Shown here piece by piece: positions 1-64,000 of a stretch of 64,000 bases of DNA. Every line of letters begins with the position of its first letter. Positions within the stretch are counted from its first letter, which is position 1. The DNA comes from Nereocystis luetkeana (taxonomy: Eukaryota > Sar > Phaeophyceae > Laminariales > Laminariaceae). Location: assembly GCA_031213475.1 (NCBI GenBank), contig JARUPZ010000026.1:5259567-5323566 (forward strand), read 5' to 3'. The position numbers were made by a program, and so were the translations under genes. The notes beneath the pieces were generated by a model. It worked only from the letters and a program-made list of their open reading frames with translations, was not told where the DNA came from and did not search any database.

Positions 1-94
1 AACACGTTTTTTCATTGCAACTTTTTTCGGCACATATCTGCTTACAGCAGTAGGCCAAGCTGATCTGCTTCTCGCACAATTTGTGTCAATATTC

Positions 95-300
95 GCGTGG
101 TACCGTAGAGGTAGCACTTTCGGCTGGAACCTTTTCTGAGCGACGGGGCTTCTTAACCCAAAATCGTCGGGATTTCATCCTTTTCTTGCAAAACAAATGG
201 TTGTATGCTACCCAAATTTGTCGGAATTTCAGTGTCCCGTTGCAACATTCTTCGTTGTATGCTAACCCAAAATTGTCGAAATCCCATTCTTGTATACCTG
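95..300. repeat. Diverged relative of the GCGTTCTACGA element
   Basis: GGTACCGTAGAGGTAGCACT, CTGAGCGACGGGGCTTCTTA and ACCCAAAATCGTCGGGATTT resemble successive blocks of the 55.65-kb element. The middle is duplicated (CCCAAATTTGTCGGAATTTC, CCCAAAATTGTCGAAATCCC). Confidence 0.45.
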
Positions 301-619
301 GTATATGTTTCGTTGGACTGCTTTCTCAGGGTCATATCATTGCTCGTCGGGTGAGCCCTCACACTTTCCTCCAAAGCCATATTTTGGCTTACCGATTGTG
401 TAGACTTCATGCGAAGAGCCTCAGAAACAAAATGGCGCTCCTCTACCATGGCATGCGTCGTTATGGCCAGGTTTTGGGTGAGATTTAGAGAGGCTCAATC
501 AAGATCGAGAGGAGATGGAAAAAAAAGGGGCGGAAACACCTTGATAGTGCACCCGCATTTGTGGGGGTAAAGGCAGAGCGCGTTTTCAGGCCGGGATGCA
601 CTTCCTGGTGGAACCAAAG

Positions 620-730
620 TACCGGCGTAGACCCCAACCCCAACCCTGACCATGACCCCTAGTCCTGACCCTAACCCTAACCCTGACCCCATACCCTACC
701 CCTGACCCAAACCCCAACCCCAACCCGGAC
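620..730. repeat. Degenerate telomere-like CCCTAA/CCCTGA tract
   Basis: CCTGACCCTAACCCTAACCC with CCCCAACCCCAACCC on both sides, about 100 bp. It is interstitial and mixed with variants. Confidence 0.7.
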
Positions 731-1379
731 CTAAAACCGACCAGAAACGGGCGAGAAACGCTGTTTCGCCGCTTTTTGTCCTTGAAACCTGATATTCTTC
801 CGTGGTCTGCGGACCTCAGTATACCCCAGAGCCACTCAGGAGGGCGTAAAAGGGCTACCTTAGGAATATTCACTCTCGGGGTTTGTCCATTAGTGCAGAG
901 AATTGCGGGTGCACCCTTCCCCCCGCTACCGTGTTAAAAAACATCATTCGTCTACCCAATATAAGCCTCCTAACAATTGGAACTCCCTTGCGCTGCACGT
1001 ACAGGGGTGGTAGTAGATATTAGACAGCGATCGGTTGTTGTTTACAATAGTACCGAACGGTGTTGCCGTGCGACAACGGTCGGAGCGGTAGCGACGGCAA
1101 GAGTAGAGGGTTCATGCTTGTAGAGAGGGCGGATACGGCGAGGATGCTCTCTGCCGAGCAAGGAAATGCTCACACGAAAACGAAACCAGGCGCAGATCCT
1201 AGATCTCGGAGCGGTCAGGAGCGCTTCCAGCCAGCGACAACAGTAGTGACGTTTTGTTGTTCTTGTATGAACCGTCTCTAACAATTACGTTCCAGCTCAA
1301 CTCGTGGGTCGTGGGAGCTTTTATATCGGGGATCGGCATTCTAGACATCAAGCCGTGTGGAAACAAGTAGGTGTCTTCT

Positions 1380-1547
1380 CTCCAACCCCCCTTCCCCCGC
1401 ACACCTCACGGCGCTTCACGCTTGTTGCGAGTAATGTCTGCCTGGTCGGCGAAATTCCGACATGCTCCGTCCCGGCATTGTAGGGATACGAGGGTGTATG
1501 GTCATACGACTACGGCCATGCGTGATAATGAGTACCCCCCCCCATCC
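1380..1547 (+). repeat. Poly(C)-tailed interspersed repeat
   Basis: Carries CACCTCACGGCGCTTCACGC, TGTCTGCCTGGTCGG, CATGCTCCGTCCCGGCATTG, GTCATACGACTACGGCCATG and ends GAGTACCCCCCCCC. Confidence 0.8.
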
Positions 1548-1824
1548 CCGGGAACTCGCCTTCACTTTTTAACGCGCACGGTTCGGTTGTAAGCCGAGGC
1601 ATGCAGAAACTTATCACTGCCGTACTCCGAGAAGCAACGTGAGCCTGTCAACACCAAGCAAGTGCCCACTCTACCTCTTCCAGGTATGTGCAGGAGAGGC
1701 CAGAACCCGCGTGAAGGGGCGGACCGGGGCGGCTGAGGGGTGGGGACCGGCTTGATGGATTGGTTAGACACCAGACCCCCAAAGATCCCCCATGACATAC
1801 CCTGCCGAACGCTGCGAGTATCGT

Positions 1825-2025
1825 AGTAGCCCCTCTATAGTGCCGGTTGAATAGTGCCGGCTGCCCTATGCCCTGTCTATCGCCGGCGAAATCGCTTGGT
1901 TACATACCGGTATGGGGTCAACCAGTAGTGTGGCAGTGTGCCGAGAAAGTAGTGCCGGTTGCCGCTATAAAATACTGCCGGTATTATTGCTGGCTGGCGC
2001 ATGTTGGCACTATAGAGGGACCACT
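1825..2025. mobile_element. MITE with CCCTCTATAGTGCC terminal repeats
   Basis: The left end AGTAGCCCCTCTATAGTGCC (1,825-1,844) is inverted at 2,006-2,025 (18 of 20 match). The inside repeats AGTGCCGGYTG several times. It is 201 bp long and non-coding. Confidence 0.75.
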
Positions 2026-2384
2026 CCTGTACAGGACTGCTTACCGTGCACTGCACACAGGTGCCACCCCCCCCCCCGCTGCACAATGCCGGCGTAAAAA
2101 AATCCTTCTTGTGGAGCCATCGCACAAATAAATGTACAAAGCTCGCCCAATGAAGCAATCCCGAAGGTATCGGCCACCCCTCAACTCGCTACGCTTAATG
2201 GCATGCTACTCGCGTTGTTTTGCGCTCACATTGTGGATTCGCAGGGGGGGGGGGGGGGGGGGGGGGGTTAACGGCCACCTGTGTACGTCGCGATCGTGAA
2301 AAATCCAAAACATGAACAGCGATGAAAGTGAGTGCGGCGTAAAAATGTACACCCAGGTAGGTCCTGTAAACGTTTTCCACCCCT

Positions 2385-2672
2385 GACATATCATGATCTA
2401 CATCATCTAGTTCCTCGCCTGCAATTGAGAGAGGTGGAGCAGGATCTGCCAACTGACATATGAGTGCTACAGATACAACCATTGGGAAGATGTGATGTAT
2501 GCACTGTGGATCATAAAGATTGTACGGCGCTCACGCGGCAACATGAGCTTCATTTAGATCATACAGATAATGCAGATCTACAAATCAGGAAAAAAAACGG
2601 TATGCCTGCCTTGAAAGATCTAGATCATGACTTGGGAATGATCTGTACGTGATATGTCTGTCCGACGTGTGA
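2385..2672. repeat. GATC-rich palindromic element
   Basis: Contains ATCATGATCTACATCATCTA, the block CATCTAGTTCCTCGCCTGCA and the end CTGTCCGACGTGTGAAG. It shares these with 20.64-21.0 kb. Confidence 0.6.
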
Positions 2673-3289
2673 AGAAACGTTTACGCATCAGAAATATCCA
2701 TCACGATATTGTGCTGTGCGCACTGACTGCCTGTAGTATGTATTACAGATCATCATGACCTGTCGACTGTATTTTGCACATCAGCTTGTACAGCGGTACC
2801 TGCAGCTGCTAGCAGTAGATCCTGTATTTGCTTGCCGGCGTGATGCGCTGCACGAGACCCGTGCCAAAGAAGTACAACCGTAGTGCACATATCGTACCAT
2901 GAGTATACATATATCTGTTCCTGGTGTTATTTGGTCGCAAATGATACGGGGTGGTATACCACAGCGCGTCACCATTACTAGTGGTACCGTTTCCTTTATG
3001 CTAGGGACTGGTATGATCCTGCTGCCGTGAGCTCTATTTCATACCAGATACCAGGTATCAGGTACCAGGTGTCAGGTACCTCCTGGTACGTGCCAGGTAC
3101 TACAGCAGTCAGTAGCTTGATTCCAACCATCGAGATGCGTTCTTGTTACAGCCTGTTTTGTTACCACAGGCAGGATTTCAGGGAAGCGAGCCATTAAATA
3201 ATGTGAGAACATTATCATGATGATGATCATCAATCATCATCATCATCATCATAGATGACACCCAGCAAACAACGTGCTCGATTGAGCCG

Positions 3290-3445
3290 TGCCATCCAGA
3301 TCCAAACCGGCAACCAAGATCCAGGTCGTGCAGATCATGTGCAAGTCAGGGATCTATCCGCCCCGGCCGAAGATAGGTCTATTAATAGATCTTGAATAAG
3401 GGAGATCTGACGATCTGATATGGTCTGTCCGATGTGTGAAACGGT
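3290..3445. repeat. GATC-rich element, partial copy
   Basis: AGATCCAGGTCGTGCAGATC ... GACGATCTGATATGGTCTGT CCGATGTGTGAAACG. Related to the previous element by its ending. Confidence 0.5.
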
Positions 3446-3904
3446 TGGCGTCGACACGGACGCCACACGCACCCGGCCTTGTGGGACCAGCCTGGGGCAT
3501 TGTAGCCTACATTGGGCCAACGCACTACAGCAAGAGTACAGTATACTGCTGCTCTAATAGCAATAATAGCTCATGTACCCCCGTGTGTCGTTCAACTGCC
3601 TGTCTGTCATTTACTTGTGGTGCTGCGACAGCAGTCCTCCGTCCTGCTGTACTACTGTAGATCCGAGCTCCGTAACTATCGATCTCCCTTATGGTACTAC
3701 TTTACCTGGTATAGTGCAAGTACTACTGCTACACTGGTAGGATACCGCGGTTTGATCTCTTGACCGACCGCTCTCTACTGTGTTGTAGACTAAAACTATT
3801 AATAGTCTATAAGGCCTAAAGCGCCGACCCTGGCGCGCCCACAAAAATCGTCATCCTACGAGTACGAGAGCCTTCACGGGTAATATGTTTGAACCACAAC
3901 AGCT

Positions 3905-3978
3905 TAAACGAAGGCACGCAGGCGCGTAGGCACGCAGGCACGCAGGCACGCAGGCACGCAGGCACGCAGGCAGTCACG
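3905..3978. repeat. 8-bp GCAGGCAC tandem repeat
   Basis: About eight units of GCAGGCAC, one variant GCGCGTAG. Confidence 0.9.
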
Positions 3979-4730
3979 CAGGCATTTTGTTCACGAAACA
4001 AGCACGTGCATGGCCATCCACAGAGCCTACAGAGTTTATTTTGCGCTCCCGCCCCACCGCCATGATGACACAGCTTTTATCCTTCCTCGCTTCTCGCTCG
4101 CCCGTGTTTGCAGGTCAGCCGCGACCTCCTCGTCGCGCACCTCCTATACATACCCCTTCCTCCGACATACCCGTTCGTTGCTCACCTTTACTGAACATCA
4201 CCAGCATCGTTGGCGATCCTGTCGGGAGGGCAGCTATGTCCGCATACGTACAACAGAGACGCCTCGAGTACAACACCTCCTTGCAGGGAATTTCCAAGAA
4301 GATTTTCTCGGGGACGTGGACGTGGACGTGGACGCCGAGCGGTGATGAGCCTCTGGCTGTGGAATGATATCGACGAGGCCTTCCCAAAAAGCCACACCAT
4401 TTCCGTAGTGCGCTGTAAATAAATGCTCCCCTCGTTTGGAGAGAGTCTCCGCTGAAAATCCACCTCTCCTCCCAGAGGGGTCTGTGGTCTTCCTTGCTGT
4501 GTGCACGTGTATACAACAGGATACGTGACATGGGGTGAGTCCAGAAGGCCTTGCGAAACAGCTCGAAGCTGAAGAAGAAGAAAACGAAATGGCGTGATGA
4601 GATGCGAGGTTCCGAAATTCCAGCAGAGCGTTTGAAAGAGAGCCCACCCCCGTGCATGAAGAGAGCAGTCTTGCGCCTTGCGAGCTGGAGCGGTGTCTGG
4701 ATGACCCTCGCGGGGCAAGGGTTGTACGCA
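3979..4730. other. Region of overlapping open frames, no gene recognised
   Basis: Four frames of 110-180 codons overlap on both strands between 3,987 and 4,718. None matches a family that I know and no splice-compatible neighbours were found. A GGACGTGGACGTGGACGT run at 4,314 adds low complexity. Confidence 0.3.
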
Positions 4731-5604
4731 GCTAGGCTATGTGCATTGCCACGACGGTGTGTGGCAGATTCCAGATTCCGAACTCCTTCGAAACCTGAAA
4801 AAAATCCAGAAAGAAACGCATGGCGGGTGGCAGTTTTTTAGAATTTTCGTTATTTTCGCTTTTTTTAATCAAAATTTTGTTACGAAAAAAGGCGTTGAGC
4901 TGCGACCCTAATGATGACGATTTACCATTATGCCGTTTCCGAAGCGCGCCCGGCGTATCATGCAGCTTGCAAAGTCGGGCGCCAACCAAGTCAATCAGTC
5001 AAATCCACAGCTGTAGCAAAGCTTGCAGTAAAAACAAAAACAAAAAATGAAAAAATGAAAATTATTGAAGCATCCCCTTCTCAAACAAGCCTAGTTTCGT
5101 GAACACCTTTTTATTGATTTTTTGTTTTCGAACATCGTATACGTCGTATACAGCGCCGAAGGTTTTCTCGGCCGCGCGTACGCGATACAAGACTCTCCAC
5201 ACTGTCGGTGGCAGCAGCAGCATATACTATATTACCACCCCCGTGTGTGCGGCGATGTAGTAGGCGCGGCGGGGGCCGAAAAAGGGAGTTTTCCTTCGGC
5301 TCATACAACAATGCAACTTTCACCCACCACAACGTTTCTGTCGGGGGCAAATTATATACTTGGGATTTGCGCGGGAGATTTCTTCCATAATCAGGAATAC
5401 ACACACTTTAAATGCGTTAAAAGTACATCAAATCGTTTTGACGTACCAGGTATGTATCATGTACCACATGCCTTGACGTACGTCATTCGGACAATTAAGA
5501 GTTGAGTTTGGACGCCCACCCGAAATGCCAGACGCATTCTAGTTTCCGAACAGAGTATTAGTAGTGGTAGATACTGATGTAATTTCATACACCCTAATTA
5601 CAGT

Positions 5605-5795
5605 AGTGGTCCCTCCATAGTAGTGCCGCTTGAGTAGCGCCAGCTGCCCGCTATGTATTGTGCCTGTGAAATCGACTGGCACATACACACCTGACACACT
5701 GAACAGGGGTGGCAGCGTGCGGAGTAGTGCTGGTTGCCGCTACAGTTAGTGCCTGGGAAATCGATTTTGGCACACACCACTATTACTGTAGTATA
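5605..5795. mobile_element. Second, diverged copy of the CCCTCTATAGTGCC MITE
   Basis: The left end AGTGGTCCCTCCATAGTAGT and internal GTGCCGCTTGAGTAGCGCCA parallel the copy at 1.8 kb. The right end is degraded (GGCACACACCACT). Confidence 0.6.
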
Positions 5796-6383
5796 TATAA
5801 CCCGGGACGGAAGCGAGTCTCGGCAATGAAACACACAAGATGAAATAAAAGCTTGGTACATGGTATTACGCTTCACGTGACGCTTACCTGGTACCAGTAT
5901 ACAGTAGGCCCATAGTGCACTTCGAGTGAATCATATATATAGGTACATATTACACTTCAAGCGGGTTCTAACTGTAAGAGGGGGGTAAGGTTCCGATTCG
6001 CGACAATAATGGTCGGTATATATAATACTTCATATATATACCTGGTATATTGTATATCCCCTTTAAACCTCCGCTGGACCCACCGCCAATTGCCATACAA
6101 CTACGGTCACGCATGGCATGAGGTTCCCCATTCCACCTCGGATCAATCAGACTACCGACGTGCTTAGCAAAGCGGCAAGCCACCTTTTGTTTTTACACGG
6201 TCCGTGTTCCTCCCAAGGAAATCTGCGTAACCCCTTTACAGGGGAGGGAAAACACACCGGAAACGAACTGCTTTGATACAGTACAGCGTCGGCTACACGG
6301 AGCAGCTCAAGCTGCGGGGTTTATATGGGGGGGGGGTGTCCGTCCGAACTGCAGTGAAAGGAGCTGGGCCACACACGCGGAGC

Positions 6384-6384
<1 letters not shown>

Positions 6385-6430
<46 letters not shown>
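6385..6430. repeat. (CTG)n microsatellite
   Basis: Fifteen uninterrupted CTG units. Confidence 0.95.
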
Positions 6431-6431
<1 letters not shown>

Positions 6432-7189
6432 GACACCTTCACGATCTTGCCACTCGCTTGATGAGATTGGTCGCCCTCGTCTCACGTTTCTGGTCGCTAT
6501 ACACAGGTCCCATAATATTCAACCCCATTTCTACGTGGAACGTTACATAGCCCATAGCCCAACCTGTTACCCAGCCTGAAGACCAGCCTGAAGCGCCCCG
6601 GCCTTTACCCCACGTTGCATGCGCCTATAGTCTGTCTACCCGCGCACCACAAGAAGGTAACAACGCTTGACTGTGACAACAACGAACAGCAGCGCCATGG
6701 ATGCGAATAGCATCTACCTGGTATCTGTCAGCAGCTGGGGTAGTACATAAAACGCACACGCTGACAGACAGCGACGGTGAACACTCACCCAAAAGAGTAG
6801 ATATTGATTGCACCACTCACAAAACGAGATGGAAGCACAACAGATTACACAACGAGTCGATTTATTCCTTCCTCGCTCAAGAGTGAGGGGCGCTCGTAAA
6901 AAAAAAAAAAAAAACGTAGATGCCGTAACGTACAACCGAATCTCCGCAATAACAACTGATGAGCAAGGACGGAACCAAATGGTTGACGCACCGTCCATCC
7001 CTCTCCAAAAACAACCACGGGGATATGTCACCAACAATTCACAAACAACACCGAACATGCCCTGTATCGGCTGCCTCCCAGGGAAACTTGCACAATTGTT
7101 AAAACGTTCAACTCTAATCCCAAGTAGTTTGGTTCTACAACACGAGCGGTACAGCTGAGGAGGGGTGGGAGCTTAGAAGGAGACATGCA

Positions 7190-7570
7190 GTGCAGTGCGT
7201 ACCCGATAAACCAAGCACCAGCGTCCCGAACCACCCTTAAGCTTAGTAGACGAGTGCATCCGACAAAACAGCACCAGCACCCCAACACAAACCTATAGCA
7301 AAGAAGACGTGTGCATCTGGCAAACCAAACCACCAGCTTCCCGAACCGCGCTCAAGTTTTTTAGAAGGCGTCTGTACATCTAACAACCAAAATACCAACC
7401 TCCCGAACCACCCTCAAAAAGCTTGGCAGACGTGTGCATCGGACAAAACACCGCCAGCATCCCACCACGACGCTTAATCTTAGCAGACGTGCGCGTCCAA
7501 AACTGAACATCAGCAACAAGCCAAACCACCATTACAACCTTCCAAGAACTGCGCATCCGAAAAAACAACA
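7190..7570. repeat. ~62-bp degenerate tandem repeat
   Basis: About six units with GACGTGTGCATCNGACAAAA and CCAGCNTCCCGAACCACC. On the minus strand they give Cys/Trp-containing peptides (PMHTSAKLFEGGSGGW) in changing frames, so I do not call a gene. Confidence 0.75.
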
Positions 7571-8256
7571 CAAATTCCAAGACGTTCTTCTCCGAACTGA
7601 GGGTGCTGCAGGTACAAAGGATAAAGGGGTAACTACGCTTACAAGACTTGCGGTGCGTGGCCAGAATATATGTATGTATATATAAAACCTCTCACTCTTC
7701 CTGGCCGTTACTAACAACCCGTCGTGTCGAGAACCATCTGAGAAAATTCCGAAGATATGTATATACCCCGCCGACCGAACCACGCTGCCGTTACCGACCG
7801 TTTCATGAACAACGTTGAGAGGGTCTCCTGGTGTCCGCAAAAGCCTGATCGCGCATCCCAACGCCTTCCAACCCCTATAGAGCAACATCGCGACCACATC
7901 CGCCGAAAACAACGCTGGACGCAGGCGAGTGAGAAGCTAGCTGCCAGCAACGCTCTCTCGCATCGCCCCCCCCCCCCTCCCCCCCCCCTGCTCATGACAC
8001 ACAGCCGCCGACACCTCGACCCACCGCACCGCAGAGCGCAGCGCCGCACCGAGACACACCGGCCCACACCGCACCGCACCACTTATCATGGGAGCGTTCG
8101 CCCACCATATCCAACCAATTCAAAGGAACGACGCCTCTGGATGACGGAGCGTCTCGACCCAAGCTCGGGCACAGGACGAGACCCAAGGCCGGGCGAGACC
8201 TCCATCCGCGAAAAACCAGGCCGAGGGTTTCCTCCTTGGCGATGAGAAACCAGACC

Positions 8257-8372
8257 CCCACCTGACGTGCTCCGTCCCGGCATTGTATCTCGGCATTGCA
8301 GGGTGCGAGGACCAATCGTCGCAAGACTACCTACGGCGATGCATGGCATGGGTAGATCCCCCCCCCCCCTCC
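8257..8372 (+). repeat. Poly(C)-tailed interspersed repeat, diverged
   Basis: CGTGCTCCGTCCCGGCATTG followed by a partial second CGGCATTGCAGGGTGCGAGG, a degraded GACTACCTACGGCGATGCAT and a poly(C) run. Confidence 0.65.
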
Positions 8373-8730
8373 CAGGTATTTCCGCCGCTTCCTCCGCTAC
8401 GGTCCTTTCTCGACATCGGTGACCACATCCCCATACGAGAAATAAACCTAACGCGAAACGACATCCCGGTACGCTTTCAAACTCTACCACAATCGATCGG
8501 CGAGGATAAAGCCGACTCAAATCAAACATCACACGAAAACATCCTTTGGTTATCCCGGGTTTCCTCGTGCGTTTCTTGACGTTTCTCCCATGACATATGC
8601 GGTTGGTTTTGGGGAGGTCTTAGGGGAGGTCTTGGTCGGGGGACGCGCTTGGGGGCGATGGTTTGGTGCCGGGTTTCCTCGTGCGTTAGTCGGCGTGTCC
8701 AGTATTCGGTTGATTCCGGGGGAGGGTGTC

Positions 8731-8798
8731 AGGAAAAGCCTCAGTCTTGAAAAAAGCGAGGTGCTATGAGCGTCCAACCGCAGGCGGTGAAGCAGACC
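8731..8798 (-). pseudogene. Decayed tandem copy of the SERINC C-terminal codons
   Basis: On the minus strand this reads VCFTACGWTLIAPRFFQD, then a stop, then GFS and a stop. It closely mirrors the true gene end VCFIIYGWTLIAPRIFPD RDFS stop, about 135 bp away. It is part of a ~130-bp tandem repeat: units begin at the word GGGTTTCCTCGTG near 8,679 and 8,809, and the same word recurs near 8,565. It is a partial duplication of the gene end plus 3' flank, with an internal stop. Confidence 0.7.
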
Positions 8799-8864
8799 TA
8801 ATGACAGGGTTTCCTCGTGTAGCCGTTGGCGTGTCCCCTCAGGGTTGAGTTCGGGGGGGGGGGG

Positions 8865-9080
8865 TTAGGAAAAGTCTCGGTCCGGGAAAATGCGGGGTGC
8901 GATGAGCGTCCAGCCGTAGATAATAAAGCAGACCCACTGCCCTGTGGTAGTGAGCCACATGGCCGTCCACCCGTTCTTGGGATCGCTCGACTCGCCGTCG
9001 GTGTTGATGTCCCCCCAGTTGGTGAGCATCATGGCGTAGAACATGGAGATCAGGACCATCACCACGTTGAACCTCCAGCC
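8865..9080 (-). CDS. SERINC terminal exon
   Basis: The acceptor is ttcctggttccag and the exon has 71 codons plus stop TAA at 8867-8865. It reads GWRFNVVMVLISMFYAMMLT, NWGDINTD, WTAMWLTTTGQWVCFIIY and GWTLIAPRIFPDRDFS. The final membrane segment followed by W.L.AP....RDF and immediate stop is the canonical SERINC C-terminus. The intron side (9,085-9,290) is a degenerate CTG/CTT-rich pyrimidine tract, which produces a spurious Gln-rich reading frame on the plus strand. Confidence 0.95.
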   Translation of the reverse strand, partial: GWRFNVVMVLISMFYAMMLTNWGDINTDGESSDPKNGWTAMWLTTTGQWVCFIIYGWTLIAPRIFPDRDFS

Positions 9081-12000
9081 CTGGAACCAGGAACAGCAAC
9101 AGCAACAAGAGCGGCAGGCGCAGCAGAAGCAGCAGTGTAACGGCAGGCGTGCAGCAGTCGACGGAGAAGCAGCAGGAGAAACAGAGGCAGCACCAGCAGC
9201 GGTCGCAGGAGGAGGAGCAGGAGAAACAGAAGCAGCGACAGCAGTGGCAGCAGGGACAGCAGCGACAACAGCAGCAGCGAAGTGTTAGAGGCGTTCGTTC
9301 TCCACGACAGCACAAAATCGACTTACTCAAGCGACACCTCAAGATATGTCTTACCGCATGGGTAGTTACATCGTCAGGTATTAGATCCGCGTGGACCGCT
9401 GAACAAACAATCGGTGCTCGTTTATCACTCAATAATATTCCTCGTCCTCCCCATATCTTTACATTCAACCGTGTTGGACGCGATTAAAGGAATACCATGA
9501 AAGCCTCTTCATTTCCGCTCTGATACTTTCTGGTAGACTGTTCTCAGACGCCCAAACCAACTAGAGAACCAACCAACAACACACAATCAGCCATTCCAAC
9601 CAACGGCCCAACTCCAACCCACCAAACCAAACCAACCGAACCGAACCGAACCGAACCGAACCGAACCGAACCGAACCGAACCGAACCGAACCGAACCGAA
9701 CCGAACCGAACCGAACCGAACCGAACCAAACCGAACCAAACCGAACCGAACAAAACATAATAGAACAGAATAGAACCAGACCAAAATATACCAAACCAAA
9801 CCAATTCAAACCAAACCAAACCAAACCAAACCAAATCAAATCAAATCAGACCAAACCAAACCAAACCGAACCGAACCAATTCAACCAAACACCTCAGCAC
9901 AACCGAACACTGCACTGCAGCCTCAAACGCAACAGGATACAACCTACCAACCATCGTCTCAAACGCAAAGGGGCATGCCACAGGTCACAGCCCCCCCCCT
10001 CCCTCCCCCCCCCCACGCGCGAAAGCTCACCAAGCCCCCGTCGTCTTGGACAGCGCCCCCCTCCGCGGGACTAGCGGCGGCCGCGGGTCTGGATGGAGCG
10101 GACGAGCCCTCCCCTCCCATGCCGTCCCCGACGGGCACAGCATCCTGCACAAAGGGACGGCTCTTGTCGCCCGACTCGAGGGAGCTCCCTGCAGGCTGAA
10201 CCGGCCCGGCAGTCTCTTGAACCTATCGAATAGCGACACCACCATTGCCACCGCCGCAGTCGCAGTCACCACCCAAGCCAACGGCATCACCGAAACGATC
10301 ACAGATGAAAGGAAACATACACAGGGAGAAGGGGTTAGAAAAAGGAGTAGGGAACAAAAGAAAAAATACGCTACGTAGGCACGACGAAGGAAAGACAGCA
10401 GTCCGCGGGAAGACTCTGTTACCCGTACGACCATTGCTTGTGAGCGAGCTCGCGCCTTCTTGTCTACTCGCGGACGCTAACACATCAGATGAAACTACTA
10501 CATCTCTCGAGGTCGTGCTCCTTTCCCTTCTCTTCTTTCTCGCGGTGGAGGTTGTGAGCCCGGCCAGCACTTCCGGGTAAAACTACGAGTCCAAAAAACA
10601 GAACGATCACGATGTCGAAAACAATAAGCCCTGCCGCAGCTCGATGCGTAGAGTATGCAAAAAAAAAAAAGCTCAGCACTGAACGTATATAATGTAGTCG
10701 CGATCCTTAAGCAATGGTTACTTGAAAAAGACAAAAAAACACACACACACAAACACATACATAGCACTGCTATTAGTAGCAAAAGACAGGTTTCTCCTTC
10801 TCTTGAGCAACAGACACAAGACATCAGGTGGGGACGGTGGGGTGGGGTTTCCACGTTACCTGGTCGGCGCTCCCACCGAGAAGAGAGGTCACGGTCCTTG
10901 CCGCGTTCAGGGTCACCCTGTCACGGGGGTGGGGATGTAAGGGGATCGGCACAGTAGGGAGGGTAAGTGGGAACGCGTAAGTGTGGGGGGGGGGGGGGAG
11001 GGGGTGAGGTTGGTTCGGGTTGGGTGAGGGCGGGCGGCGGAGGGAGGGGATGATCGAGGAATGGACACAACATCGCAAGCTTGAGGTTAGCTGACCAGGG
11101 GAAAAGGGGTGCACTGAAATAACAGTGCATACCCTGACACTGCTGCTTCTTCAATGCAAAAACGCCATACTTGAAAGCGGAAAATAATACCGACACATAG
11201 ACCGCGGACGCTCAAAGAGCGTGAATGGCGCCGGCCCCTCCCCCCCTCCCCCTTCCTGAGCTCGTCAACTAAACGCAGCAAGTAGGCGTCATGGAGTTAG
11301 TTCAGCAGGAAAATGCCCCAAGTCCCCCCTTGTATTGTGGTCAGAAAAAAACAACAACAACAACAACAAGCCCCGATGTGCGTTACAATAAATACTACTG
11401 GTATTACGGGGGACCATAGTTAATGGAACCTATGGTATACACAAAAATCTATATATTTGACCATTTTTACTAACAATATTTGGTCCTATTAACTATGGTC
11501 ACCATTTTTACTAACAATATTTGGTCCTATTAACTATGGTCCCCCGTAATACTAACATTAATCAATACCACGAATTACCGACGTACAAACACCCTTTGGC
11601 TCAACTACTATTACGGGGGACCATGGTTAGTAGGACCAAATATTGCTGGTAAAAATGGTTACATATATAGTTTTTTTACGTATACCACAGGACCTGTTAA
11701 CTATGGTCCCCCGTAATAATACACAAAACCGTACTTGTCGTTGACGACGGGGTGGTATTTTGATAGAGCTGACGATTCTCAATGGTACTGCAGTGGGGGT
11801 TCTCCCCCATGATGCGGTCTGACTAATAAGGCGGTATCCCGATATAAGACGGTCAAAACCACTTGGCGCCTCTGGAGAATTGCGCTCATAGCCTGGAACG
11901 AATAAGGCGGCTTCCCTCTATAAGGCGGTCGTATTTGCCCTGGCACACCACCGCCTTACCGGGGGGTGGGGGGGGGGGGGGGGTCGGGGCACTGCTCCAC

Positions 12001-15000
12001 GAAAATACTGAATCAATATTACTGTAGACACCGCAGTCATGCCCTGGTGTTGTCTCTTCATGGCGCACACGATTGATCGCCGAGCGGGAAAACTGAAGCG
12101 ACTACGTGAGAAAAGGAGTAAAGACACGACTATGTACTGATTGCACTATACAATGCCTTCTTGAAAATTGCGTGGGAGAAAATGTGTTGGAATCAGTGTG
12201 GGATTTTTTTTGGAGTCGAAATTAGCGTGGATTGATTCATCAGCACACATCGGGCAGGTCGTCGATCTCCACTCCGTGATCTGGATCCTTGATAGCAGAG
12301 TAAGAGACAGCAGGGCAAAAGCCCAAGACTCGCCCGATGGGAGACAGCACGGTAAAAGACCAAGACTCACCAGATGAGAGACAGCAGGGTGAGCCCGAGG
12401 CCGATGAGCACGACGGTGAGATTCGACTCTCCCACGAAGGGGTTGCAGTCGGAAGTAGGCGTTTTCGAAACCGCCGAAAAGCAGAGGAAGGTCGCGTACG
12501 CGGTCACCACGGCGGACGCGAGAAGGTTCCCCTCACCCCCAGAAAGCTGAGTGAGCGTCACCGCCTTCATAATTAGGAAACCCGAACGGTCGGGACAATG
12601 GAGGGGGAGGGGGTGGGGGGGGCAGGATAAGAGGTTTCGTTAGGGAATACAGACGACCGGGAGGAGTGGGGGGAGGGCACGAGGGTGGCGGGGGGGGGGG
12701 GGGGGGGGTGGGGGTACTCGATATCATGCATGGTCGCGGTCGTATGACCATAAGGAGGGGGGCGTACTTACTTATTGCCTGCGGTAGGGGAGGGGCGGTT
12801 GGACAGGAAAAGAGGGGACAGGTACAGTAGGGGGTATTGTAGTTTCTGTAGGGTGTTAGCGATAATCCAATTGGGTCGGGTCATAAACATATTTGAAACC
12901 GCCAAAAACGAGGGCGCTGATTGGTTCAACAGGTGAATCAGAAGTTGCTCCGTTCGCTAACCAACTCACAGAGTTACCCCACCCAATAATAATCCTACTA
13001 CCGTAATAGGTAAAAAACGTTCTTTTTAGCCACTTTTTGCCTACGCAATCAAATTGTCGGTGGTTGGGGTTTTGCTTTTGTGTAGGGAAGCAGACTACGA
13101 AAAACCCAACACTACCAAACTCTTCGCAAACTCCGTACCGTTGCGCGGGAAAATGTTTCAGGATGAGGAATAAACGCGGACCAATCGAAGCCAACAAAAA
13201 GAGAAAAGTCGTAACCACTGCTGTAAACGCTGTCTGTGTAAGCTAGGTGGCCAAATCCTATTTTTCATGGTCCTCCCGGTGTCGTCGCGCGTACGTACGT
13301 ACGTACGTACGCACGTACGAATTTATAGACGATTTTCCCCAATTACCAACCGGTACAACAACAAAGGAAGGACAGGTCCGGGCCATGTACGGGTCATGAC
13401 CTGACCCGCGGGTCGGGTCAGGAAGTTTTCGAAATCTCACGCGTCGGGTCGGGTCGGGTCGGGTCAGGAACTTTTCAAACTCTCACGGGTCGGATCGGGT
13501 CACCCTTACCCGGCCCGACCCGATCTGACCCGCGAGGTTTGACCAAACCCGTGAACAGCCCTGGCTCTTCAAAAAGCTACCTGATACCGTACACAAGTTG
13601 TGAGTATGCTTCTGATATTGGTAAGGTCTACATGACCAACCAACGGATACACCGAACGGTCGGAGCGACGACCTGGTCAATATCCGAAACAAACTACCTC
13701 TGGCCGTAAATATGAGGACCGCTTGACCATCATATTAACGTGCAAACGGTCCTTATATTTCCGACCACAGTGGTCGTGTCTAGCGGTGTTCCAACAATAT
13801 TATTGGTACCACACTGGCCGTGAATATAAGGACATTTTGGTATTGAGATTAATATATAACGGCCCGTACGTTTCCATCCAGAGTGGAGCGTCTAGCGGTA
13901 TTCCAACAATAGCATGTGTTATTCTGGCCGTGAAATAAGGACATTTTGGTGTTGATATTAATGCGCATTCGGTTCCTTATATTTCCGTCCAGAGTGGTAG
14001 TGTTTAGCGGTGTTGCAACAATATTATTGGTATCACTCTGGCCGTAAATATAAGGACTGCTTGGTCTTGATATTGACGTATTAACGGTCTTTATATTTTC
14101 TGCCAGAGAACTAAGAAGTAGAGGTTGTCGTGGACTGAGTACATTCATCGATCGATTGCTTGATTGATTGAATGGTTGACAGATTGGAGGATTGGTGGTG
14201 GATTGATTGGTACGTTGAGTAGCAGGTTGCCTGATTCGTCGACTGACCAAATCCTCTCATCGCATTCGATTGCTTGCTCCATAGACGGCTTCGGCCGTGT
14301 ACTCACGGCGGCGGGGTGAGCGTAATCAGCCAGCAAACTGCCCCGCGCGTTACAGCGGGAGAGTCGTCGAGGCAATAGAAAAAACATCGATATCGATCGG
14401 TCGGTCGGTCGGTCGGTTGATTTTTCCACTGGACAAATTCGCAGACTTTTCGTTTCATTTATTCTCATTGGATGGCAGATTCAAGACAGTTCTCTTGCTG
14501 CAGTCTCAGACGATACTCACGACCGCCAGGATGAGAATCGGCGAGATAATCAGCTCGATAGCAGGAAAAAGCCGTCGACTTACAGTAGCGCGCAGAGCAT
14601 CGATTTCGATCGGTTAATTTTCATTTGACGGCTCGACAGATTCAGTCTAATTTACCACATTTTCAGTTCATTGTAAATGATATTCCATTTCATTCCATTC
14701 CGTTGCGATTCATTCCGTATCGTTCCATCTCCTTCCACCTCATTCCATCTCCTTCCACCTCATCCCATACCATTCCACCTCGCATTCCATCCCATTCCAA
14801 CTCGCATTCCATCCCATTCCACGTCGCATTCCATGTGATTCCATCTCAAGTATATCCTATGCCATCCCTCATTCCGTTCTCATCCCCTTTCACTCCATTC
14901 CATTGCTCGACATATTCGAGAAATTTCTTCCTGCTGTCTGCGATCTGCGACGACCCTCACCACAGCTAAGATGAGCGTCAGCGAAATGACCAGCTCGTTC

Positions 15001-16669
15001 GCAGGGCACCCATCGAAGTAGTGGAACATCACCCCGATGCCGGCCAGCGAACCCGCGAAAAGGAAGGCGCTGGCGGAAATCAGGGCCAACAAATACGGCT
15101 TGCCTTCCTCGGACCCGTCTCCGCTAGCGTTAGCCATGTCGACCAAGCCATCGTTGACCCTGTGCACGCACCAACGGTGCGCGCGAGCCGATCAAAACAC
15201 AGGAGCAGCAGCCGCACAGTTAAGTAACACGGGGGTGGGAGAGGAAGAGGGGGAAAGAGGAAACATGTCGAGAGAAGGAAGGGAGGGAGGGAGGGAGGGA
15301 GGGAGGGAGTGCAAGCAGTCTACACGTACGCTACAACACACCCCGGACAGAGATCATCGATCCTCCCGCTTGATGTTCTAGACCTTTTTCGAGGCAGATG
15401 GATGCAGATCTATTTACAGATCTTACATACATGATCTATATAGCCCGCGTTGCCGCGTTGGGGAGCGTACAATCTGCATAATTTATTGCGAGGGACCATA
15501 TTGAATAGAACCTACCGCACACACAAAAACCTATATATTTAGCTATTTTTACTCACAATATTTGGCCCTATTTACTATGGTTCCCCGTACTACGAGTAGC
15601 ACCATGGTTTCCTGGGTTGGATCTATATGTACTATTACGGGGGCCATAGTAAATAAGGTCAAATATTGTTGGTAAAAATTGGGAAATACATAGGTTTTTG
15701 TGTGTACCGTAGGTCCTATTTACTATGGTCCCCCGTAAATATGCAGATCCTGCACAAACCTCCAACAACGGAGGATCAAGATGATCTAGATCATGATATA
15801 TCTGTAGATGATCTGTGGATGATCTGTCCGGCATGTGGGATACAACCAACAGACCTGTAGGCCAGATCGATGAGCACGATCTGCTGCATTATCGTGAAGA
15901 TGAAGGCACCGATCCTGGCCACCCAGACATAGCCGTCAAAGAAGTCGTTCGGGATGAACATCGACGCCACGAGGAGCAAGCCCCAGACGAACGACTTGAA
16001 CCCCCAGAAGCCATTGTTGAACGCTGGCGAGCAGCACGCGCACAGCGCCATCAACAGGAAGAACGCCTGTATAATAATTTAGGGTTGGAGGCGCGCGGGG
16101 GGGCGGGGGGGGGGGGGGTTAGGGCATAGGAAGACGAAGGAGGCCTTTGTACGTCGTTGGTTGAGGGGGAACATGCATGGCCGCAGTCGTATGACCATAG
16201 ACCCTCGCATCCCTACAATGCCGGGGCGGAGCACGTCGGGTTTTTCCCGACCAGGCAGACAACTGAGGTGTCCGGCGACCAAATTTAGCTGAAAAAGGCC
16301 TGACTACAGTGTAGGGTGTTGAGTGGAGCACTAATTTGAGGGACGCCTGAATTACAGTGTGGGGGCGGGGTGGGGGGGCGGGGGGGGGGGGGGGGGGGGT
16401 TCGGGCAACAACGAACGGGCGAAAGGTGTGGGACAGTCCATTGCGCTGGGAACGACAACGAAACCAGCAGTAGCAGCACCAGCACCGAACCCACCAGCAC
16501 CAACACTACCACCCCACCACCAACAACAACGCTTACACCAACAACGACACTAACACTGCAAACACTGCAAACACCAATAACAACAACACGACAACGGCAA
16601 CAGCAAAAAATAGCTGCTTGATACATAACGTAGCCACCGCCGTAGCTAGGGTAAGCGCGACAGCACACA

Positions 16670-16709
<40 letters not shown>

Positions 16710-19700
16710 TGACACACGCGCTCTCACCGCGTCGACGAAGCTGACACGATTGACCGCCGAGTTTCCCGCACACGCGTCTCGAAAATCCTCCGAGTACGAA
16801 TCATTGTCACATCTTTCAAGTCGTGGCGACGGCGGCGGCGGCGGCGGTAGGGGACGGGGATGGGAGGGAATAGGAGAAATAGAGGGCAGGGGACAGGGGA
16901 CAGGAGACGGGAGCCGGGGGACAGGGGGCGGAGGACAGGTGACGAGGGACCGGGGGCGGGGGACAGGGAATGGGGGATGGGGTACAGGGGGCGGGGGGGG
17001 CAGGGGATGGGGAGCAGGGGACAAGGGGATAGGGGACAGGGGAATAGGGGGCGGGGAACAGAGAACCGAGGACAGAGTATAGGGGACGGGCGACAGGGGA
17101 CGGAGGGCAGGCGGCGACGGATGGGGAGAGGCGGCGGAGGACAAGGGACAGGCGATAAGGGGCAGGGGGCAGTGGTGGGGCAGGGGACAAGGAACGGAAG
17201 GTAGGGGACGAGGGATAGACGACGGGGGGTAGGCGACGGGGGACGGGGGACAGGGGACGGGCGACAGGGGTCGGGAGATTAGGGAACGAAGGACAGGGGA
17301 CGGGAGACATGGGATAGAGGAAGGGAGAACAAAAAAACAAAACACACACACGCGAAACAAGGAATACGCGGGAGGCGGGTAAAAAAACGGGCAACACGAA
17401 CCGGGGAGAAACAAATCGGACACCCCAAGAACACGCAACGCCGCCAACAGTTAACGAATGATCGAGAGTGGTGCGGCGTGCCCACATCGTTCGAACTCCA
17501 CTCGAATGCGATCCGTTCGCTAAAAACCACGGCCCCTTCCCCCTCCCACCCACCCCCCGCCCACGCCCGAAATCACGTACCGCTTGAGAATCGCGAGGCA
17601 CTTCGAGCATACAGAACCAGACCGGGGCACATCTACGAAGAGCGAGCGCAGGTCGGTTCAGTGACACTTCAAATTCAGTTCAGTTCGGTTCGCCAGGTGT
17701 GATCAGCTGATTCATTGCCCGAAAAGAAGAAGAGGTTTCCCGAGTAACCTGTATCGAAGAATCACTCTTTCAGTACTTTAGAGCGATATGCCGTAAAAAA
17801 AGACACCTGGTACCTGGTATGTTGCGTATATGCATGGGACACATCCAAAATCACTATCGAGTCATCTCAAATTCTGACTGGCATCGTTCATCCATCCTGG
17901 GCGAGACCATTCGCCAAAATTCAACGTAGCTCTCTCGTTAGGGAGGGGGGGGGGTGTACTCAATAGAAGAGATGTACTCGATCTCATGCATGGCCGTAGT
18001 CGTATGACCATAGACCCTCGCATCCCTACAATGCCGGGACGGAGCATGTCGGGTTTTCACCGACCAGGCAGGGAGGGGGGGGAGGGGGGGGGTCAGCTAA
18101 TTTCGAGTATTTTCAAAATTCTGACATCGTTAGGAGAAAACATAGCGTAGCTCTTGCTATTCATATCAATAGGACCTCTCGGGCCGGTGTAAGATGTGAA
18201 ACGGCCATCATCAACCGCTGTGTATGCTGTTGTAACAGAACAACAACAAAAATGTTCGATACTGGAGGTAGCTCGAGTGTCCCTTCGATTAAACTCAAAG
18301 TGGAGGGCGGGCAGTGGTCACTGCAGTGCTTGCTCCCCGTTGTTAAGCGTCGACCTTCCGGGGGCTCAAGTGCCGGCAGAAGGAAACGAACCGCGAGGGA
18401 TAACCGTTCCTGCTCTGAGCAGATGCATGCATCGGGCTTCCTTGGTTGTTGTTTTCAAGAATTTGGTGTTTTACGATCACCTACAAGTACTGGTGTACGT
18501 ATACTGGTATGAACGATGTATTCATAGCAAGATCCGTACAGCACTATTAATAGTAGTTTTGTGCTGCTGTAGCATGAAAATCCAGATACACATACCAAAT
18601 GAATCCTGGTCATACGTTTTTTGACAATTTTTACGCAAGGGTCTACAAACCCCCCCAATCAAGATCTGGGCCATATTCGACAAAAAAAGGATCGAACTTC
18701 GATGAGAGTCGATATAATAACACGGCAGGAGGTTGCGAGAGTGGCGCTCGCGTTCAGTTTAAACTTTTGTTTCCATCTTGTTGGCATCGTGTGCAGGGCG
18801 AGCTTTGGGATACAGCTCTCGTGATCGTATTGCCTGGTAGATGGTAGAACGTCTGAGATGGAACAAAGAGCTGTAGGATCAAAATGCGCCACTCGCCAGC
18901 CTGCCTACAGAAAGCACGAACATCACCTCCTGCGCTAGTGGATCACCCTCTGCAATCTTAACAGGTGTGTGCATACTGCGTTTTTCATATATCAAGAGCA
19001 GAAGAGGCCAAGAACATGTACGATAGTGAGACTCCCCAACAAACACGTACCAGGTACGTCCTCATGTACTGGTACGTCAAGATCTGCTGCAACATTTACA
19101 GGGAGTATTTCAAACATGTTTCAGTGTCTTGGTGTGCCTGTCACGTTTGAACTGCTATGAACCAACTTTCGATTGTCTTGTGTACCCCGACCCTCACGTG
19201 TCGGTCTGCTGTATCAGTGTACGAGATGGTACTGGCCGACATCAAGTGGAAGTCGAGCCTGCTGTAAGAATTATCGTCTCGTCGACCCTGGTAGCATCCA
19301 GGGGAGTCACCGGCCAGTACTAATAGCGAGTGGGGTAGGTCTTTCTGGCGGGTGTAAGGCCGGACTCACCCTCAAGGAGTGATACCTTCTTGCTGCTGCC
19401 TGTGGCCGCGAGGCTGAGGCGGCAGTAGAGTTGGGTCGTACGTGGTGCGTCAGGCACGGAGACCTACGATTCGCGCGTCTTTTTTAGGCAGCTGCGGCAG
19501 AGCAGCCATGCTCAATCGGGGTGTCCGTGCACGGAGGCAGGCGCCACCACAGGCCACACTACGGCACAGTCTATTGCGCCGGTAGGAGGCTGGATTCGAC
19601 GACGAGGGAGGAGGGAGACTGAGCGTCGACGTGCGGGGAAGAGACGGATTGACCTCCTCCTGCGCGAGAATTTTTATTTTTCAGATCAGAACCGCAAGTG

Positions 19701-21697
19701 CGAGGAGCATTTTGTTTTTCATGATGACGGAGAAAGGGAATCGACTGGAAGGGAATGGCAACGAGTGCACGCGCAAAGGAGCGGGTGGATTGGGCCAAGG
19801 CGATGAGGCGGCCATGAAGAGCGGCAGAAAGACGGTGCACGGAGACCCATGATCTGCGCGCACACTATCATCACGAGAGAAGCAGTCATAGTTTGTTTTT
19901 TCCTGGTTTTGTTTTTCACGAGGCAGAATAGTATCTACCGGTACTTGTCATTAACGTCGTCACTGGTCTTTGAGGTTTAACGAGTTGTATACCCTTCATG
20001 GGGAATAACCTACGCAATTATCAGGGACGTGGTATCATAACTGTGCTGCACCTTTTTGTGTCAGACAGTCCAGGAAAAGATGGCGATCGTTAATATTCGT
20101 GTGGTAGTAAGGTTCGATTCCTCCTTTTTTCACTGCATATCCGCGAGTCTTCACTCTGACAGCACTCCAGATAGCAGGCAGGTGTGTTCCTCTTTCGTTT
20201 TCACGACTACCGTGCGTTTCGTACGGTGCAGGCAGCACTTCAGACAGCATCCGCTGTAGTCAGCAGCCACGAGTTGGTTAGTGGTGGGAACGGGGGTATT
20301 CTATGTTATAGTTGAGAGGATATACCCGCGGCCATGTTAGTTCAGTTTGCACATTGGTTTTAGCTCGTGTGCGCTTTCTTCGTCTCGTGTATTTTGAGGC
20401 GGCCGAATTTTCGTTTTTTTTTTGTTTTTCGGATCTTCCTAGGGCTCCAGCACCTTTGTGTGGACCACGGACTCCTTCGTCAGAGAGTTAATGTGAGAAC
20501 AACAACAACAACAATAATCAATCGCGGGGGGAAATAATGGAAAACGCGCGAACAGTTCACGCAGCTTGCAAAGTTGAGTATCGACCGATCTGCCGATCGG
20601 TTGTACTCACAGCTGACGTGCTTTTTTAGTTTTATATCTAGTACTCATACCTCCAGCAGATCATGATCTATCTGCGTCCGAGAGATCATGGTTTATATAC
20701 AGAATATAGGTCATCTATATATCTACAGTAGATCATCTATCTATCTAGTAGATCATCTAGTTCCTCCTCTGCCGTTGTGAGAGGCCGAGCCGGATCTGTA
20801 CAGTACAGATCCAACCGAGACAAACATGTACTGAATCTTGCAGAGTACACGGCTCTCCCACCCGACAGCACACGAGGTAAAGCTAGAGCTAGATCATGCA
20901 AGGTCGGGAAAATAGCCCTACCTAGAAAGGTCCAGATCATGATCTGTAGATCATATGTAGATGATCTGTAGATGACCTGTCAGATGATCTGTCCGACCTG
21001 TGAAAATAGTACGAAAAAAATACGTCGGCCGTGAGCTCGACCGATCGAGTGGTTGACACTCGAACTCGCAAGTTGAGTGACACCATCGGGCTTGTGTTCT
21101 TCGGGGTATGCCTTCGATTTACCCTATCTCCGACAAAAAAAGGTTCCTGTACAGTACGATATACCTGGTATCTACTTACACCAGGTACATTTCGGAGCGA
21201 AGGATGCGAGTTTCTAATTTTGGTGACGGCGCTGGAAAAAAAGGGACCCTTTTTTAAGTTTTCACCGGAAGGAATCCACCGATACGCCGTAACGCCTCCG
21301 CCAACGCAAACACACAAGGTTGACGATAGTTATAGAATACACTGCTGCGCCTCCTGCTGCAGCCGCAGCTATGCTATCTTACTCGGGCGTGAAAATTAGC
21401 CGCTCGGTTCGCTCGCATTCACTAAAAACACGCCGTTACGCCAGAAGGAGGCGGGGGGGGTAGGGGGGGTGGGGCGGTGGGGCAATCGATCGGTTACCCA
21501 CCCGTCCAATATTTCTCAAGCGACGGCCCTCCGAAAAACAGCACGATCCTCACCCATCTTTCCAAGGGCCGTACTCGTCGAAGAGATCGTAGAGCCAATA
21601 CTGACCCAATATTGCTAGCACCACGGAGAAGATCATCAGACCCAGCGCCCGCACGCGCCCAACCATGGGGTCGTTCACCTCCCGTCCGCTCGTGCAG
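8865..21697 (-). CDS. SERINC/TMS1-family multipass membrane protein (N-terminal exon missing)
   Basis: Exons, in transcript order: 21697-21554, 16812-16728, 16066-15855, 15159-14961, (candidate 14553-14521), 12546-12371, about 10184-10031, 9080-8865. Every junction has GT..AG borders and compatible phase, except that the 5' border of the 10,184 exon is a choice. Together they give about 394 residues (405 with the microexon), against roughly 400-470 in the family, so about 30 N-terminal residues are missing. Diagnostic stretches: CTSGREVNDPM before the first membrane segment, DACAGNSAVNRVSF, NNGFWGFKSF followed by FIPNDFF, VLIDLAYR, SAVVTAYATFLCFSAVSK, SDCNP, YAMMLTNW and the C-terminal YGWTLIAPR..RDF. 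SERINC proteins are polytopic membrane proteins linked to serine-lipid metabolism and lipid scrambling; that role is family knowledge. Introns reach 4.7 kb and are filled with repeats. The family assignment is very secure. Confidence 0.93.
9635..9730. repeat. (CCGAA)n pentanucleotide array
   Basis: About 19 perfect CCGAA units, with related CCAAA variants from 9,620 to 9,885. In the SERINC intron. Confidence 0.95.
10031..10184 (-). CDS. SERINC exon: acidic cytoplasmic loop
   Basis: The donor GTGAGC starts at 10030, in phase 0 with the last exon. The frame reads SLESGDKSRPFVQDAVPVGD, then a Gly/Ser/Ala/Pro-rich stretch ending GGAVQDDGGL; SERINCs have a variable, often acidic loop before the last membrane segments. 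The 5' border is uncertain: AG at 10186-10185 (start 10184) keeps phase directly with the previous exon, while a better-looking CAG (start 10188) would need an extra unseen exon. An in-frame stop lies just upstream, which limits the exon to about 10,215. Confidence 0.65.
11403..11551. mobile_element. MITE, GGGGGACCATAGT family (internally duplicated copy)
   Basis: The ends are TATTACGGGGGACCATAGTT and its inverse complement, flanking an A/T-rich core with AAATATTGTTAGTAAAAATGG. The right half (GGTCCTATTAACTATGGTC plus core) is present twice. There is no coding capacity, so it must be mobilised by an autonomous relative, if at all. Confidence 0.85.
11609..11718. mobile_element. MITE, GGGGGACCATAGT family
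   Basis: A complete ~110-bp copy only 57 bp from the previous one, with terminal inverted repeats TATTACGGGGGACCATGGTT and AACTATGGTCCCCCGTAATA. Confidence 0.88.
12300..12366 (-). repeat. Decayed copies of the TM8 exon end and donor
   Basis: On the minus strand the exon end CTGCTGTCTCTCATCTGG plus donor GTGAGTCTTGG is followed by two diverged repeats of the same ~37-bp unit (GTGCTGTCTCCCATCGGGCGAG.. and CTGCTGTCTCTTACTCTGC), each separated by a CTTTTRC spacer. The copies have lost the GT donor context (GGGCGAG). Confidence 0.6.
12371..12546 (-). CDS. SERINC exon: TM7-TM8
   Basis: The acceptor is gctcactcag and the donor GTGAGT starts at 12370; 58 codons + 2 nt. It encodes LSGGEGNLLASAVVTAYA, TFLCFSAVSKTPTSDCNPF and LTVVLIGLGLTLLSLI. 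The GLL.SAVV..YA.FL..SA.S..P...CNP block is a SERINC hallmark. Two decayed partial copies of the exon end and donor follow within the intron (12,300-12,365). Confidence 0.92.
13395..13530. repeat. GGGTCGGGTC array with inverse partner
   Basis: Imperfect GGGTC repeats (GTCGGGTCGGGTCGGGTCAG) followed by CGGCCCGACCCGATCTGACC in reverse sense, so the array can fold back on itself. Confidence 0.75.
13703..14113. repeat. Tandem array of GGCCGTAAATATAAGGAC elements
   Basis: About three to four units of roughly 110-130 bp. Each has GGCCGTAAATATAAGGAC at one end, a core with ATTAATATNAACGG, the inverse CCTTATATTTCCGTCCAGAG at the other end, and a spacer TAGCGGTGTTCCAACAATAT. It lies in the SERINC intron between 12.5 and 14.5 kb. 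Confidence 0.8.
14521..14553 (-). CDS. Candidate 33-nt SERINC microexon or decayed exon duplicate
   Basis: Between an AG at 14555-14554 (tatcgag) and a perfect GTGAGT donor at 14520 lie 11 in-phase codons, LIISPILILAV. Both flanking exons are phase 0, so including it keeps frame. It would supply the roughly 10 hydrophobic residues that SERINCs carry between the ISLT..AV segment and the GLL..SAVV segment, and which are otherwise missing here. However, it is visibly related (23 of 33 bases by eye, donor included) to the 3' end of the preceding exon, so it may only be a dead partial duplicate. Confidence 0.4.
14675..14905. repeat. (CATTC)n-like degenerate array
   Basis: Repeats of CATTCCATTCC with CATCTCCTTCCACCT variants over about 230 bp. 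It lies between the candidate microexon and the 14,961 exon donor. Confidence 0.85.
14961..15159 (-). CDS. SERINC exon: TM5-TM6
   Basis: The acceptor is cgtgcacag and the donor GTGAGG starts at 14960; 1 nt + 66 codons. It reads VNDGLVDMANASGDGSEEGK, then YLLALISASAFLFAGSLAG, VMFHYFDGCPANEL and VISLTLILAV. This matches the SERINC order of WNE.W loop, hydrophobic segment, F.YF..C..N and the ISL hydrophobic segment. A diverged copy of its last 33-36 nt plus donor lies about 430 bp downstream (see 14521-14553). Confidence 0.9.
15484..15592. mobile_element. MITE, GGGGGACCATAGT family (diverged)
   Basis: The left end GCGAGGGACCATATTGAATA and right end TTTACTATGGTTCCCCGTAC are more diverged than in other copies; the core is retained. 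It is inserted in the GATC-rich element at 15.4-15.86 kb. Confidence 0.8.
15633..15741. mobile_element. MITE, GGGGGACCATAGT family
   Basis: A complete copy inside the same GATC-rich element. Its core GAAATACATAGGTTTTTG is an empty reference for the TACCGGTA addition seen in the 23.5-kb copy. Confidence 0.88.
15855..16066 (-). CDS. SERINC exon: TM2-TM4 core
   Basis: The acceptor is ttatacag and the donor GTCTGT starts at 15854; 70 codons + 2 nt. It encodes AFFLLMALCACC, then NNGFWGFKSFVWGLLLVASM, FIPNDFF and IMQQIVLIDLAYR. The blocks NGFW.FK, FIP..F and [VL]LIDLA are among the best conserved SERINC signatures. The codon split AG|G joins to the next exon as Arg. Confidence 0.92.
16168..16270 (-). 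repeat. Poly(C)-tailed interspersed repeat, tail displaced
   Basis: The inverse-complement body (CATGCATGGCCGCAGTCGTA ... GGAGCACGTCGGGTT) is present. The poly(G) tract lies about 60 bp further on (16,100-16,119), in the first bases of the SERINC intron upstream of the 16,066 exon. Confidence 0.65.
16728..16812 (-). CDS. SERINC exon: loop with conserved Cys
   Basis: An 85-nt exon: 1 nt + 28 codons. The acceptor is cttgaaag before 16812 and the donor GTGAGA starts at 16727. The first base completes the Gly codon left open by the previous exon (GG+A). It encodes CDNDSYSEDFRDACAGNSAV and NRVSFVDA, equivalent to the extracellular loop with two Cys and the [YN]R[LV][SC]F motif that precedes TM2 in SERINCs. 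The next exon continues in phase 0. Confidence 0.85.
16846..17320. repeat. GGGGACAGGGGACGGG minisatellite
   Basis: About 470 bp of G-rich GGGRACAGG / GGGGACGGG units in the SERINC intron directly upstream (in transcript sense) of the 16,812 exon. On the transcript strand this is a very long pyrimidine tract before that acceptor. Confidence 0.9.
17940..18067 (-). repeat. Poly(C)-tailed interspersed repeat
   Basis: Starts with poly(G) and GTACTCAATAGAAGAGATGT, then ACTCGATCTCATGCATGGCC through GGAGCATGTCGGGTTTTCAC. Confidence 0.75.
20640..21003. repeat. GATC-rich palindromic element
   Basis: Many AGATCATGATCT / AGATCATCT palindromes, GATCATCTAGTTCCTCCTCT and the end GATGATCTGTCCGACCTGTG. In the long SERINC intron. 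Confidence 0.6.
21554..21697 (-). CDS. SERINC exon: first membrane segment
   Basis: The acceptor is ttaaacag at 21698-21705 and the donor GTGAGG starts at 21553. The exon is 1 nt + 47 codons + 2 nt. It begins TGC (Cys) and reads CTSGREVNDPMVGRVRALG, matching the Cys-rich/SG motif and the Arg just before TM1 of SERINCs, followed by the hydrophobic LMIFSVVLAILGQYWL. Because the exon starts in the third codon position, at least one upstream exon is expected above 21,705; I could not find it. Confidence 0.88.
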
Positions 21698-21837
21698 CTG
21701 TTTAATACATTGTCGTCGTGGTCACGCGGGGGTGGGAAAGGGTTGGGAGGGGTGGGAAAGGGTTGGGAGGGGTGGCGGGGCGCAGAGGGGGGGGGGGGGT
21801 CGGCTACGGCAGGGGTCAACATGTACCACCATGGGCG

Positions 21838-22468
21838 GATGTATAAGAACCGTTTATATATTCATGTCAAGACCAAAAATTCCTTATATTTACGGCCGGA
21901 GTGGTACCAATAGTATTGTTGGAACACCGCTAGACACTATTACCACTACGGGCGGATATATTAAAGACCGTTTATACATTAACATCGATACCAAAAGGTC
22001 CTTATTTTTACGGCCAGAGTGGCACCAAGGATATTGTTGGAATACCGCTAGACACATATATAAGGACCGTTTATACACTAATATCGAGATCAAGTAGTCC
22101 ATATATTTACGCCCAGAATGGTACCAATAATACTGTTGGAACATCGCTAGAAACTACCACTATGGTCGTAAATATAAGGACAGTTCATACATTAATATAC
22201 ATACCAAGCGGCCATTATATTCACGGCCAGAATGGCACCCAATATTGTTGCAACACCGCTAGACACTACCACTTTGGGTGGAAACATAAGGACCGTTCAT
22301 GCAATAATATCAAGACCAAGCAGTCCTTATATTTACGGCCAGAGTGATACCAATAATATTTTTGGGAACACCGCTAAACACTACCACTCTGGACGTGAAT
22401 ATAAGGAACCGATGACACATTAATATCAATACCGAAATGTCTTTACATTTACGGCCAGAGTGGTGCAT
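21838..22468. repeat. Second tandem array of the same family, opposite orientation
   Basis: About five units with CCTTATATTTACGGCCAGAG ends and the spacer ATATTGTTGGAACACCGCTA. It lies just 5' of the first located SERINC exon. Head-to-tail MITE-plus-spacer units like these can seed satellites. Confidence 0.8.
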
Positions 22469-22499
22469 TTTTTAGCAAAAAAAAAACTCTGACTGCCAG

Positions 22500-22622
22500 G
22501 GGGGGGGGGGGGGGTACTCGATATCATGCACGGCATTGGTTGCATGACCATAGAGGCCCTCGCAGTCCCTACAATGCCGGGACGGAGCACGTCGGGTTGT
22601 TACCAACCAGGTAGACATGTGC
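22500..22622 (-). repeat. Poly(C)-tailed interspersed repeat
   Basis: A poly(G) run of about 15, GTACTCGATATCATGCACGG, ending GAGCACGTCGGGTTGTTACC. Confidence 0.78.
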
Positions 22623-23487
22623 TTGCTTTCGCCGAGCACTGCGAAGCACCTTCAACCACGGTGTCGTCGTGGAACACGGCGGTTGCCCCTGCTGGGTTGG
22701 GAGATTAGACACGATGGCAATGGCGATACCTTGCCGGAGGAGAAACTCAAAACACCTCCACGACCTGCTCGCCGCGTCGCCGGGCAAGGCGGAGAGTCAC
22801 ACCCGAGTCCGAACTACGGACGATTATCGGGAAAATGCTGCACGTGCGCGGAGTAGCGCGGCCGGGGAAGTGTAAATATCTCGTGCGTCGCATGCTGCTA
22901 GCCGTGGGATTGCCCCGATTGAAAACCCGGGGCAAGTGGGATAATACGGAGCGTCGGGAGGCTCGCCCAGGAGGCGCGTCGACCTCGTCCCCCGAGATTC
23001 ACGCGGATATAGCGTCTGGGACGTCGATTGTAAACCGCGGGTGCGTCTCCAAAAGGGGGACGCTTGGTGCGCCCTTACACAGTTTTTTGTTGTTTTTATC
23101 TTCAGCCTCACTCACACAGATTGGTATCCGATGCTTCCGGCACCGCCATGGGCGTGTACTTCTCGGAATCGGGCCGAGGGTGGCGAATGGACTTGGCGAA
23201 GGATGTGCGAGAACGCTCGAGAGAGAGAGAGAGAGCACGAGCAGGATCAAGACGACTCATCCCATTTATCGTGTTCGCACTGTTGGGTACGGTGTTATCG
23301 CGGCTTGGGCGCTTGTCGGGCCAGTAAACCTAGAGGAACATACTAGTATGCTGTATGGCTCCATCGTGGTTCCTGATTACTATGGCCCCCCCGTGCAAGG
23401 AAGTGTTTCAACTCTCAACTACTGTAGTAATTATTCGAGCACTGCTCGCAAAAACACGCACGAGTGATGCTCTGCTGATCGATATAC

Positions 23488-23602
23488 TATTACGGGGGAC
23501 AATAGTTAATAGGACCAAATCTTGTCAGCAAAAATAGCGAAATATATACCGGTAGTTGTTTGTGTGTACCTTAGGTCCTATTTAATATGGTCCCCCGTGA
23601 TA
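23488..23602. mobile_element. MITE, GGGGGACCATAGT family
   Basis: A complete copy with both ends (CGGGGGACAATAGTTAATAG, ATATGGTCCCCCGTGATA). The core carries an extra CCGGTA at a TA (23,547-23,554) relative to other copies. Confidence 0.87.
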
Positions 23603-24169
23603 AAAGTACCGGTTTACTACTCCGTTGTACAATTTACCACTCTGTTCCGAAAAATAAAGACCACTTACATGAATTATTACTATACAAACGTTTCTTGTAC
23701 ATCGGTACAGAGTGGCCTGTTCCAGGTACAGATACCTGGCATACGGCGTTTAACCAGATACCTGGTTTATCTTGTTCGGTGCGCTGGTACGACGTACGTA
23801 GGTACGCCTCCATCGCCGTTGTTTTTCTTTCTCTTTCCGTCCTGTGGCATTCTTGTGGCATGCACGACCACCTCATAAATATTGACTGCCCCTCTGGCTG
23901 AGGTCTATCGTGACAAAAACGGGTTTTCTGCCGGGGTTTACTCCTTCCGCTGTTGTAGAGGCGAGTGTGACGTCGGCGGTGCGGCGCCATGTTGCCGTGT
24001 TGACATCCTGCTTGGTATCATGGGCTATCGAGATATCAGGTACTGGTTGGTACCTGTTAGACGTAAATCTACCAGGCCCTGGGCCTGGTACCAGGTATAT
24101 ACGATACTGGTACAGCATCATCATGTCCCGGCACACTATTAATAGTATTGGGTATCGGTGCACTATTAC

Positions 24170-24292
24170 TATTACTGGGGGCCATAGTTAACAGGACCAA
24201 ATATTGTTACCGGTAGTAAAAATGGTTAAACATATACCTGGTAGGTTTTTATGTATACCATAGGTCCTGTTAACTATGGTCCCCCGTAATAA
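24170..24292. mobile_element. MITE, GGGGGACCATAGT family with two TA insertions
   Basis: A complete copy, longer than its relatives because it holds TACCGGTA (24,209-24,216) and TACCTGGTA (24,235-24,243), where other copies have just TA. Confidence 0.88.
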
Positions 24293-24967
24293 TACTGGTA
24301 CTCGCTACGACGAAGTTATCAACCGAGTGCAGGTGTCACTTGTTTATTTCGCTTTGGGAGCAGTGTTGTGAACCGAACACCGAAAGTTGTTAGTTTCGGT
24401 CGGTTTTGTGTCGGTTTTTCCAACCGAAAACCGACTTCTGTTATTAATACCAGGTAGTCGTTTTTCCGGTTGGGGAAAAAAAAACGAACCGAACCGAACC
24501 GAACCGACTCAGTTTTTCTCGGTCGTTTCTTTTCCCTGTCCCCTATCCCAATAACGCCTTGATATATGTATGGAAACCCCTTTACCAGGTATAATGTATG
24601 GATACGCCACACGCGACACAGCCAGCACACAGCCCACAGCCAGCACGCAGCCCACATCCCGCAAAAGCATAGCAGCACGGCACACATGAGCAGCAGAGGC
24701 AGCAGGCAGCAGCAGTCGCACAAGGCACAGGGCACAATGCGCCGCGAGACTGCGAAGGATAAATCATGTCGAGTGCAGACAGCAGTGCTAGCTTCTCCGT
24801 TTGCTGAACTGTCGCACTGTCATCCTCTGCCTACAACAATGCTTGTTCGTGCTCACAGCCCCCCCTTACGCAGCGTAAATTTCTTCATGGTGTTAGCTGT
24901 ATGCTGCAAGTTGTGTCTTTATAAAATACAGAGTGTAACTACGCAGCGACACATTATATCATACCAG

Positions 24968-26392
24968 TATGCCATACAAGGCGCTTCGCTTCGCGGGCGA
25001 CCTACACCGCCCGCTACGCTCGCTCAGGAAGATAAAGTGCATCAAAATATGCGAAGCGGACAGAGGTCCATGATTGATTATTATAGTTTTATGTGACTGT
25101 AGTCGCAAAGTGGCGGCTTGATAGTGCCAAGAGTCCCACCGCCATGATTCAGGGAAAAACTGCTCGGAAGCCACATACACTTCGCGTCGGGGATGTCCCA
25201 CGTACGTACATACCCCAGGTAGGGTACTTATTTTCTTTTGATACCTGGTATGCTCTATATCATAGAACTACATACTTAGATCACAACCCCTGAGCGTGCT
25301 CGGTTGGTGCATCCCTGGCCTCTCAGAGCTCCCACTTCCAAACCGCCTTCTTTCATTACTTCCCGGACCTTTCCAGCAGTTCTTTGTTTTCTCGGTCCTT
25401 TCTTCTTCTTTCGTTTCGTGTGCGTGCGAGTTCTCCGAGCACGGCATCGCGGGAGGACCCGGCACCGTCGCGGGTGTCAGCGGGTGCTGGCGGGTAGAGG
25501 GGGGGTTGCAAGGAGCGCGGTCGCTGCTTTCGTGCCTAGGCGTCGCGTGTGCCTCGAGACACGAGGGATGCATGAACGGGCTTTGTCTGGCTTCGATTTA
25601 TGATTGTTGATAGAGTATGCACGAGTTTATAAAGGTCGTTCGGGACGGCAAGATAATATTCAAGCGGTGCTTATTTTTGCGACCACGCTGAAGTTGAAAG
25701 AGGGAAGTGTGCAGTTTGAACACCAACGTTATCGAGCTGGCGAACGACGGCCACGGTGAGCACCGGGCTTCACGCGGGGCGGGCGACGGGGCTGATTGTG
25801 GCAGAGAGTGATAAAAGCTTTACCCGGACCGAATCGGTGGCGAGGTGGTCGCGAGAGGGGCGGGCGGCGTACGAGGCTGAGAGAGAAGCTCTTCTGTGAG
25901 ATTTTTTCTTTTCTTCTTTTCGACCGGGTGTAAGGTGTTCCAATCAGGCAGAAAAATATTACACGAGAGGGGACGGGGATTTTTTTTCCTTTCCGAGTTT
26001 TCGGTTTCATTTTCATTGTTTTTGCTGCTGTGCCGTGCTGTGCTTTCGCTTTCTTCGTACATACAGTACAAAGATAGAGCATATCGAAAGAAGAAAATAA
26101 ATACAGACAGTAGTACCCTACCTGGGGTGTATGTACGTACGTACGACATCCGCGACGCGAAGCGTATATGTGGCATCCAAGCTGACGTCGGAGCTGTTTT
26201 TTCCTGAAGCATGGCGGCGGGACTCTTGGCATTATCTAGTCGACGGTTTGCAATTACGATCCTTGGAAACACTAAAATCAATCGTGGACCTCTGTTCGCT
26301 TCGCATAATCTGATGCACTTTTTTCCTTCCAGAGCGAGCGTAGCGGGCGGCGTAGGCCGCCCGCGGAGCGAAGCGCCTTGTATGTCCATACT
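24968..26392. mobile_element. Long-terminal-inverted-repeat element, copy 1
   Basis: The left arm starts CAAGGCGCTTCGCTTCGCGG and the right arm ends CGCGGAGCGAAGCGCCTTG. Similarity between arms runs about 260 bp inward, to GTACCCTACCTGGGGT and its inverse. The middle (25,262-26,050) has no credible protein; the frames that look long are unconserved between copies. It resembles a foldback or Mutator-like non-autonomous element. Confidence 0.6.
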
Positions 26393-26399
26393 CGTAGCA

Positions 26400-27216
26400 T
26401 GTATACGAAAGAGAAAAGCACAGCACGGCACAGCAGCATAGCGAAAACAATGAAAATGAAACCGAATTTTTCAGAGAGCAAAAAAAATCCTCGTCCCCTC
26501 TCGTGTACCTGGTGATTATTTTCTGCCTGATTGGAATACCTTACAGTGTACATTCCCTACTCCTTTACACCGGTCAAAAAGAAAAAAAAGAAAAAAAACG
26601 AACAGAAGAGCTTCTCTCTCAGCCTCGTACGCCGCCCGCCCCTCTCGCGACTCGCGACCATCTCGCAACCGATTCGGTCCGGGTAAAGCTTTCCTCCCTC
26701 TCTGCCACAGTGAGCCCCGTCGCCCGCCTCGCGAGAAGCCCGGTGCTTGCCGTGGCCCTTGTTCGCCAACTCGACAAAGTTGGTGCTCGACTGATGGGTC
26801 GCTCTTTCTGTGATTCTTAGTTTCGTCGCACAAAATAAGCACCGCTTGAATGTTATTTTGCATATCGAAACGACCCTTACATACTCGTACATCGTACAAC
26901 CGGAACCACACCAGGAGGCCAGACAGAACCCATTCATGCTTCCCTCGTGTCTCGAGGCACACGCAAACCCTAGACACGAAAACGGCGACCACGCTCCTTG
27001 CAACCTACCCTCTACCCGCCAGCACCCGCTGATACCTGCGACGGCGCCGGGCTCGCCCGCGGTGCAGTGTTCTAAGTACACGCACACGCACGAAGCGTAG
27101 AAGAAAAAAAGGAAAGAAACGGAGAAAACAAAGACCCGCAGGATAGGTCCGGCAAATAATGAAAGGAGGCGATTTCGAAGTGGGAGCTCTGACAGGCCAG
27201 GGATGTACTAACCGAG
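26400..27216. repeat. Inverted copy of the 25.3-26.05 kb segment
   Basis: It reads as the reverse complement of copy 1: GAAACCGAATTTTTCAGAGA, CCTCGTCCCCTCTCGTGTA, and GAGCTCTGACAGGCCAGGGA near its end. With copy 1 it makes a giant palindrome-like structure centred near 26.2-26.4 kb. It ends where the GGGYGTGTCC element begins. Confidence 0.75.
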
Positions 27217-27990
27217 CACCCTCAGGGCGTGTCCAAAACAGAATCGAAATCGAAAATCGACAATCGAAATGATAACAAACAAGGCGCTGATTGGTCTTTG
27301 TTCAAAACATGTTCCCCTTCGTTTTTTAGGTTTCCGAGAAAATGAACGATTTACAACCCAATGCAAAAATCAAAAAGTTGACGGCTGGAAATCGACACGG
27401 CAATCGAAAGCACGAACAGCAACAATTCAGCGCGTCCTACTGGTCAGCGACGCCACGTCAAAATATCACATCAGAACGGCCGTACACAGCATCCTACCCA
27501 CAGCTAGCACGGCAACACAGCCGCACAGACTCCCCCGTAAACAGCCAGCAGGCGAACCACAACACCAGCCCCGACGTTCTCGGGTCTTTGTTTCCCGGCG
27601 TTCGAGCCTAAGCGAACATAGTTTGAATAAAATTGAGGGTGATACACCCGAGAACGAGGTCGGAAGTTCGTTTCTCAGTATAATTTCAAGCTTGATCTCG
27701 GGGCGTCAACGTTGGACGCACCACCACCTCCATGGGAGGCCCAACGACCTACCGCAATCGAAATGCCGTCGCGTTTGCGGTGGATCTGTGTTGCCGAGCG
27801 CTAGATTGCCGGCATGTGCGCACAGTTGCGAACGGCCCAAGTAGGTTGCGCTCTCCGTTGCTTTTCGCCTGGATTTCTATTTTCACTTTTCGATTCTGTT
27901 CGGACACGTCGGCTAATTTGTATCGAAATCGAAATGAATTCGATATACGATTGCGCTTTTCGATTTCTGTTTGGACACACCCTCACAGGG
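27217..27990. mobile_element. Non-autonomous DNA transposon with GGGYGTGTCCAAA termini
   Basis: The left end AGGGCGTGTCCAAAACAGAA followed by TCGAAATCGAAAATCG is inverted at the right end (CGATTTCTGTTTGGACACAC followed by CCT), giving terminal repeats of about 35 bp around ~700 bp. The interior shows no transposase. GGGTGTGTCC-type ends are seen in several cut-and-paste families; I cannot assign one. Confidence 0.6.
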
Positions 27991-28062
27991 AGTGAGATCT
28001 AAGTAAGTGGTTCTACATACCAGGTACACGTTACGACAAACCCCCGGGCCAATAATTACTAG

Positions 28063-30524
28063 AGGTCGGTATCACTTTTGAAAACGCTCTGATATGATAT
28101 ATGATATATTCGTTAAAAAACGTGATATACGATACGATATGATATATCATATCATATCATATATCATATCATATGATATGATATATCAATATGATATGAT
28201 ATGATATGACATGACAGAAAACCCTCCAAGGCGCCCGAGAATTCCCCCAAGATCCACTTTCTTCTTCGAAGATCGGCAATAAGCCGACATGGCTCCAGCT
28301 CTAGTCTAGCTCGCACACAAGGAGAGAGCCATACATAGCTTGTCTGCCGTAATCTACAGCAGTCATACACCTACTGCCGTGTCACCATCGCTCTTTAGCA
28401 CCACACCCATCAGCAGCAGCGATCGCCTATATGCCTTCTCCTCCTCGGCGGGAGAGTTCCCGTAGATTTCACCGTGAAGATTAATGGTGGTGTCGTCAGT
28501 GTTATACAGTCTTCATGGTACTCGATTTTGAGGACGAGCGGTTGAAGTTGTTGCGAGCATTATTGACCGGTGATTGCACAGCAGCAGTATAGCTGCTGTG
28601 CATGCCTTGGGCCCGAGGTATTCCTGATTGTTGCGTACGTGATACAATATAGCAATGTGCGCCTTGTTTATATTCCGTGGAAGCGAAACATATTATTATA
28701 ATATGCTCTTACAGCATATGATATAGCAGCAGTATACCAGGAGGTACGTATGTACGGTACGTGGTACGTACGTACATACCTGGTGGCTGGTATTATAATA
28801 GCCTACTGCTGTATATTACGAGCAGGTGTAGGCGAGTAGAGCCTGGTTGAGCAGCTAAAATATACTATTAATACCAACGTAACATTTGTCAAGGTTTCCA
28901 ACAACTCGGCATCGTGCGATGAATGAATACATTTTGCTGCTTGCTACTTTTTTACTGCTTTTCTCGCTGACTGTGTGCATCACCCAGCGTTCGTCCCAGC
29001 GTGTGCTCGCAAACGATATACCTGGTACGAGTATTATACATACATGACATGGTTTGCCCCACTATTACTGACGCTGGATACTATGTTTGAAGGTTTGACT
29101 ATATTGGAATATATATGTGCTTACGAGCAGTGAGTGCAAAAGCAGTACACCCCAGCCCAAGATCGTCCTTGGCTACTGCTGTCGCCGCAAAGAACGCTGG
29201 AATGGTGACTTTTACACCATATCATAGAACTACATACTTAGATCACAACCCCTGAGCGTGCTCGGTTGGTGCATCCCTGGCCTCTCAGAGCTCCCACTTC
29301 CAAACCGCCTCCTTTCATTACTTCCCGGACCTTTCCAGCAGTTCTTTGTTTTCTCGGTCCTTTCTTCCTTTTTTCTTCTTTCGTTTCGTGTGCGAGCGTG
29401 TTCTCCGAGCACGGCATCGCGGGATGACCCGGCACCGTCGCGGGTGCCAGCGGGTGCTGGCGGGTAGAGGGGGGGTTGCAAGGAGCGCGGTCGCCGCTTT
29501 CGTGCCTAGGCGTCGCGTGTGCCTCGAGACACGAGGGATGCATGAACGGGCTTTGTCTGGCTTCGATTTATGATTGTTGATAGAGTATGTACGAGTTATT
29601 AAGGTCGTTCGGGACGGCAAGATAATATTCAAGCGGTGCTTATTTTTGCGACCACGCTGAAGTTGAAAGAGGGAGGTGTGCAGTTTGAACACCAACGTTA
29701 TCGAGCTGGCGAACGACGGCCACGGTGAGCACCGGGCTTCACGCGAGGCGGGCGACGGGGCTGATTGTGGCAGAGAGTGATAAAAGCTTTACCCGGACCG
29801 AATCGGTAGCGAGGTGGTCGCGAGAGGGGTGGGCGGCGCACGAGGCTGAGAGAGAAGCTCTTCTGTGCGATTTGTTTCTTTTCTTATTTTCGACCGGGTG
29901 TAAGGTGTTCCAATCAGGCAGAAAAATATTACACGAGAGGAGACGGGGATTTTTTTTCCTTTCCGAGTTTTCGTTTTCATTTTCATTGTTTTGCTGCTGT
30001 ACCGTGCTGTGCTTTCGCTTTCTTCGTACATACAGTACAGACATGGAGCATATCGAGAGAAGGAAATAAGTACAGACAGTAGTACCCTACCTGGGGTGTA
30101 TGTACGTACGTACGACATCCACGACGCGAAGCGTATATGTGGCATCCAAGCTGACGTCGGAGCTGTTTTTTCCTGAAGCATGGCGGCGGGACTCTTGGCA
30201 TTATCAAGTCGCCGGTTTGCAATTGCGCTCCTTGAAAACACTAAACTCAATCGTGGACCTCTGTTCGCTTCGCATAATTTGATGTAATTTTTACCTTCCT
30301 GAGCGAGCGTAGCGGGCGGCGTAGGCCGCCCGCGGAGCGAAGCGCCTTGTATCACATATCATATCATATGATATGATATATCTATATTATATCATATGAT
30401 AGTATATGATATGATATATCATATCACGGGTTTTTTCGTGATATTGATACACATATATCATATCACATATCGTATAATATATCACAATTTGTGATATGAT
30501 ACCGACCTCTATTAATTACCCTCG
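28063..30524. mobile_element. Composite foldback element with TAGAGGTCGGTATCA termini
   Basis: TAATTACTAGAGGTCGGTAT..CAC at the left is inverted at the right as ATGATACCGACCTCTATTAA. Just inside each end lies an ATATCATATGATATG array (28,090-28,215 and 30,350-30,505). It encloses copy 2 of the neighbouring element plus 800 bp of unassigned sequence (28.35-29.2 kb). Confidence 0.55.
29217..30350. repeat. Direct copy 2 of the 25.25-26.39 kb segment
   Basis: Nearly identical to copy 1 from ATCATAGAACTACATACTTA to the right arm end GAGCGAAGCGCCTTG, with small indels only. The left arm is absent. It lies inside the larger element bounded by 28,066 and 30,525. Confidence 0.85.
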
Positions 30525-30525
30525 C

Positions 30526-33500
30526 ATCTATATAGAAGTTTTTTACTGCAGCAACTACTGTTGTATCTTTAGTTACTGTTTGCTGCAGAATATAAGCACG
30601 TCTGACGTGCCAGTATGAGCTTATGTTGGCCTGTACCGTGTGACGCAGCAGACGCAGGTACTGCAGGAGGGTCGTTTGGCACCATACGACCGTCACATCA
30701 TGCCAATACATGCACACCGAACCCTTCGAAATACCGACCACTTCGTTGGTTTTGACGAGAAACCGGCCGAGAAACTGACCGAGAAACGTTCAGTTTCGGT
30801 TTCGTTTTTTTCGTTTCAACCCGACCGAACAAACCAACCGACTTTTTCGGGAAAAACCGAAAAGCCGACCGAGCCACTTTTCAATTTCGGTTCATAACAT
30901 TGTTTGGGAGTTTGGGAGTCAACAGCGTGATTCAACTGGTACACAGAACAACAGTGTTAGTGTTGGGTACCTGGTACAGCAGTACCGGTACAACTACACG
31001 TGCAGAAGTATACGAAGAATTGTAGACTGGATCTACGTGGAGGTCCCTGGGTCCTGAGGAAACGTAGATGTACGCGAGACTCCTGCACTATTTAATACGA
31101 GTACTGCTGTTGCGATGGATGCATGGACAGCTCGCCGTAGAAACCGGTAGTCACCGGCAGGAGTAATCGTATAAGCAAGCAGCGCAAGAGCATCTGCGGG
31201 TCGGTACCGGTACTTCAGCAGCACTGGTATTGGTAACGCTGTCTTTTTGTGTATTAGTAGCGCTGCACTGCTGCTGCTGCTGTGCCTCCTGGACCTGGAG
31301 AATTTCGGGCAAATGTCACTAAAAGGCGTCACAATGACAACACTGAATCCTAGATGTTGGTGTACGGATACTTGACAAAAAACCACCGAAAAAGTGAAAC
31401 ACTGCTGTGAGAGAGGAACCAGCAGCTGTAGATACGCGCGAATTACCCGACACATGACACACCACGACACCGCGACAACAACAGCGACAAGCAGCGCCGT
31501 TGCACGTATCATGCCACAGGAAAACAAAGCCGCCTGTGCGAGGCGAAGCGAACATCAACGTTGACGACAACATGCTGTTCTTGTGTGGCATACCAGCACA
31601 CGGCAAACAGCAGTATAGGGACGAGGGGGGCATTCGCTCGACGACGAGAAGCAGCAGCAGCCAAACAAGCGCCAACACTAGCAGGCAGAGTACCTATATA
31701 CGGTGGAGGTTAGTCAGTCAGCAAACTCGGTACCGTAGGTCACTCACCACCCTAGGCAGGAGCAACAGATGCTGGAGCAGCTTACACACGTCTGGCATGC
31801 CGCACAAGCTAAACAAGCGCCCATCCTCTCCTTTCTTCCTTGGGTATACTGCTCTCCTGCTTTTGGGTTCCGTGACCAGGTCACAGATCACCGGTTTTAG
31901 CTGATTCCTTGTTAGAGGGGCTTCACACCGAGAGGAGGTCAGTTGTCACAAGACACGTAGGTGGCAAAGCCAGGCTCCGTCCAGTTCACAGAGCACCAGC
32001 AGCCAGCGGATAGAGCAGGGATGGCGTGCAGAATATTTGATCGAGATTCCCAAGAAAAGTCTGCGGAAAAAGTGAGGAACCTGAGGAACTTTAGGGGGTT
32101 TCGATAAATCTTGGAAGCGTGTTCATCTCCGGAGAAATGCATATCGATTCGGGGCATCCTCTGCCGGCCTCCCCCCCGCACTGCACCCAGTGCCAAGTCT
32201 GCCACAGAACGGAGAGCGCGCGCGTGAGTACTAGCAGCGGACGATCAAGTTGCGGTGAGTAGTTTGGCGCTAGAGGGGATGGTGTATGCAGGTGTTGGTG
32301 TACGTTGTAGTCTTTCTGAGGCATCCAAAATATGAAAAAAAGTGTTTAATTTATGACTCGAGAGAGTCCTCTCTTCTGTCTTGAGAGATAGATGATCGTG
32401 CAGAATCTCGGGCCATTTGCTGTTGAAAGCTTGCACCAACACCTTCTACACATCGCAGCACTCTGTCTAACCCTTGTCGGTGATGACGGGGGCAATTCTG
32501 GCTCCACCGTTCGGCCACAAGTGCCAAGTACTCGGTGCAAGTGCCTGGCGCTCAGCACACGTCAGAACTTCGTAAGACAGAACGTGGAACGTAGAGCAAG
32601 CGCGCCTTAAAGTTACACCGCTTCAAGGCCTGATTGCGTCGCACAGCAGCAGCAGCAGCAGCGTCTCCGTTCTTTTGTCAATACATTGTAGTAGTGAGAA
32701 AGAACATCATGAGGCACCTCTTCATCTCTTATGGCCCGAATGCACCTTCTGTCCTCTGTTGGTACCGATCTCGAGTCTTGGTGCCGAAACAACCAACCAC
32801 GCCAATCCTCTGTCCATTCCCCCTCCTCCGCCCCCCCCCTCCCTCTTACTGAATCCTGCTATGTGCGATATGATGTTGATGCTACGAGTATCCCATACCA
32901 GGCACCAGGTATCTGACATAACACTACACATCCCAATACAGCGGTAGTACTCGTACATATGTGCAGCAGTGCCTGGTAGTTCGTAGCCCGTACTCGTAGG
33001 TTCTCCTATTTAGTAGCGAGTACGTAGCCGGCACCCCGGCACACTTGAACACGATATACCAGACATATTCCTATATCAAGCACTGAAAGTACGGCAGCAG
33101 GAGTAGGATTAGGATTCCTATATACCAGGTACCTGGTACGGTGTATTCTGATTTCCTCTTGTGTATGCAGAAATAGGAGTTGTATGAGCGACACCGATGA
33201 TAAACGGAATCAATGTATGTAGACAATCTACCTACAGTCTGCTCCAGTAGACGTAATCCCAACGCATGCGCAGGGAAGGTAGTGTAACCACGGTTAGCTT
33301 TTGTTACTGAACTGTCCTACGAGAAGCATTGCTGAAGCTGAGCTAACGCGGAAGGCATCGCTGAGAAGACGGAACTAATATCATGTTTACTCTACCTACA
33401 GCATATGCTTCAGAAAGCGTAACGTCCCAAGCACAGAGGAACCGATCAGGCGTTCAAGAGGGAGCAAAGCTGTGAACGTAAACTGAAACAAAGCTATATT

Positions 33501-33541
33501 TGATTTAGCAACTGCACCACCGACGCCGAAAAGGTTGGTAC
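30526..33541. other. No gene recognised
   Basis: Contains a GAAACCGACCGA-rich stretch (30,750-30,890) resembling the inverse stretch at 24,370-24,520, short AGC repeats (31,260; 32,645) and several 160-codon-or-shorter frames. The minus frame at 31,033-31,527 opens with a signal-peptide-like hydrophobic run (ATALLVAVVVAVSWC) but has no recognisable domain. Confidence 0.4.
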
Positions 33542-33848
33542 TATTACGGGGGACCATAGTTATTTATTTATTTATTTTTCTCATCCCATTTATTATCTTC
33601 GCACATCTCCTTGTCTCTCTCCTTCCAACTCGTAACTCAGATCCAGGGTCACATAGCAGGCTCTTCTTCCCCCTTCCCGCTACGGTACGTGCCTTCATTT
33701 TTATCGCGAGAAGATTTCAGCATTTTCTTCCCTCGTCGACTCGCATCGAATTGATAGAACCTATGGTATACATAAAAACCTACCTGGTATATATTTCACC
33801 GTTTTTACTAACAATATTTGGTCCTATTAACTATGTTCCCCCGTAATA
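33542..33848. mobile_element. MITE, GGGGGACCATAGT family, split by a nested insertion
   Basis: The left end (TATTACGGGGGACCATAGTT) and right part (from about 33,750) are separated by a ~190-bp insert starting with (TTTA)n. The right part also carries TACCTGGTA at 33,781-33,789. Confidence 0.85.
33560..33748 (-). mobile_element. Truncated SINE-like insert in a MITE
   Basis: It begins with (TTTA)n, i.e. a (TAAA)n tail on the minus strand, and shares the block GGTACGTGCCTTC...TTTATCGCG with the insert at 55.0-55.3 kb. The 5' head with promoter boxes seen in the other copy is not evident. Confidence 0.5.
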
Positions 33849-34467
33849 TCAATAGCTGCCGACCACGTAGAATAGCTAGAAAGCAAACCATCGAAGGTTT
33901 AAGAACTGCGACACTCAGAACCTGTCGATGAGTAGGGCCTGGAGGTATGAAGCACGCCCACGGAATAAAGGTGGCAGGTGTAAAAACAAAAAATCGACCT
34001 ATGCGGTGGTGTTCTCAAGTTTGATCCAGCAACTAACTGTGTCTACACCAAAATTACGGTTTTAGGCAGTCGTCGAGGCTGGTGGAGGTTGGCGCGTGGT
34101 CTCGGTCGTAGTCGTGTGTTCGGAGCACCCCGATGTAGTGAAACCTAGGCACCGGTTGGAAGTGCATCGGGGGCCGTGACGGTTGGTGGGGAGGGAAGAA
34201 TGAGAGAGTCGTCATGTTTGGACGTTGGGTTGAGAAGTGAGTGAGTGGGTCGTGTTTGCGCTGGCTGTGTCTTCATCTGGAAGAGGCGGTCCAGTCAGAG
34301 TAACGTGCACTAGCCTGTCGTATTTTCAGGAGACGCGAGCGTCTCAGGTTGGCCCCTTGTAGGCTGCGGTATCTTGACACCAGTCGCAGGTAGTGATCGT
34401 GAGATGGGTAAGCACGAGGACTTTCACCGAGCACCGGCAAGCGTTCAAGGCCAAGGCCAGATGCTAT

Positions 34468-34555
34468 CGCTGTTAGAAATGTATTCGACGTGACGGTTGT
34501 CGCGAAGAAAACGCTGTTAGAAATGTATTCGACGTGACGGTTGTCGCGAAGAGAA
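34468..34555. repeat. 44-bp tandem duplication
   Basis: The unit starting CGCTGTTAGAAATGTATTCG occurs twice head to tail (about 34,468 and 34,512) and is nearly identical. It is followed by a frame reading FVSNGGVKVSVAEK..ENTKPA, whose close relative lies in opposite orientation near 37,780-37,850. Function unknown. Confidence 0.6.
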
Positions 34556-35859
34556 TGGACGGTTTCGTGTCGAATGGGGGAGTCAAGGTCAGCGTCGCCG
34601 AGAAAGCGACGTGCGAGAACACGAAACCCGCGAAGAACCGCCTCCTATTTCACGGCATATCGTCCACGAACGTAGGAGGCGGTGGCAACGGCGGTGAAAA
34701 GGTAGAAGGCCATGCCGGTGCCGATAAGGATGGAAGATGGCGAACAATGCCAGTAGCTGCAACGGCGAAAGGGTCGTCCACAACGTTTGCGGCATGAGGA
34801 ATGCAGCAGAGAACATGAGGCGGGGAAATGAGGCACATGGCGGATTGGCTATTTTGCGCACGGCTGAGGGCAACATGAAGTTGCCCGTGAAAAAATATAT
34901 CACTCCTCACTGTGTAGGTCGAGGTCTATTAGCGAAAGCAGTTGGGCGTTGAGACTTATTGATTGTGAGGGAGTGTGTTCAATTCGTGAGGGGAAACGGA
35001 CGCGTCGGAAAATAATTTAGGGTTGGGTCCTGGATCAGTATCTACTGGCAGTATTCCTGTACTGGCAGTACTCCTAGTACTGGATTTGAGACCGCCAGTA
35101 CAGCCAGTACTTGGCCCACTTACGTACGTCCTACACTATGCCTCCTAAACCACATGGAAACCCACCGAATTGCGCCGCATCAGAGGGGAGAGGCTGTGAG
35201 ACGAAGGCACGCACACACAGAGGGAGTTGGGTACAAACGATGGAACAATATATCAGTAGCAGCAACACGCCCTCTGCAGACCCGGACGGCGGGTCTCAAA
35301 ATCCCGAAGCCACCGCTGCCTCGAGCGAACCCGGTGAAGCAGAAGTAGTGGCGGTCGCGCCACCTCCTGCTGCTGCTGCTGGCTCATCTATTCATTTATT
35401 GCTGCGCCTTTGAGTCGTCTTTGTTGCAGCTGCCACTATGCATTACACGTTGTCGTTGCATGAGATTGTACGGGTTGGCTCTGCGTTTTTACTTGCGCAT
35501 TTTCTAGCATTACGATTTCCAACTGAAATATTTGTCCATCGCTTCAAGTAACTTGTCAAGTAAGGATGGGTTCAAATGAAAAATGCAGTCTACTAGGTTT
35601 TCAACTTGGTTCAACATGTTTCGGAAGCAGCTTGTTCATGAATATGTTCAATATACGCTAGCTGTCATGCTGCCATGTGATGAATATCACCGACCAACTT
35701 CAAGATATCAGCCAAAAATCAATAATCAGATCTGATTATTGTACCTTTAATCTCTTCAGTTTTAGTGGTTCACACACGAGTCCGGCACCATCCGAGTGGC
35801 CCAAAATCACCCAAAAAATATGCTCTAGTGAAGCCAAATCGCGTAAAAACACGCCTCCG

Positions 35860-35976
35860 GCGGGGCGCCTCGCCGCGACCACGCGGCTTCGCCGCGACAC
35901 CAGTGTACTGTTTGGACCCAGTGTACTGGCTGCCGACGCAGCCAGTACACCTGGTACTGGCGCGCAGCGCCAGTAC
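35860..35976. repeat. Cluster of perfect hairpins beside the Helitron remnant
   Basis: Three neighbouring palindromes occur: one around CGCGGCTTCGCCGCG (35,880-35,900), GTGTACTGGCTGC-cgac-GCAGCCAGTACAC (about 35,920-35,949) and TACTGGCGC-GCA-GCGCCAGTA (about 35,953-35,975). They lie just past the helicase 3' end. The word TAGGGTTGGGT next to them recurs in inverse orientation at about 35,023. Confidence 0.5.
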
Positions 35977-35994
35977 CCAACCCTAAAAATAATG

Positions 35995-37400
35995 CCATTT
36001 CTGCAGACCTGGCGCGTGAAGCAAAATTCGAGAAATGATATCGAGAGTCCTCTCCCGAGTGAGCAGTTCAACCTGGATGACGCGAGAGATAGGAGGAATG
36101 GCTCTGAGAACGACTTTTTGGCCGATGGCGAGCCCTTCTGAAAAAAAACAGATTCCTGATGATGATTGCAAGCACGTCTAATGTGAGGTGAATTTCATGA
36201 GATCGAGCACCTTGCGCGGCTGAGATTTTTAAGGTGTGCTGTCGAGGCGAATGCGGTGTCGGGGACATGAGTGTATCCGCACTATAAAAGGTAGCCGACC
36301 TACCGGCATGTCTGCCGATAATATGGCCACTTGATGCGTCGGTTGAAGTGTTGGTTGTTGCCGATGTGGCACCGTCGCTAAATAATCGTGAACCCGTGTC
36401 GGGGTCAGGAAACACGAATTTCGTCAACGTATCAAAGTCCGTTGCGTGTTGAAAGGGGGAAGTGGTCTGTAGCGCTGCTGTCGTGCGAGTTGGAAAGGAG
36501 CTTAAGGTCGGCGCCATCCGGAAACCGCACGTTTGGTCGGCGATTTTCTCCGACTGCACGCACAAAAGCAGCATATGCAGCGTCATCCTTGTCACTCTGA
36601 GAGACAGTGAGGCGTATGCGAACGAGATCTTTCCACAGATATTAGCTTTGAGATGATAGATGCCTCAACCGTGTCGGCTGCTGACCAAAACTTCATGACA
36701 TGGCCTATTTGGCGAAATATGCCAGAGAAGGCAATGCTCTACCCCCCAAAAATGGTGGGGTTGCGCATTAGGTCACGCAAGGTGTTGTCGAGGGCTTCGA
36801 TGCATTATTTATGCGTCATTGGAATTTCACTCAGTATGATAGCATCACATTTTTTTCATGAGTTCGGCTCGTTGAGTCTCGGTTTTTGATGTTGCACGCA
36901 GCTCCAGGGACAACGTTTTCGTCGAGGGGAAGTTTGCACATTGAGTGCGCAGTCCGAGCACCTGGCAGCTTAAGGGCTGCATGCAGTCCCTGTGGATGCA
37001 GCAGCTACGACAGTCTTTCGGTCACCCCATAATTGGAAAAGCAATGATTGTTTGGTGAAGGTTTTAGCTGTGCCTGCTGGAGCCTCTGTCGTGAAGGGTC
37101 TTGGCTTTCCCTTGCCGAACAGCCCCTGTCACAGCGGTGTAGACGTTGCGCTGTTCATAGGTCAGGAGAGGCTCGTGAAGGTTTGCCTACGAGGTTTGTT
37201 CTTCTGTATTGAAGGAAGGTTTCATTCGTTCGTGTTATGTTTGCCGACGGGCGGCAGAGGGAAGACGGAGCTTTGTTCGTTTGTTTTGCCATGGAGCTGG
37301 AGCTTAATGCCAAATCGAACGCAAGGCTTCTTGCAAAGCTTCTCCCCTGCTGAAGCGACGAGAAAGGTCTCCGATGATCGCTTGGGTGTAATGATTCCAT
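35995..37400 (-). pseudogene. Decayed Helitron-type PIF1-like helicase
   Basis: In transcript order on the minus strand: a weak HGKT...FPLPP block (about 37,270); a Walker A remnant APAGTAKTF (about 37,060-37,085; GTAKT instead of GTGKT); VVAAASTGTA, then after a frameshift LPGARTAHSMCKLPLDENV; AIILSEIPMTHK, a stop, CIEALDNTLRDLMRNPT and FGG, then a stop (36,760-36,850); IAFSGIFRQIGHVMK (about 36,700; GDFRQ motif); TVEASII; YSADTL; and GLAIGQKVVLRAIPPISRVI followed by QVELLTRER (36,040-36,140). The order matches the Helitron helicase C-terminal half. At least two stops and two frameshifts make it dead. No Rep/HUH domain or clear TC...CTRR ends were found. Confidence 0.8.
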
Positions 37401-38423
37401 CGCTTGGGTGTCGGGGATCTCGGTGGGCTTCGCATTCTTAGCAGGAGAACGCTTGGGCGGGTCCAATACGTATAGCGGCCAGAAGATGAAAGATAGTGGT
37501 GTGGGAAGGGGAAGGTGCCCGGAGGGAGTGTGGGGGTGGGAATACCTTCGTGTCCGAGGGGCCAGAGGCTGAAGAGGGAGAACGTTGGAAAAGTCGGCTG
37601 AATGCTGACGATTACTCGCCGACTACCCGAAAAGCTGCGGAATGCTAGACGGCGGCGGTGTAACTGACTTCTAACTCAGGGAGTACGCGACGCGTACTTC
37701 GTATGCATAGAAGAAGCGATTACCTTCCGAATGCCGCACATCGCTTGCGCGGGCTATTCGTCGCCCTTGTTTTAATTAGTTCTTGCGGGTTTCGTGTTCT
37801 CGGTGACGCTAACCTCCACTCCCACATTCGACAAGAATGTATTCGATGGGCTTCCACTCGAGAAAGGTGACTGCGCGTGGGGTCATTTGGCACTCGTGCA
37901 AGAAAAAATGTGCTCGGCGACCCCGATTATTGCCCATTTTTTACCGCCTACATGTCTCGCCCTGGGCGCGGCTCTACGAAGAAGCAGACGCTTGCTCCAT
38001 TCACCGGGAGGATGCAGATGGTGCATATGGGCCTCCTCTGCTTCTTTCGTGGAGTCCCATTCCCCCCTTCCAGGATCTAAATCTTCCAAGGCATCGATGC
38101 ATCAACCATGATGTGTACGCACATGATCTGTAAGTAATGTTGCCGGCCGGGACCCGAATAATCCGCATGAATACACAATAGCACATGTTTTCCTCGGTTG
38201 GGTCTTGTGTCGGTCGGTGTGCAATGCCAATGTTTCCTTTAGAATCGGCCCAAACCCCAAGCAATTTTGTCCCCCCCACCCCCACACCCACCCCCCCCCC
38301 CTCCCGAAACGCCCTTTTTTGTTTCCAATTATATTGCATAGAATCAGCTGTATACGTGTATACTTCGAAAAGAACCTTCCCTGGTAAAACCATCCATCAT
38401 ACCTGGTACTGCTACATAGCGCC

Positions 38424-38706
38424 ATGGGGGGAAACAGAAGTCTTGGCGATTTCGGCGGGCTAGGAGCTCTCGGCGGAGGGGCGGGCGGGCTGGGCGCTCT
38501 TGGATCCCTGATCGGCGGTGGTGGCGGAGGACACCATGGCGGCGGTGGCGGGCATCACGGTGGCGGTGGCGGCGGCGGGTTGGGAGGCCTGGGCGCGATA
38601 GGCTTGATCGGGGCCATGGCAGGCGCCGGTGGCGGCGGCAGACACAACCATGGCCACGGCCACGGAGGACACCACAACCATGGCGGCGAGTACCACTCGG
38701 GACACG
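38424..38706 (+). CDS. C2 gene exon 1: Gly/His-rich N-terminus
   Basis: The start ATG at 38424 opens MGGNRSLGDFGGLGALGGGA. Gly-2 with Ser-6 fits the N-myristoylation consensus, which supports this start over an internal one. Blocks of GGGGGHHGG and GHGHGGHHNHGG follow. The donor GTGAGG starts at 38707, after the first base of a Gly codon completed by exon 2. Long antisense His/Thr-rich reading frames here are shadows of this composition. Confidence 0.8.
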
Positions 38707-38726
38707 GTGAGGCGTTGACGCAGTGG

Positions 38727-38790
<64 letters not shown>

Positions 38791-41700
38791 GGTGGTGGTG
38801 GTGGTGGTCGCTATGGGGTTGGTGGTTGTGGTGGGGGTGGTGATGGCGGCAGCGGTGGTGGTGGTAGTGGTGGCGGTGGTGGGGTGTGTGGAGGCGTTGG
38901 CGCAGTGGTGGTGTTGGCTGTGGTGGTGGTGGTGGTCGCTATGGGGTTGGCGGTGGTGGTGGGGGCGGTGATGGCAGCAGCGGTGGTGGTGGCAGTGGTG
39001 GCGGTGGTAGTGGGTGTGGAGGCGGTGGTGATGGTGGTGGTGACGTAGGTTTCGCGGCGGTTTTCGTGTCTGGTTCGCGGCTTTGCAGCGGGTGGTTTTA
39101 GCAGATTTTTGCAGCGGCTCGCAGCGGCTGTTTTTGGCCATCCTGTATTTTTTGCAGGTTCGGATTTTGTGCGGCGTGATTTGTGCGGTGTAGGGTGTAT
39201 GGTTTCGTTGTCCTTTGTGGTTGTTGTTTTTTGTTTTTTTTGTCCGAACTTTAGATGTGTGTTTTGATCCGTTATTTCGTTGTCTTCTATGGCCGTTCGT
39301 TTGTTCGGTTGGTTTGTTCGTTTTATGGCTCTTGTGTTGTTTGTATGTCTGCGTGTTTGGTTCGTCCCATACCTTTGTTGTTTGTGCATTTGCAAGTTTG
39401 CTGTGAACTGCTTTCACACTCATCAATCCCCCCCCCCCTTCCTCAAGCCCGCCTCACAAGCGGTTCTTAGTAGGATGCAGCTCACCCTTCATGCTACTCG
39501 CCGAACACCTCACGGCGCTTCGCGCTTGGTGCAAGCAATGTCTGCCTGGTCGGTGAACACCCGACGTGCTCCCTCCCGGCATTGTAGGGATCCGAGCGTA
39601 TATGGTCATACGCCTATTGTACGGCTATACATAGTCTCGAGTACACCCCCCGCCCCCCCCCCCCCGCCCCCTCCTCTATCGACCAGTAGTTACCAAGGTT
39701 GCGTATTTCCTGGTAGCGGCGGTTAGCGGTAGCTCATAAAGCTCGAACAAAATACTTACCGGGTGTAGTATTGGAGGGATTTCAACCTGTCCCCCATCCC
39801 CGCACCAGCAACGCTTCCATCTAGTATGGAAACCCACGACAGTGTGTTCTTGACAAGCGCTGCACGACAAGAGTAGGTGCGTACATCAGAGCTCGCCTAT
39901 CAATTACCAACACTATTACCAGGTACAGTAGTACACACAGAAGGACGCGTAGTTCCAGGAAAATAGACGCTCAAGGACTGATTGGAGCACGCACCTCTCC
40001 GTTCCATGCGCAAATACAACAGGCGGCCACGGCGGATTCGGCGGCGGCGGCGGATTCGGTCACCACGGAATGGGCGGCGGTTACGGATACGGTCCCGGTG
40101 GATTCGGGGTAGGGATCGGGGGTCACGGGGTTGGCTACGGCGGCGGTTACGGAAGGCACGGAGGCGGGTACGGGATGGGGGGGATGGGGGGCTACGGCGG
40201 TTATGGCGGAGGGCACCACGGATATCGGGGCTCGGCCATGAGGGTGCCCTGGCTGGGGGTGATGGCGGCGACGGCGGTGGCCGCGGGGGCCGCCTCGGTG
40301 TACCCCAGGGGGGCGAGGAGCCACGTCTCATGGAAGGAAGGGAACAAGCAGGTTTCCGCGCAGGTGCCGGTGCCAGCCTGCTTTTGTTTTATGTTCTTGG
40401 TTTTTTTTTTTTTCAGCATGCGTCGTCGTCCGTAAAGGGTTGGTGGCGAAGGGCGTGTTTCCTTAGGCTTGGAGATGAAGAAAACAACGGGTTTGTTCGC
40501 TGTTGTTTTTTTCTGGGGTTCTTGTCCCGTTTTTTGTGTTGCTTAGTTTGTTGGTATTCGCTCATTTTGTTGTTCAGTTTGCTGGTATTTCCTCTCTTTT
40601 TTTGTGTGTCTGAGCATTCGCCTGTTTTTGTTCATGTTTTTGTTTATGTTTTTTGTCTTTGTGCATGTTTTTGCGCTTGAAATGTCTTGTGGCTCTCTCC
40701 CTTTTTCTGTGAAGTCACTTGTTTTTGTCGCCCTCGCGTTTTTTTTTTCTTCTTTGAAGCCCGCTTCTTCTTACGTACTACATTTATAGTGCCCGCTTCT
40801 TTTTCTGGGACTTTGGCGCGGGAGCGGGAGGCTCGTGCTTGCCGCTCACGCGCGGGATGTGGCCCCTCCAGGCGGGTCGCACCACGCGGTTTTTGGTTAT
40901 TCCTGTCTCAAGAGCTGCCACGCAGCTAGAACCCCCCTCCCCCCCCTCCCCTATGAAATTATATCAGCTCATTCAAACGTCATCCATATGCAAGTCCGCC
41001 TCAAAAGCGGTTCTTAGTAGGATGCAGCTCACCCCTCTTGCGACTCGCCAGACACCTCACCGCGCTTCGCGCTTGGTGCAAGCGATGTCTGCCTGGTCGG
41101 TGAAAACCCGACATGCGCCGTCCCGGCATTGTACGGATGCGAGGGTCTATGGTTATACGACTACGGCCATGCATGATGTCGAGTACGTATCTCCTATCGA
41201 GTACACCCCCCCTTAGGTCATACGACTACGGCCATGCATGAGATCGAGTACATATCTCCTATCGAGTACACCCCTTCTGGTCATACGACTGCAGCCATGC
41301 ATGATATCAAGTACACCCCCCTCCCTCCCCCCCTCCTCGCGCTGCCGCCGCCTCCGGTCTGAGTCGCGGCTAGCATAAATCCCGCCCGACCTTCCCCCGG
41401 GTCGTCGATTACCAGTGCTACTCCCTCTTACACCCACGATAGACGGGTACCCGGGACCCCCCCCTCCTTACATCACGTGGGCGCAAAAATCGAAGCGTTG
41501 TGGAGGCTTTGAACAATGTATATACGAGCACACCATTGGGCGTGCCACATTCAGAGGTTGTCGACAACCGTCTCGCGGGGTTTGCAATAGATAGAAGACG
41601 CATGCATGCTACCGTAGGGGTGCACCAGGAATTTTCCGAGGCTCCTTCTTCCATTGAGGAAGTCCATATACCACCCCGAAACCGGCTTTAGCTCTTCTGG

Positions 41701-44700
41701 TACTGAGTGCACTGGACATGCACCTAAAGTTGACTCTGATTCCAAGCGTTCTGTCCCCTTACTGGGAGTGCAGTTCTAAAGGTTTTGAGGAAAAACGCCT
41801 CTGTTAAACCCGATGCGGAAGCGTTCCCATGACCTTGAGGTCTGTAACGAAAATGGCAGGAGAAAACAAACGAAAAGTTGGGGTAAAAGTCCCTCGGTTG
41901 TGAAGCCCTCATCCGCCAGAAAGTTTGCCTCTTGAGCTAAAAAAAAAACGCCTCCCCTATCGTGAAACGCGTGTATACGCAGTGGGCACCTCGATTTATG
42001 AGCGGCCATTAGTCTGAAATATTGCCTCAGAAGAAGGGCTTAAAAATGCTACTCCTATCGTAAAACGCGTGTATATACAGTGGGTGCCCCTACTTGAAGA
42101 GCGCCCATCAGTCAGAAGTATTGCCTCCGAAGGACAAAAAAAAATGCTACCCCCATCGTCAACCATGTCTTTACACAGCAGTGGGTGCCCCGATCTACCA
42201 GAGGTGTTTGGAGATAAGAGCATTCGGGATTTTCAGAGCGGTCAAATCGGAGATGTTACCCCTACACTAACAGCTATATATTGCTCACTACAGATAATAG
42301 CGTCTGTGTAGTTAAGAGCGCCTGTTTTGGCTTGTCGCAGGACGCTCTGAAGTCGGGGGTACCCACTGTACATGGTTCCATGTATAAAATACAAGGAGTT
42401 TTTCACGCCCGTTTGTTCAAGGGGGAGGGGGGGGGGGGGGGGGGGGCGGAAGAAGTGAGCCCCCGGTCACCTGTGTACGAGTAGCTTGTAGGAGCTCCTA
42501 AAGAGAAAAGGCGTATTCTTCTTCTTCTTCTTCTTTCTTCTTCTTCTTCTTCTTCTTCGTCTTCCCCCGCGGCCCGGCGGACAGCCGCTTTGGGCCGGGA
42601 AGCCCGCGGTGACTTCTAACAATGTCACGCCTCGGACAGAACTGGATCGTCCAGGGCAGATTAAACCCTGGACTGTTCTACAGCATTTATGCCATGTACC
42701 GAATAGCTTGAGCTTCCGGGTGGAACCCATGCAGTCTTCATGATATAGCACACGCTTTCTGGGTTAGATATGTGCTGTTACGGGGAACCATGGTAAATAG
42801 GACCAAATATTGTTGGTAAAAAAATGGAAACATATAGGCTTTTGTGTTCACATTAGGTCCTGTTTACTATGGTCCCCCGTGATAGTAAGATGACATGTGT
42901 GCAGATCCTGCACAGTACCTCAGAACGGCGGGATAGGGTCTGGATGGTGTAAATCGTGAAGTGTCCGAAGGTGTTATGTATTTGACCCTTCTCAAGACTG
43001 CATCTACTGTAAATTTGAGCGATTTATCCCCAAAAGGGTTAACGTGCCGCTCTCTGAGGCCGAACGAGTCTATAGCAGTAGCAGCCGCCGCCGCAGCAGC
43101 AGTAGTAGTACATTAGTAGTAGTCTCATCGTAGCGGTCCCCGCGCTACCCCCGCCGCCACCTCCGCTACCGATACGTACCGCCGCCGCTACCCCCGCCGC
43201 TTGCCGCTGTCGCGCTACCGCTTCTGGTACCACCGCTGCTACCACCACCACCGCTTCCGCCACCGCAACCGCTATTGGCCGAGTGTGGCTTAGGTTGGGC
43301 GCTTTGAAGCATTGCACATGCACGGGTCTCTATCAAAGCTCGGTCGCCCGCTCTCGCGCACACGGCACACAAAGGCCTTTGTACTCTCTCACGGTGTCCG
43401 CGGGTGTGTTTCGTCGAAAATCGCACACAAGTTTTTGTTTTCTTTTTCTTTTTCTAACGCCTGCGCGATCCTCCTTGTCACAGGTGGGCGGGCTGACGGT
43501 CAACGTGGCCCGCGCGCAGCAGCTGAAGAGCGTGTCGTCCATGACCACGCAAGACCCCTACGTGAAGGCCAAGCTGCTCATCGACGGCTACCAGGTGACC
43601 CCCCCCCCCCCCCCCCCCCCCACGCGCGCGCGCGCGCGGTCTGAGCGTGCGTGCACACTGTTGTCGTAATTTTTGTGCTGTTGTTCGTTTGATAGTGCTG
43701 TAAGCGGAAAAGCACCCACTCTATGGGGTGCGGCGCGCTTTCATGACTGTTTTCCCTCCCTCCCCCCCTTCCTCCCTCCCTCCCCCCCATTCCTCCCTCC
43801 CTCCCTCCCTCCCTCGCTCCCTTCCCAGATCGCGGAGTGCAAGAGCGGAACGCACAACAACGGCGGCAGGAGCCCGGAGTGGTCGGGCCGCAAGAACTTC
43901 TTCACGTTCTACGTGCCATCGTCGGTGGCGCTGTCTAGCCTCGCCGTGGTCCTGGAGGTGTACGACGACAACATGGGCACCGACAAGCTTATCGGCACCT
44001 GCGGCAAGATCCCGCTGGAAGGGGTCAGTGCCTTCTCTCCCCCCCCCCCGCCGTGTCATACTTCGTCGTACGACTACGGCCATGCACGATATCGAGTACA
44101 CCCCCCCCCCCCCCTCTCCACTTTCCTGCCTCTCCCCCCTCTTCTTCCCCCCTCTACATGGTCTTGCCCCTCCTTGTCCTCCTCCTCCCCATTGCCCCCC
44201 CTCTCCCCTTTCGCCCCCCTCCCTCCTCCTCGTCCGTACCCCCCCCCCTCTTCCCCCCCTCTCCCTCCTCTTTCCCCCCTCTACCCCCTCTTCCCTCCTC
44301 CTCCTCCTTTGTGCACCTCTGTCGGACTCCGATGTGTATTTGGGAGGCGTGCCATGATAGGGGTATAGCCCTTTTTGGCCAAAATATGTCACTGGGACTG
44401 ACTGCCATTATTAATACCACTATGTCCCGAAATATAAGGATTATGATTTTTAATATTAGTATACAAACATTCCTCCTGTTTCGGGACAGAGCGGGAGTGT
44501 CTTATAGTAGTTTTTCGTGGGAGAGCTGTTAGTAGTACTATTGCGGGGGGCCATAGTAAATAGGACCAAACTTCGAAAAAATAGGTAAATGTATAGGTTT
44601 TTGTGTGTACGGTAGGTTTTATTTGCTATGGTTCCCCGTAATATTACGGTAGTAGGTTTTGGCATTCCATCTCGGGGGTCGTGCACTTTTTTTAACTGTC

Positions 44701-45636
44701 CTCGAAATCCTTCTCTTTTTTTTTCGAGGTGTGTATAGAGATCCTGCAGTGAGTGAAAGAGCCGCAGAAGATTCAGGCGCCGCCCCTACAAGGCAAACCC
44801 CTGCCGTAGCACGCCTCCTGGCAAAAACCCGTTCGTTAGATTTTCGTGCTTGATGTAGCCCATGGGAGTATGTGTTACGTGCGTGTAGATTTTACCCGTT
44901 GTTCGAGAGAATGGTTGAGCGTCACCGCGTACATGCGAGGCCAAAAGAACTACACCCCTGAAGGCCTACCAGTAAGCCAATGAGAGCAACCCCAACCCTG
45001 ACCCTACTGAGCCAGATCAGACCAAATCCCGAACAAGTGATACGAGGCTCTACTGCTGTGTATCGGGCTGATTTCGTAGAACTTACATGTCTGTTCTCGA
45101 CTGTGTTGAGGGTTTATAAGCTCCCTCTGGTGGAAAAGCTCATACAGTTTGGGTGCTGCTATCACGGGGGCTCATATTGAATAGGACCCAGGGCACACAC
45201 AAAAACCCATATACTTCGCTATTTTTACTAGGGTAACAATAGTTGGTCCTATTTACCATGGCCCCCCGGTAATAGCATACCTCTCTACCGCACAAAGCAC
45301 GCGTCTTCCCCTGACACACGTTTTCCCAGGCATGCGCAGTGTGATACCTGGTGTAGTATATATGCTTCCCCCGAATTTTGCCCGGAATTTTCGTCGTCCA
45401 GATCGCCGACGGGCAGATGCGCTGGTGGACCGTGACCAGCGGGGGCCAGCTCCAGGCCTCCGTCTACTCAGACGTCCAGTTCAAGAAGGCTGGGAAGGCA
45501 GGTGTCGGCTCCGGCGGCGCCACCTCCGGCCAGTACGCGCAAAAGCCTAAGAAGAAGAAGAGCAAGGACAGGAAGTCTAAGAAAAGCAAGAAGCACGGCA
45601 CGAAGGACAAGCACTACCACAGCAACAGCAACAACT

Positions 45637-45667
<31 letters not shown>

Positions 45668-48600
45668 CGCTCTCAGGAACGAGTACAACCGCTATGTCAA
45701 CGACCTTAACAACCGCGGCCGCAACCGCGAGGTGGTTCCGTTTGAGCGCTGGGCGAGCGGGAGGTACCGCGATCACCGCAGCAGCAGCAGTAGCAGCAGC
45801 AGCAGCAGTAGCGGCAGCAGCAGCGGCAGCGACAGCGACGGTGGGTACCGTGGGAACCGCCAGTACCGGGCGTCTGGCGCCGCGTACACCGCGCCTACGG
45901 CGCCTTCTGCTCCGCCTCAGGGCAACTATTCTTACGGTGCAGCCGGGGGGACTGCGGTGAGTGTTTGTTTGTCACCCCCAAAAGCTTTAATTCCCTACGT
46001 GGTAGCGTCCCGGGTGGAGCCGTGGCCGTACCTCTTGACCATTTTAAGTTTGCAGTTCTAATGTAGTTTAAGTTTGTTTCGTCGGGGGGGTTTTACGTTT
46101 CCTTTCACGTATTCATATGTTCAATGCATACCTTTGTTGCCGATTGTTGCCGATGGTAGCTTACCAGGTACGAAAATATTTCCCCAACAATGGACAAATC
46201 ACAATGTACAGTATTAGACCTATGCCAATGGAAACGCGAAGTTCAAAAGTTTTTTTTCAAATATATCGCTTTCAAAAAACAGCCGAAAAAATTCTCGTAC
46301 CGCCGCTGCGGGAAAAAAAGATGAAAATGTTTGATTTATTTTTTCCCTCCCAACGGCTGCAGGCGGCGCAATTTGTTTTTCTGCTTGCAAATTGCCAACA
46401 CGGTAATAGAAACCAGCTCGTGCGACGATCGACGCTCGATCCCGACATAGACTCAGCCCACGGCCAACCCGCACGGTATCTGGCAAGGCCAACGAATATA
46501 GATGACGGCCTCGAAGATATCAGGTGGATCCATGGTCTAGGGGGCGAGAGCTTGCCGGCGGCGTCCTACGGTATCCTCCCAAACCTGAAAAAAGTCTATT
46601 TTTTGCCATTCGAGACGGATGGAGAAGTTTTGTCTTCTGTTTTGTGCAAACCAGCGGCCAAATGTTTTTTTATCGTACGCCTGGTCAGCTCCCGCCACAT
46701 GACACCGGCCATGGTGTGAAGACGGTGACCCTAGGGTGGGTCGGAGCCCCTAACGAGCGCATTCCGTTTTGAATTAATGGCGCAATCGTTGGTTTTGTTG
46801 ATCGATGTCTGTCGAGGACTCGGAATCTCGCCGCTTCGAACCAAAGATCGGCCTGAGTTTTTCTCAAGCCGATGTTGGCCCAACATCGGCCCCAGATTTG
46901 CTTTTTTCGGGCTTTTCCAAAAGTTAGGAACTTTTTTTTTTAGGTGGCCCATAGGAAGCGTGTTCTGAAAAAGTTTGGCGGGTATCTTTGAAATTCCAAC
47001 ATTTTATTGAAACTTCGCTGTACCATTGGCATAGGTCTTAGTAGAACATTTACTGTAGACCCCTTGTATACTTTGTCGGCGGTACTATATATGTGCTTCC
47101 CACTTGGTAGGACCGATCACGTGCTAAATTAGATGAGCCGCATATGTAGGTCCTACCCTGCCTATTCCGAGATGTCGCGTATACAGTTCCATCCCAGGAA
47201 ACCTGTGTCGTATAGATCATTCACGTTAGACGCCTGCCTCGCCCGACAACGTGCGCTGAGGTCATACAGACTGGGGAATACGTGACAAACAGAATCATGG
47301 CGCGGTAAGTAAGTGTGTGATTTATCCGTTTTTTATTTGGCTACGGGAGAAATAGGCAGTGGCTCTCTTGTGGCGGACTGTGGTTCTGAGTCACGGCAGA
47401 GGAGAAGCGTATAGTGTTCATTCGTTTGCCCCTCTCTGCCTCTCGTGCATAGCTATTAATAGCTGCACGGGCATAGCCAAGGTAGACGAGCGAATGTCCC
47501 GACACTGGTACTCTACTGTACATCATGGCGTGGGGATCGGCGATCTGGACGTGAATATAAGGCGCGTTTATACACTAATATGAATACCAATTGGTCCTTA
47601 TATTTACGGCCAGCGTGCTACGGTAGGAGCGGCACTTTTTGGCCATCTGTTTTCTCGCTGACGAGACTTGTTAAGGGCCTTGAGGACCTGTGATACCTAA
47701 GATCGCTGGAAATACCATTCAGTTGTGTTTGTATGGCACCTATTCAGACGCCTTGGGAGTGTCCATCGGGGTGGAGGGGTGTCTTAGATACCGTTTCACG
47801 CGGGTGATAAGATAGCACACACCCTATCACGGACGATAAAGATAGCGCACCGTCTATCACACGGGTGATAAAATAGCACACCGCCTACCAAACGGGCGAT
47901 AAAGATAGCGCACCGCCTATCACACCGGTGATAAGATAGCCTATCGCACGGGTGATGAGATAGCACACCGCCTATCACACGGGTGATAGTATAGCGCACC
48001 GCCTATCACATGTGATAATATAGCGCACCGCCTAGCACACGGGTGACAAAAGAAGCGCACCGCCTAGAACACGTGTGATGAGATAGCGCATCTGTATCAC
48101 ACGGGTGATAGTACCTCTCACCGCCTATCACACGGGCAGTAAGATAGCGCACACCCAATCACACGGATGATGAGATAGCGCACCGCCCATCACACGGGTG
48201 ATAAAATGGAGGAAGTAGATCAAATAGCACAGCTCCCATCACGCGGGTGACAATACAGCGCACCGCTTATCACACGGGTGGCAATATAGCACCCCTCCGT
48301 TTCCTGGCATCCATCAACATCCGTAAGCGCTATTACGGGGGACCATAGTTAATAGGACCTATGGCATACATAAAAACCTATATATTTTTACCATTTTTAC
48401 TAGCAATATTTGGTCCTATTAACTATGGTCCCCCTTGATAGAGCTATTATATGTATGTAAGCGTACTGCATTTTAGAGCTGTCTTTTGGAGCCGGTGTCG
48501 TGTAGCAGGTACCGAGGGAAATGTTTCGTTGACCAATGCTGCACCCTTCGGGGTTTTTTCATGTAAGGTGATCTAATGTGATACCTGGTACCTGGTACAT

Positions 48601-51121
48601 GAATTGTTTTTTATTATCGGGTCAGGTTCAGCGCGTGTATACTCTTGATGGTGTTTTTTAACCAAGGGTGTAAAATTGACTGCCCCCTCCCCCCCCCCCC
48701 CCCCCGCCGCAGGGCACCAGCATGTTTGTTGCAATTGTATCGGCTGTGTATGTGAGCGCCGAAGTGAAGTTGAAACATACACGCAGCTGGTGTCTGTATC
48801 GAAGTAGGTTTGGTTCGCAGCTGATCGTCTTTATCCGAACGGGTTAGTTCGCAGCGGCATTGCTCAACGGTTGAATATGCTTCCAAGTTCCTGTGCTCGT
48901 AGCACCTCCGTGATGTTCCCCATCGGGGGGGGCTATCGGGTCAGCTGCCAGGTGGTTGTAATGGTACACTGGGCCTTGTGCGGGTTCAGACCACAGCTCC
49001 AGCCGTCGCCGAGACGTTCCGAGCTGTGGGCGGCAACTGCAACAGCTGCAAGTTTCGCAGAACAGCGGCGTTAAGCGGGAGAAGTCGCAACTTCCGCCAC
49101 CAAGGGTAGACAGCACTTGCCAGAACTCGGAAAGAAAAAGGCCAGAAAAAAACAGGGCCTGGTTCGGGGAATTTTCCCGAGGATGGCGGGAATCGCGGCG
49201 AATCAACCATACCAGGGTTACCAGTGAGGAATAAAACATTGCAGAAGCCCCATAAGAGAAGGCCAAACCACGGCGAATCGAATGACGGTGTGTGTATGTT
49301 TTTTCCCCCCACAAAGTAGGAACCGCAGTCTGGCCACGGGCATTGATTTGCCATGGGAATTTGGAAATCAGGTCCCATGGTCATGCCGTCGGAATCCAGT
49401 TCCCACGGTAATACCACCGGATCCTACTTCGTAAAAACACACACACACACACACCGCCATTCGATTCGTCGTGGTTTAGTCTTTCTTATGGTACTGAGGC
49501 GTTCTACGATAGAGGTTCACCTTATTTTTTCTGAGGCTCCTCACTTGAGGAGGTCCATGCCTCACCCGAAAACTGACTTCAGCAAAAATCAAATTACATC
49601 CCGATGAATAACCCCATGGCCCAATTGTACAAAAAAACACACGCACACATTTTTCGAAACAAGATTGACATTCAGACGATTTTGGGGTTAATCAACCCGG
49701 TCATTCAGAAAATAATTTAGCGAACACGCGCCATCTCTGTCGTAGAAGGCGTTTCTCACTGGTAGATCCGCCATGGTTGGTTCACCGCGATCCCCACCTT
49801 CCTCGGGAATCGTCCAAAAAAAAACGGCGCACCGCCTCGCCTCGCCTCGCCTCGCCTCGCCTCGCCTCGCCTCGCCTCGCCGCGCCTCGCCGCGCTTCCC
49901 CTCCTCTGTCCAAAGCAACACTGACTTGCGAGGGGCTTGGTGGTCTCTTTTACTTACTTGGTGCGAGTTTCAGCTTTGCCAATGCCTTTAGGTAGCTGTG
50001 GGACGGTGCTGGAAGTAGGAGCATTGCTCTGGACGCACCGCACCGCCGTCGTTCGTTCGTACCATGTGCATACCGCTTCGTCAGCAAACATATAGATACA
50101 CATATATATATATTGACATACTTCGAAGTACCAGGTATATATTTATTACCAGGGTACGTAACATATGGGAAATAATACGTGATGCACGCCCAAAATGTTG
50201 GAGGTATCTCTACTAGGAGTAGGAACGGTGCTCCGTTCTGAAAGGGATGCGCGGTCAAGGGCCTGATGACCAAGGCAAGCAGTACACGAGTACTCCCCCC
50301 CCCTCAATGTCTGCCTGGTCGGTGAAAACCCGACGTGCTCCGTCCCATCATTGGAGATACGCGAGGGTCTATGGTCCAAACGACTAACAGCCGTGCGTCA
50401 CATGAGTGCAACCCCCCCCCCCCCCCGCCCCCCCATCTGCCCGCGGAAGTAAACTACTTCCGCTTCTGTTGACCAGTTCAGTACCGCACTGTACGAGACA
50501 TGCTCTTAGTACGCGACTCTCATTCCAACTAAAATTCCCCAAAACCGGCGGGACGCCCTAACAGGGTCAACTCACATTTTCCTCGGCTGCCCCCCTCAGC
50601 TTCTAGCGACATTTTGTTTTCAAGCCGAAACTCCTTCGCCACGGCCCCGGCCAAACCCCCCCTACCCCACCCACCCCCCCCACTTCTACCCTCGCCCCCC
50701 CGCCGCGATTCTGCTGAACTTTTTTTCCAATCACACCTCCCCCCCCTCCCATCCAATCTCCCCCGCCTCGTCGCTCTTCCCCGCTCCCGCCACCGCCTCC
50801 GCCTCCGCCGCCGCCCCTCCCACGCCCCCCCCCTCTACCCCCGCCCCCCCCCCGCCGTACGAACGTTTTTTTTTTTTTGCCGGCAACTCTGACGAATAGC
50901 CGACGAGCTACCGTCCTCCGGCAACCGCACCTTCGGCGCCCCCGGCCTACCCGGGGGGCTTATACCCCACTGCACAGGCTGTGCAAGGGCAGCAGCAGCA
51001 GCCTCCGGCCTACTCCAGCGCTCCGCCGCCGCCGTCATATCCTAACGCCCCGCCGCCTTACCCCAGTGCTCCGCAGGGCGGAGGGGGGGGGGTGTACTAC
51101 TCGGACGGTGGCAAGCGGTAG
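38424..51121 (+). CDS. Gly-rich, C2-domain, Pro/Tyr-tailed protein (568 aa, six exons)
   Basis: Exons: 38424-38706, 40023-40363, 43484-43594, 43829-44023, 45402-45956, 50900-51121 (1,707 nt, all phases compatible, stop TAG). Domain order: Gly/His-rich N-terminus (1-208) that begins MGGNRS, an N-myristoylation-type motif; a single C2 domain (about 209-345) with DPYVKAKL, VYDDNMGTDKLIG and a W..L-like end; a Lys-rich then poly-Asn then poly-Ser linker (about 350-470); and a Pro/Tyr-rich tail. C2 domains bind membranes, often through Ca2+; Asp residues near 232, 291, 292 and 297 sit where ligands are usual. With a lipidated N-terminus, membrane association is a reasonable inference. Partners and pathway are unknown. 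The least certain border is the end of exon 2: CAG|GTTTCC, 12 nt earlier, is also in phase. Confidence 0.85.
38728..39050. repeat. (GTT)n/(GGT)n tract in C2 intron 1
   Basis: Begins right after the exon 1 donor: GTT about 15 times, GGT about 12 times, then degenerate GGTGGTGGCGGTGG. It explains the long antisense His/Thr frame. Confidence 0.9.
39446..39664 (+). repeat. Poly(C)-tailed interspersed repeat, near full length
   Basis: Starts CCGCCTCACAAGCGGTTCTT AGTAGGATGCAGC, includes GCGCTTCGCGCTTGGTGCAA, and ends AGTACACCCCCCGCCCCCCC. In C2-gene intron 1. Confidence 0.82.
40023..40363 (+). CDS. C2 gene exon 2: Gly/Tyr-rich segment
   Basis: The acceptor is caaatacaacag and the first two bases (GC) complete the Gly codon from exon 1. 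It reads GHGGFGGGGGFGHHGMGGGY and more GGYG/GYGG repeats, then a short hydrophobic stretch (WLGVMAATAVAAGAASVY) and SHVSWKEGNKQVSAQ. The donor CAG|GTGCCG is weak but in phase 0 with exon 3. Confidence 0.75.
40988..41325 (+). repeat. Poly(C)-tailed interspersed repeat with re-duplicated tail
   Basis: Near full-length to 41,216, followed by two further tail units (GTCATACGACTACGGCCATG ... GAGTACACCCC) at about 41,217 and 41,280. The tail module can evidently duplicate on its own. In C2-gene intron 2. Confidence 0.8.
42516..42560. repeat. (CTT)n microsatellite
   Basis: TTCTTCTTC repeats with one interruption, in C2-gene intron 2. On the plus strand this is a pyrimidine tract but no exon follows. 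Confidence 0.9.
42777..42884. mobile_element. MITE, GGGGGACCATAGT family (C2 gene intron 2)
   Basis: A complete ~108-bp copy; left end TGTTACGGGGAACCATGGTA, right end TTACTATGGTCCCCCGTGAT. Confidence 0.87.
43484..43594 (+). CDS. C2 gene exon 3: first C2 strands
   Basis: The acceptor is ccttgtcacag and the donor GTGACC starts at 43595; 37 codons, phase 0 on both sides. It reads VGGLTVNVARAQQLKSVSSM and TTQDPYVKAKLLIDGYQ, the classic L.V.V..A..L....DPYV beginning of a C2 domain. The following 234-bp intron starts with a poly(C)-(GC)n tract and ends in a (CCCT)n pyrimidine tract. Confidence 0.9.
43829..44023 (+). CDS. C2 gene exon 4: C2 core
   Basis: The acceptor is cccttcccag and the donor GTCAGT starts at 44024; 65 codons in phase 0. 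It encodes NNGGRSPEWSGRKNFFTFYV, then LAVVLEVYDDNMGTDKLIG and KIPLEG. NG..P.W...F.F and V.D.N....D.LIG are the expected C2 strand and Ca2+-loop blocks. Confidence 0.9.
44539..44643. mobile_element. MITE, GGGGGACCATAGT family (C2 gene intron 4)
   Basis: A complete copy with a shortened core; left end TATTGCGGGGGGCCATAGTA, right end TGCTATGGTTCCCCGTAATA. Confidence 0.86.
45160..45274. mobile_element. MITE, GGGGGACCATAGT family (C2 gene intron 4, second copy)
   Basis: A complete but diverged copy; left end TATCACGGGGGCTCATATTG, right end TTACCATGGCCCCCCGGTAA. It lies only 127 bp before the exon 5 start. Confidence 0.83.
45402..45956 (+). CDS. C2 gene exon 5: C2 end plus Lys/Asn/Ser-rich linker
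   Basis: The acceptor is ttttcgtcgtccag and the donor GTGAGT starts at 45957; 185 codons in phase 0. The first part (ADGQMRWWTVTSGGQLQASV) completes the C2 fold. Then come a Lys-rich run (KPKKKKSKDRKSKKSKKHG), ten Asn from an (AAC)n microsatellite, a folded-looking NEYNRYVNDLNNRGRN segment, and poly-Ser (SSSGSSSGSDSDGG) from an (AGC)n microsatellite. The run lengths are likely polymorphic. Confidence 0.85.
47546..47612. mobile_element. Single copy of the GGCCGTAAATATAAGGAC family
   Basis: A solitary unit (GGACGTGAATATAAGG...CCTTATATTTACGGCC) of about 65 bp in the last C2-gene intron; probably the basic MITE from which the arrays grew. Confidence 0.7.
47795..48297. repeat. ~31-bp hairpin minisatellite
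   Basis: About 16 imperfect units of CGCCTATCACACGGGTGATA plus AGATAGCGCAC. Each unit contains TATCAC-ACGG-GTGATA, a self-complementary hairpin. In C2-gene intron 5. Confidence 0.88.
48331..48440. mobile_element. MITE, GGGGGACCATAGT family (C2 gene intron 5)
   Basis: A well-preserved copy; its core AAAACCTATATATTT is the empty-site reference for the insertions in the 24.2-kb and 33.8-kb copies. Confidence 0.88.
49495..49765 (-). repeat. ~265-bp repeat, inverse of 55.65-55.91 kb
   Basis: GTTCTACGATAGAGGTTCAC, GAGGCTCCTCACTTGAGGAG, ATCCCGATGAATAACCCCAT and GTAGAAGGCGTTTC parallel the other copy in reverse. The internal CTCCTCACTTGAGGAG is a palindrome. In the last C2 intron. Confidence 0.75.
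49833..49886. repeat. (CCTCG)n pentanucleotide array
   Basis: About ten CCTCG units, the last with CGCG variants. Confidence 0.92.
50300..50426 (+). repeat. Poly(C)-tailed interspersed repeat
   Basis: CAATGTCTGCCTGGTCGGTG, GACGTGCTCCGTCCCATCAT, ending in a poly(C) run of about 16. It lies about 480 bp before C2 exon 6. Confidence 0.75.
50900..51121 (+). CDS. C2 gene exon 6: Pro/Tyr-rich tail
   Basis: After a 4.9-kb intron, the acceptor gacgaatag is followed by 73 codons and TAG (51119-51121) in phase with exon 5. It reads PTSYRPPATAPSAPPAYPGG, QGQQQQPPAYSSAPPPPSYP and ends GGGGVYYSDGGKR. The PPAYP/PPSYP units resemble the ends of membrane-trafficking C2 proteins. The AP-P-Y composition continues directly from the end of exon 5 (APTAPSAPPQGNYSYG), which supports the join. 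Confidence 0.8.
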   Translation, partial: PTSYRPPATAPSAPPAYPGGLYPTAQAVQGQQQQPPAYSSAPPPPSYPNAPPPYPSAPQGGGGGVYYSDGGKR

Positions 51122-51175
51122 CATGCTCTTCGTTGTTTTTGTTTTCGTTTTCTCTCGCAAGGACGGAGGTCTGTG

Positions 51176-51345
51176 TCATTGCGAAAGGAATGGGGGGGGG
51201 CTTAAGGGGATGTAGGAACGGGGGGGGGGTGGTATTTGACTAACGACTCATTGCGGAGGGAATTAAGGGGATGCAGAAACGGGGAGGGGGGTATTTGACT
51301 AACGACTTATTGCGGAGGGGATAAGGGGATGCAGGAAGGGGAGGT
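51176..51345. repeat. ~60-bp tandem repeat downstream of the C2 gene
   Basis: Three units of ATTGCGGAGGGAATTAAGGG plus GATGCAGAAACGGGGAGG and TATTTGACTAACGACT begin 55 bp after the stop, probably in the 3' untranslated region. Confidence 0.8.
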
Positions 51346-53518
51346 GTTGGCCGAAGTCTCGTTGCGAAAGGGAGATGGGGGGTATACTCGGACAACAGTG
51401 TCCGTGCTAATATGTTCATCCTAGAGAGAGAAAGATAACCGAGGCCTGTGGTCATCAATTACAGTACGAGACAGAACAAAAAAAGCATGTATCGTACCAT
51501 GATAGATACACCTTGAGGCCTTTCTTTGCGAGGGGGGAAGGAATGGGGAGGGGTATATGGGGGTTTCCCTCAGCATCGCGGCTTGAACGACCGAGGCGTT
51601 TGTGCAACGGGGAAGGGGGTAGGTGGGGGGCATGAGCATTCCTTGATAGTGGAGCGGGGAGGACCTACGCCTCCGTGCGAAGGGGAAGGGGATACACGGA
51701 GATTAGTTATATCGTGGCTTAGACGACCGAGGCCTCCTTGGGGAGGGGAAGGGGGACAGGGGTGTTTCTCGATACCGCAGCGTGTTTGTTTTCATGGTTG
51801 TTGCCCCCTCGCTCACCGCCTTGTGGTGGCACCGAGCTCGGTCGTGATTCCTGAGGGGTGTTTAACGTGTGCCATGGGGTGCTGATGGTGAGCAACAGCA
51901 ACAACACCCGTACGTCTACCGCATAGCCCGCGACATTTCAAGCGACACCCCTTCAAACGACACCCCTTCATGTTTTTCTCGATATCGTGGAGGGTGCACA
52001 ACTCCAAGCGATGCGTCTAATACATGGAAGCATCGGACACGGAGAAACGTGTCTCGGAAATTGGTCGCAAGGGTGGGTGTTCTATTGCGTGATATACGGT
52101 AGTCTATCAGTAGTCATGCCGCACTGATCCGAGGACATCCACTCCCCTGTCAGCCTTGAGGTTGGCGTTTCGAGGTAGACAATTTTTCACAGCAGTTCTG
52201 CTGTAAGTATTCATATAACGGTACGAATTTGTGGGCGCCGGAGTTGTTGCCTCATTTGTTTTGGCCCGATTGCGCGCGTCCGGAAATGTAGGTTTGTCTT
52301 TGCTGTACAGCTTTTACGATTGGGGCCGTTGTTTTTTTAGACGAGCCGCTGTACATCTGCGCGCGAGCAGGCAAAAGCTCATCTTTGGCAAAAGTAGCCG
52401 GGCACTATTTTCTCAATCTGTCAATCCTTTTCCTACCCAAGTGCGCTCGTGCTTTGGGGATGTATACGCTGCTTGGAAAGGAAAATAACAGACGTGTTTG
52501 CGTGTGTACAAGTAGTAACCCCGTAGGGTTGTATGCAACATTTCCGGCATAAACACCTCACCAGCAGCAATAGAGCGTACATGTGCGTACGTGTGCATTT
52601 TAGACACACGGGAAGGCTCTAACCGAGCTTGTTGGGTGCGTGAAATAGGGACGGCGGTAACAGGCTCGAGTGTGCGTGGTGAGTGATGTTTGGATCGAGT
52701 AACGAACGTTTTTTTTGTGCGTTGATGACGAGAAAAACGTAGATGCTTTTGTGTTCCTGGGGGGGCTGAAGAACGTAGCCGTTTTGGTGGCCTTTCTGTT
52801 TTGTTTTCGACGCGGCTGTTAACAACTACCAGCGGCATGCTACATATCCATGGATGGCGTATAATTAAGTCGTCGCAGTTTTCTGCGGTGACGGAGTGGT
52901 GAGTCTTGAGTCGCGTGCACAACAAGACGATGCTGCTGCTGTGATTGCTGCATGGCTGCGACCCGTTGCCCTCTTGCCCGAGAAATTCGTGACATCACGT
53001 TACCACCTTCCTCTTCGGCAACTATTTATGGACAACTGTGCTATTGTCATAGGCGTCACACAAGCTTTTTGGGCGCGCGCCAAGGCCCCTTTTGCCCTTC
53101 CCGGTACTAGGTTTTGTGTCAACGGCGGCCTGCCAACGGATGGCAAGAAGAATCCGTCGGATTAGGCTCTACACAACAAACCATTCAACCCACTTGAGCT
53201 CGTTTTATGTCCGACGTGTTGGAAAGTATATGGGAAGGGAACTTGCAACCGCCCACGAGCAAAAACAAAAACGGCACAGTGGGGGTCACATGGTTGACGC
53301 TGACACGTCATCCTTGCCGCTTTTTTTTAACCCGATTGCCCGGGTGCTATGTCTACGTCGGTACGCATCGATTTACCCTGGAACCCCAGTGATGGCGACT
53401 TATCAGGCAAAACACTTTCATCCCTCTCCATAAACGCCATACTGCTACTCTGTAAGATCGTTACATTCTTCGGGACTAAAGACGACGCGCTTGATACTGC
53501 GATAACAACACAATATTA
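51346..53518. other. No gene recognised
   Basis: Downstream of the C2 gene: degenerate ~100-bp G-rich repeats to about 51,790 (words such as GACCGAGGC and GGGGAAGGGG), then single-copy-looking DNA. A 170-codon minus frame (52,413-52,925) has no recognisable features. Confidence 0.4.
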
Positions 53519-53712
53519 ATAGTAGTAGTAGCAGTAGGAGTATTACTAGTATAGTAGTAGTACTACTACTGCTCCAGTAGTAGTAGTAGTTACTGCAGTA
53601 GTAGTAGTGATAGTAGTAGTAGTAGTAGTAGTTACTGCAGTATAGTAGTAGTGATAGTAGTAGTAGTAGTAGTAGTAGTAGTAGCAGTAGTAGTAGTAGT
53701 AGCAGTAGTAGC

Positions 53713-53762
<50 letters not shown>

Positions 53763-53792
53763 CAGTAGCAGTAGTAGTAGCAGTAGTAGTAG

Positions 53793-53850
<58 letters not shown>

Positions 53851-53852
53851 TG

Positions 53853-53902
<50 letters not shown>

Positions 53903-53903
53903 C

Positions 53904-53939
<36 letters not shown>

Positions 53940-53942
53940 CAG
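53519..53942. repeat. (TAG)n microsatellite
   Basis: About 420 bp of TAG/AGT repeats with occasional GCAG or TGG variants. It gives long poly-Tyr, poly-Ser, poly-Val and poly-Leu frames on both strands that are not genes. Confidence 0.95.
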
Positions 53943-54876
53943 GTAATAGTAGTTTTGGTCGAGACATTTGACCGTGCGTCCAAATTGACCGAGAAACGAT
54001 GCCACCGGTGGGAAAAAAAACTCCTGATGAGCGTACCTTCAGACTCTCGTGTCCCTGCCCCCACAATCGCCCGCGGTGGAAAGTAACGGTACGGGGGTCC
54101 ATGCTGCTGTACTTTACAGTACTAACAGTCCTGCATTTTGTCAAGCACTAACATTGGATGATTAGCTTGGCATGTACCTAGAAGGGTGCGGGCAACGGTT
54201 TCTTGGGTTTCGTATAGGGAAATGCCCCAATTTTTCGATCCACTGTACGTTGAGTACAGGAGTAGTAATATTAGGGTTGACAGATACCACTCTGTCCCTA
54301 AATACGCATTTTGTTGATCATTAGGATTAAAAAAATCCCTATATGTGGGGGCATAGTGATTTTGATGAATTGAGGCGTGCTACGATAGGGGTAGGACGTT
54401 CTGGCTAGATTCGTTTCTGACTGCCGGGCCCCTTCACCCCTGGAGTACTGCAGTCCCGATTTGGGCGCAACACATTATAATTTCAAGTGGTTCGTACCCC
54501 AACGGGACTGCAGGACTAAAAGGGTTCAAACGTCAAAACCCTTTTGAAACTGAAGTCCCGTTTCGGCGACAAATTACTTTTCTTCGAGAATACGACTGGC
54601 TTGTCCCCAAAACACAACGAGGCTGAGGTCCTATTTTAAATGGTCGACATAAAAAAATCGTCGGGCTTGCCACTACCCTGCAGCAACATGAATGTTTGGT
54701 GTACCTGGTTCATCGGGGTGCGCACTTCTTTTTTTCTCGAGATCAGCAGTTTTTGCCTCACCAACAGCAGAGAGACCCCCTCAAGCTAGGACCCCTCATA
54801 CAACATAGGGTGGATAGGGTGCACCTCTGTACCGTGGCATGTATGGGTGTGTCGATAGGCCCACCGACAAGACACT

Positions 54877-55314
54877 AATACGGGGGAACACGGTAATCAG
54901 GACCAAATATTCTTCGTAAAAAACTGGAATACACGGGTTTTCGTTCCTATACATATACTCCGTATATACATACATTACAGTAGTTAACATCATATTTACT
55001 TGTCATCTTAGCTCGTAGGGGGTTGTACCCTCAGCAGTCTTCTTCTGGACAAGTCGTGGTCACAGGTGTCGTCCCTTCTCCTCCCCGGTACGCGCCTTCT
55101 TGTTTATCGCGCATAGATAGGTTCGGCATCCCCACGGCTCGTAATTTCATGGTGCAAACTCACGCTCTCGGGCTTTCCGCGAATCCATTTTTATGCATGA
55201 AAAACTCCTTGCAAACCCGTATGCACTCGGTGCGACTCGAACCCAAGAAATGTATAGGACAGCAGCAGGCGCGCGGACCATCTACCAGGCCACTACTACT
55301 ATGGTCCCCCGTGA
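54877..55314. mobile_element. MITE, GGGGGACCATAGT family, split by a SINE-like insert
   Basis: The left part to about 54,957 has the end and core (CCAAATATTCTTCGTAAAAA); only the right end CTATGGTCCCCCGTGAAGTA remains at 55,297-55,314. The ~340 bp between is foreign. Confidence 0.8.
54960..55296 (-). mobile_element. SINE-like element with tRNA-like promoter boxes
   Basis: On the minus strand the head reads GGCCTGGTAGATGGTCCGCG (A-box-like) and about 40 bp later GGTTCGAGTCG, one base from the B-box consensus GGTTCGANNCC. No full cloverleaf can be folded (the T-stem does not pair), so it is not a tRNA gene but fits a tRNA-derived SINE head. It shares a body block with the insert at 33.6 kb, and both sit inside MITE copies. 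Confidence 0.5.
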
Positions 55315-55654
55315 AGTAGGGGGCTCACTAAGAAAGTTGGATTAGCCAGCTTCGGGGTCTCAAGATAGGGTACCGAAACGATGGCAACTAACTGCTGAGT
55401 GAGGTGGTATTGTGATATCAGCGTCTACGAGCAGCGTGACCGCCGAGGACGAAGGACTGCATGCGCGGGTAAGATCATGTTCCGCCCGTGCCGTCGTGTG
55501 ACTTTTCGCGCTGTAACTAAGTACTGTGGGAAACCCAGTCGTGTCAACCCCCAATCAAGAAGAGGCCACAATGGTTGCTGAAATCATCACTGCTGTGTTT
55601 GCGGTCAATTTTCTCCTTCCCCCCTCATACGCCCCAAGATGTTCCGAGCGGCGA

Positions 55655-55910
55655 GACGCGTTCTACGACAGAGGTAGCACATTTCCGCTAACATATTTTC
55701 TGAATGACGGGGTAGCTTGACTCAAACTCGTCGGAATGCCGATCTTGTTTCGAAAAATGACGTTTTTGTTCACTTGGGCCACAGGATTATTCATCGGGAT
55801 GCAATTAGATCTTCGCCGAAGTCAGTTTTCGGGTGAGGTATGAAGCTCCTCAAGTGAGGAGCCTCAGAAAAATTAGGGTGAACCTTTATCGTAGAACGCC
55901 TGGCGAGCGC
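55655..55910 (+). repeat. ~255-bp repeat, partner of 49.5-49.76 kb
   Basis: GCGTTCTACGACAGAGGTAG, TTTTCTGAATGACGGGGTAG, CTCCTCAAGTGAGGAGCCTC, ending ATCGTAGAACGCCT. Its own ends are inverse (GCGTTCTACGA / TCGTAGAACGC), so it is itself a terminal-inverted-repeat element. Confidence 0.75.
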
Positions 55911-56204
55911 CATGAGACACACTGAACCCTGAAAAATAGTCTATGCGTGCTCGAGTTTAAACTAGGGTGACTGTCACTATAAGGTTTTTAGCCTCGCTTG
56001 CCTAGATATGTACGGTATCATAGGTGTTTCATGTTGGCGAGTCCATACAGTATACCAGCAGCTTATAAAGTCGAGTTTGTCGCGCGTTTGTTCTTATGAA
56101 AGAAGACGCCGACGCAAAGTCGCAACCCACCAGAGATTTTCGCACCGGCTAAAGATCAGTAAAACAATTGTTTCACCGCCCCCGCCCCCCACCTCGTGAG
56201 GGAT

Positions 56205-56425
56205 GCGTGGTCAATGGTCAAACGACTACGGCCATACATGATAATGAGTACGCCCCCTCCGGTGCTCCGTCTCTAACGGGATGCATGGTCAATGGTCAAG
56301 TGACCTATCTATGAAAGCAACAAATGAGTCCCGCCTTGCTTTGTCTCGAAAGGCATACGTGGTCAATACGTAGTCAAATTGCGATGGCGAGCCACAAATG
56401 AGTACGCCCCGCCCCCCCCCTCTCT
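56205..56425 (+). repeat. Degenerate poly(C)-tailed tail modules
   Basis: Three decayed copies of GGGATGCRTGGTCAATGGTCAA...GAGTACGCCCCNCC at about 56,205, 56,275 and 56,350. Confidence 0.55.
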
Positions 56426-56496
56426 AGCCCGCCTTCCACACCAGCCCACATAACTACCTGGTGCTTTTAGAGAACAGTTGTGATATTTATTCGTTG

Positions 56497-56572
56497 TTTC
56501 GTGTGCCTCGAGACACGAGGGATGCATGAACGGGCTTTGTCTGGCTTCGATTTATGATTGTTGATATAGCGA
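56497..56572. repeat. Fragment of the 25-30 kb element
   Basis: The words GTGTGCCTCGAGACACGAGG and CTGGCTTCGATTTATGATTG match 25,548-25,612 almost exactly. It is an isolated 75-bp fragment 26 kb away from the other copies. Confidence 0.75.
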
Positions 56573-57348
56573 CACATGAATAATGAGTGTAGTCATCTCT
56601 GTGTTTTATGGTATTGCATCCTGCCGGTACCCCCCCCCCCTCCGCGCTCACCACCGGGGTGTTGCGGTTGTTACAGTCGCTCATACCGAGGCGCAGGCCT
56701 GCGTTTTTTAATTGTGCGTTTCTCAACGATGGACCTCCCCCCCCCCCCTCCTCGCTGAGGGGTGGTTGCTAGCAGGGTATTGATTAGGGCCCAAGAGTAT
56801 GTTGCGATATATATACCCGAATCATAATGCGATATATGCGTGGATATATGCCCGAGCACCACTCCACAAATAAATGGGGTTTAGATGCTCTAGGACGTCT
56901 TTCCGCCTACGGCGAACGAAAAAAGGTGACGGGAATAAATTTCTCGTCTGCGGCCAAAAGACGCGCCCACCATTTTTTTTCGCCTGGGGCAAAACCTGTT
57001 GCGCGCCCCGAACCTCGTGTTGCGCTACGCGCAACACTCCTTTTGGCGCCTGTTGCACAAAACCGCACTTCCGCCCCAATTGTTGCACCAGCGCATTCAG
57101 CCCTGGTAGCTAGTGTTCTTCCGTTCTCTGCATCCCCTCTCCCCCCCCCCCCCCCCCCGGGATCGAGATAGATCATTTTCGTGCGGGGTGGAGAATCTTA
57201 ACTCCCCACAAGGAGGATGATCGTATCACGTAGTGTGTATATGGTAGGGCACCCACGATGCAGTCACATAGTAAACTAGTTGCTGTCTCTGGAAACTGGT
57301 CTCACCAGAAATCTAATCAGTTCATAGATGTTGTCATCCATATGCAAG

Positions 57349-57712
57349 AAAATCCGCCTCACAAGCTGTTTTTAGTAGGATGCAGCTCACCCTTCATGCG
57401 ACTCGCCCAACACCTCACGGCGCTTCGCGCTTGGTGCAAGCAATGCCTGCCTGGTCGGTGAAAACCCGACTTTCTCCGTCCCGGCATCGTAGGGATGTGA
57501 GGGTCTATGGTCATACGACTATACGGCCATGCATAATAATGAGTACTCGCCCCCGGGTCAATCGACTACGGTCATGCATCATAATGAGTACACCCCCCCC
57601 ACACCCCGCGCTCGGTGAAAATTTGACGTGTTCCGTCCCAGCATTTGTATGGCTGCGAGGGCCTATAGTTATTCGACTACAGACATGCATGACACGGGCA
57701 CCCCCCCCGCAC
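57349..57712 (+). repeat. Poly(C)-tailed interspersed repeat, tandem tails
   Basis: A near full-length copy (CCGCCTCACAAGCTGTTTTT to 57,600) followed by an extra module (GTGTTCCGTCCCAGCATTTG) ending in poly(C) at 57,712. Confidence 0.78.
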
Positions 57713-58048
57713 GCGCGCTGGAGATGTAGCGGTGGCAGTTTTCCGAATACATGTTCGCACTCCCGATGTGGCGATATTTTGTGGTTTTGGTTTTGTTTTC
57801 AAGGATGAATTTCCGCTCCGCCAGCCCCTCGCTCCGGGATCGCGGCAGTACCTTCGGTATCTGACGGTATCGAGTCGCTCTTCTCCTAAAAGTGTCCGTT
57901 TTCCCCTCCTTTTCGGAGCTCCTTCGTGAGCCTTCGTAGCCTAGCAGGGTCGATGTGTGGGACTGAGTATTGAGGAGAGCCACATATTCGGTTCATTCAA
58001 GATCGTGGAACCAGTGATATCCGGAATTTGACATACTCCTGTCTATTG

Positions 58049-58440
58049 AAGAGATCATCCGGGTGGGCTAGTGCTGTGGTATTTCCCTGGAAGACCAGTA
58101 ATGGTCCAGGAGTTAGGAATGTGGGGAAGTGATGACGTACCCCCTTGAAAGGCCTACGTACGCTTTCCCGAATCTGATATGGTTCTGATTATTTTGCGTA
58201 TTATCCGGGTGGGCTAGTGTTGTGGCATTCCCCTTGAAGGTCTATAATGATTCAGGACTTAAAGCATGGGAAAATCGTGCCGTACCCTTGGAAAGCTGTC
58301 GTATGTTCTCCCGGATCATTTTTTTTGTTGATACGACTCATCCGGGTGGGCTAGTGTTGTGGTATTTCCCTGGAAGGCCTGCAATGATCCAGGACTCGAG
58401 GATTTAGGGAAAGGGTGGCGTACTTCTTGTAAGGCCAGCG
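58049..58440. repeat. ~140-150-bp tandem repeat, three units
   Basis: Units start ATCCGGGTGGGCTAGTGYTG at about 58,049, 58,203 and 58,338 and share TTCCCTGGAAGRCC and ATGATCCAGGACT. Confidence 0.85.
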
Positions 58441-59189
58441 CATACGTGCGCATAGGGAACAGGGGCTGGGTGGACGAGTCTACAGTAGAGACGAATCCCC
58501 TCCCTTTCCCAGATCCCATCTGCCCGAATCATGGAATTGCAATATTACAACAACGAAGAACACGTGGAAAACCTGGTAGGAACCACGCATTCCCGCATGT
58601 GTGTTACCAGGTAGGACAGAGTGTGGCGTGTAGGCCTGTCAAAAATGTTTGATCGTATCCTACGCCATGGCAATCAGCGCACTCAAAATGTAGCATACGT
58701 GGTATCCTTCGTGCGCTTTACGGGATGTGTCCGTTTGGCTCCTGGCGTCGCAGAAAGGCTCATCGAAACTGCGAGCAGGAAAAAATCCCAGGAAAATCGA
58801 CAAGAAGTGAGCACGAGGACCCCCCTGAGCAATGAAAATGAAGGCGTGTACAGGGAGGGGGAGACGGGTGGGGGTGTATACCCGGTGTGTGCCTGCGATT
58901 GTTCAGAAGGTCGCTGAGATTAATAGTAGCTCCAATTCTGTCGAGCTGGAAAACAAAAAAACACGCACATGCAGACATACTTCCATAGGCCACATATACA
59001 TATACCAGGTGCATATGTATGATAGCACCGCCGTTAAGGTGGAAAACAAACAAACACGTGCAGACTTCTATACAGAGAGCACATATATGCCCATGATAGC
59101 ACAGGTGGCCGGTACCTTCCCCCCTGGGCGACGTGGGCGTAAAACACATAATCATTGTCATGACGTTGAACAATTGCTATTTTGTTTTT

Positions 59190-59490
59190 CGTGGCCGTGC
59201 CGCAGTATTGCCACGGCAGTGCCCACGGTAAACCACGGCATGTCACGGCAGCCCAGGACAGTATCAATCGTATACCACGGAATGACTCCCGCGCCAAGCC
59301 CTATCGCAAACGCCACGACAACCCTCACAGCGGGCCCCACGGTATGCCACGGCAACGTTCACGGTATATCACGGCAGCAGCCACGGCAAGCTCCGCGGGA
59401 AGCTCTGCGGCCATGACCTCGGCAAGGCTCGCGGCAAGGCCCACGGTAAGGCCCGCAGCAAGTTCTGCGGCAAGGCCCAAATGGGAACAG
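59190..59490. repeat. CCACGGYA-rich degenerate minisatellite
   Basis: Repeated CCACGGCA / CACGGTATACCACGG words; short open frames on both strands here follow from the repeat. Confidence 0.75.
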
Positions 59491-60239
59491 GGTGTCAGGT
59501 GGGCCTCCGGCGACTCCTGCGGAGGGCTGATTGTATTTCTGCGCCACTACGAGGGGGCAGGGTGCCAAATGAGATGGGCCCACTGCGGGGGCAAAGAACC
59601 AAATGGGAAGCGGGCGCCAGGGGGGTGTCTTGACGTGGATTTTTACCGTGGGTGTTGCCGCGGACATTGTCGCCGCAGGCCTTGCCTGCGGGTCGGGCCG
59701 TGGATATGGTCGCGGGGCTTGCGGTGGACATGGTCGCGGGGTTTGCCGTAGGATGACACACTTTTTCAAATAACGCGCACCGGTGCATTGCGGTCTTAAC
59801 TACGGTCTAGCAGTAGCCGAAACGCATCTAAGCTTTCGAGCTACATTATACAAACACAACTTGTACTGCATATGAATGACAAATGCACCAAAAATTGGCG
59901 TTGAGTGGTCAACATGTATGTACTGTACCGCTTCGCCCACCTTGGCAAACGCCTCGTCAGCATGACCCCAGTCGCCAATAACCATAAATTCGAGCTCTAC
60001 CTACAGCAAGCAAGTAACATGTGCCGCGTTCGCATGCCTCCGCACGGGCCTGGGCCAACGATAAACTAGTGCTCGGACTCCACACCACACACAAAAACAG
60101 TGAATGGTACATTCGAAGTTTCTACCGTGCGTAGAATATAAAACACCACACAGAACTGTCCAGCAAAAACTCACCTGCACACTTTCGGAAACGTCCCCAG
60201 TACGCTCCCAGTCAACGATGTAATCATGTGTCGGAATTC

Positions 60240-60900
60240 TACAGCAAGCAATCGGTACAACGACACTTTCAAACTCTGCAGCAAGCAGACCATCCTCAAT
60301 TCCCCACTCAGTAGAGCCAACACAAACCGCTTGCACACCGTTGAGCACACCCTGCATGCACCCAGTCACCGACGACAAACAATGTTTCGAAATATCCCGC
60401 AAGCAAGACACCATTGAACGGCGCACAGCGTAAAGAGCTGATAACCAGCACGAACCGATCGCACATTTCCCCCCCGAGAGCTCAATCATACACACGGCAG
60501 TCACCGACAACCAACTTTGGACCCCCATATATTCGTAAAAATGAACGAAATATACACACGCAGGGCAGCGTACCCAGAAACACCACCACCAACATGTACA
60601 CATTCTCTCACCGACAAACCCAACTTCAATCTCAACGGAACGATGCATCCGATTTATACACAATACAGACCGCACTGGTAAGCACGAACCGCGTGCACAT
60701 CTTTGCAAGCACCTCAATTTGCCCCCTCGGAGCAAACAATCGCCGACAAAGCAAGTTTTCGAACTTCTGTAAAATGTACCGTATGCACACGTAAAGGGCT
60801 GGCCAAGCCCGAACCGATCCTCGCACAACTTTGAAAAGGTCCCACCATGCGCCCACAGAGTCATCGACGATCAAAGTTTGAACCCCAACTGTACTGTGCG
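60240..60900 (-). repeat. Decayed ~125-bp tandem repeats with long antisense frame
   Basis: The word GTCACCGACRACAAACAATG recurs at about 60,360, 60,503, 60,610, 60,740 and 60,865 with similar spacing. On the minus strand a 287-codon frame (60,001-60,864) runs through them. It has many Cys but recurs only as loosely similar units; I see no known domain and call it a repeat remnant rather than a gene. Confidence 0.55.
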
Positions 60901-61132
60901 TAATATATTTATACTACAGATACATGACTAATGGGCATCATCATGTACCGCTTGCGCACCTTCGAAAGCTCCTACAGTAGTATAGTAGTACCTCGCCGTG
61001 TAAGACCACTAGAACACACACATCGTCCGTACCCTCGCTCAAAAAGGCCGGCGTGCCGATTCGAGAGTACTAATGCATTGCAGTAGCACACGCCATGCGC
61101 CTCTACACCACGTACACGTGAGATAGGCTACT

Positions 61133-61852
61133 ATGACAACAGGTCTCAAACCTCTATCCTCTCTATCTCTTATGTGCACTAATTTTTTAAGTTTCATTGT
61201 TGGCAGTGTAAATCACATTTCCCTAGGCCCCTTCATCTCCAACTCGAGCCCGGCGGAGGCCGAATCAAAATTGATCGCGTGGTATACGAACGAACGCGAG
61301 CACACCGCACCGCACCGCACCGCAGCCGCCCCGCACAACAACGCACCTCATGGCCCCACCCATACTTGGAGCCAGGGTCGTATCATCGTGTCAAGCAGGG
61401 TTTACTGGGAAAGTTCCCTAACGACAAGGCTCGGACGGGCCTCCTTGAAGGCGGATATGTGTATTTTCAGGCAGACGTTAGCCCCCCAGAGCTGCCAATG
61501 CAAACACATATGCAGGGAAGACCTTGCTTCGACAGTACGTGCCCTACCCAGAATGTATCTCGACAGCCCAGCCCTGTTTCCACCGCTCCTATCCCGCACC
61601 GGCAACCAGGCAGTAATCCAACCCAAACACACACACAAAAAATGTTCACACCCGCATGGTATACTCTGTGGGACATTGTACACTACCAGGGTAGTTAGTA
61701 GGTTGGCGGACCTCCGTCGTAAAAAGGGAAACTTGCCGATCACCTGGAAAACCGACCCATTCAGCATAATACGTCCTCAACATATTTCTACTGGGGGTGA
61801 ACATCTGGACGGCGTCATACAGAAAACGCCCCTCTTCCCCCCCTCCTCGTAG
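61133..61852 (+). other. Unassigned 239-codon open frame
   Basis: One of the longest uninterrupted frames outside simple repeats. It starts MTTGLKPLSSLSLMCTNFLS and contains no motif, signal peptide or membrane segment that I recognise. An overlapping antisense frame of 121 codons is also open, which lowers its value. It could be chance or an old transposon part. Confidence 0.15.
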
Positions 61853-61897
61853 CGTGCACCCTGGGTCGCCCTAGGAAAAGTGTGTCTCTAAAACTCG

Positions 61898-62128
61898 GGG
61901 CGGGGGGGGGGGGGGACGGGGGGGGTACTCGATATCATGTTCGGCCGTAGTCGTATGGCCATAGACCCTCATATCACTATGATCGCGGGACGGAGCACGT
62001 CGGGTTTTCACCGCTTCGGCAGACATTGCTTGCGCCAAGCGCGAAGCGCCGTGAGGTGTTCGGCGAGTGGCATGAAGGGTGAGCTTCATCCTGCTAAGGA
62101 CCGCTTGTGAGGCGGACTTGCATATGGG
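61898..62128 (-). repeat. Poly(C)-tailed interspersed repeat, near full length
   Basis: The inverse complement: poly(G), GTACTCGATATCATGTTCGG, CGCCGTGAGGTGTTCGGCGA, ending CGCTTGTGAGGCGGACTTGC. Confidence 0.82.
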
Positions 62129-62494
62129 TTGACAGCTTCAATGGGTCAATTGGGGGAGGGAGAACGAAAAATTCGAACTAAAAGGTGCTATTTTCTACCT
62201 CGGCCTAGCGGAAAGCAAATCTATCCACCTGAAAGGGTCCGTTCCTGGCCAACAAGGTCCCTCGCCGATGCTTATTTTCGTACATAAGGCACAATAGTAC
62301 AGTTTCGATGGAAAACTTCATCGACCAGGTACAATAAAACCTTTTTTTGTGTTCATAATATCGCTCGCCTCGACTCTTATCATAGTTGAACGGTGCATGG
62401 GGGTTCAATGCTCAGTCGGACCATCATCACGACGCGATCCTTTCTGTAGAAAGCCATCGTGGGTTCTACATTACAATCAGGTAGGCCGTCATCC

Positions 62495-63922
62495 TCACGA
62501 TTCGACCGCGAAAGCATCGTTTCCGATTCGAAAGCACTCCAGGCGTGCAGGCCACGTCGCCCCCAAGATCTCCCCGAACATATCCGTCGCTCCGAACGTC
62601 ACGCTCCTGAGCCCCGGCGGCCACACCAGTCCGACCAGAGCTTGGGAGAAGCTCGTGCCGAACGCGAGGCTGTCCAGTCCCGACGGCCACACCACACCGC
62701 GAAGGGGCTGGTTGAACGCATCCCCGAAAGCCACGGCCCTCAATCTCACCGGCCATTTCACTCCGACCAATGGTTGATCAAATGAATCGCCTAAAATAAG
62801 GTCGCGGAGGCCCTGCGGCCAACACACGTCGTCAATCGGCTGGTCGAAGTCGTACCCTAAGACCATGCTGACCAGGCCGTCGGGGAGCACCATCGGCGCA
62901 ACAGGGTGGTTCCAGCTGCACCCGAGCTCTAGCGCCTCCAGCCCTGGGGGGAGGCGCGTGTGCTCCAGGGTGTGGTTGAAGAGGCATCCGAACGTGAGGC
63001 GCTTGAGGCGCCCGGGCCACGTCACCGCACTCACGTCCTGGTTGAACAAGGTGCCGAAGTCGAGGCTCTCAAGGCTGGCCGGGAATGCCGCAGACCCCAC
63101 CGGCTGATCAAACTGCTCGCCAAAGACGATCTCCTTGAGCCCGCTCGGCCACGCCACACGGTCCACAGGCTGATTGAAGGCTCCGCCCAGAACGAGCGTG
63201 CTGAGCCCTTGAGGCCAGGCCACGCCACAAAGAGGCTTGTTGAAAGCCCCGCCCAACACAATCTCCTGCAGGCTGGCTGGCCACAGAAGGTCGTCTATGC
63301 TCTGGTTGAAGCCGCACCCGAACACGACCCGCTGCAGCCCCGTGGGCCACGTCATGCCGGCGATGGGCGAGTCGAAGTTGCACCCAAACCTGACCTCCGC
63401 AAGCTTCGAAGGCCAGCGTACGCATTTCAAGTCTTGATTGAAACGCTTCCCGAAGGTGACCTTGGTGAGTTCGGACGGCAACGCCACGGCGCTTATCGCC
63501 CGGTTGTAGTACTCCCCGAACGTGAGTCGACCCACACGGAGTGGAGGAAGCCCCGGAACCCCGGCTCCTTTTCCGCCCCGTCGACGCCTATTGGGACCGC
63601 GCGCAGTGGTCCAGAGCCGCCTGGGGGTCCGAGACACCACTCGGACATGGAAGACGGACGACACCCGGCAGTCGCTGCAAACCGAGGTGCACGTCAGCTG
63701 TAGCTGCTTGATGACGGAGAGCTCGACCCACCCGGCGACCAGGGCGATCCGCATGGCAGATGACAGGAGGGGTTGTTCTCCGTCGGGAGCAAACGTTAGC
63801 GTACAGTCGCTGATGTCTTTGCCGCCTCGGCCGTGCCCGTGTGACCCGTCTGCAGCAAAAAACGTTGTAGCGTGTACGTACGAAGTGGGAAAAATATTTA
63901 GTTGCTCAGGTGACGCACGCAT
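62495..63922 (-). CDS. FNIP-repeat protein (475 aa)
   Basis: Residues about 129-475 are some 15 consecutive 22-residue units plus a partial one, on the pattern L..L.FG..FNQPL..V.WP.G, for example LSTLVLGGAFNQPVDRVAWP and LRAVAFGDAFNQPLRGVVWP. This is the FNIP/IP22 repeat known from amoebae and stramenopiles, a leucine-rich-repeat-like solenoid probably used for protein binding; no enzymatic role is implied. The N-terminal 128 residues look less like protein (RRRRGGKG near 113) and may hide an intron or untranslated sequence, so the ATG at 63922 is provisional. No partner domain such as an F-box is visible. The frame is intact throughout the repeats, with strict spacing, which argues for a live gene. 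Confidence 0.88.
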   Translation of the reverse strand: MRASPEQLNIFPTSYVHATTFFAADGSHGHGRGGKDISDCTLTFAPDGEQPLLSSAMRIALVAGWVELSVIKQLQLTCTSVCSDCRVSSVFHVRVVSRTPRRLWTTARGPNRRRRGGKGAGVPGLPPLRVGRLTFGEYYNRAISAVALPSELTKVTFGKRFNQDLKCVRWPSKLAEVRFGCNFDSPIAGMTWPTGLQRVVFGCGFNQSIDDLLWPASLQEIVLGGAFNKPLCGVAWPQGLSTLVLGGAFNQPVDRVAWPSGLKEIVFGEQFDQPVGSAAFPASLESLDFGTLFNQDVSAVTWPGRLKRLTFGCLFNHTLEHTRLPPGLEALELGCSWNHPVAPMVLPDGLVSMVLGYDFDQPIDDVCWPQGLRDLILGDSFDQPLVGVKWPVRLRAVAFGDAFNQPLRGVVWPSGLDSLAFGTSFSQALVGLVWPPGLRSVTFGATDMFGEILGATWPARLECFRIGNDAFAVES

Positions 63923-64000
63923 ACATATGCTCGAAGTCAGAATACGTCATAAAACGGGATACCTCACTGCCTCAGGTTATTATATAGCATGAGGAAATGG

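Follow-up and report, generated by a model that had tools for sequence, protein, structure and literature searches.

The 64,000-nt stretch of Nereocystis luetkeana contig JARUPZ010000026.1 analyzed here (hereafter the window) is dotted with one short palindromic word, TACCWGGTA, bounded on both sides by TA. What process could have placed this word at so many unrelated positions? A preliminary description of the DNA had suggested that it is either an ultra-short insertion or the footprint left behind when an element that targets TA and has CC...GG ends is excised. To decide between these and other origins, we examined the abundance of the word, the related repeat copies with and without it, its surroundings, and possible donor elements.

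A TA-flanked palindrome is abundant in the window and across the genome

Exact matching found 28 TACCWGGTA words in the window (12 TACCAGGTA and 16 TACCTGGTA; Table 1), in line with the count of about 28 made earlier by eye. Dinucleotide shuffles (n = 200) averaged 0.43 ± 0.63 with a maximum of 3, in agreement with the proposed chance expectation of fewer than one per window, and the coordinates first reported were correct except that the second TACCGGTA begins at 24,208, not 24,209. The suggested genome-wide check gave the same picture: the 465-Mb genome holds 182,395 copies, and the reversed-word control, at 1,744, is about 100-fold rarer, which leaves about 180,651 net copies. An A/T center is favored, as TACCSGGTA occurs 10,882 times against 1,899 genome-wide and is absent from the window. 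With tandem repeats masked, CCWGG lies between two TAs 24 times against 0.53, and of the combinations with 15 further pairs of flanks, those in large excess were ATACCWGGTAT, which contains the word, and CTATTAATAG. Other five-base cores between TAs are also in excess (TATCA, 14 against 0.70; GTTAA, 6 against 0.23), and under the same masking TA-GGWCC-TA is likewise above expectation (4 against 0.16).

One way to reach such numbers is simple-sequence drift, that is, slippage and local duplication in GTAC-rich, AT-rich intergenic DNA. GTA and GTAC repeats are plentiful in the window, and it contains two exact doubles at 7-bp spacing where 0.11 are expected. However, 22 of the 28 words stay when tandem and interspersed repeats are masked, and the word is still the top 9-mer among those with at least 8 copies; the rarity of the reversed word and the double at 33,123, whose two units differ, one having A and the other T, also argue against drift, which we regard as very improbable. 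A scan of viral contigs for nested doubles returned nine contigs with two or three TACCWGGTA each, little besides the double; a scan for the end of the MITE described below gave no match.

Table 1. Putative scars and reference repeat copies in the window
Positions	Putative scar	Context	Basis
295..303	TACCTGGTA		exact match
1905..1912	TACCGGTA (short)	word only	exact match
3049..3057	TACCAGGTA	apparently decayed neighbors up to ~3,100	exact match and neighbors
3703..3711	TACCTGGTA		exact match
5444..5452	TACCAGGTA		exact match
5885..5893	TACCTGGTA		exact match
6039..6047	TACCTGGTA	within AT repeat	exact match
6715..6723	TACCTGGTA		exact match
17811..17819	TACCTGGTA	adjoins one-mismatch partner at 17,804	exact match
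19048..19056	TACCAGGTA		exact match
19936..19943	TACCGGTA (short)	word only	exact match
21162..21170	TACCTGGTA		exact match
23547..23554	TACCGGTA (short)	6-bp insertion at the MITE TA of 24,235/33,781	alignment and indel survey
24089..24097	TACCAGGTA		exact match
24208..24215	TACCGGTA (short)	6-bp insertion at second TA of MITE copy 24,167	alignment and indel survey
24235..24243	TACCTGGTA	filled site in MITE copy 24,167-24,292	alignment and indel surveys
24448..24456	TACCAGGTA	TA in common with TATTAATA at 24,442	exact match
24583..24591	TACCAGGTA		exact match
25242..25250	TACCTGGTA	in element arm; opposite arms empty	by eye
26506..26514	TACCTGGTG	empty in 25,257-26,383 and 29,219-30,352	alignment and indel surveys
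28018..28026	TACCAGGTA		exact match
29019..29027	TACCTGGTA		exact match
29219..30352		element copy, empty at equivalents of 26,506 and, by eye, of 25,242	alignment
30968..30976	TACCTGGTA		exact match
30983..30990	TACCGGTA (short)	word only	exact match
31205..31212	TACCGGTA (short)	word only	exact match
33123..33138	TACCAGGTACCTGGTA	nested double; one unit A, other T	exact match
33781..33789	TACCTGGTA	filled site in MITE copy 33,751-33,848	alignment and indel surveys
38400..38408	TACCTGGTA		exact match
39917..39925	TACCAGGTA	TA in common with TACAGTA at 39,924	exact match
46162..46170	TACCAGGTA		exact match
48331..48441		empty-state reference; MITE copy whose TAs are unfilled	alignment and inverted-repeat search
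48582..48597	TACCTGGTACCTGGTA	nested double	exact match
50129..50137	TACCAGGTA		exact match
58605..58613	TACCAGGTA		exact match

The word is an insertion that duplicates TA

Repeat families within the window allow copies with and without the word to be compared directly. The TTACGGGGG MITE family is short, with terminal inverted repeats and TA flanks (several tip-to-tip matches span 109-110 bp, TAs included). Twelve window copies were aligned, and the first TA site is empty in 8 of the 11 that reach it. Against copies without them, copy 24,167 carries two insertions of 7 and 6 bp, copy 33,751 one of 7 bp, and copy 23,485 one of 6 bp. One TA of this MITE is filled in three window copies (23,547; 24,235; 33,781), which may reflect shared descent; copy 24,167 is 84-87% identical to three empty copies and 81% identical to the filled copy 33,751, and the MITE tree, with one well-supported fork of eight, does not resolve the filled copies. 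Outside this family, the site at 26,506 is filled and differs from the word by one substitution, and its two comparison copies, 96% identical to each other, are empty. The element arm at 25,242 is filled versus empty opposite arms near 26,085 and 30,050, a comparison made by eye. The filled/empty pairs proposed at the outset were thus recovered by alignment in the three MITE copies and at 26,506, and by eye at 25,242. As had been claimed, the addition is 7 or 6 bp and duplicates TA, both in the MITE alignment and in the survey below, as a Tc1/mariner footprint does.

We then surveyed indels between self-repeats in 279 kb, comprising the window and loci L010-L012 and L016-L037 (L013-L015 were excluded for overlap; L016 shares part of its sequence with L017). 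Since L010-L017 were chosen for containing TACCWGGTA, scar density is taken from the genome-wide count only. Of the 48 distinct indels of 7 bp, six are insertions that turn TA exactly into TA-CCWGG-TA, and three more do so with one mismatch; none of the 48 falls into any of the 31 remaining classes of palindrome between TAs (built from 16 cores with a W or S center). In two of the six exact cases (L018:5269 and L026:9584), only 8 of 12 flank bases match on one side. At least four cases, three exact (24,235, 33,781, and L037:7056) and one with a mismatch (L025:143), fill the same TA of the MITE family, so the independent events are fewer. Among 58 distinct 6-bp indels, CCGG accounts for two and TTAA for five, and 14 other palindromic classes for none. 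A stricter tally, with one alignment per site, held 39 TA-duplicating insertions (CGAC 9, CCWGG 4, TTAA 4, CCGG 1); insertions of this kind with other cores count against an excision scar. The four CCWGG cases, given as CCAGG, stand behind CGAC, the commonest core, which to judge from its letters probably represents a single site within a dispersed repeat. The five-base palindromic controls were not wholly empty (TWA 2, TSA 1). Since the 7 bp proved to be inserted and the word is in excess across the genome, none of the contrary outcomes named beforehand (substitution-only differences, no enrichment, random insertions) appeared.

These comparisons bear on two further explanations. HIP1 is an abundant palindrome in cyanobacteria, and TACCWGGTA could similarly be a binding or recognition sequence kept by selection or conversion; its palindromic form, its huge number, and the inner C, where one-mismatch variants show less variation than anywhere else in the word, would fit. 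A HIP1-like word would arise by substitution with no indel between related copies, whereas the exact filled/empty pairs with TA duplication demand insertion, not substitution. The center and outer positions also vary, and a functional palindrome seems to us quite improbable. Alternatively, the 7 bp could be ancestral, with the empty alleles made by deletion between TA direct repeats. The core is indeed flanked by two-base direct repeats, and polarity is ambiguous at 25,242 and 26,506. However, the first MITE site is empty in most covering copies, and deletion has no way of producing a single word 180,000 times over at loci that are not related, so that this explanation is hardly credible.

Surrounding bases and near variants of the word

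In a 329-kb sample with 128 putative scars, which includes L010-L017, the bases outside the TA were Y at 0.82, A at 0.40, and T at 0.43, against 0.60, 0.27, and 0.26, counts to which 8 nested doubles add some C at the first outer position. This lean toward an AT repeat resembles the palindromic target preference (ATATATAT) reported for the Tc1-like transposons ZB, SB, and Bari in PMC7913693.

One-mismatch variants in the window number 17, 10, 6, 4, and 0 from the outer position to the center. This thinning toward the center is mostly gone in the 329-kb sample (50, 43, 32, 26, and 13 against 17.5, 16.5, 12.8, 18.4, and 2.2), where all five position classes are in excess. The inner C is weakest, at 26 against 18.4; so slight an excess is unexpected under plain decay and counts against an excision scar. 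As a whole, the variants are consistent with long, recent scar production under a constant-production model that assumes equal change at every position. The roughly 180,000 intact copies, at a density of 0.39 per kb, amount to 1.26 Mb of added DNA.

Related words were also enriched. The short form TACCGGTA occurs six times in the window versus 1.04 (maximum 5) in 200 dinucleotide shuffles. The TTAA word TATTAATA, also an insertion in the indel survey, occurs 93,112 times genome-wide against 10,689. A MITE flanked by TA whose tips read TTAACCC (L033:8651-8751) is, by tip sequence, a candidate donor for this parallel scar. TACWGTA is enriched in the window (27 versus 6.0 in shuffles), yet the 50 distinct 5-bp indels in the 279 kb contain no exact case and three with one mismatch; it is at most a possible second scar.

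Searches for a donor element

Our searches for a donor covered 279-329 kb, or 0.07% of the 465-Mb genome. When TACCWGG ends were paired and their inner sequences compared in inverted orientation, no donor emerged among 373 pairs in the window, nor among 1,415 TACCWGG/CCWGGTA end pairs in the sampled loci except L013-L015. The best of the latter agrees at 20 of 20 inner bases but consists of two oppositely oriented MITE copies; the second best reached 14 of 20. None of 145 exact TA-flanked inverted-repeat matches has CCWGG tips, and for the 301 mismatch-tolerant matches no CCAGG or CCTGG tip is among those listed, which include all A- or C-initial tips. The tips listed include TTACGGGGG, TTAACCC, and CAAGGCGC, among more. 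The TTACGGGGG MITE is not the donor, as its tips are not CC, and TACCGTAGCGGG (8 copies) was rejected for its G in the third place. No donor-like inner sequence recurred in the 4-8 bases that follow TACCWGG or TACC. Among 16 window ORF queries, Pfam detected no transposase, and the sole match above the cut-off was FNIP. The footprint proposed initially is upheld in part: the TA duplication, uniform core, and target preference favor it, and no full element with such ends was found in the 279-329 kb.

Some 180,651 net copies with no donor in the DNA searched might instead suggest that an enzyme adds a 7-bp unit (CCWGGTA or ACCWGGT) at TA where no long element ever lay; a transposase or integrase, domesticated or acting aberrantly, might for instance join in a minute palindromic fragment. 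In the window, TACCWGGTG and its complement together occur at eleven sites, which insertion of ACCWGGT between T and G would produce. However, one-mismatch variants exceed expectation in all five position classes, if weakly at the inner C, roughly as decay would have it; a MITE exists whose tips match the parallel TTAA scar; and the target preference is more simply due to a transposon. We know of no mechanism for such an ultra-short insertion, and we consider this second suggestion of the preliminary description unlikely, less so than drift or selection but behind an excision footprint.

A proposed model of transposon excision

The precise TA duplication, the uniform self-complementary core, the Tc1-like target preference, and the parallel TTAA scar support an excision footprint. 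The genome-wide number, the A/T center, the flank specificity, the doubles spaced at exactly 7 bp, and the higher identity of MITE copy 24,167 to three empty copies than to the filled copy 33,751 also favor it. Taken together, TACC(A/T)GGTA is probably the healed excision scar of a cut-and-paste Tc1/mariner-type DNA transposon, whose donor and enzyme we infer. An element with inverted tips starting CC(A/T)GG would insert at TA and duplicate it. On exit, the transposase would cut the non-transferred strand about 5 bases inside each end and leave a 3' overhang, CCWGG, on both flanks. Because these overhangs are self-complementary save for a central A:A or T:T, they could anneal directly; repair of the mismatch would then give TA-CCWGG-TA, and loss of the unpaired central base TA-CCGG-TA. 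So close a fit would account for the uniformity of the scar. A 3-nt CCW overhang with one-base annealing and fill-in would yield an identical product, so the length of the stagger is a matter of inference only. The CC-tipped donor may now be rare or lost.

The proposed logic is that of Sleeping Beauty with a 5-nt instead of a 3-nt stagger. Sleeping Beauty and Frog Prince leave C(A/T)GTA (PMC3878927, Table 1), and Sleeping Beauty excises with 3-nt overhangs (PMC3878927, PMC7827188). They share the TA-palindrome-TA scar, A/T center, and TA duplication, and Sleeping Beauty also the AT-repeat target preference (PMC7913693); their core, however, is CWG (3 nt), whereas CCWGG, the core of the putative scar, has 5 nt. 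Footprints in the superfamily are given as 2-4 bp (PMC7913693) or 2-3 bp (PMC3464196), whereas the core here is 5 bp, with a minor class of 4 bp (CCGG); CCWGG would thus be a new variant. PiggyBac also anneals self-complementary overhangs with uniform repair, yet it targets TTAA and leaves no footprint, in contrast to the 7-bp residue at TA found here (PMC3878927). Rice Mariner (DTT) elements likewise target TA and leave residues, but rice DNA-transposon excision is mostly imprecise (8 of 94 perfect; PMC4423477), and against that figure the uniformity seen here counts against an excision scar. Ciliate IESs are TA-bounded, Tc1/mariner-linked, and present at tens of thousands of sites, but their excision is precise, and the passages of PMC3464196 cited here describe no CCWGG residue. 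Ectocarpus, an alga whose genome has nearly 12,000 Mariner-Tc1 copies, mostly non-autonomous, in 17 families, offers one possible kind of setting; the main text of PMC12477816 does not use the word "footprint." A literature search found no published description of a TACCWGGTA scar, and we claim absence no further than that.

Implications

If these are excision scars, they form a fossil count of transposon departures, vanished elements included, and because they are uniform, sequence alone would suffice to measure how often elements leave, which targets they choose, and how the breaks are repaired. More tentatively, the genome might record hundreds of thousands of excisions with a five-base stagger and self-complementary ends, scars outnumbering surviving elements by orders of magnitude; in a bolder form of this doubtful proposal, no long element would be involved, and a domesticated enzyme would propagate the 7-bp palindrome itself by adding it to TA. 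Scars polymorphic between strains would, if excision made them, serve as markers that can be dated. If true, self-complementary ends staggered by five bases would widen the range given for the superfamily and account for nearly seamless excision without piggyBac chemistry.

Enrichment of TACCWGGTA in the window and genome

The preliminary description held that TACCWGGTA is over-represented and behaves as a short insertion at TA sites. Enrichment was evident in the window, with 28 copies (200 dinucleotide shuffles gave a mean of 0.43 and a maximum of 3), and was upheld genome-wide, with 182,395 occurrences, while its reversed control numbered 1,744. The class with a C or G center has 10,882 copies genome-wide versus 1,899 for its control, and amounts to 5% of the A/T class once controls are subtracted. 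Among five-base cores lying between two TAs in the window, CCWGG had the largest excess (28 versus 0.73 expected; 24 versus 0.53 with tandem repeats masked), followed by TATCA (14 versus 0.70). TACCWGGTA also ranked first among over-represented 9-mers with at least eight copies when tandem and interspersed repeats (15.9 kb) were masked (22 versus 0.44, order-3 Markov). Around CCWGG, again with tandem repeats masked, the large excesses among 15 other flank pairs were ATACCWGGTAT, which contains the word, and CTATTAATAG.

The word behaves as an insertion at TA

Alignment of 12 MITE copies bore out the proposed 7-bp insertion in copies 24,167 and 33,751 (named by their starts); 8 of the 11 copies covering this first site are empty. 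Copy 23,485 carries the 6-bp TACCGG form at the same TA, and copy 24,167 carries it at a second TA. In the partial element copy at 26,407-27,227, the site is filled by a scar with one substitution, whereas it is empty in two copies sharing 96% identity. Separately, the MITE copy at 45,156-45,275 has a 5-bp insertion at 45,231 yielding TA-GGG-TA, perhaps a damaged or different scar, at the TA that holds CCGG in copy 24,167.

We surveyed indels from self-alignments of 279 kb. The 48 distinct 7-bp indels included six exact CCWGG insertions and three with one mismatch; among 58 distinct 6-bp indels, CCGG accounted for two (plus one with a mismatch) and TTAA for five (plus one). The remaining palindromic classes, 31 of seven bases and 14 of six, yielded no cases in this survey. 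A stricter tally of one alignment per site left 39 TA-duplicating insertions, of which CCWGG made up four, CCGG one and TTAA four; the commonest core was CGAC (9/39).

Four filled cases fall on a single TA within one MITE family. Identity of copy 24,167 to three empty copies is 84 to 87%, versus 81% to the scarred copy 33,751, but the copy tree is unsupported around these two; repeated hits on one favored TA are thus likely, short of proof.

Target preference, spacing, and age

Outside the TA, Y stood at 0.82 versus 0.60, followed by A at 0.40 versus 0.27 and T at 0.43 versus 0.26, in a sample of 128 scars that includes 8 doubles and some loci picked for containing the word. These flanks resemble ATATATAT, which PMC7913693 gives as the preferred target of ZB, SB, and Bari. 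At a spacing of exactly 7 bp, 8 of 56 neighbors matched the word with at most two mismatches, against 0 of 56 at 5, 6, 8, or 9 bp and 1 of 56 at 14 bp; apart from this, the sites showed no clustering. The 7-bp spacing is expected if a scar's own TA is struck again.

One-mismatch variants were more numerous than expected in each of the five position classes, although the excess at the inner C was slight (26 versus 18.4). Under a model of constant production and equal change at every position, scar production spanning roughly 0.2 substitutions per site and running until recently would fit.

Other features of the window

The window (C26:5,259,567-5,323,566) belongs to an assembly of 465,085,209 bp in 1,987 contigs. 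Its content appears eukaryotic: it contains long microsatellites, no tRNA found by ARAGORN (bacterial code), and no Rfam matches; one of 16 ORF queries, the FNIP-repeat ORF, matched Pfam above the cut-off. A dispersed repeat, often bordered by C or G runs, is perhaps a SINE, and the stretch 57,250-57,620, which spans one copy, had no Rfam match.

Features of the window and of other loci sampled from the genome (L prefixes)
Feature	Coordinates	Strand	Remarks
Dispersed repeat	1,401-1,543; 16,172-16,261; 17,948-18,071; 22,514-22,626; 39,444-39,670; 40,979-41,186; 50,305-50,434; 57,323-57,553; 61,897-62,120		about 90-230 bp
Element	24,950-26,396		~280-bp inverted arms starting CAAGGCGCTTCGC, adjoining TA
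Partial element copies	29,219-30,352; 26,407-27,227		one 96% identical
ATATC/GATAT satellite-like arrays	28,080-28,210; 30,350-30,500		adjoin element copies
TATTAATA, window	3,380 to 53,514		9 sites
TATTAATA, sampled loci	L024:4568; L025:7837; L027:7095; L030:6282; L033:3923		
MITE, tips TTAACCC	L033:8651-8751		TA-flanked, 101 bp including TAs
FNIP-repeat ORF	62,495-63,922	-	475 codons, ten FNIP stretches (Pfam)

A proposed excision origin

We consider TACCWGGTA to be quite probably the excision scar of a transposon. Cleavage of the nontransferred strand by Tc1/mariner transposases falls two to three bases inward (PMC2170065, PMC7827188), and the Sleeping Beauty footprint is C(A/T)GTA (PMC3878927, Table 1). 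Five-base CCWGG overhangs would pair with each other except at the center, which would account for the A/T center, for the less common CCGG form, and for how uniform the scar is; alternatively, three-base CCW overhangs may be joined via one base. If N elements excise at rate u, each generation would gain N times u scars. Neutral scars would become fixed at the same rate, and even a family of modest size could thus have left 180,000 scars over a long time.

Among 1,415 end pairs searched for a donor, the sole good pair was two MITE copies in opposite orientation, and the next best matched at 14 of 20 inner bases; none of the inverted repeats listed had CCWGG tips. This sample covers 0.07% of the genome, so a donor family of about 1,000 copies would easily be missed. 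Because the sample yielded no donor, we rate excision no higher than quite probable and use the Tc1/mariner name as a working likeness, not membership; the 5-bp core CCWGG lies outside the 2- to 4-bp Tc1/mariner footprint.

Related words and element tips

TACWGTA, shaped like the Sleeping Beauty footprint, occurs at 27 window sites (e.g., 26,062, 30,031, and 39,924), about 4-fold over shuffles, with no exact filled/empty pair among 50 5-bp indels. At sampled locus L029:1414, a 6-bp insertion yields TA-CCAG-TA, which may be an asymmetric form of the scar; 31 copies of TACCAGTA/TACTGGTA were counted in 329 kb.

A second palindrome of the scar type, TATTAATA, is present 93,112 times genome-wide versus 10,689 for its reversed word. 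It is TA-flanked and acts as a 6-bp insertion, with five exact filled/empty cases. The TTAACCC-tipped MITE or the window's own MITE, with tips TTACGGGGG, could be the source of TA-TTAA-TA. This match to MITE tips suggests that scars derived from element tips may be a general feature of this genome.
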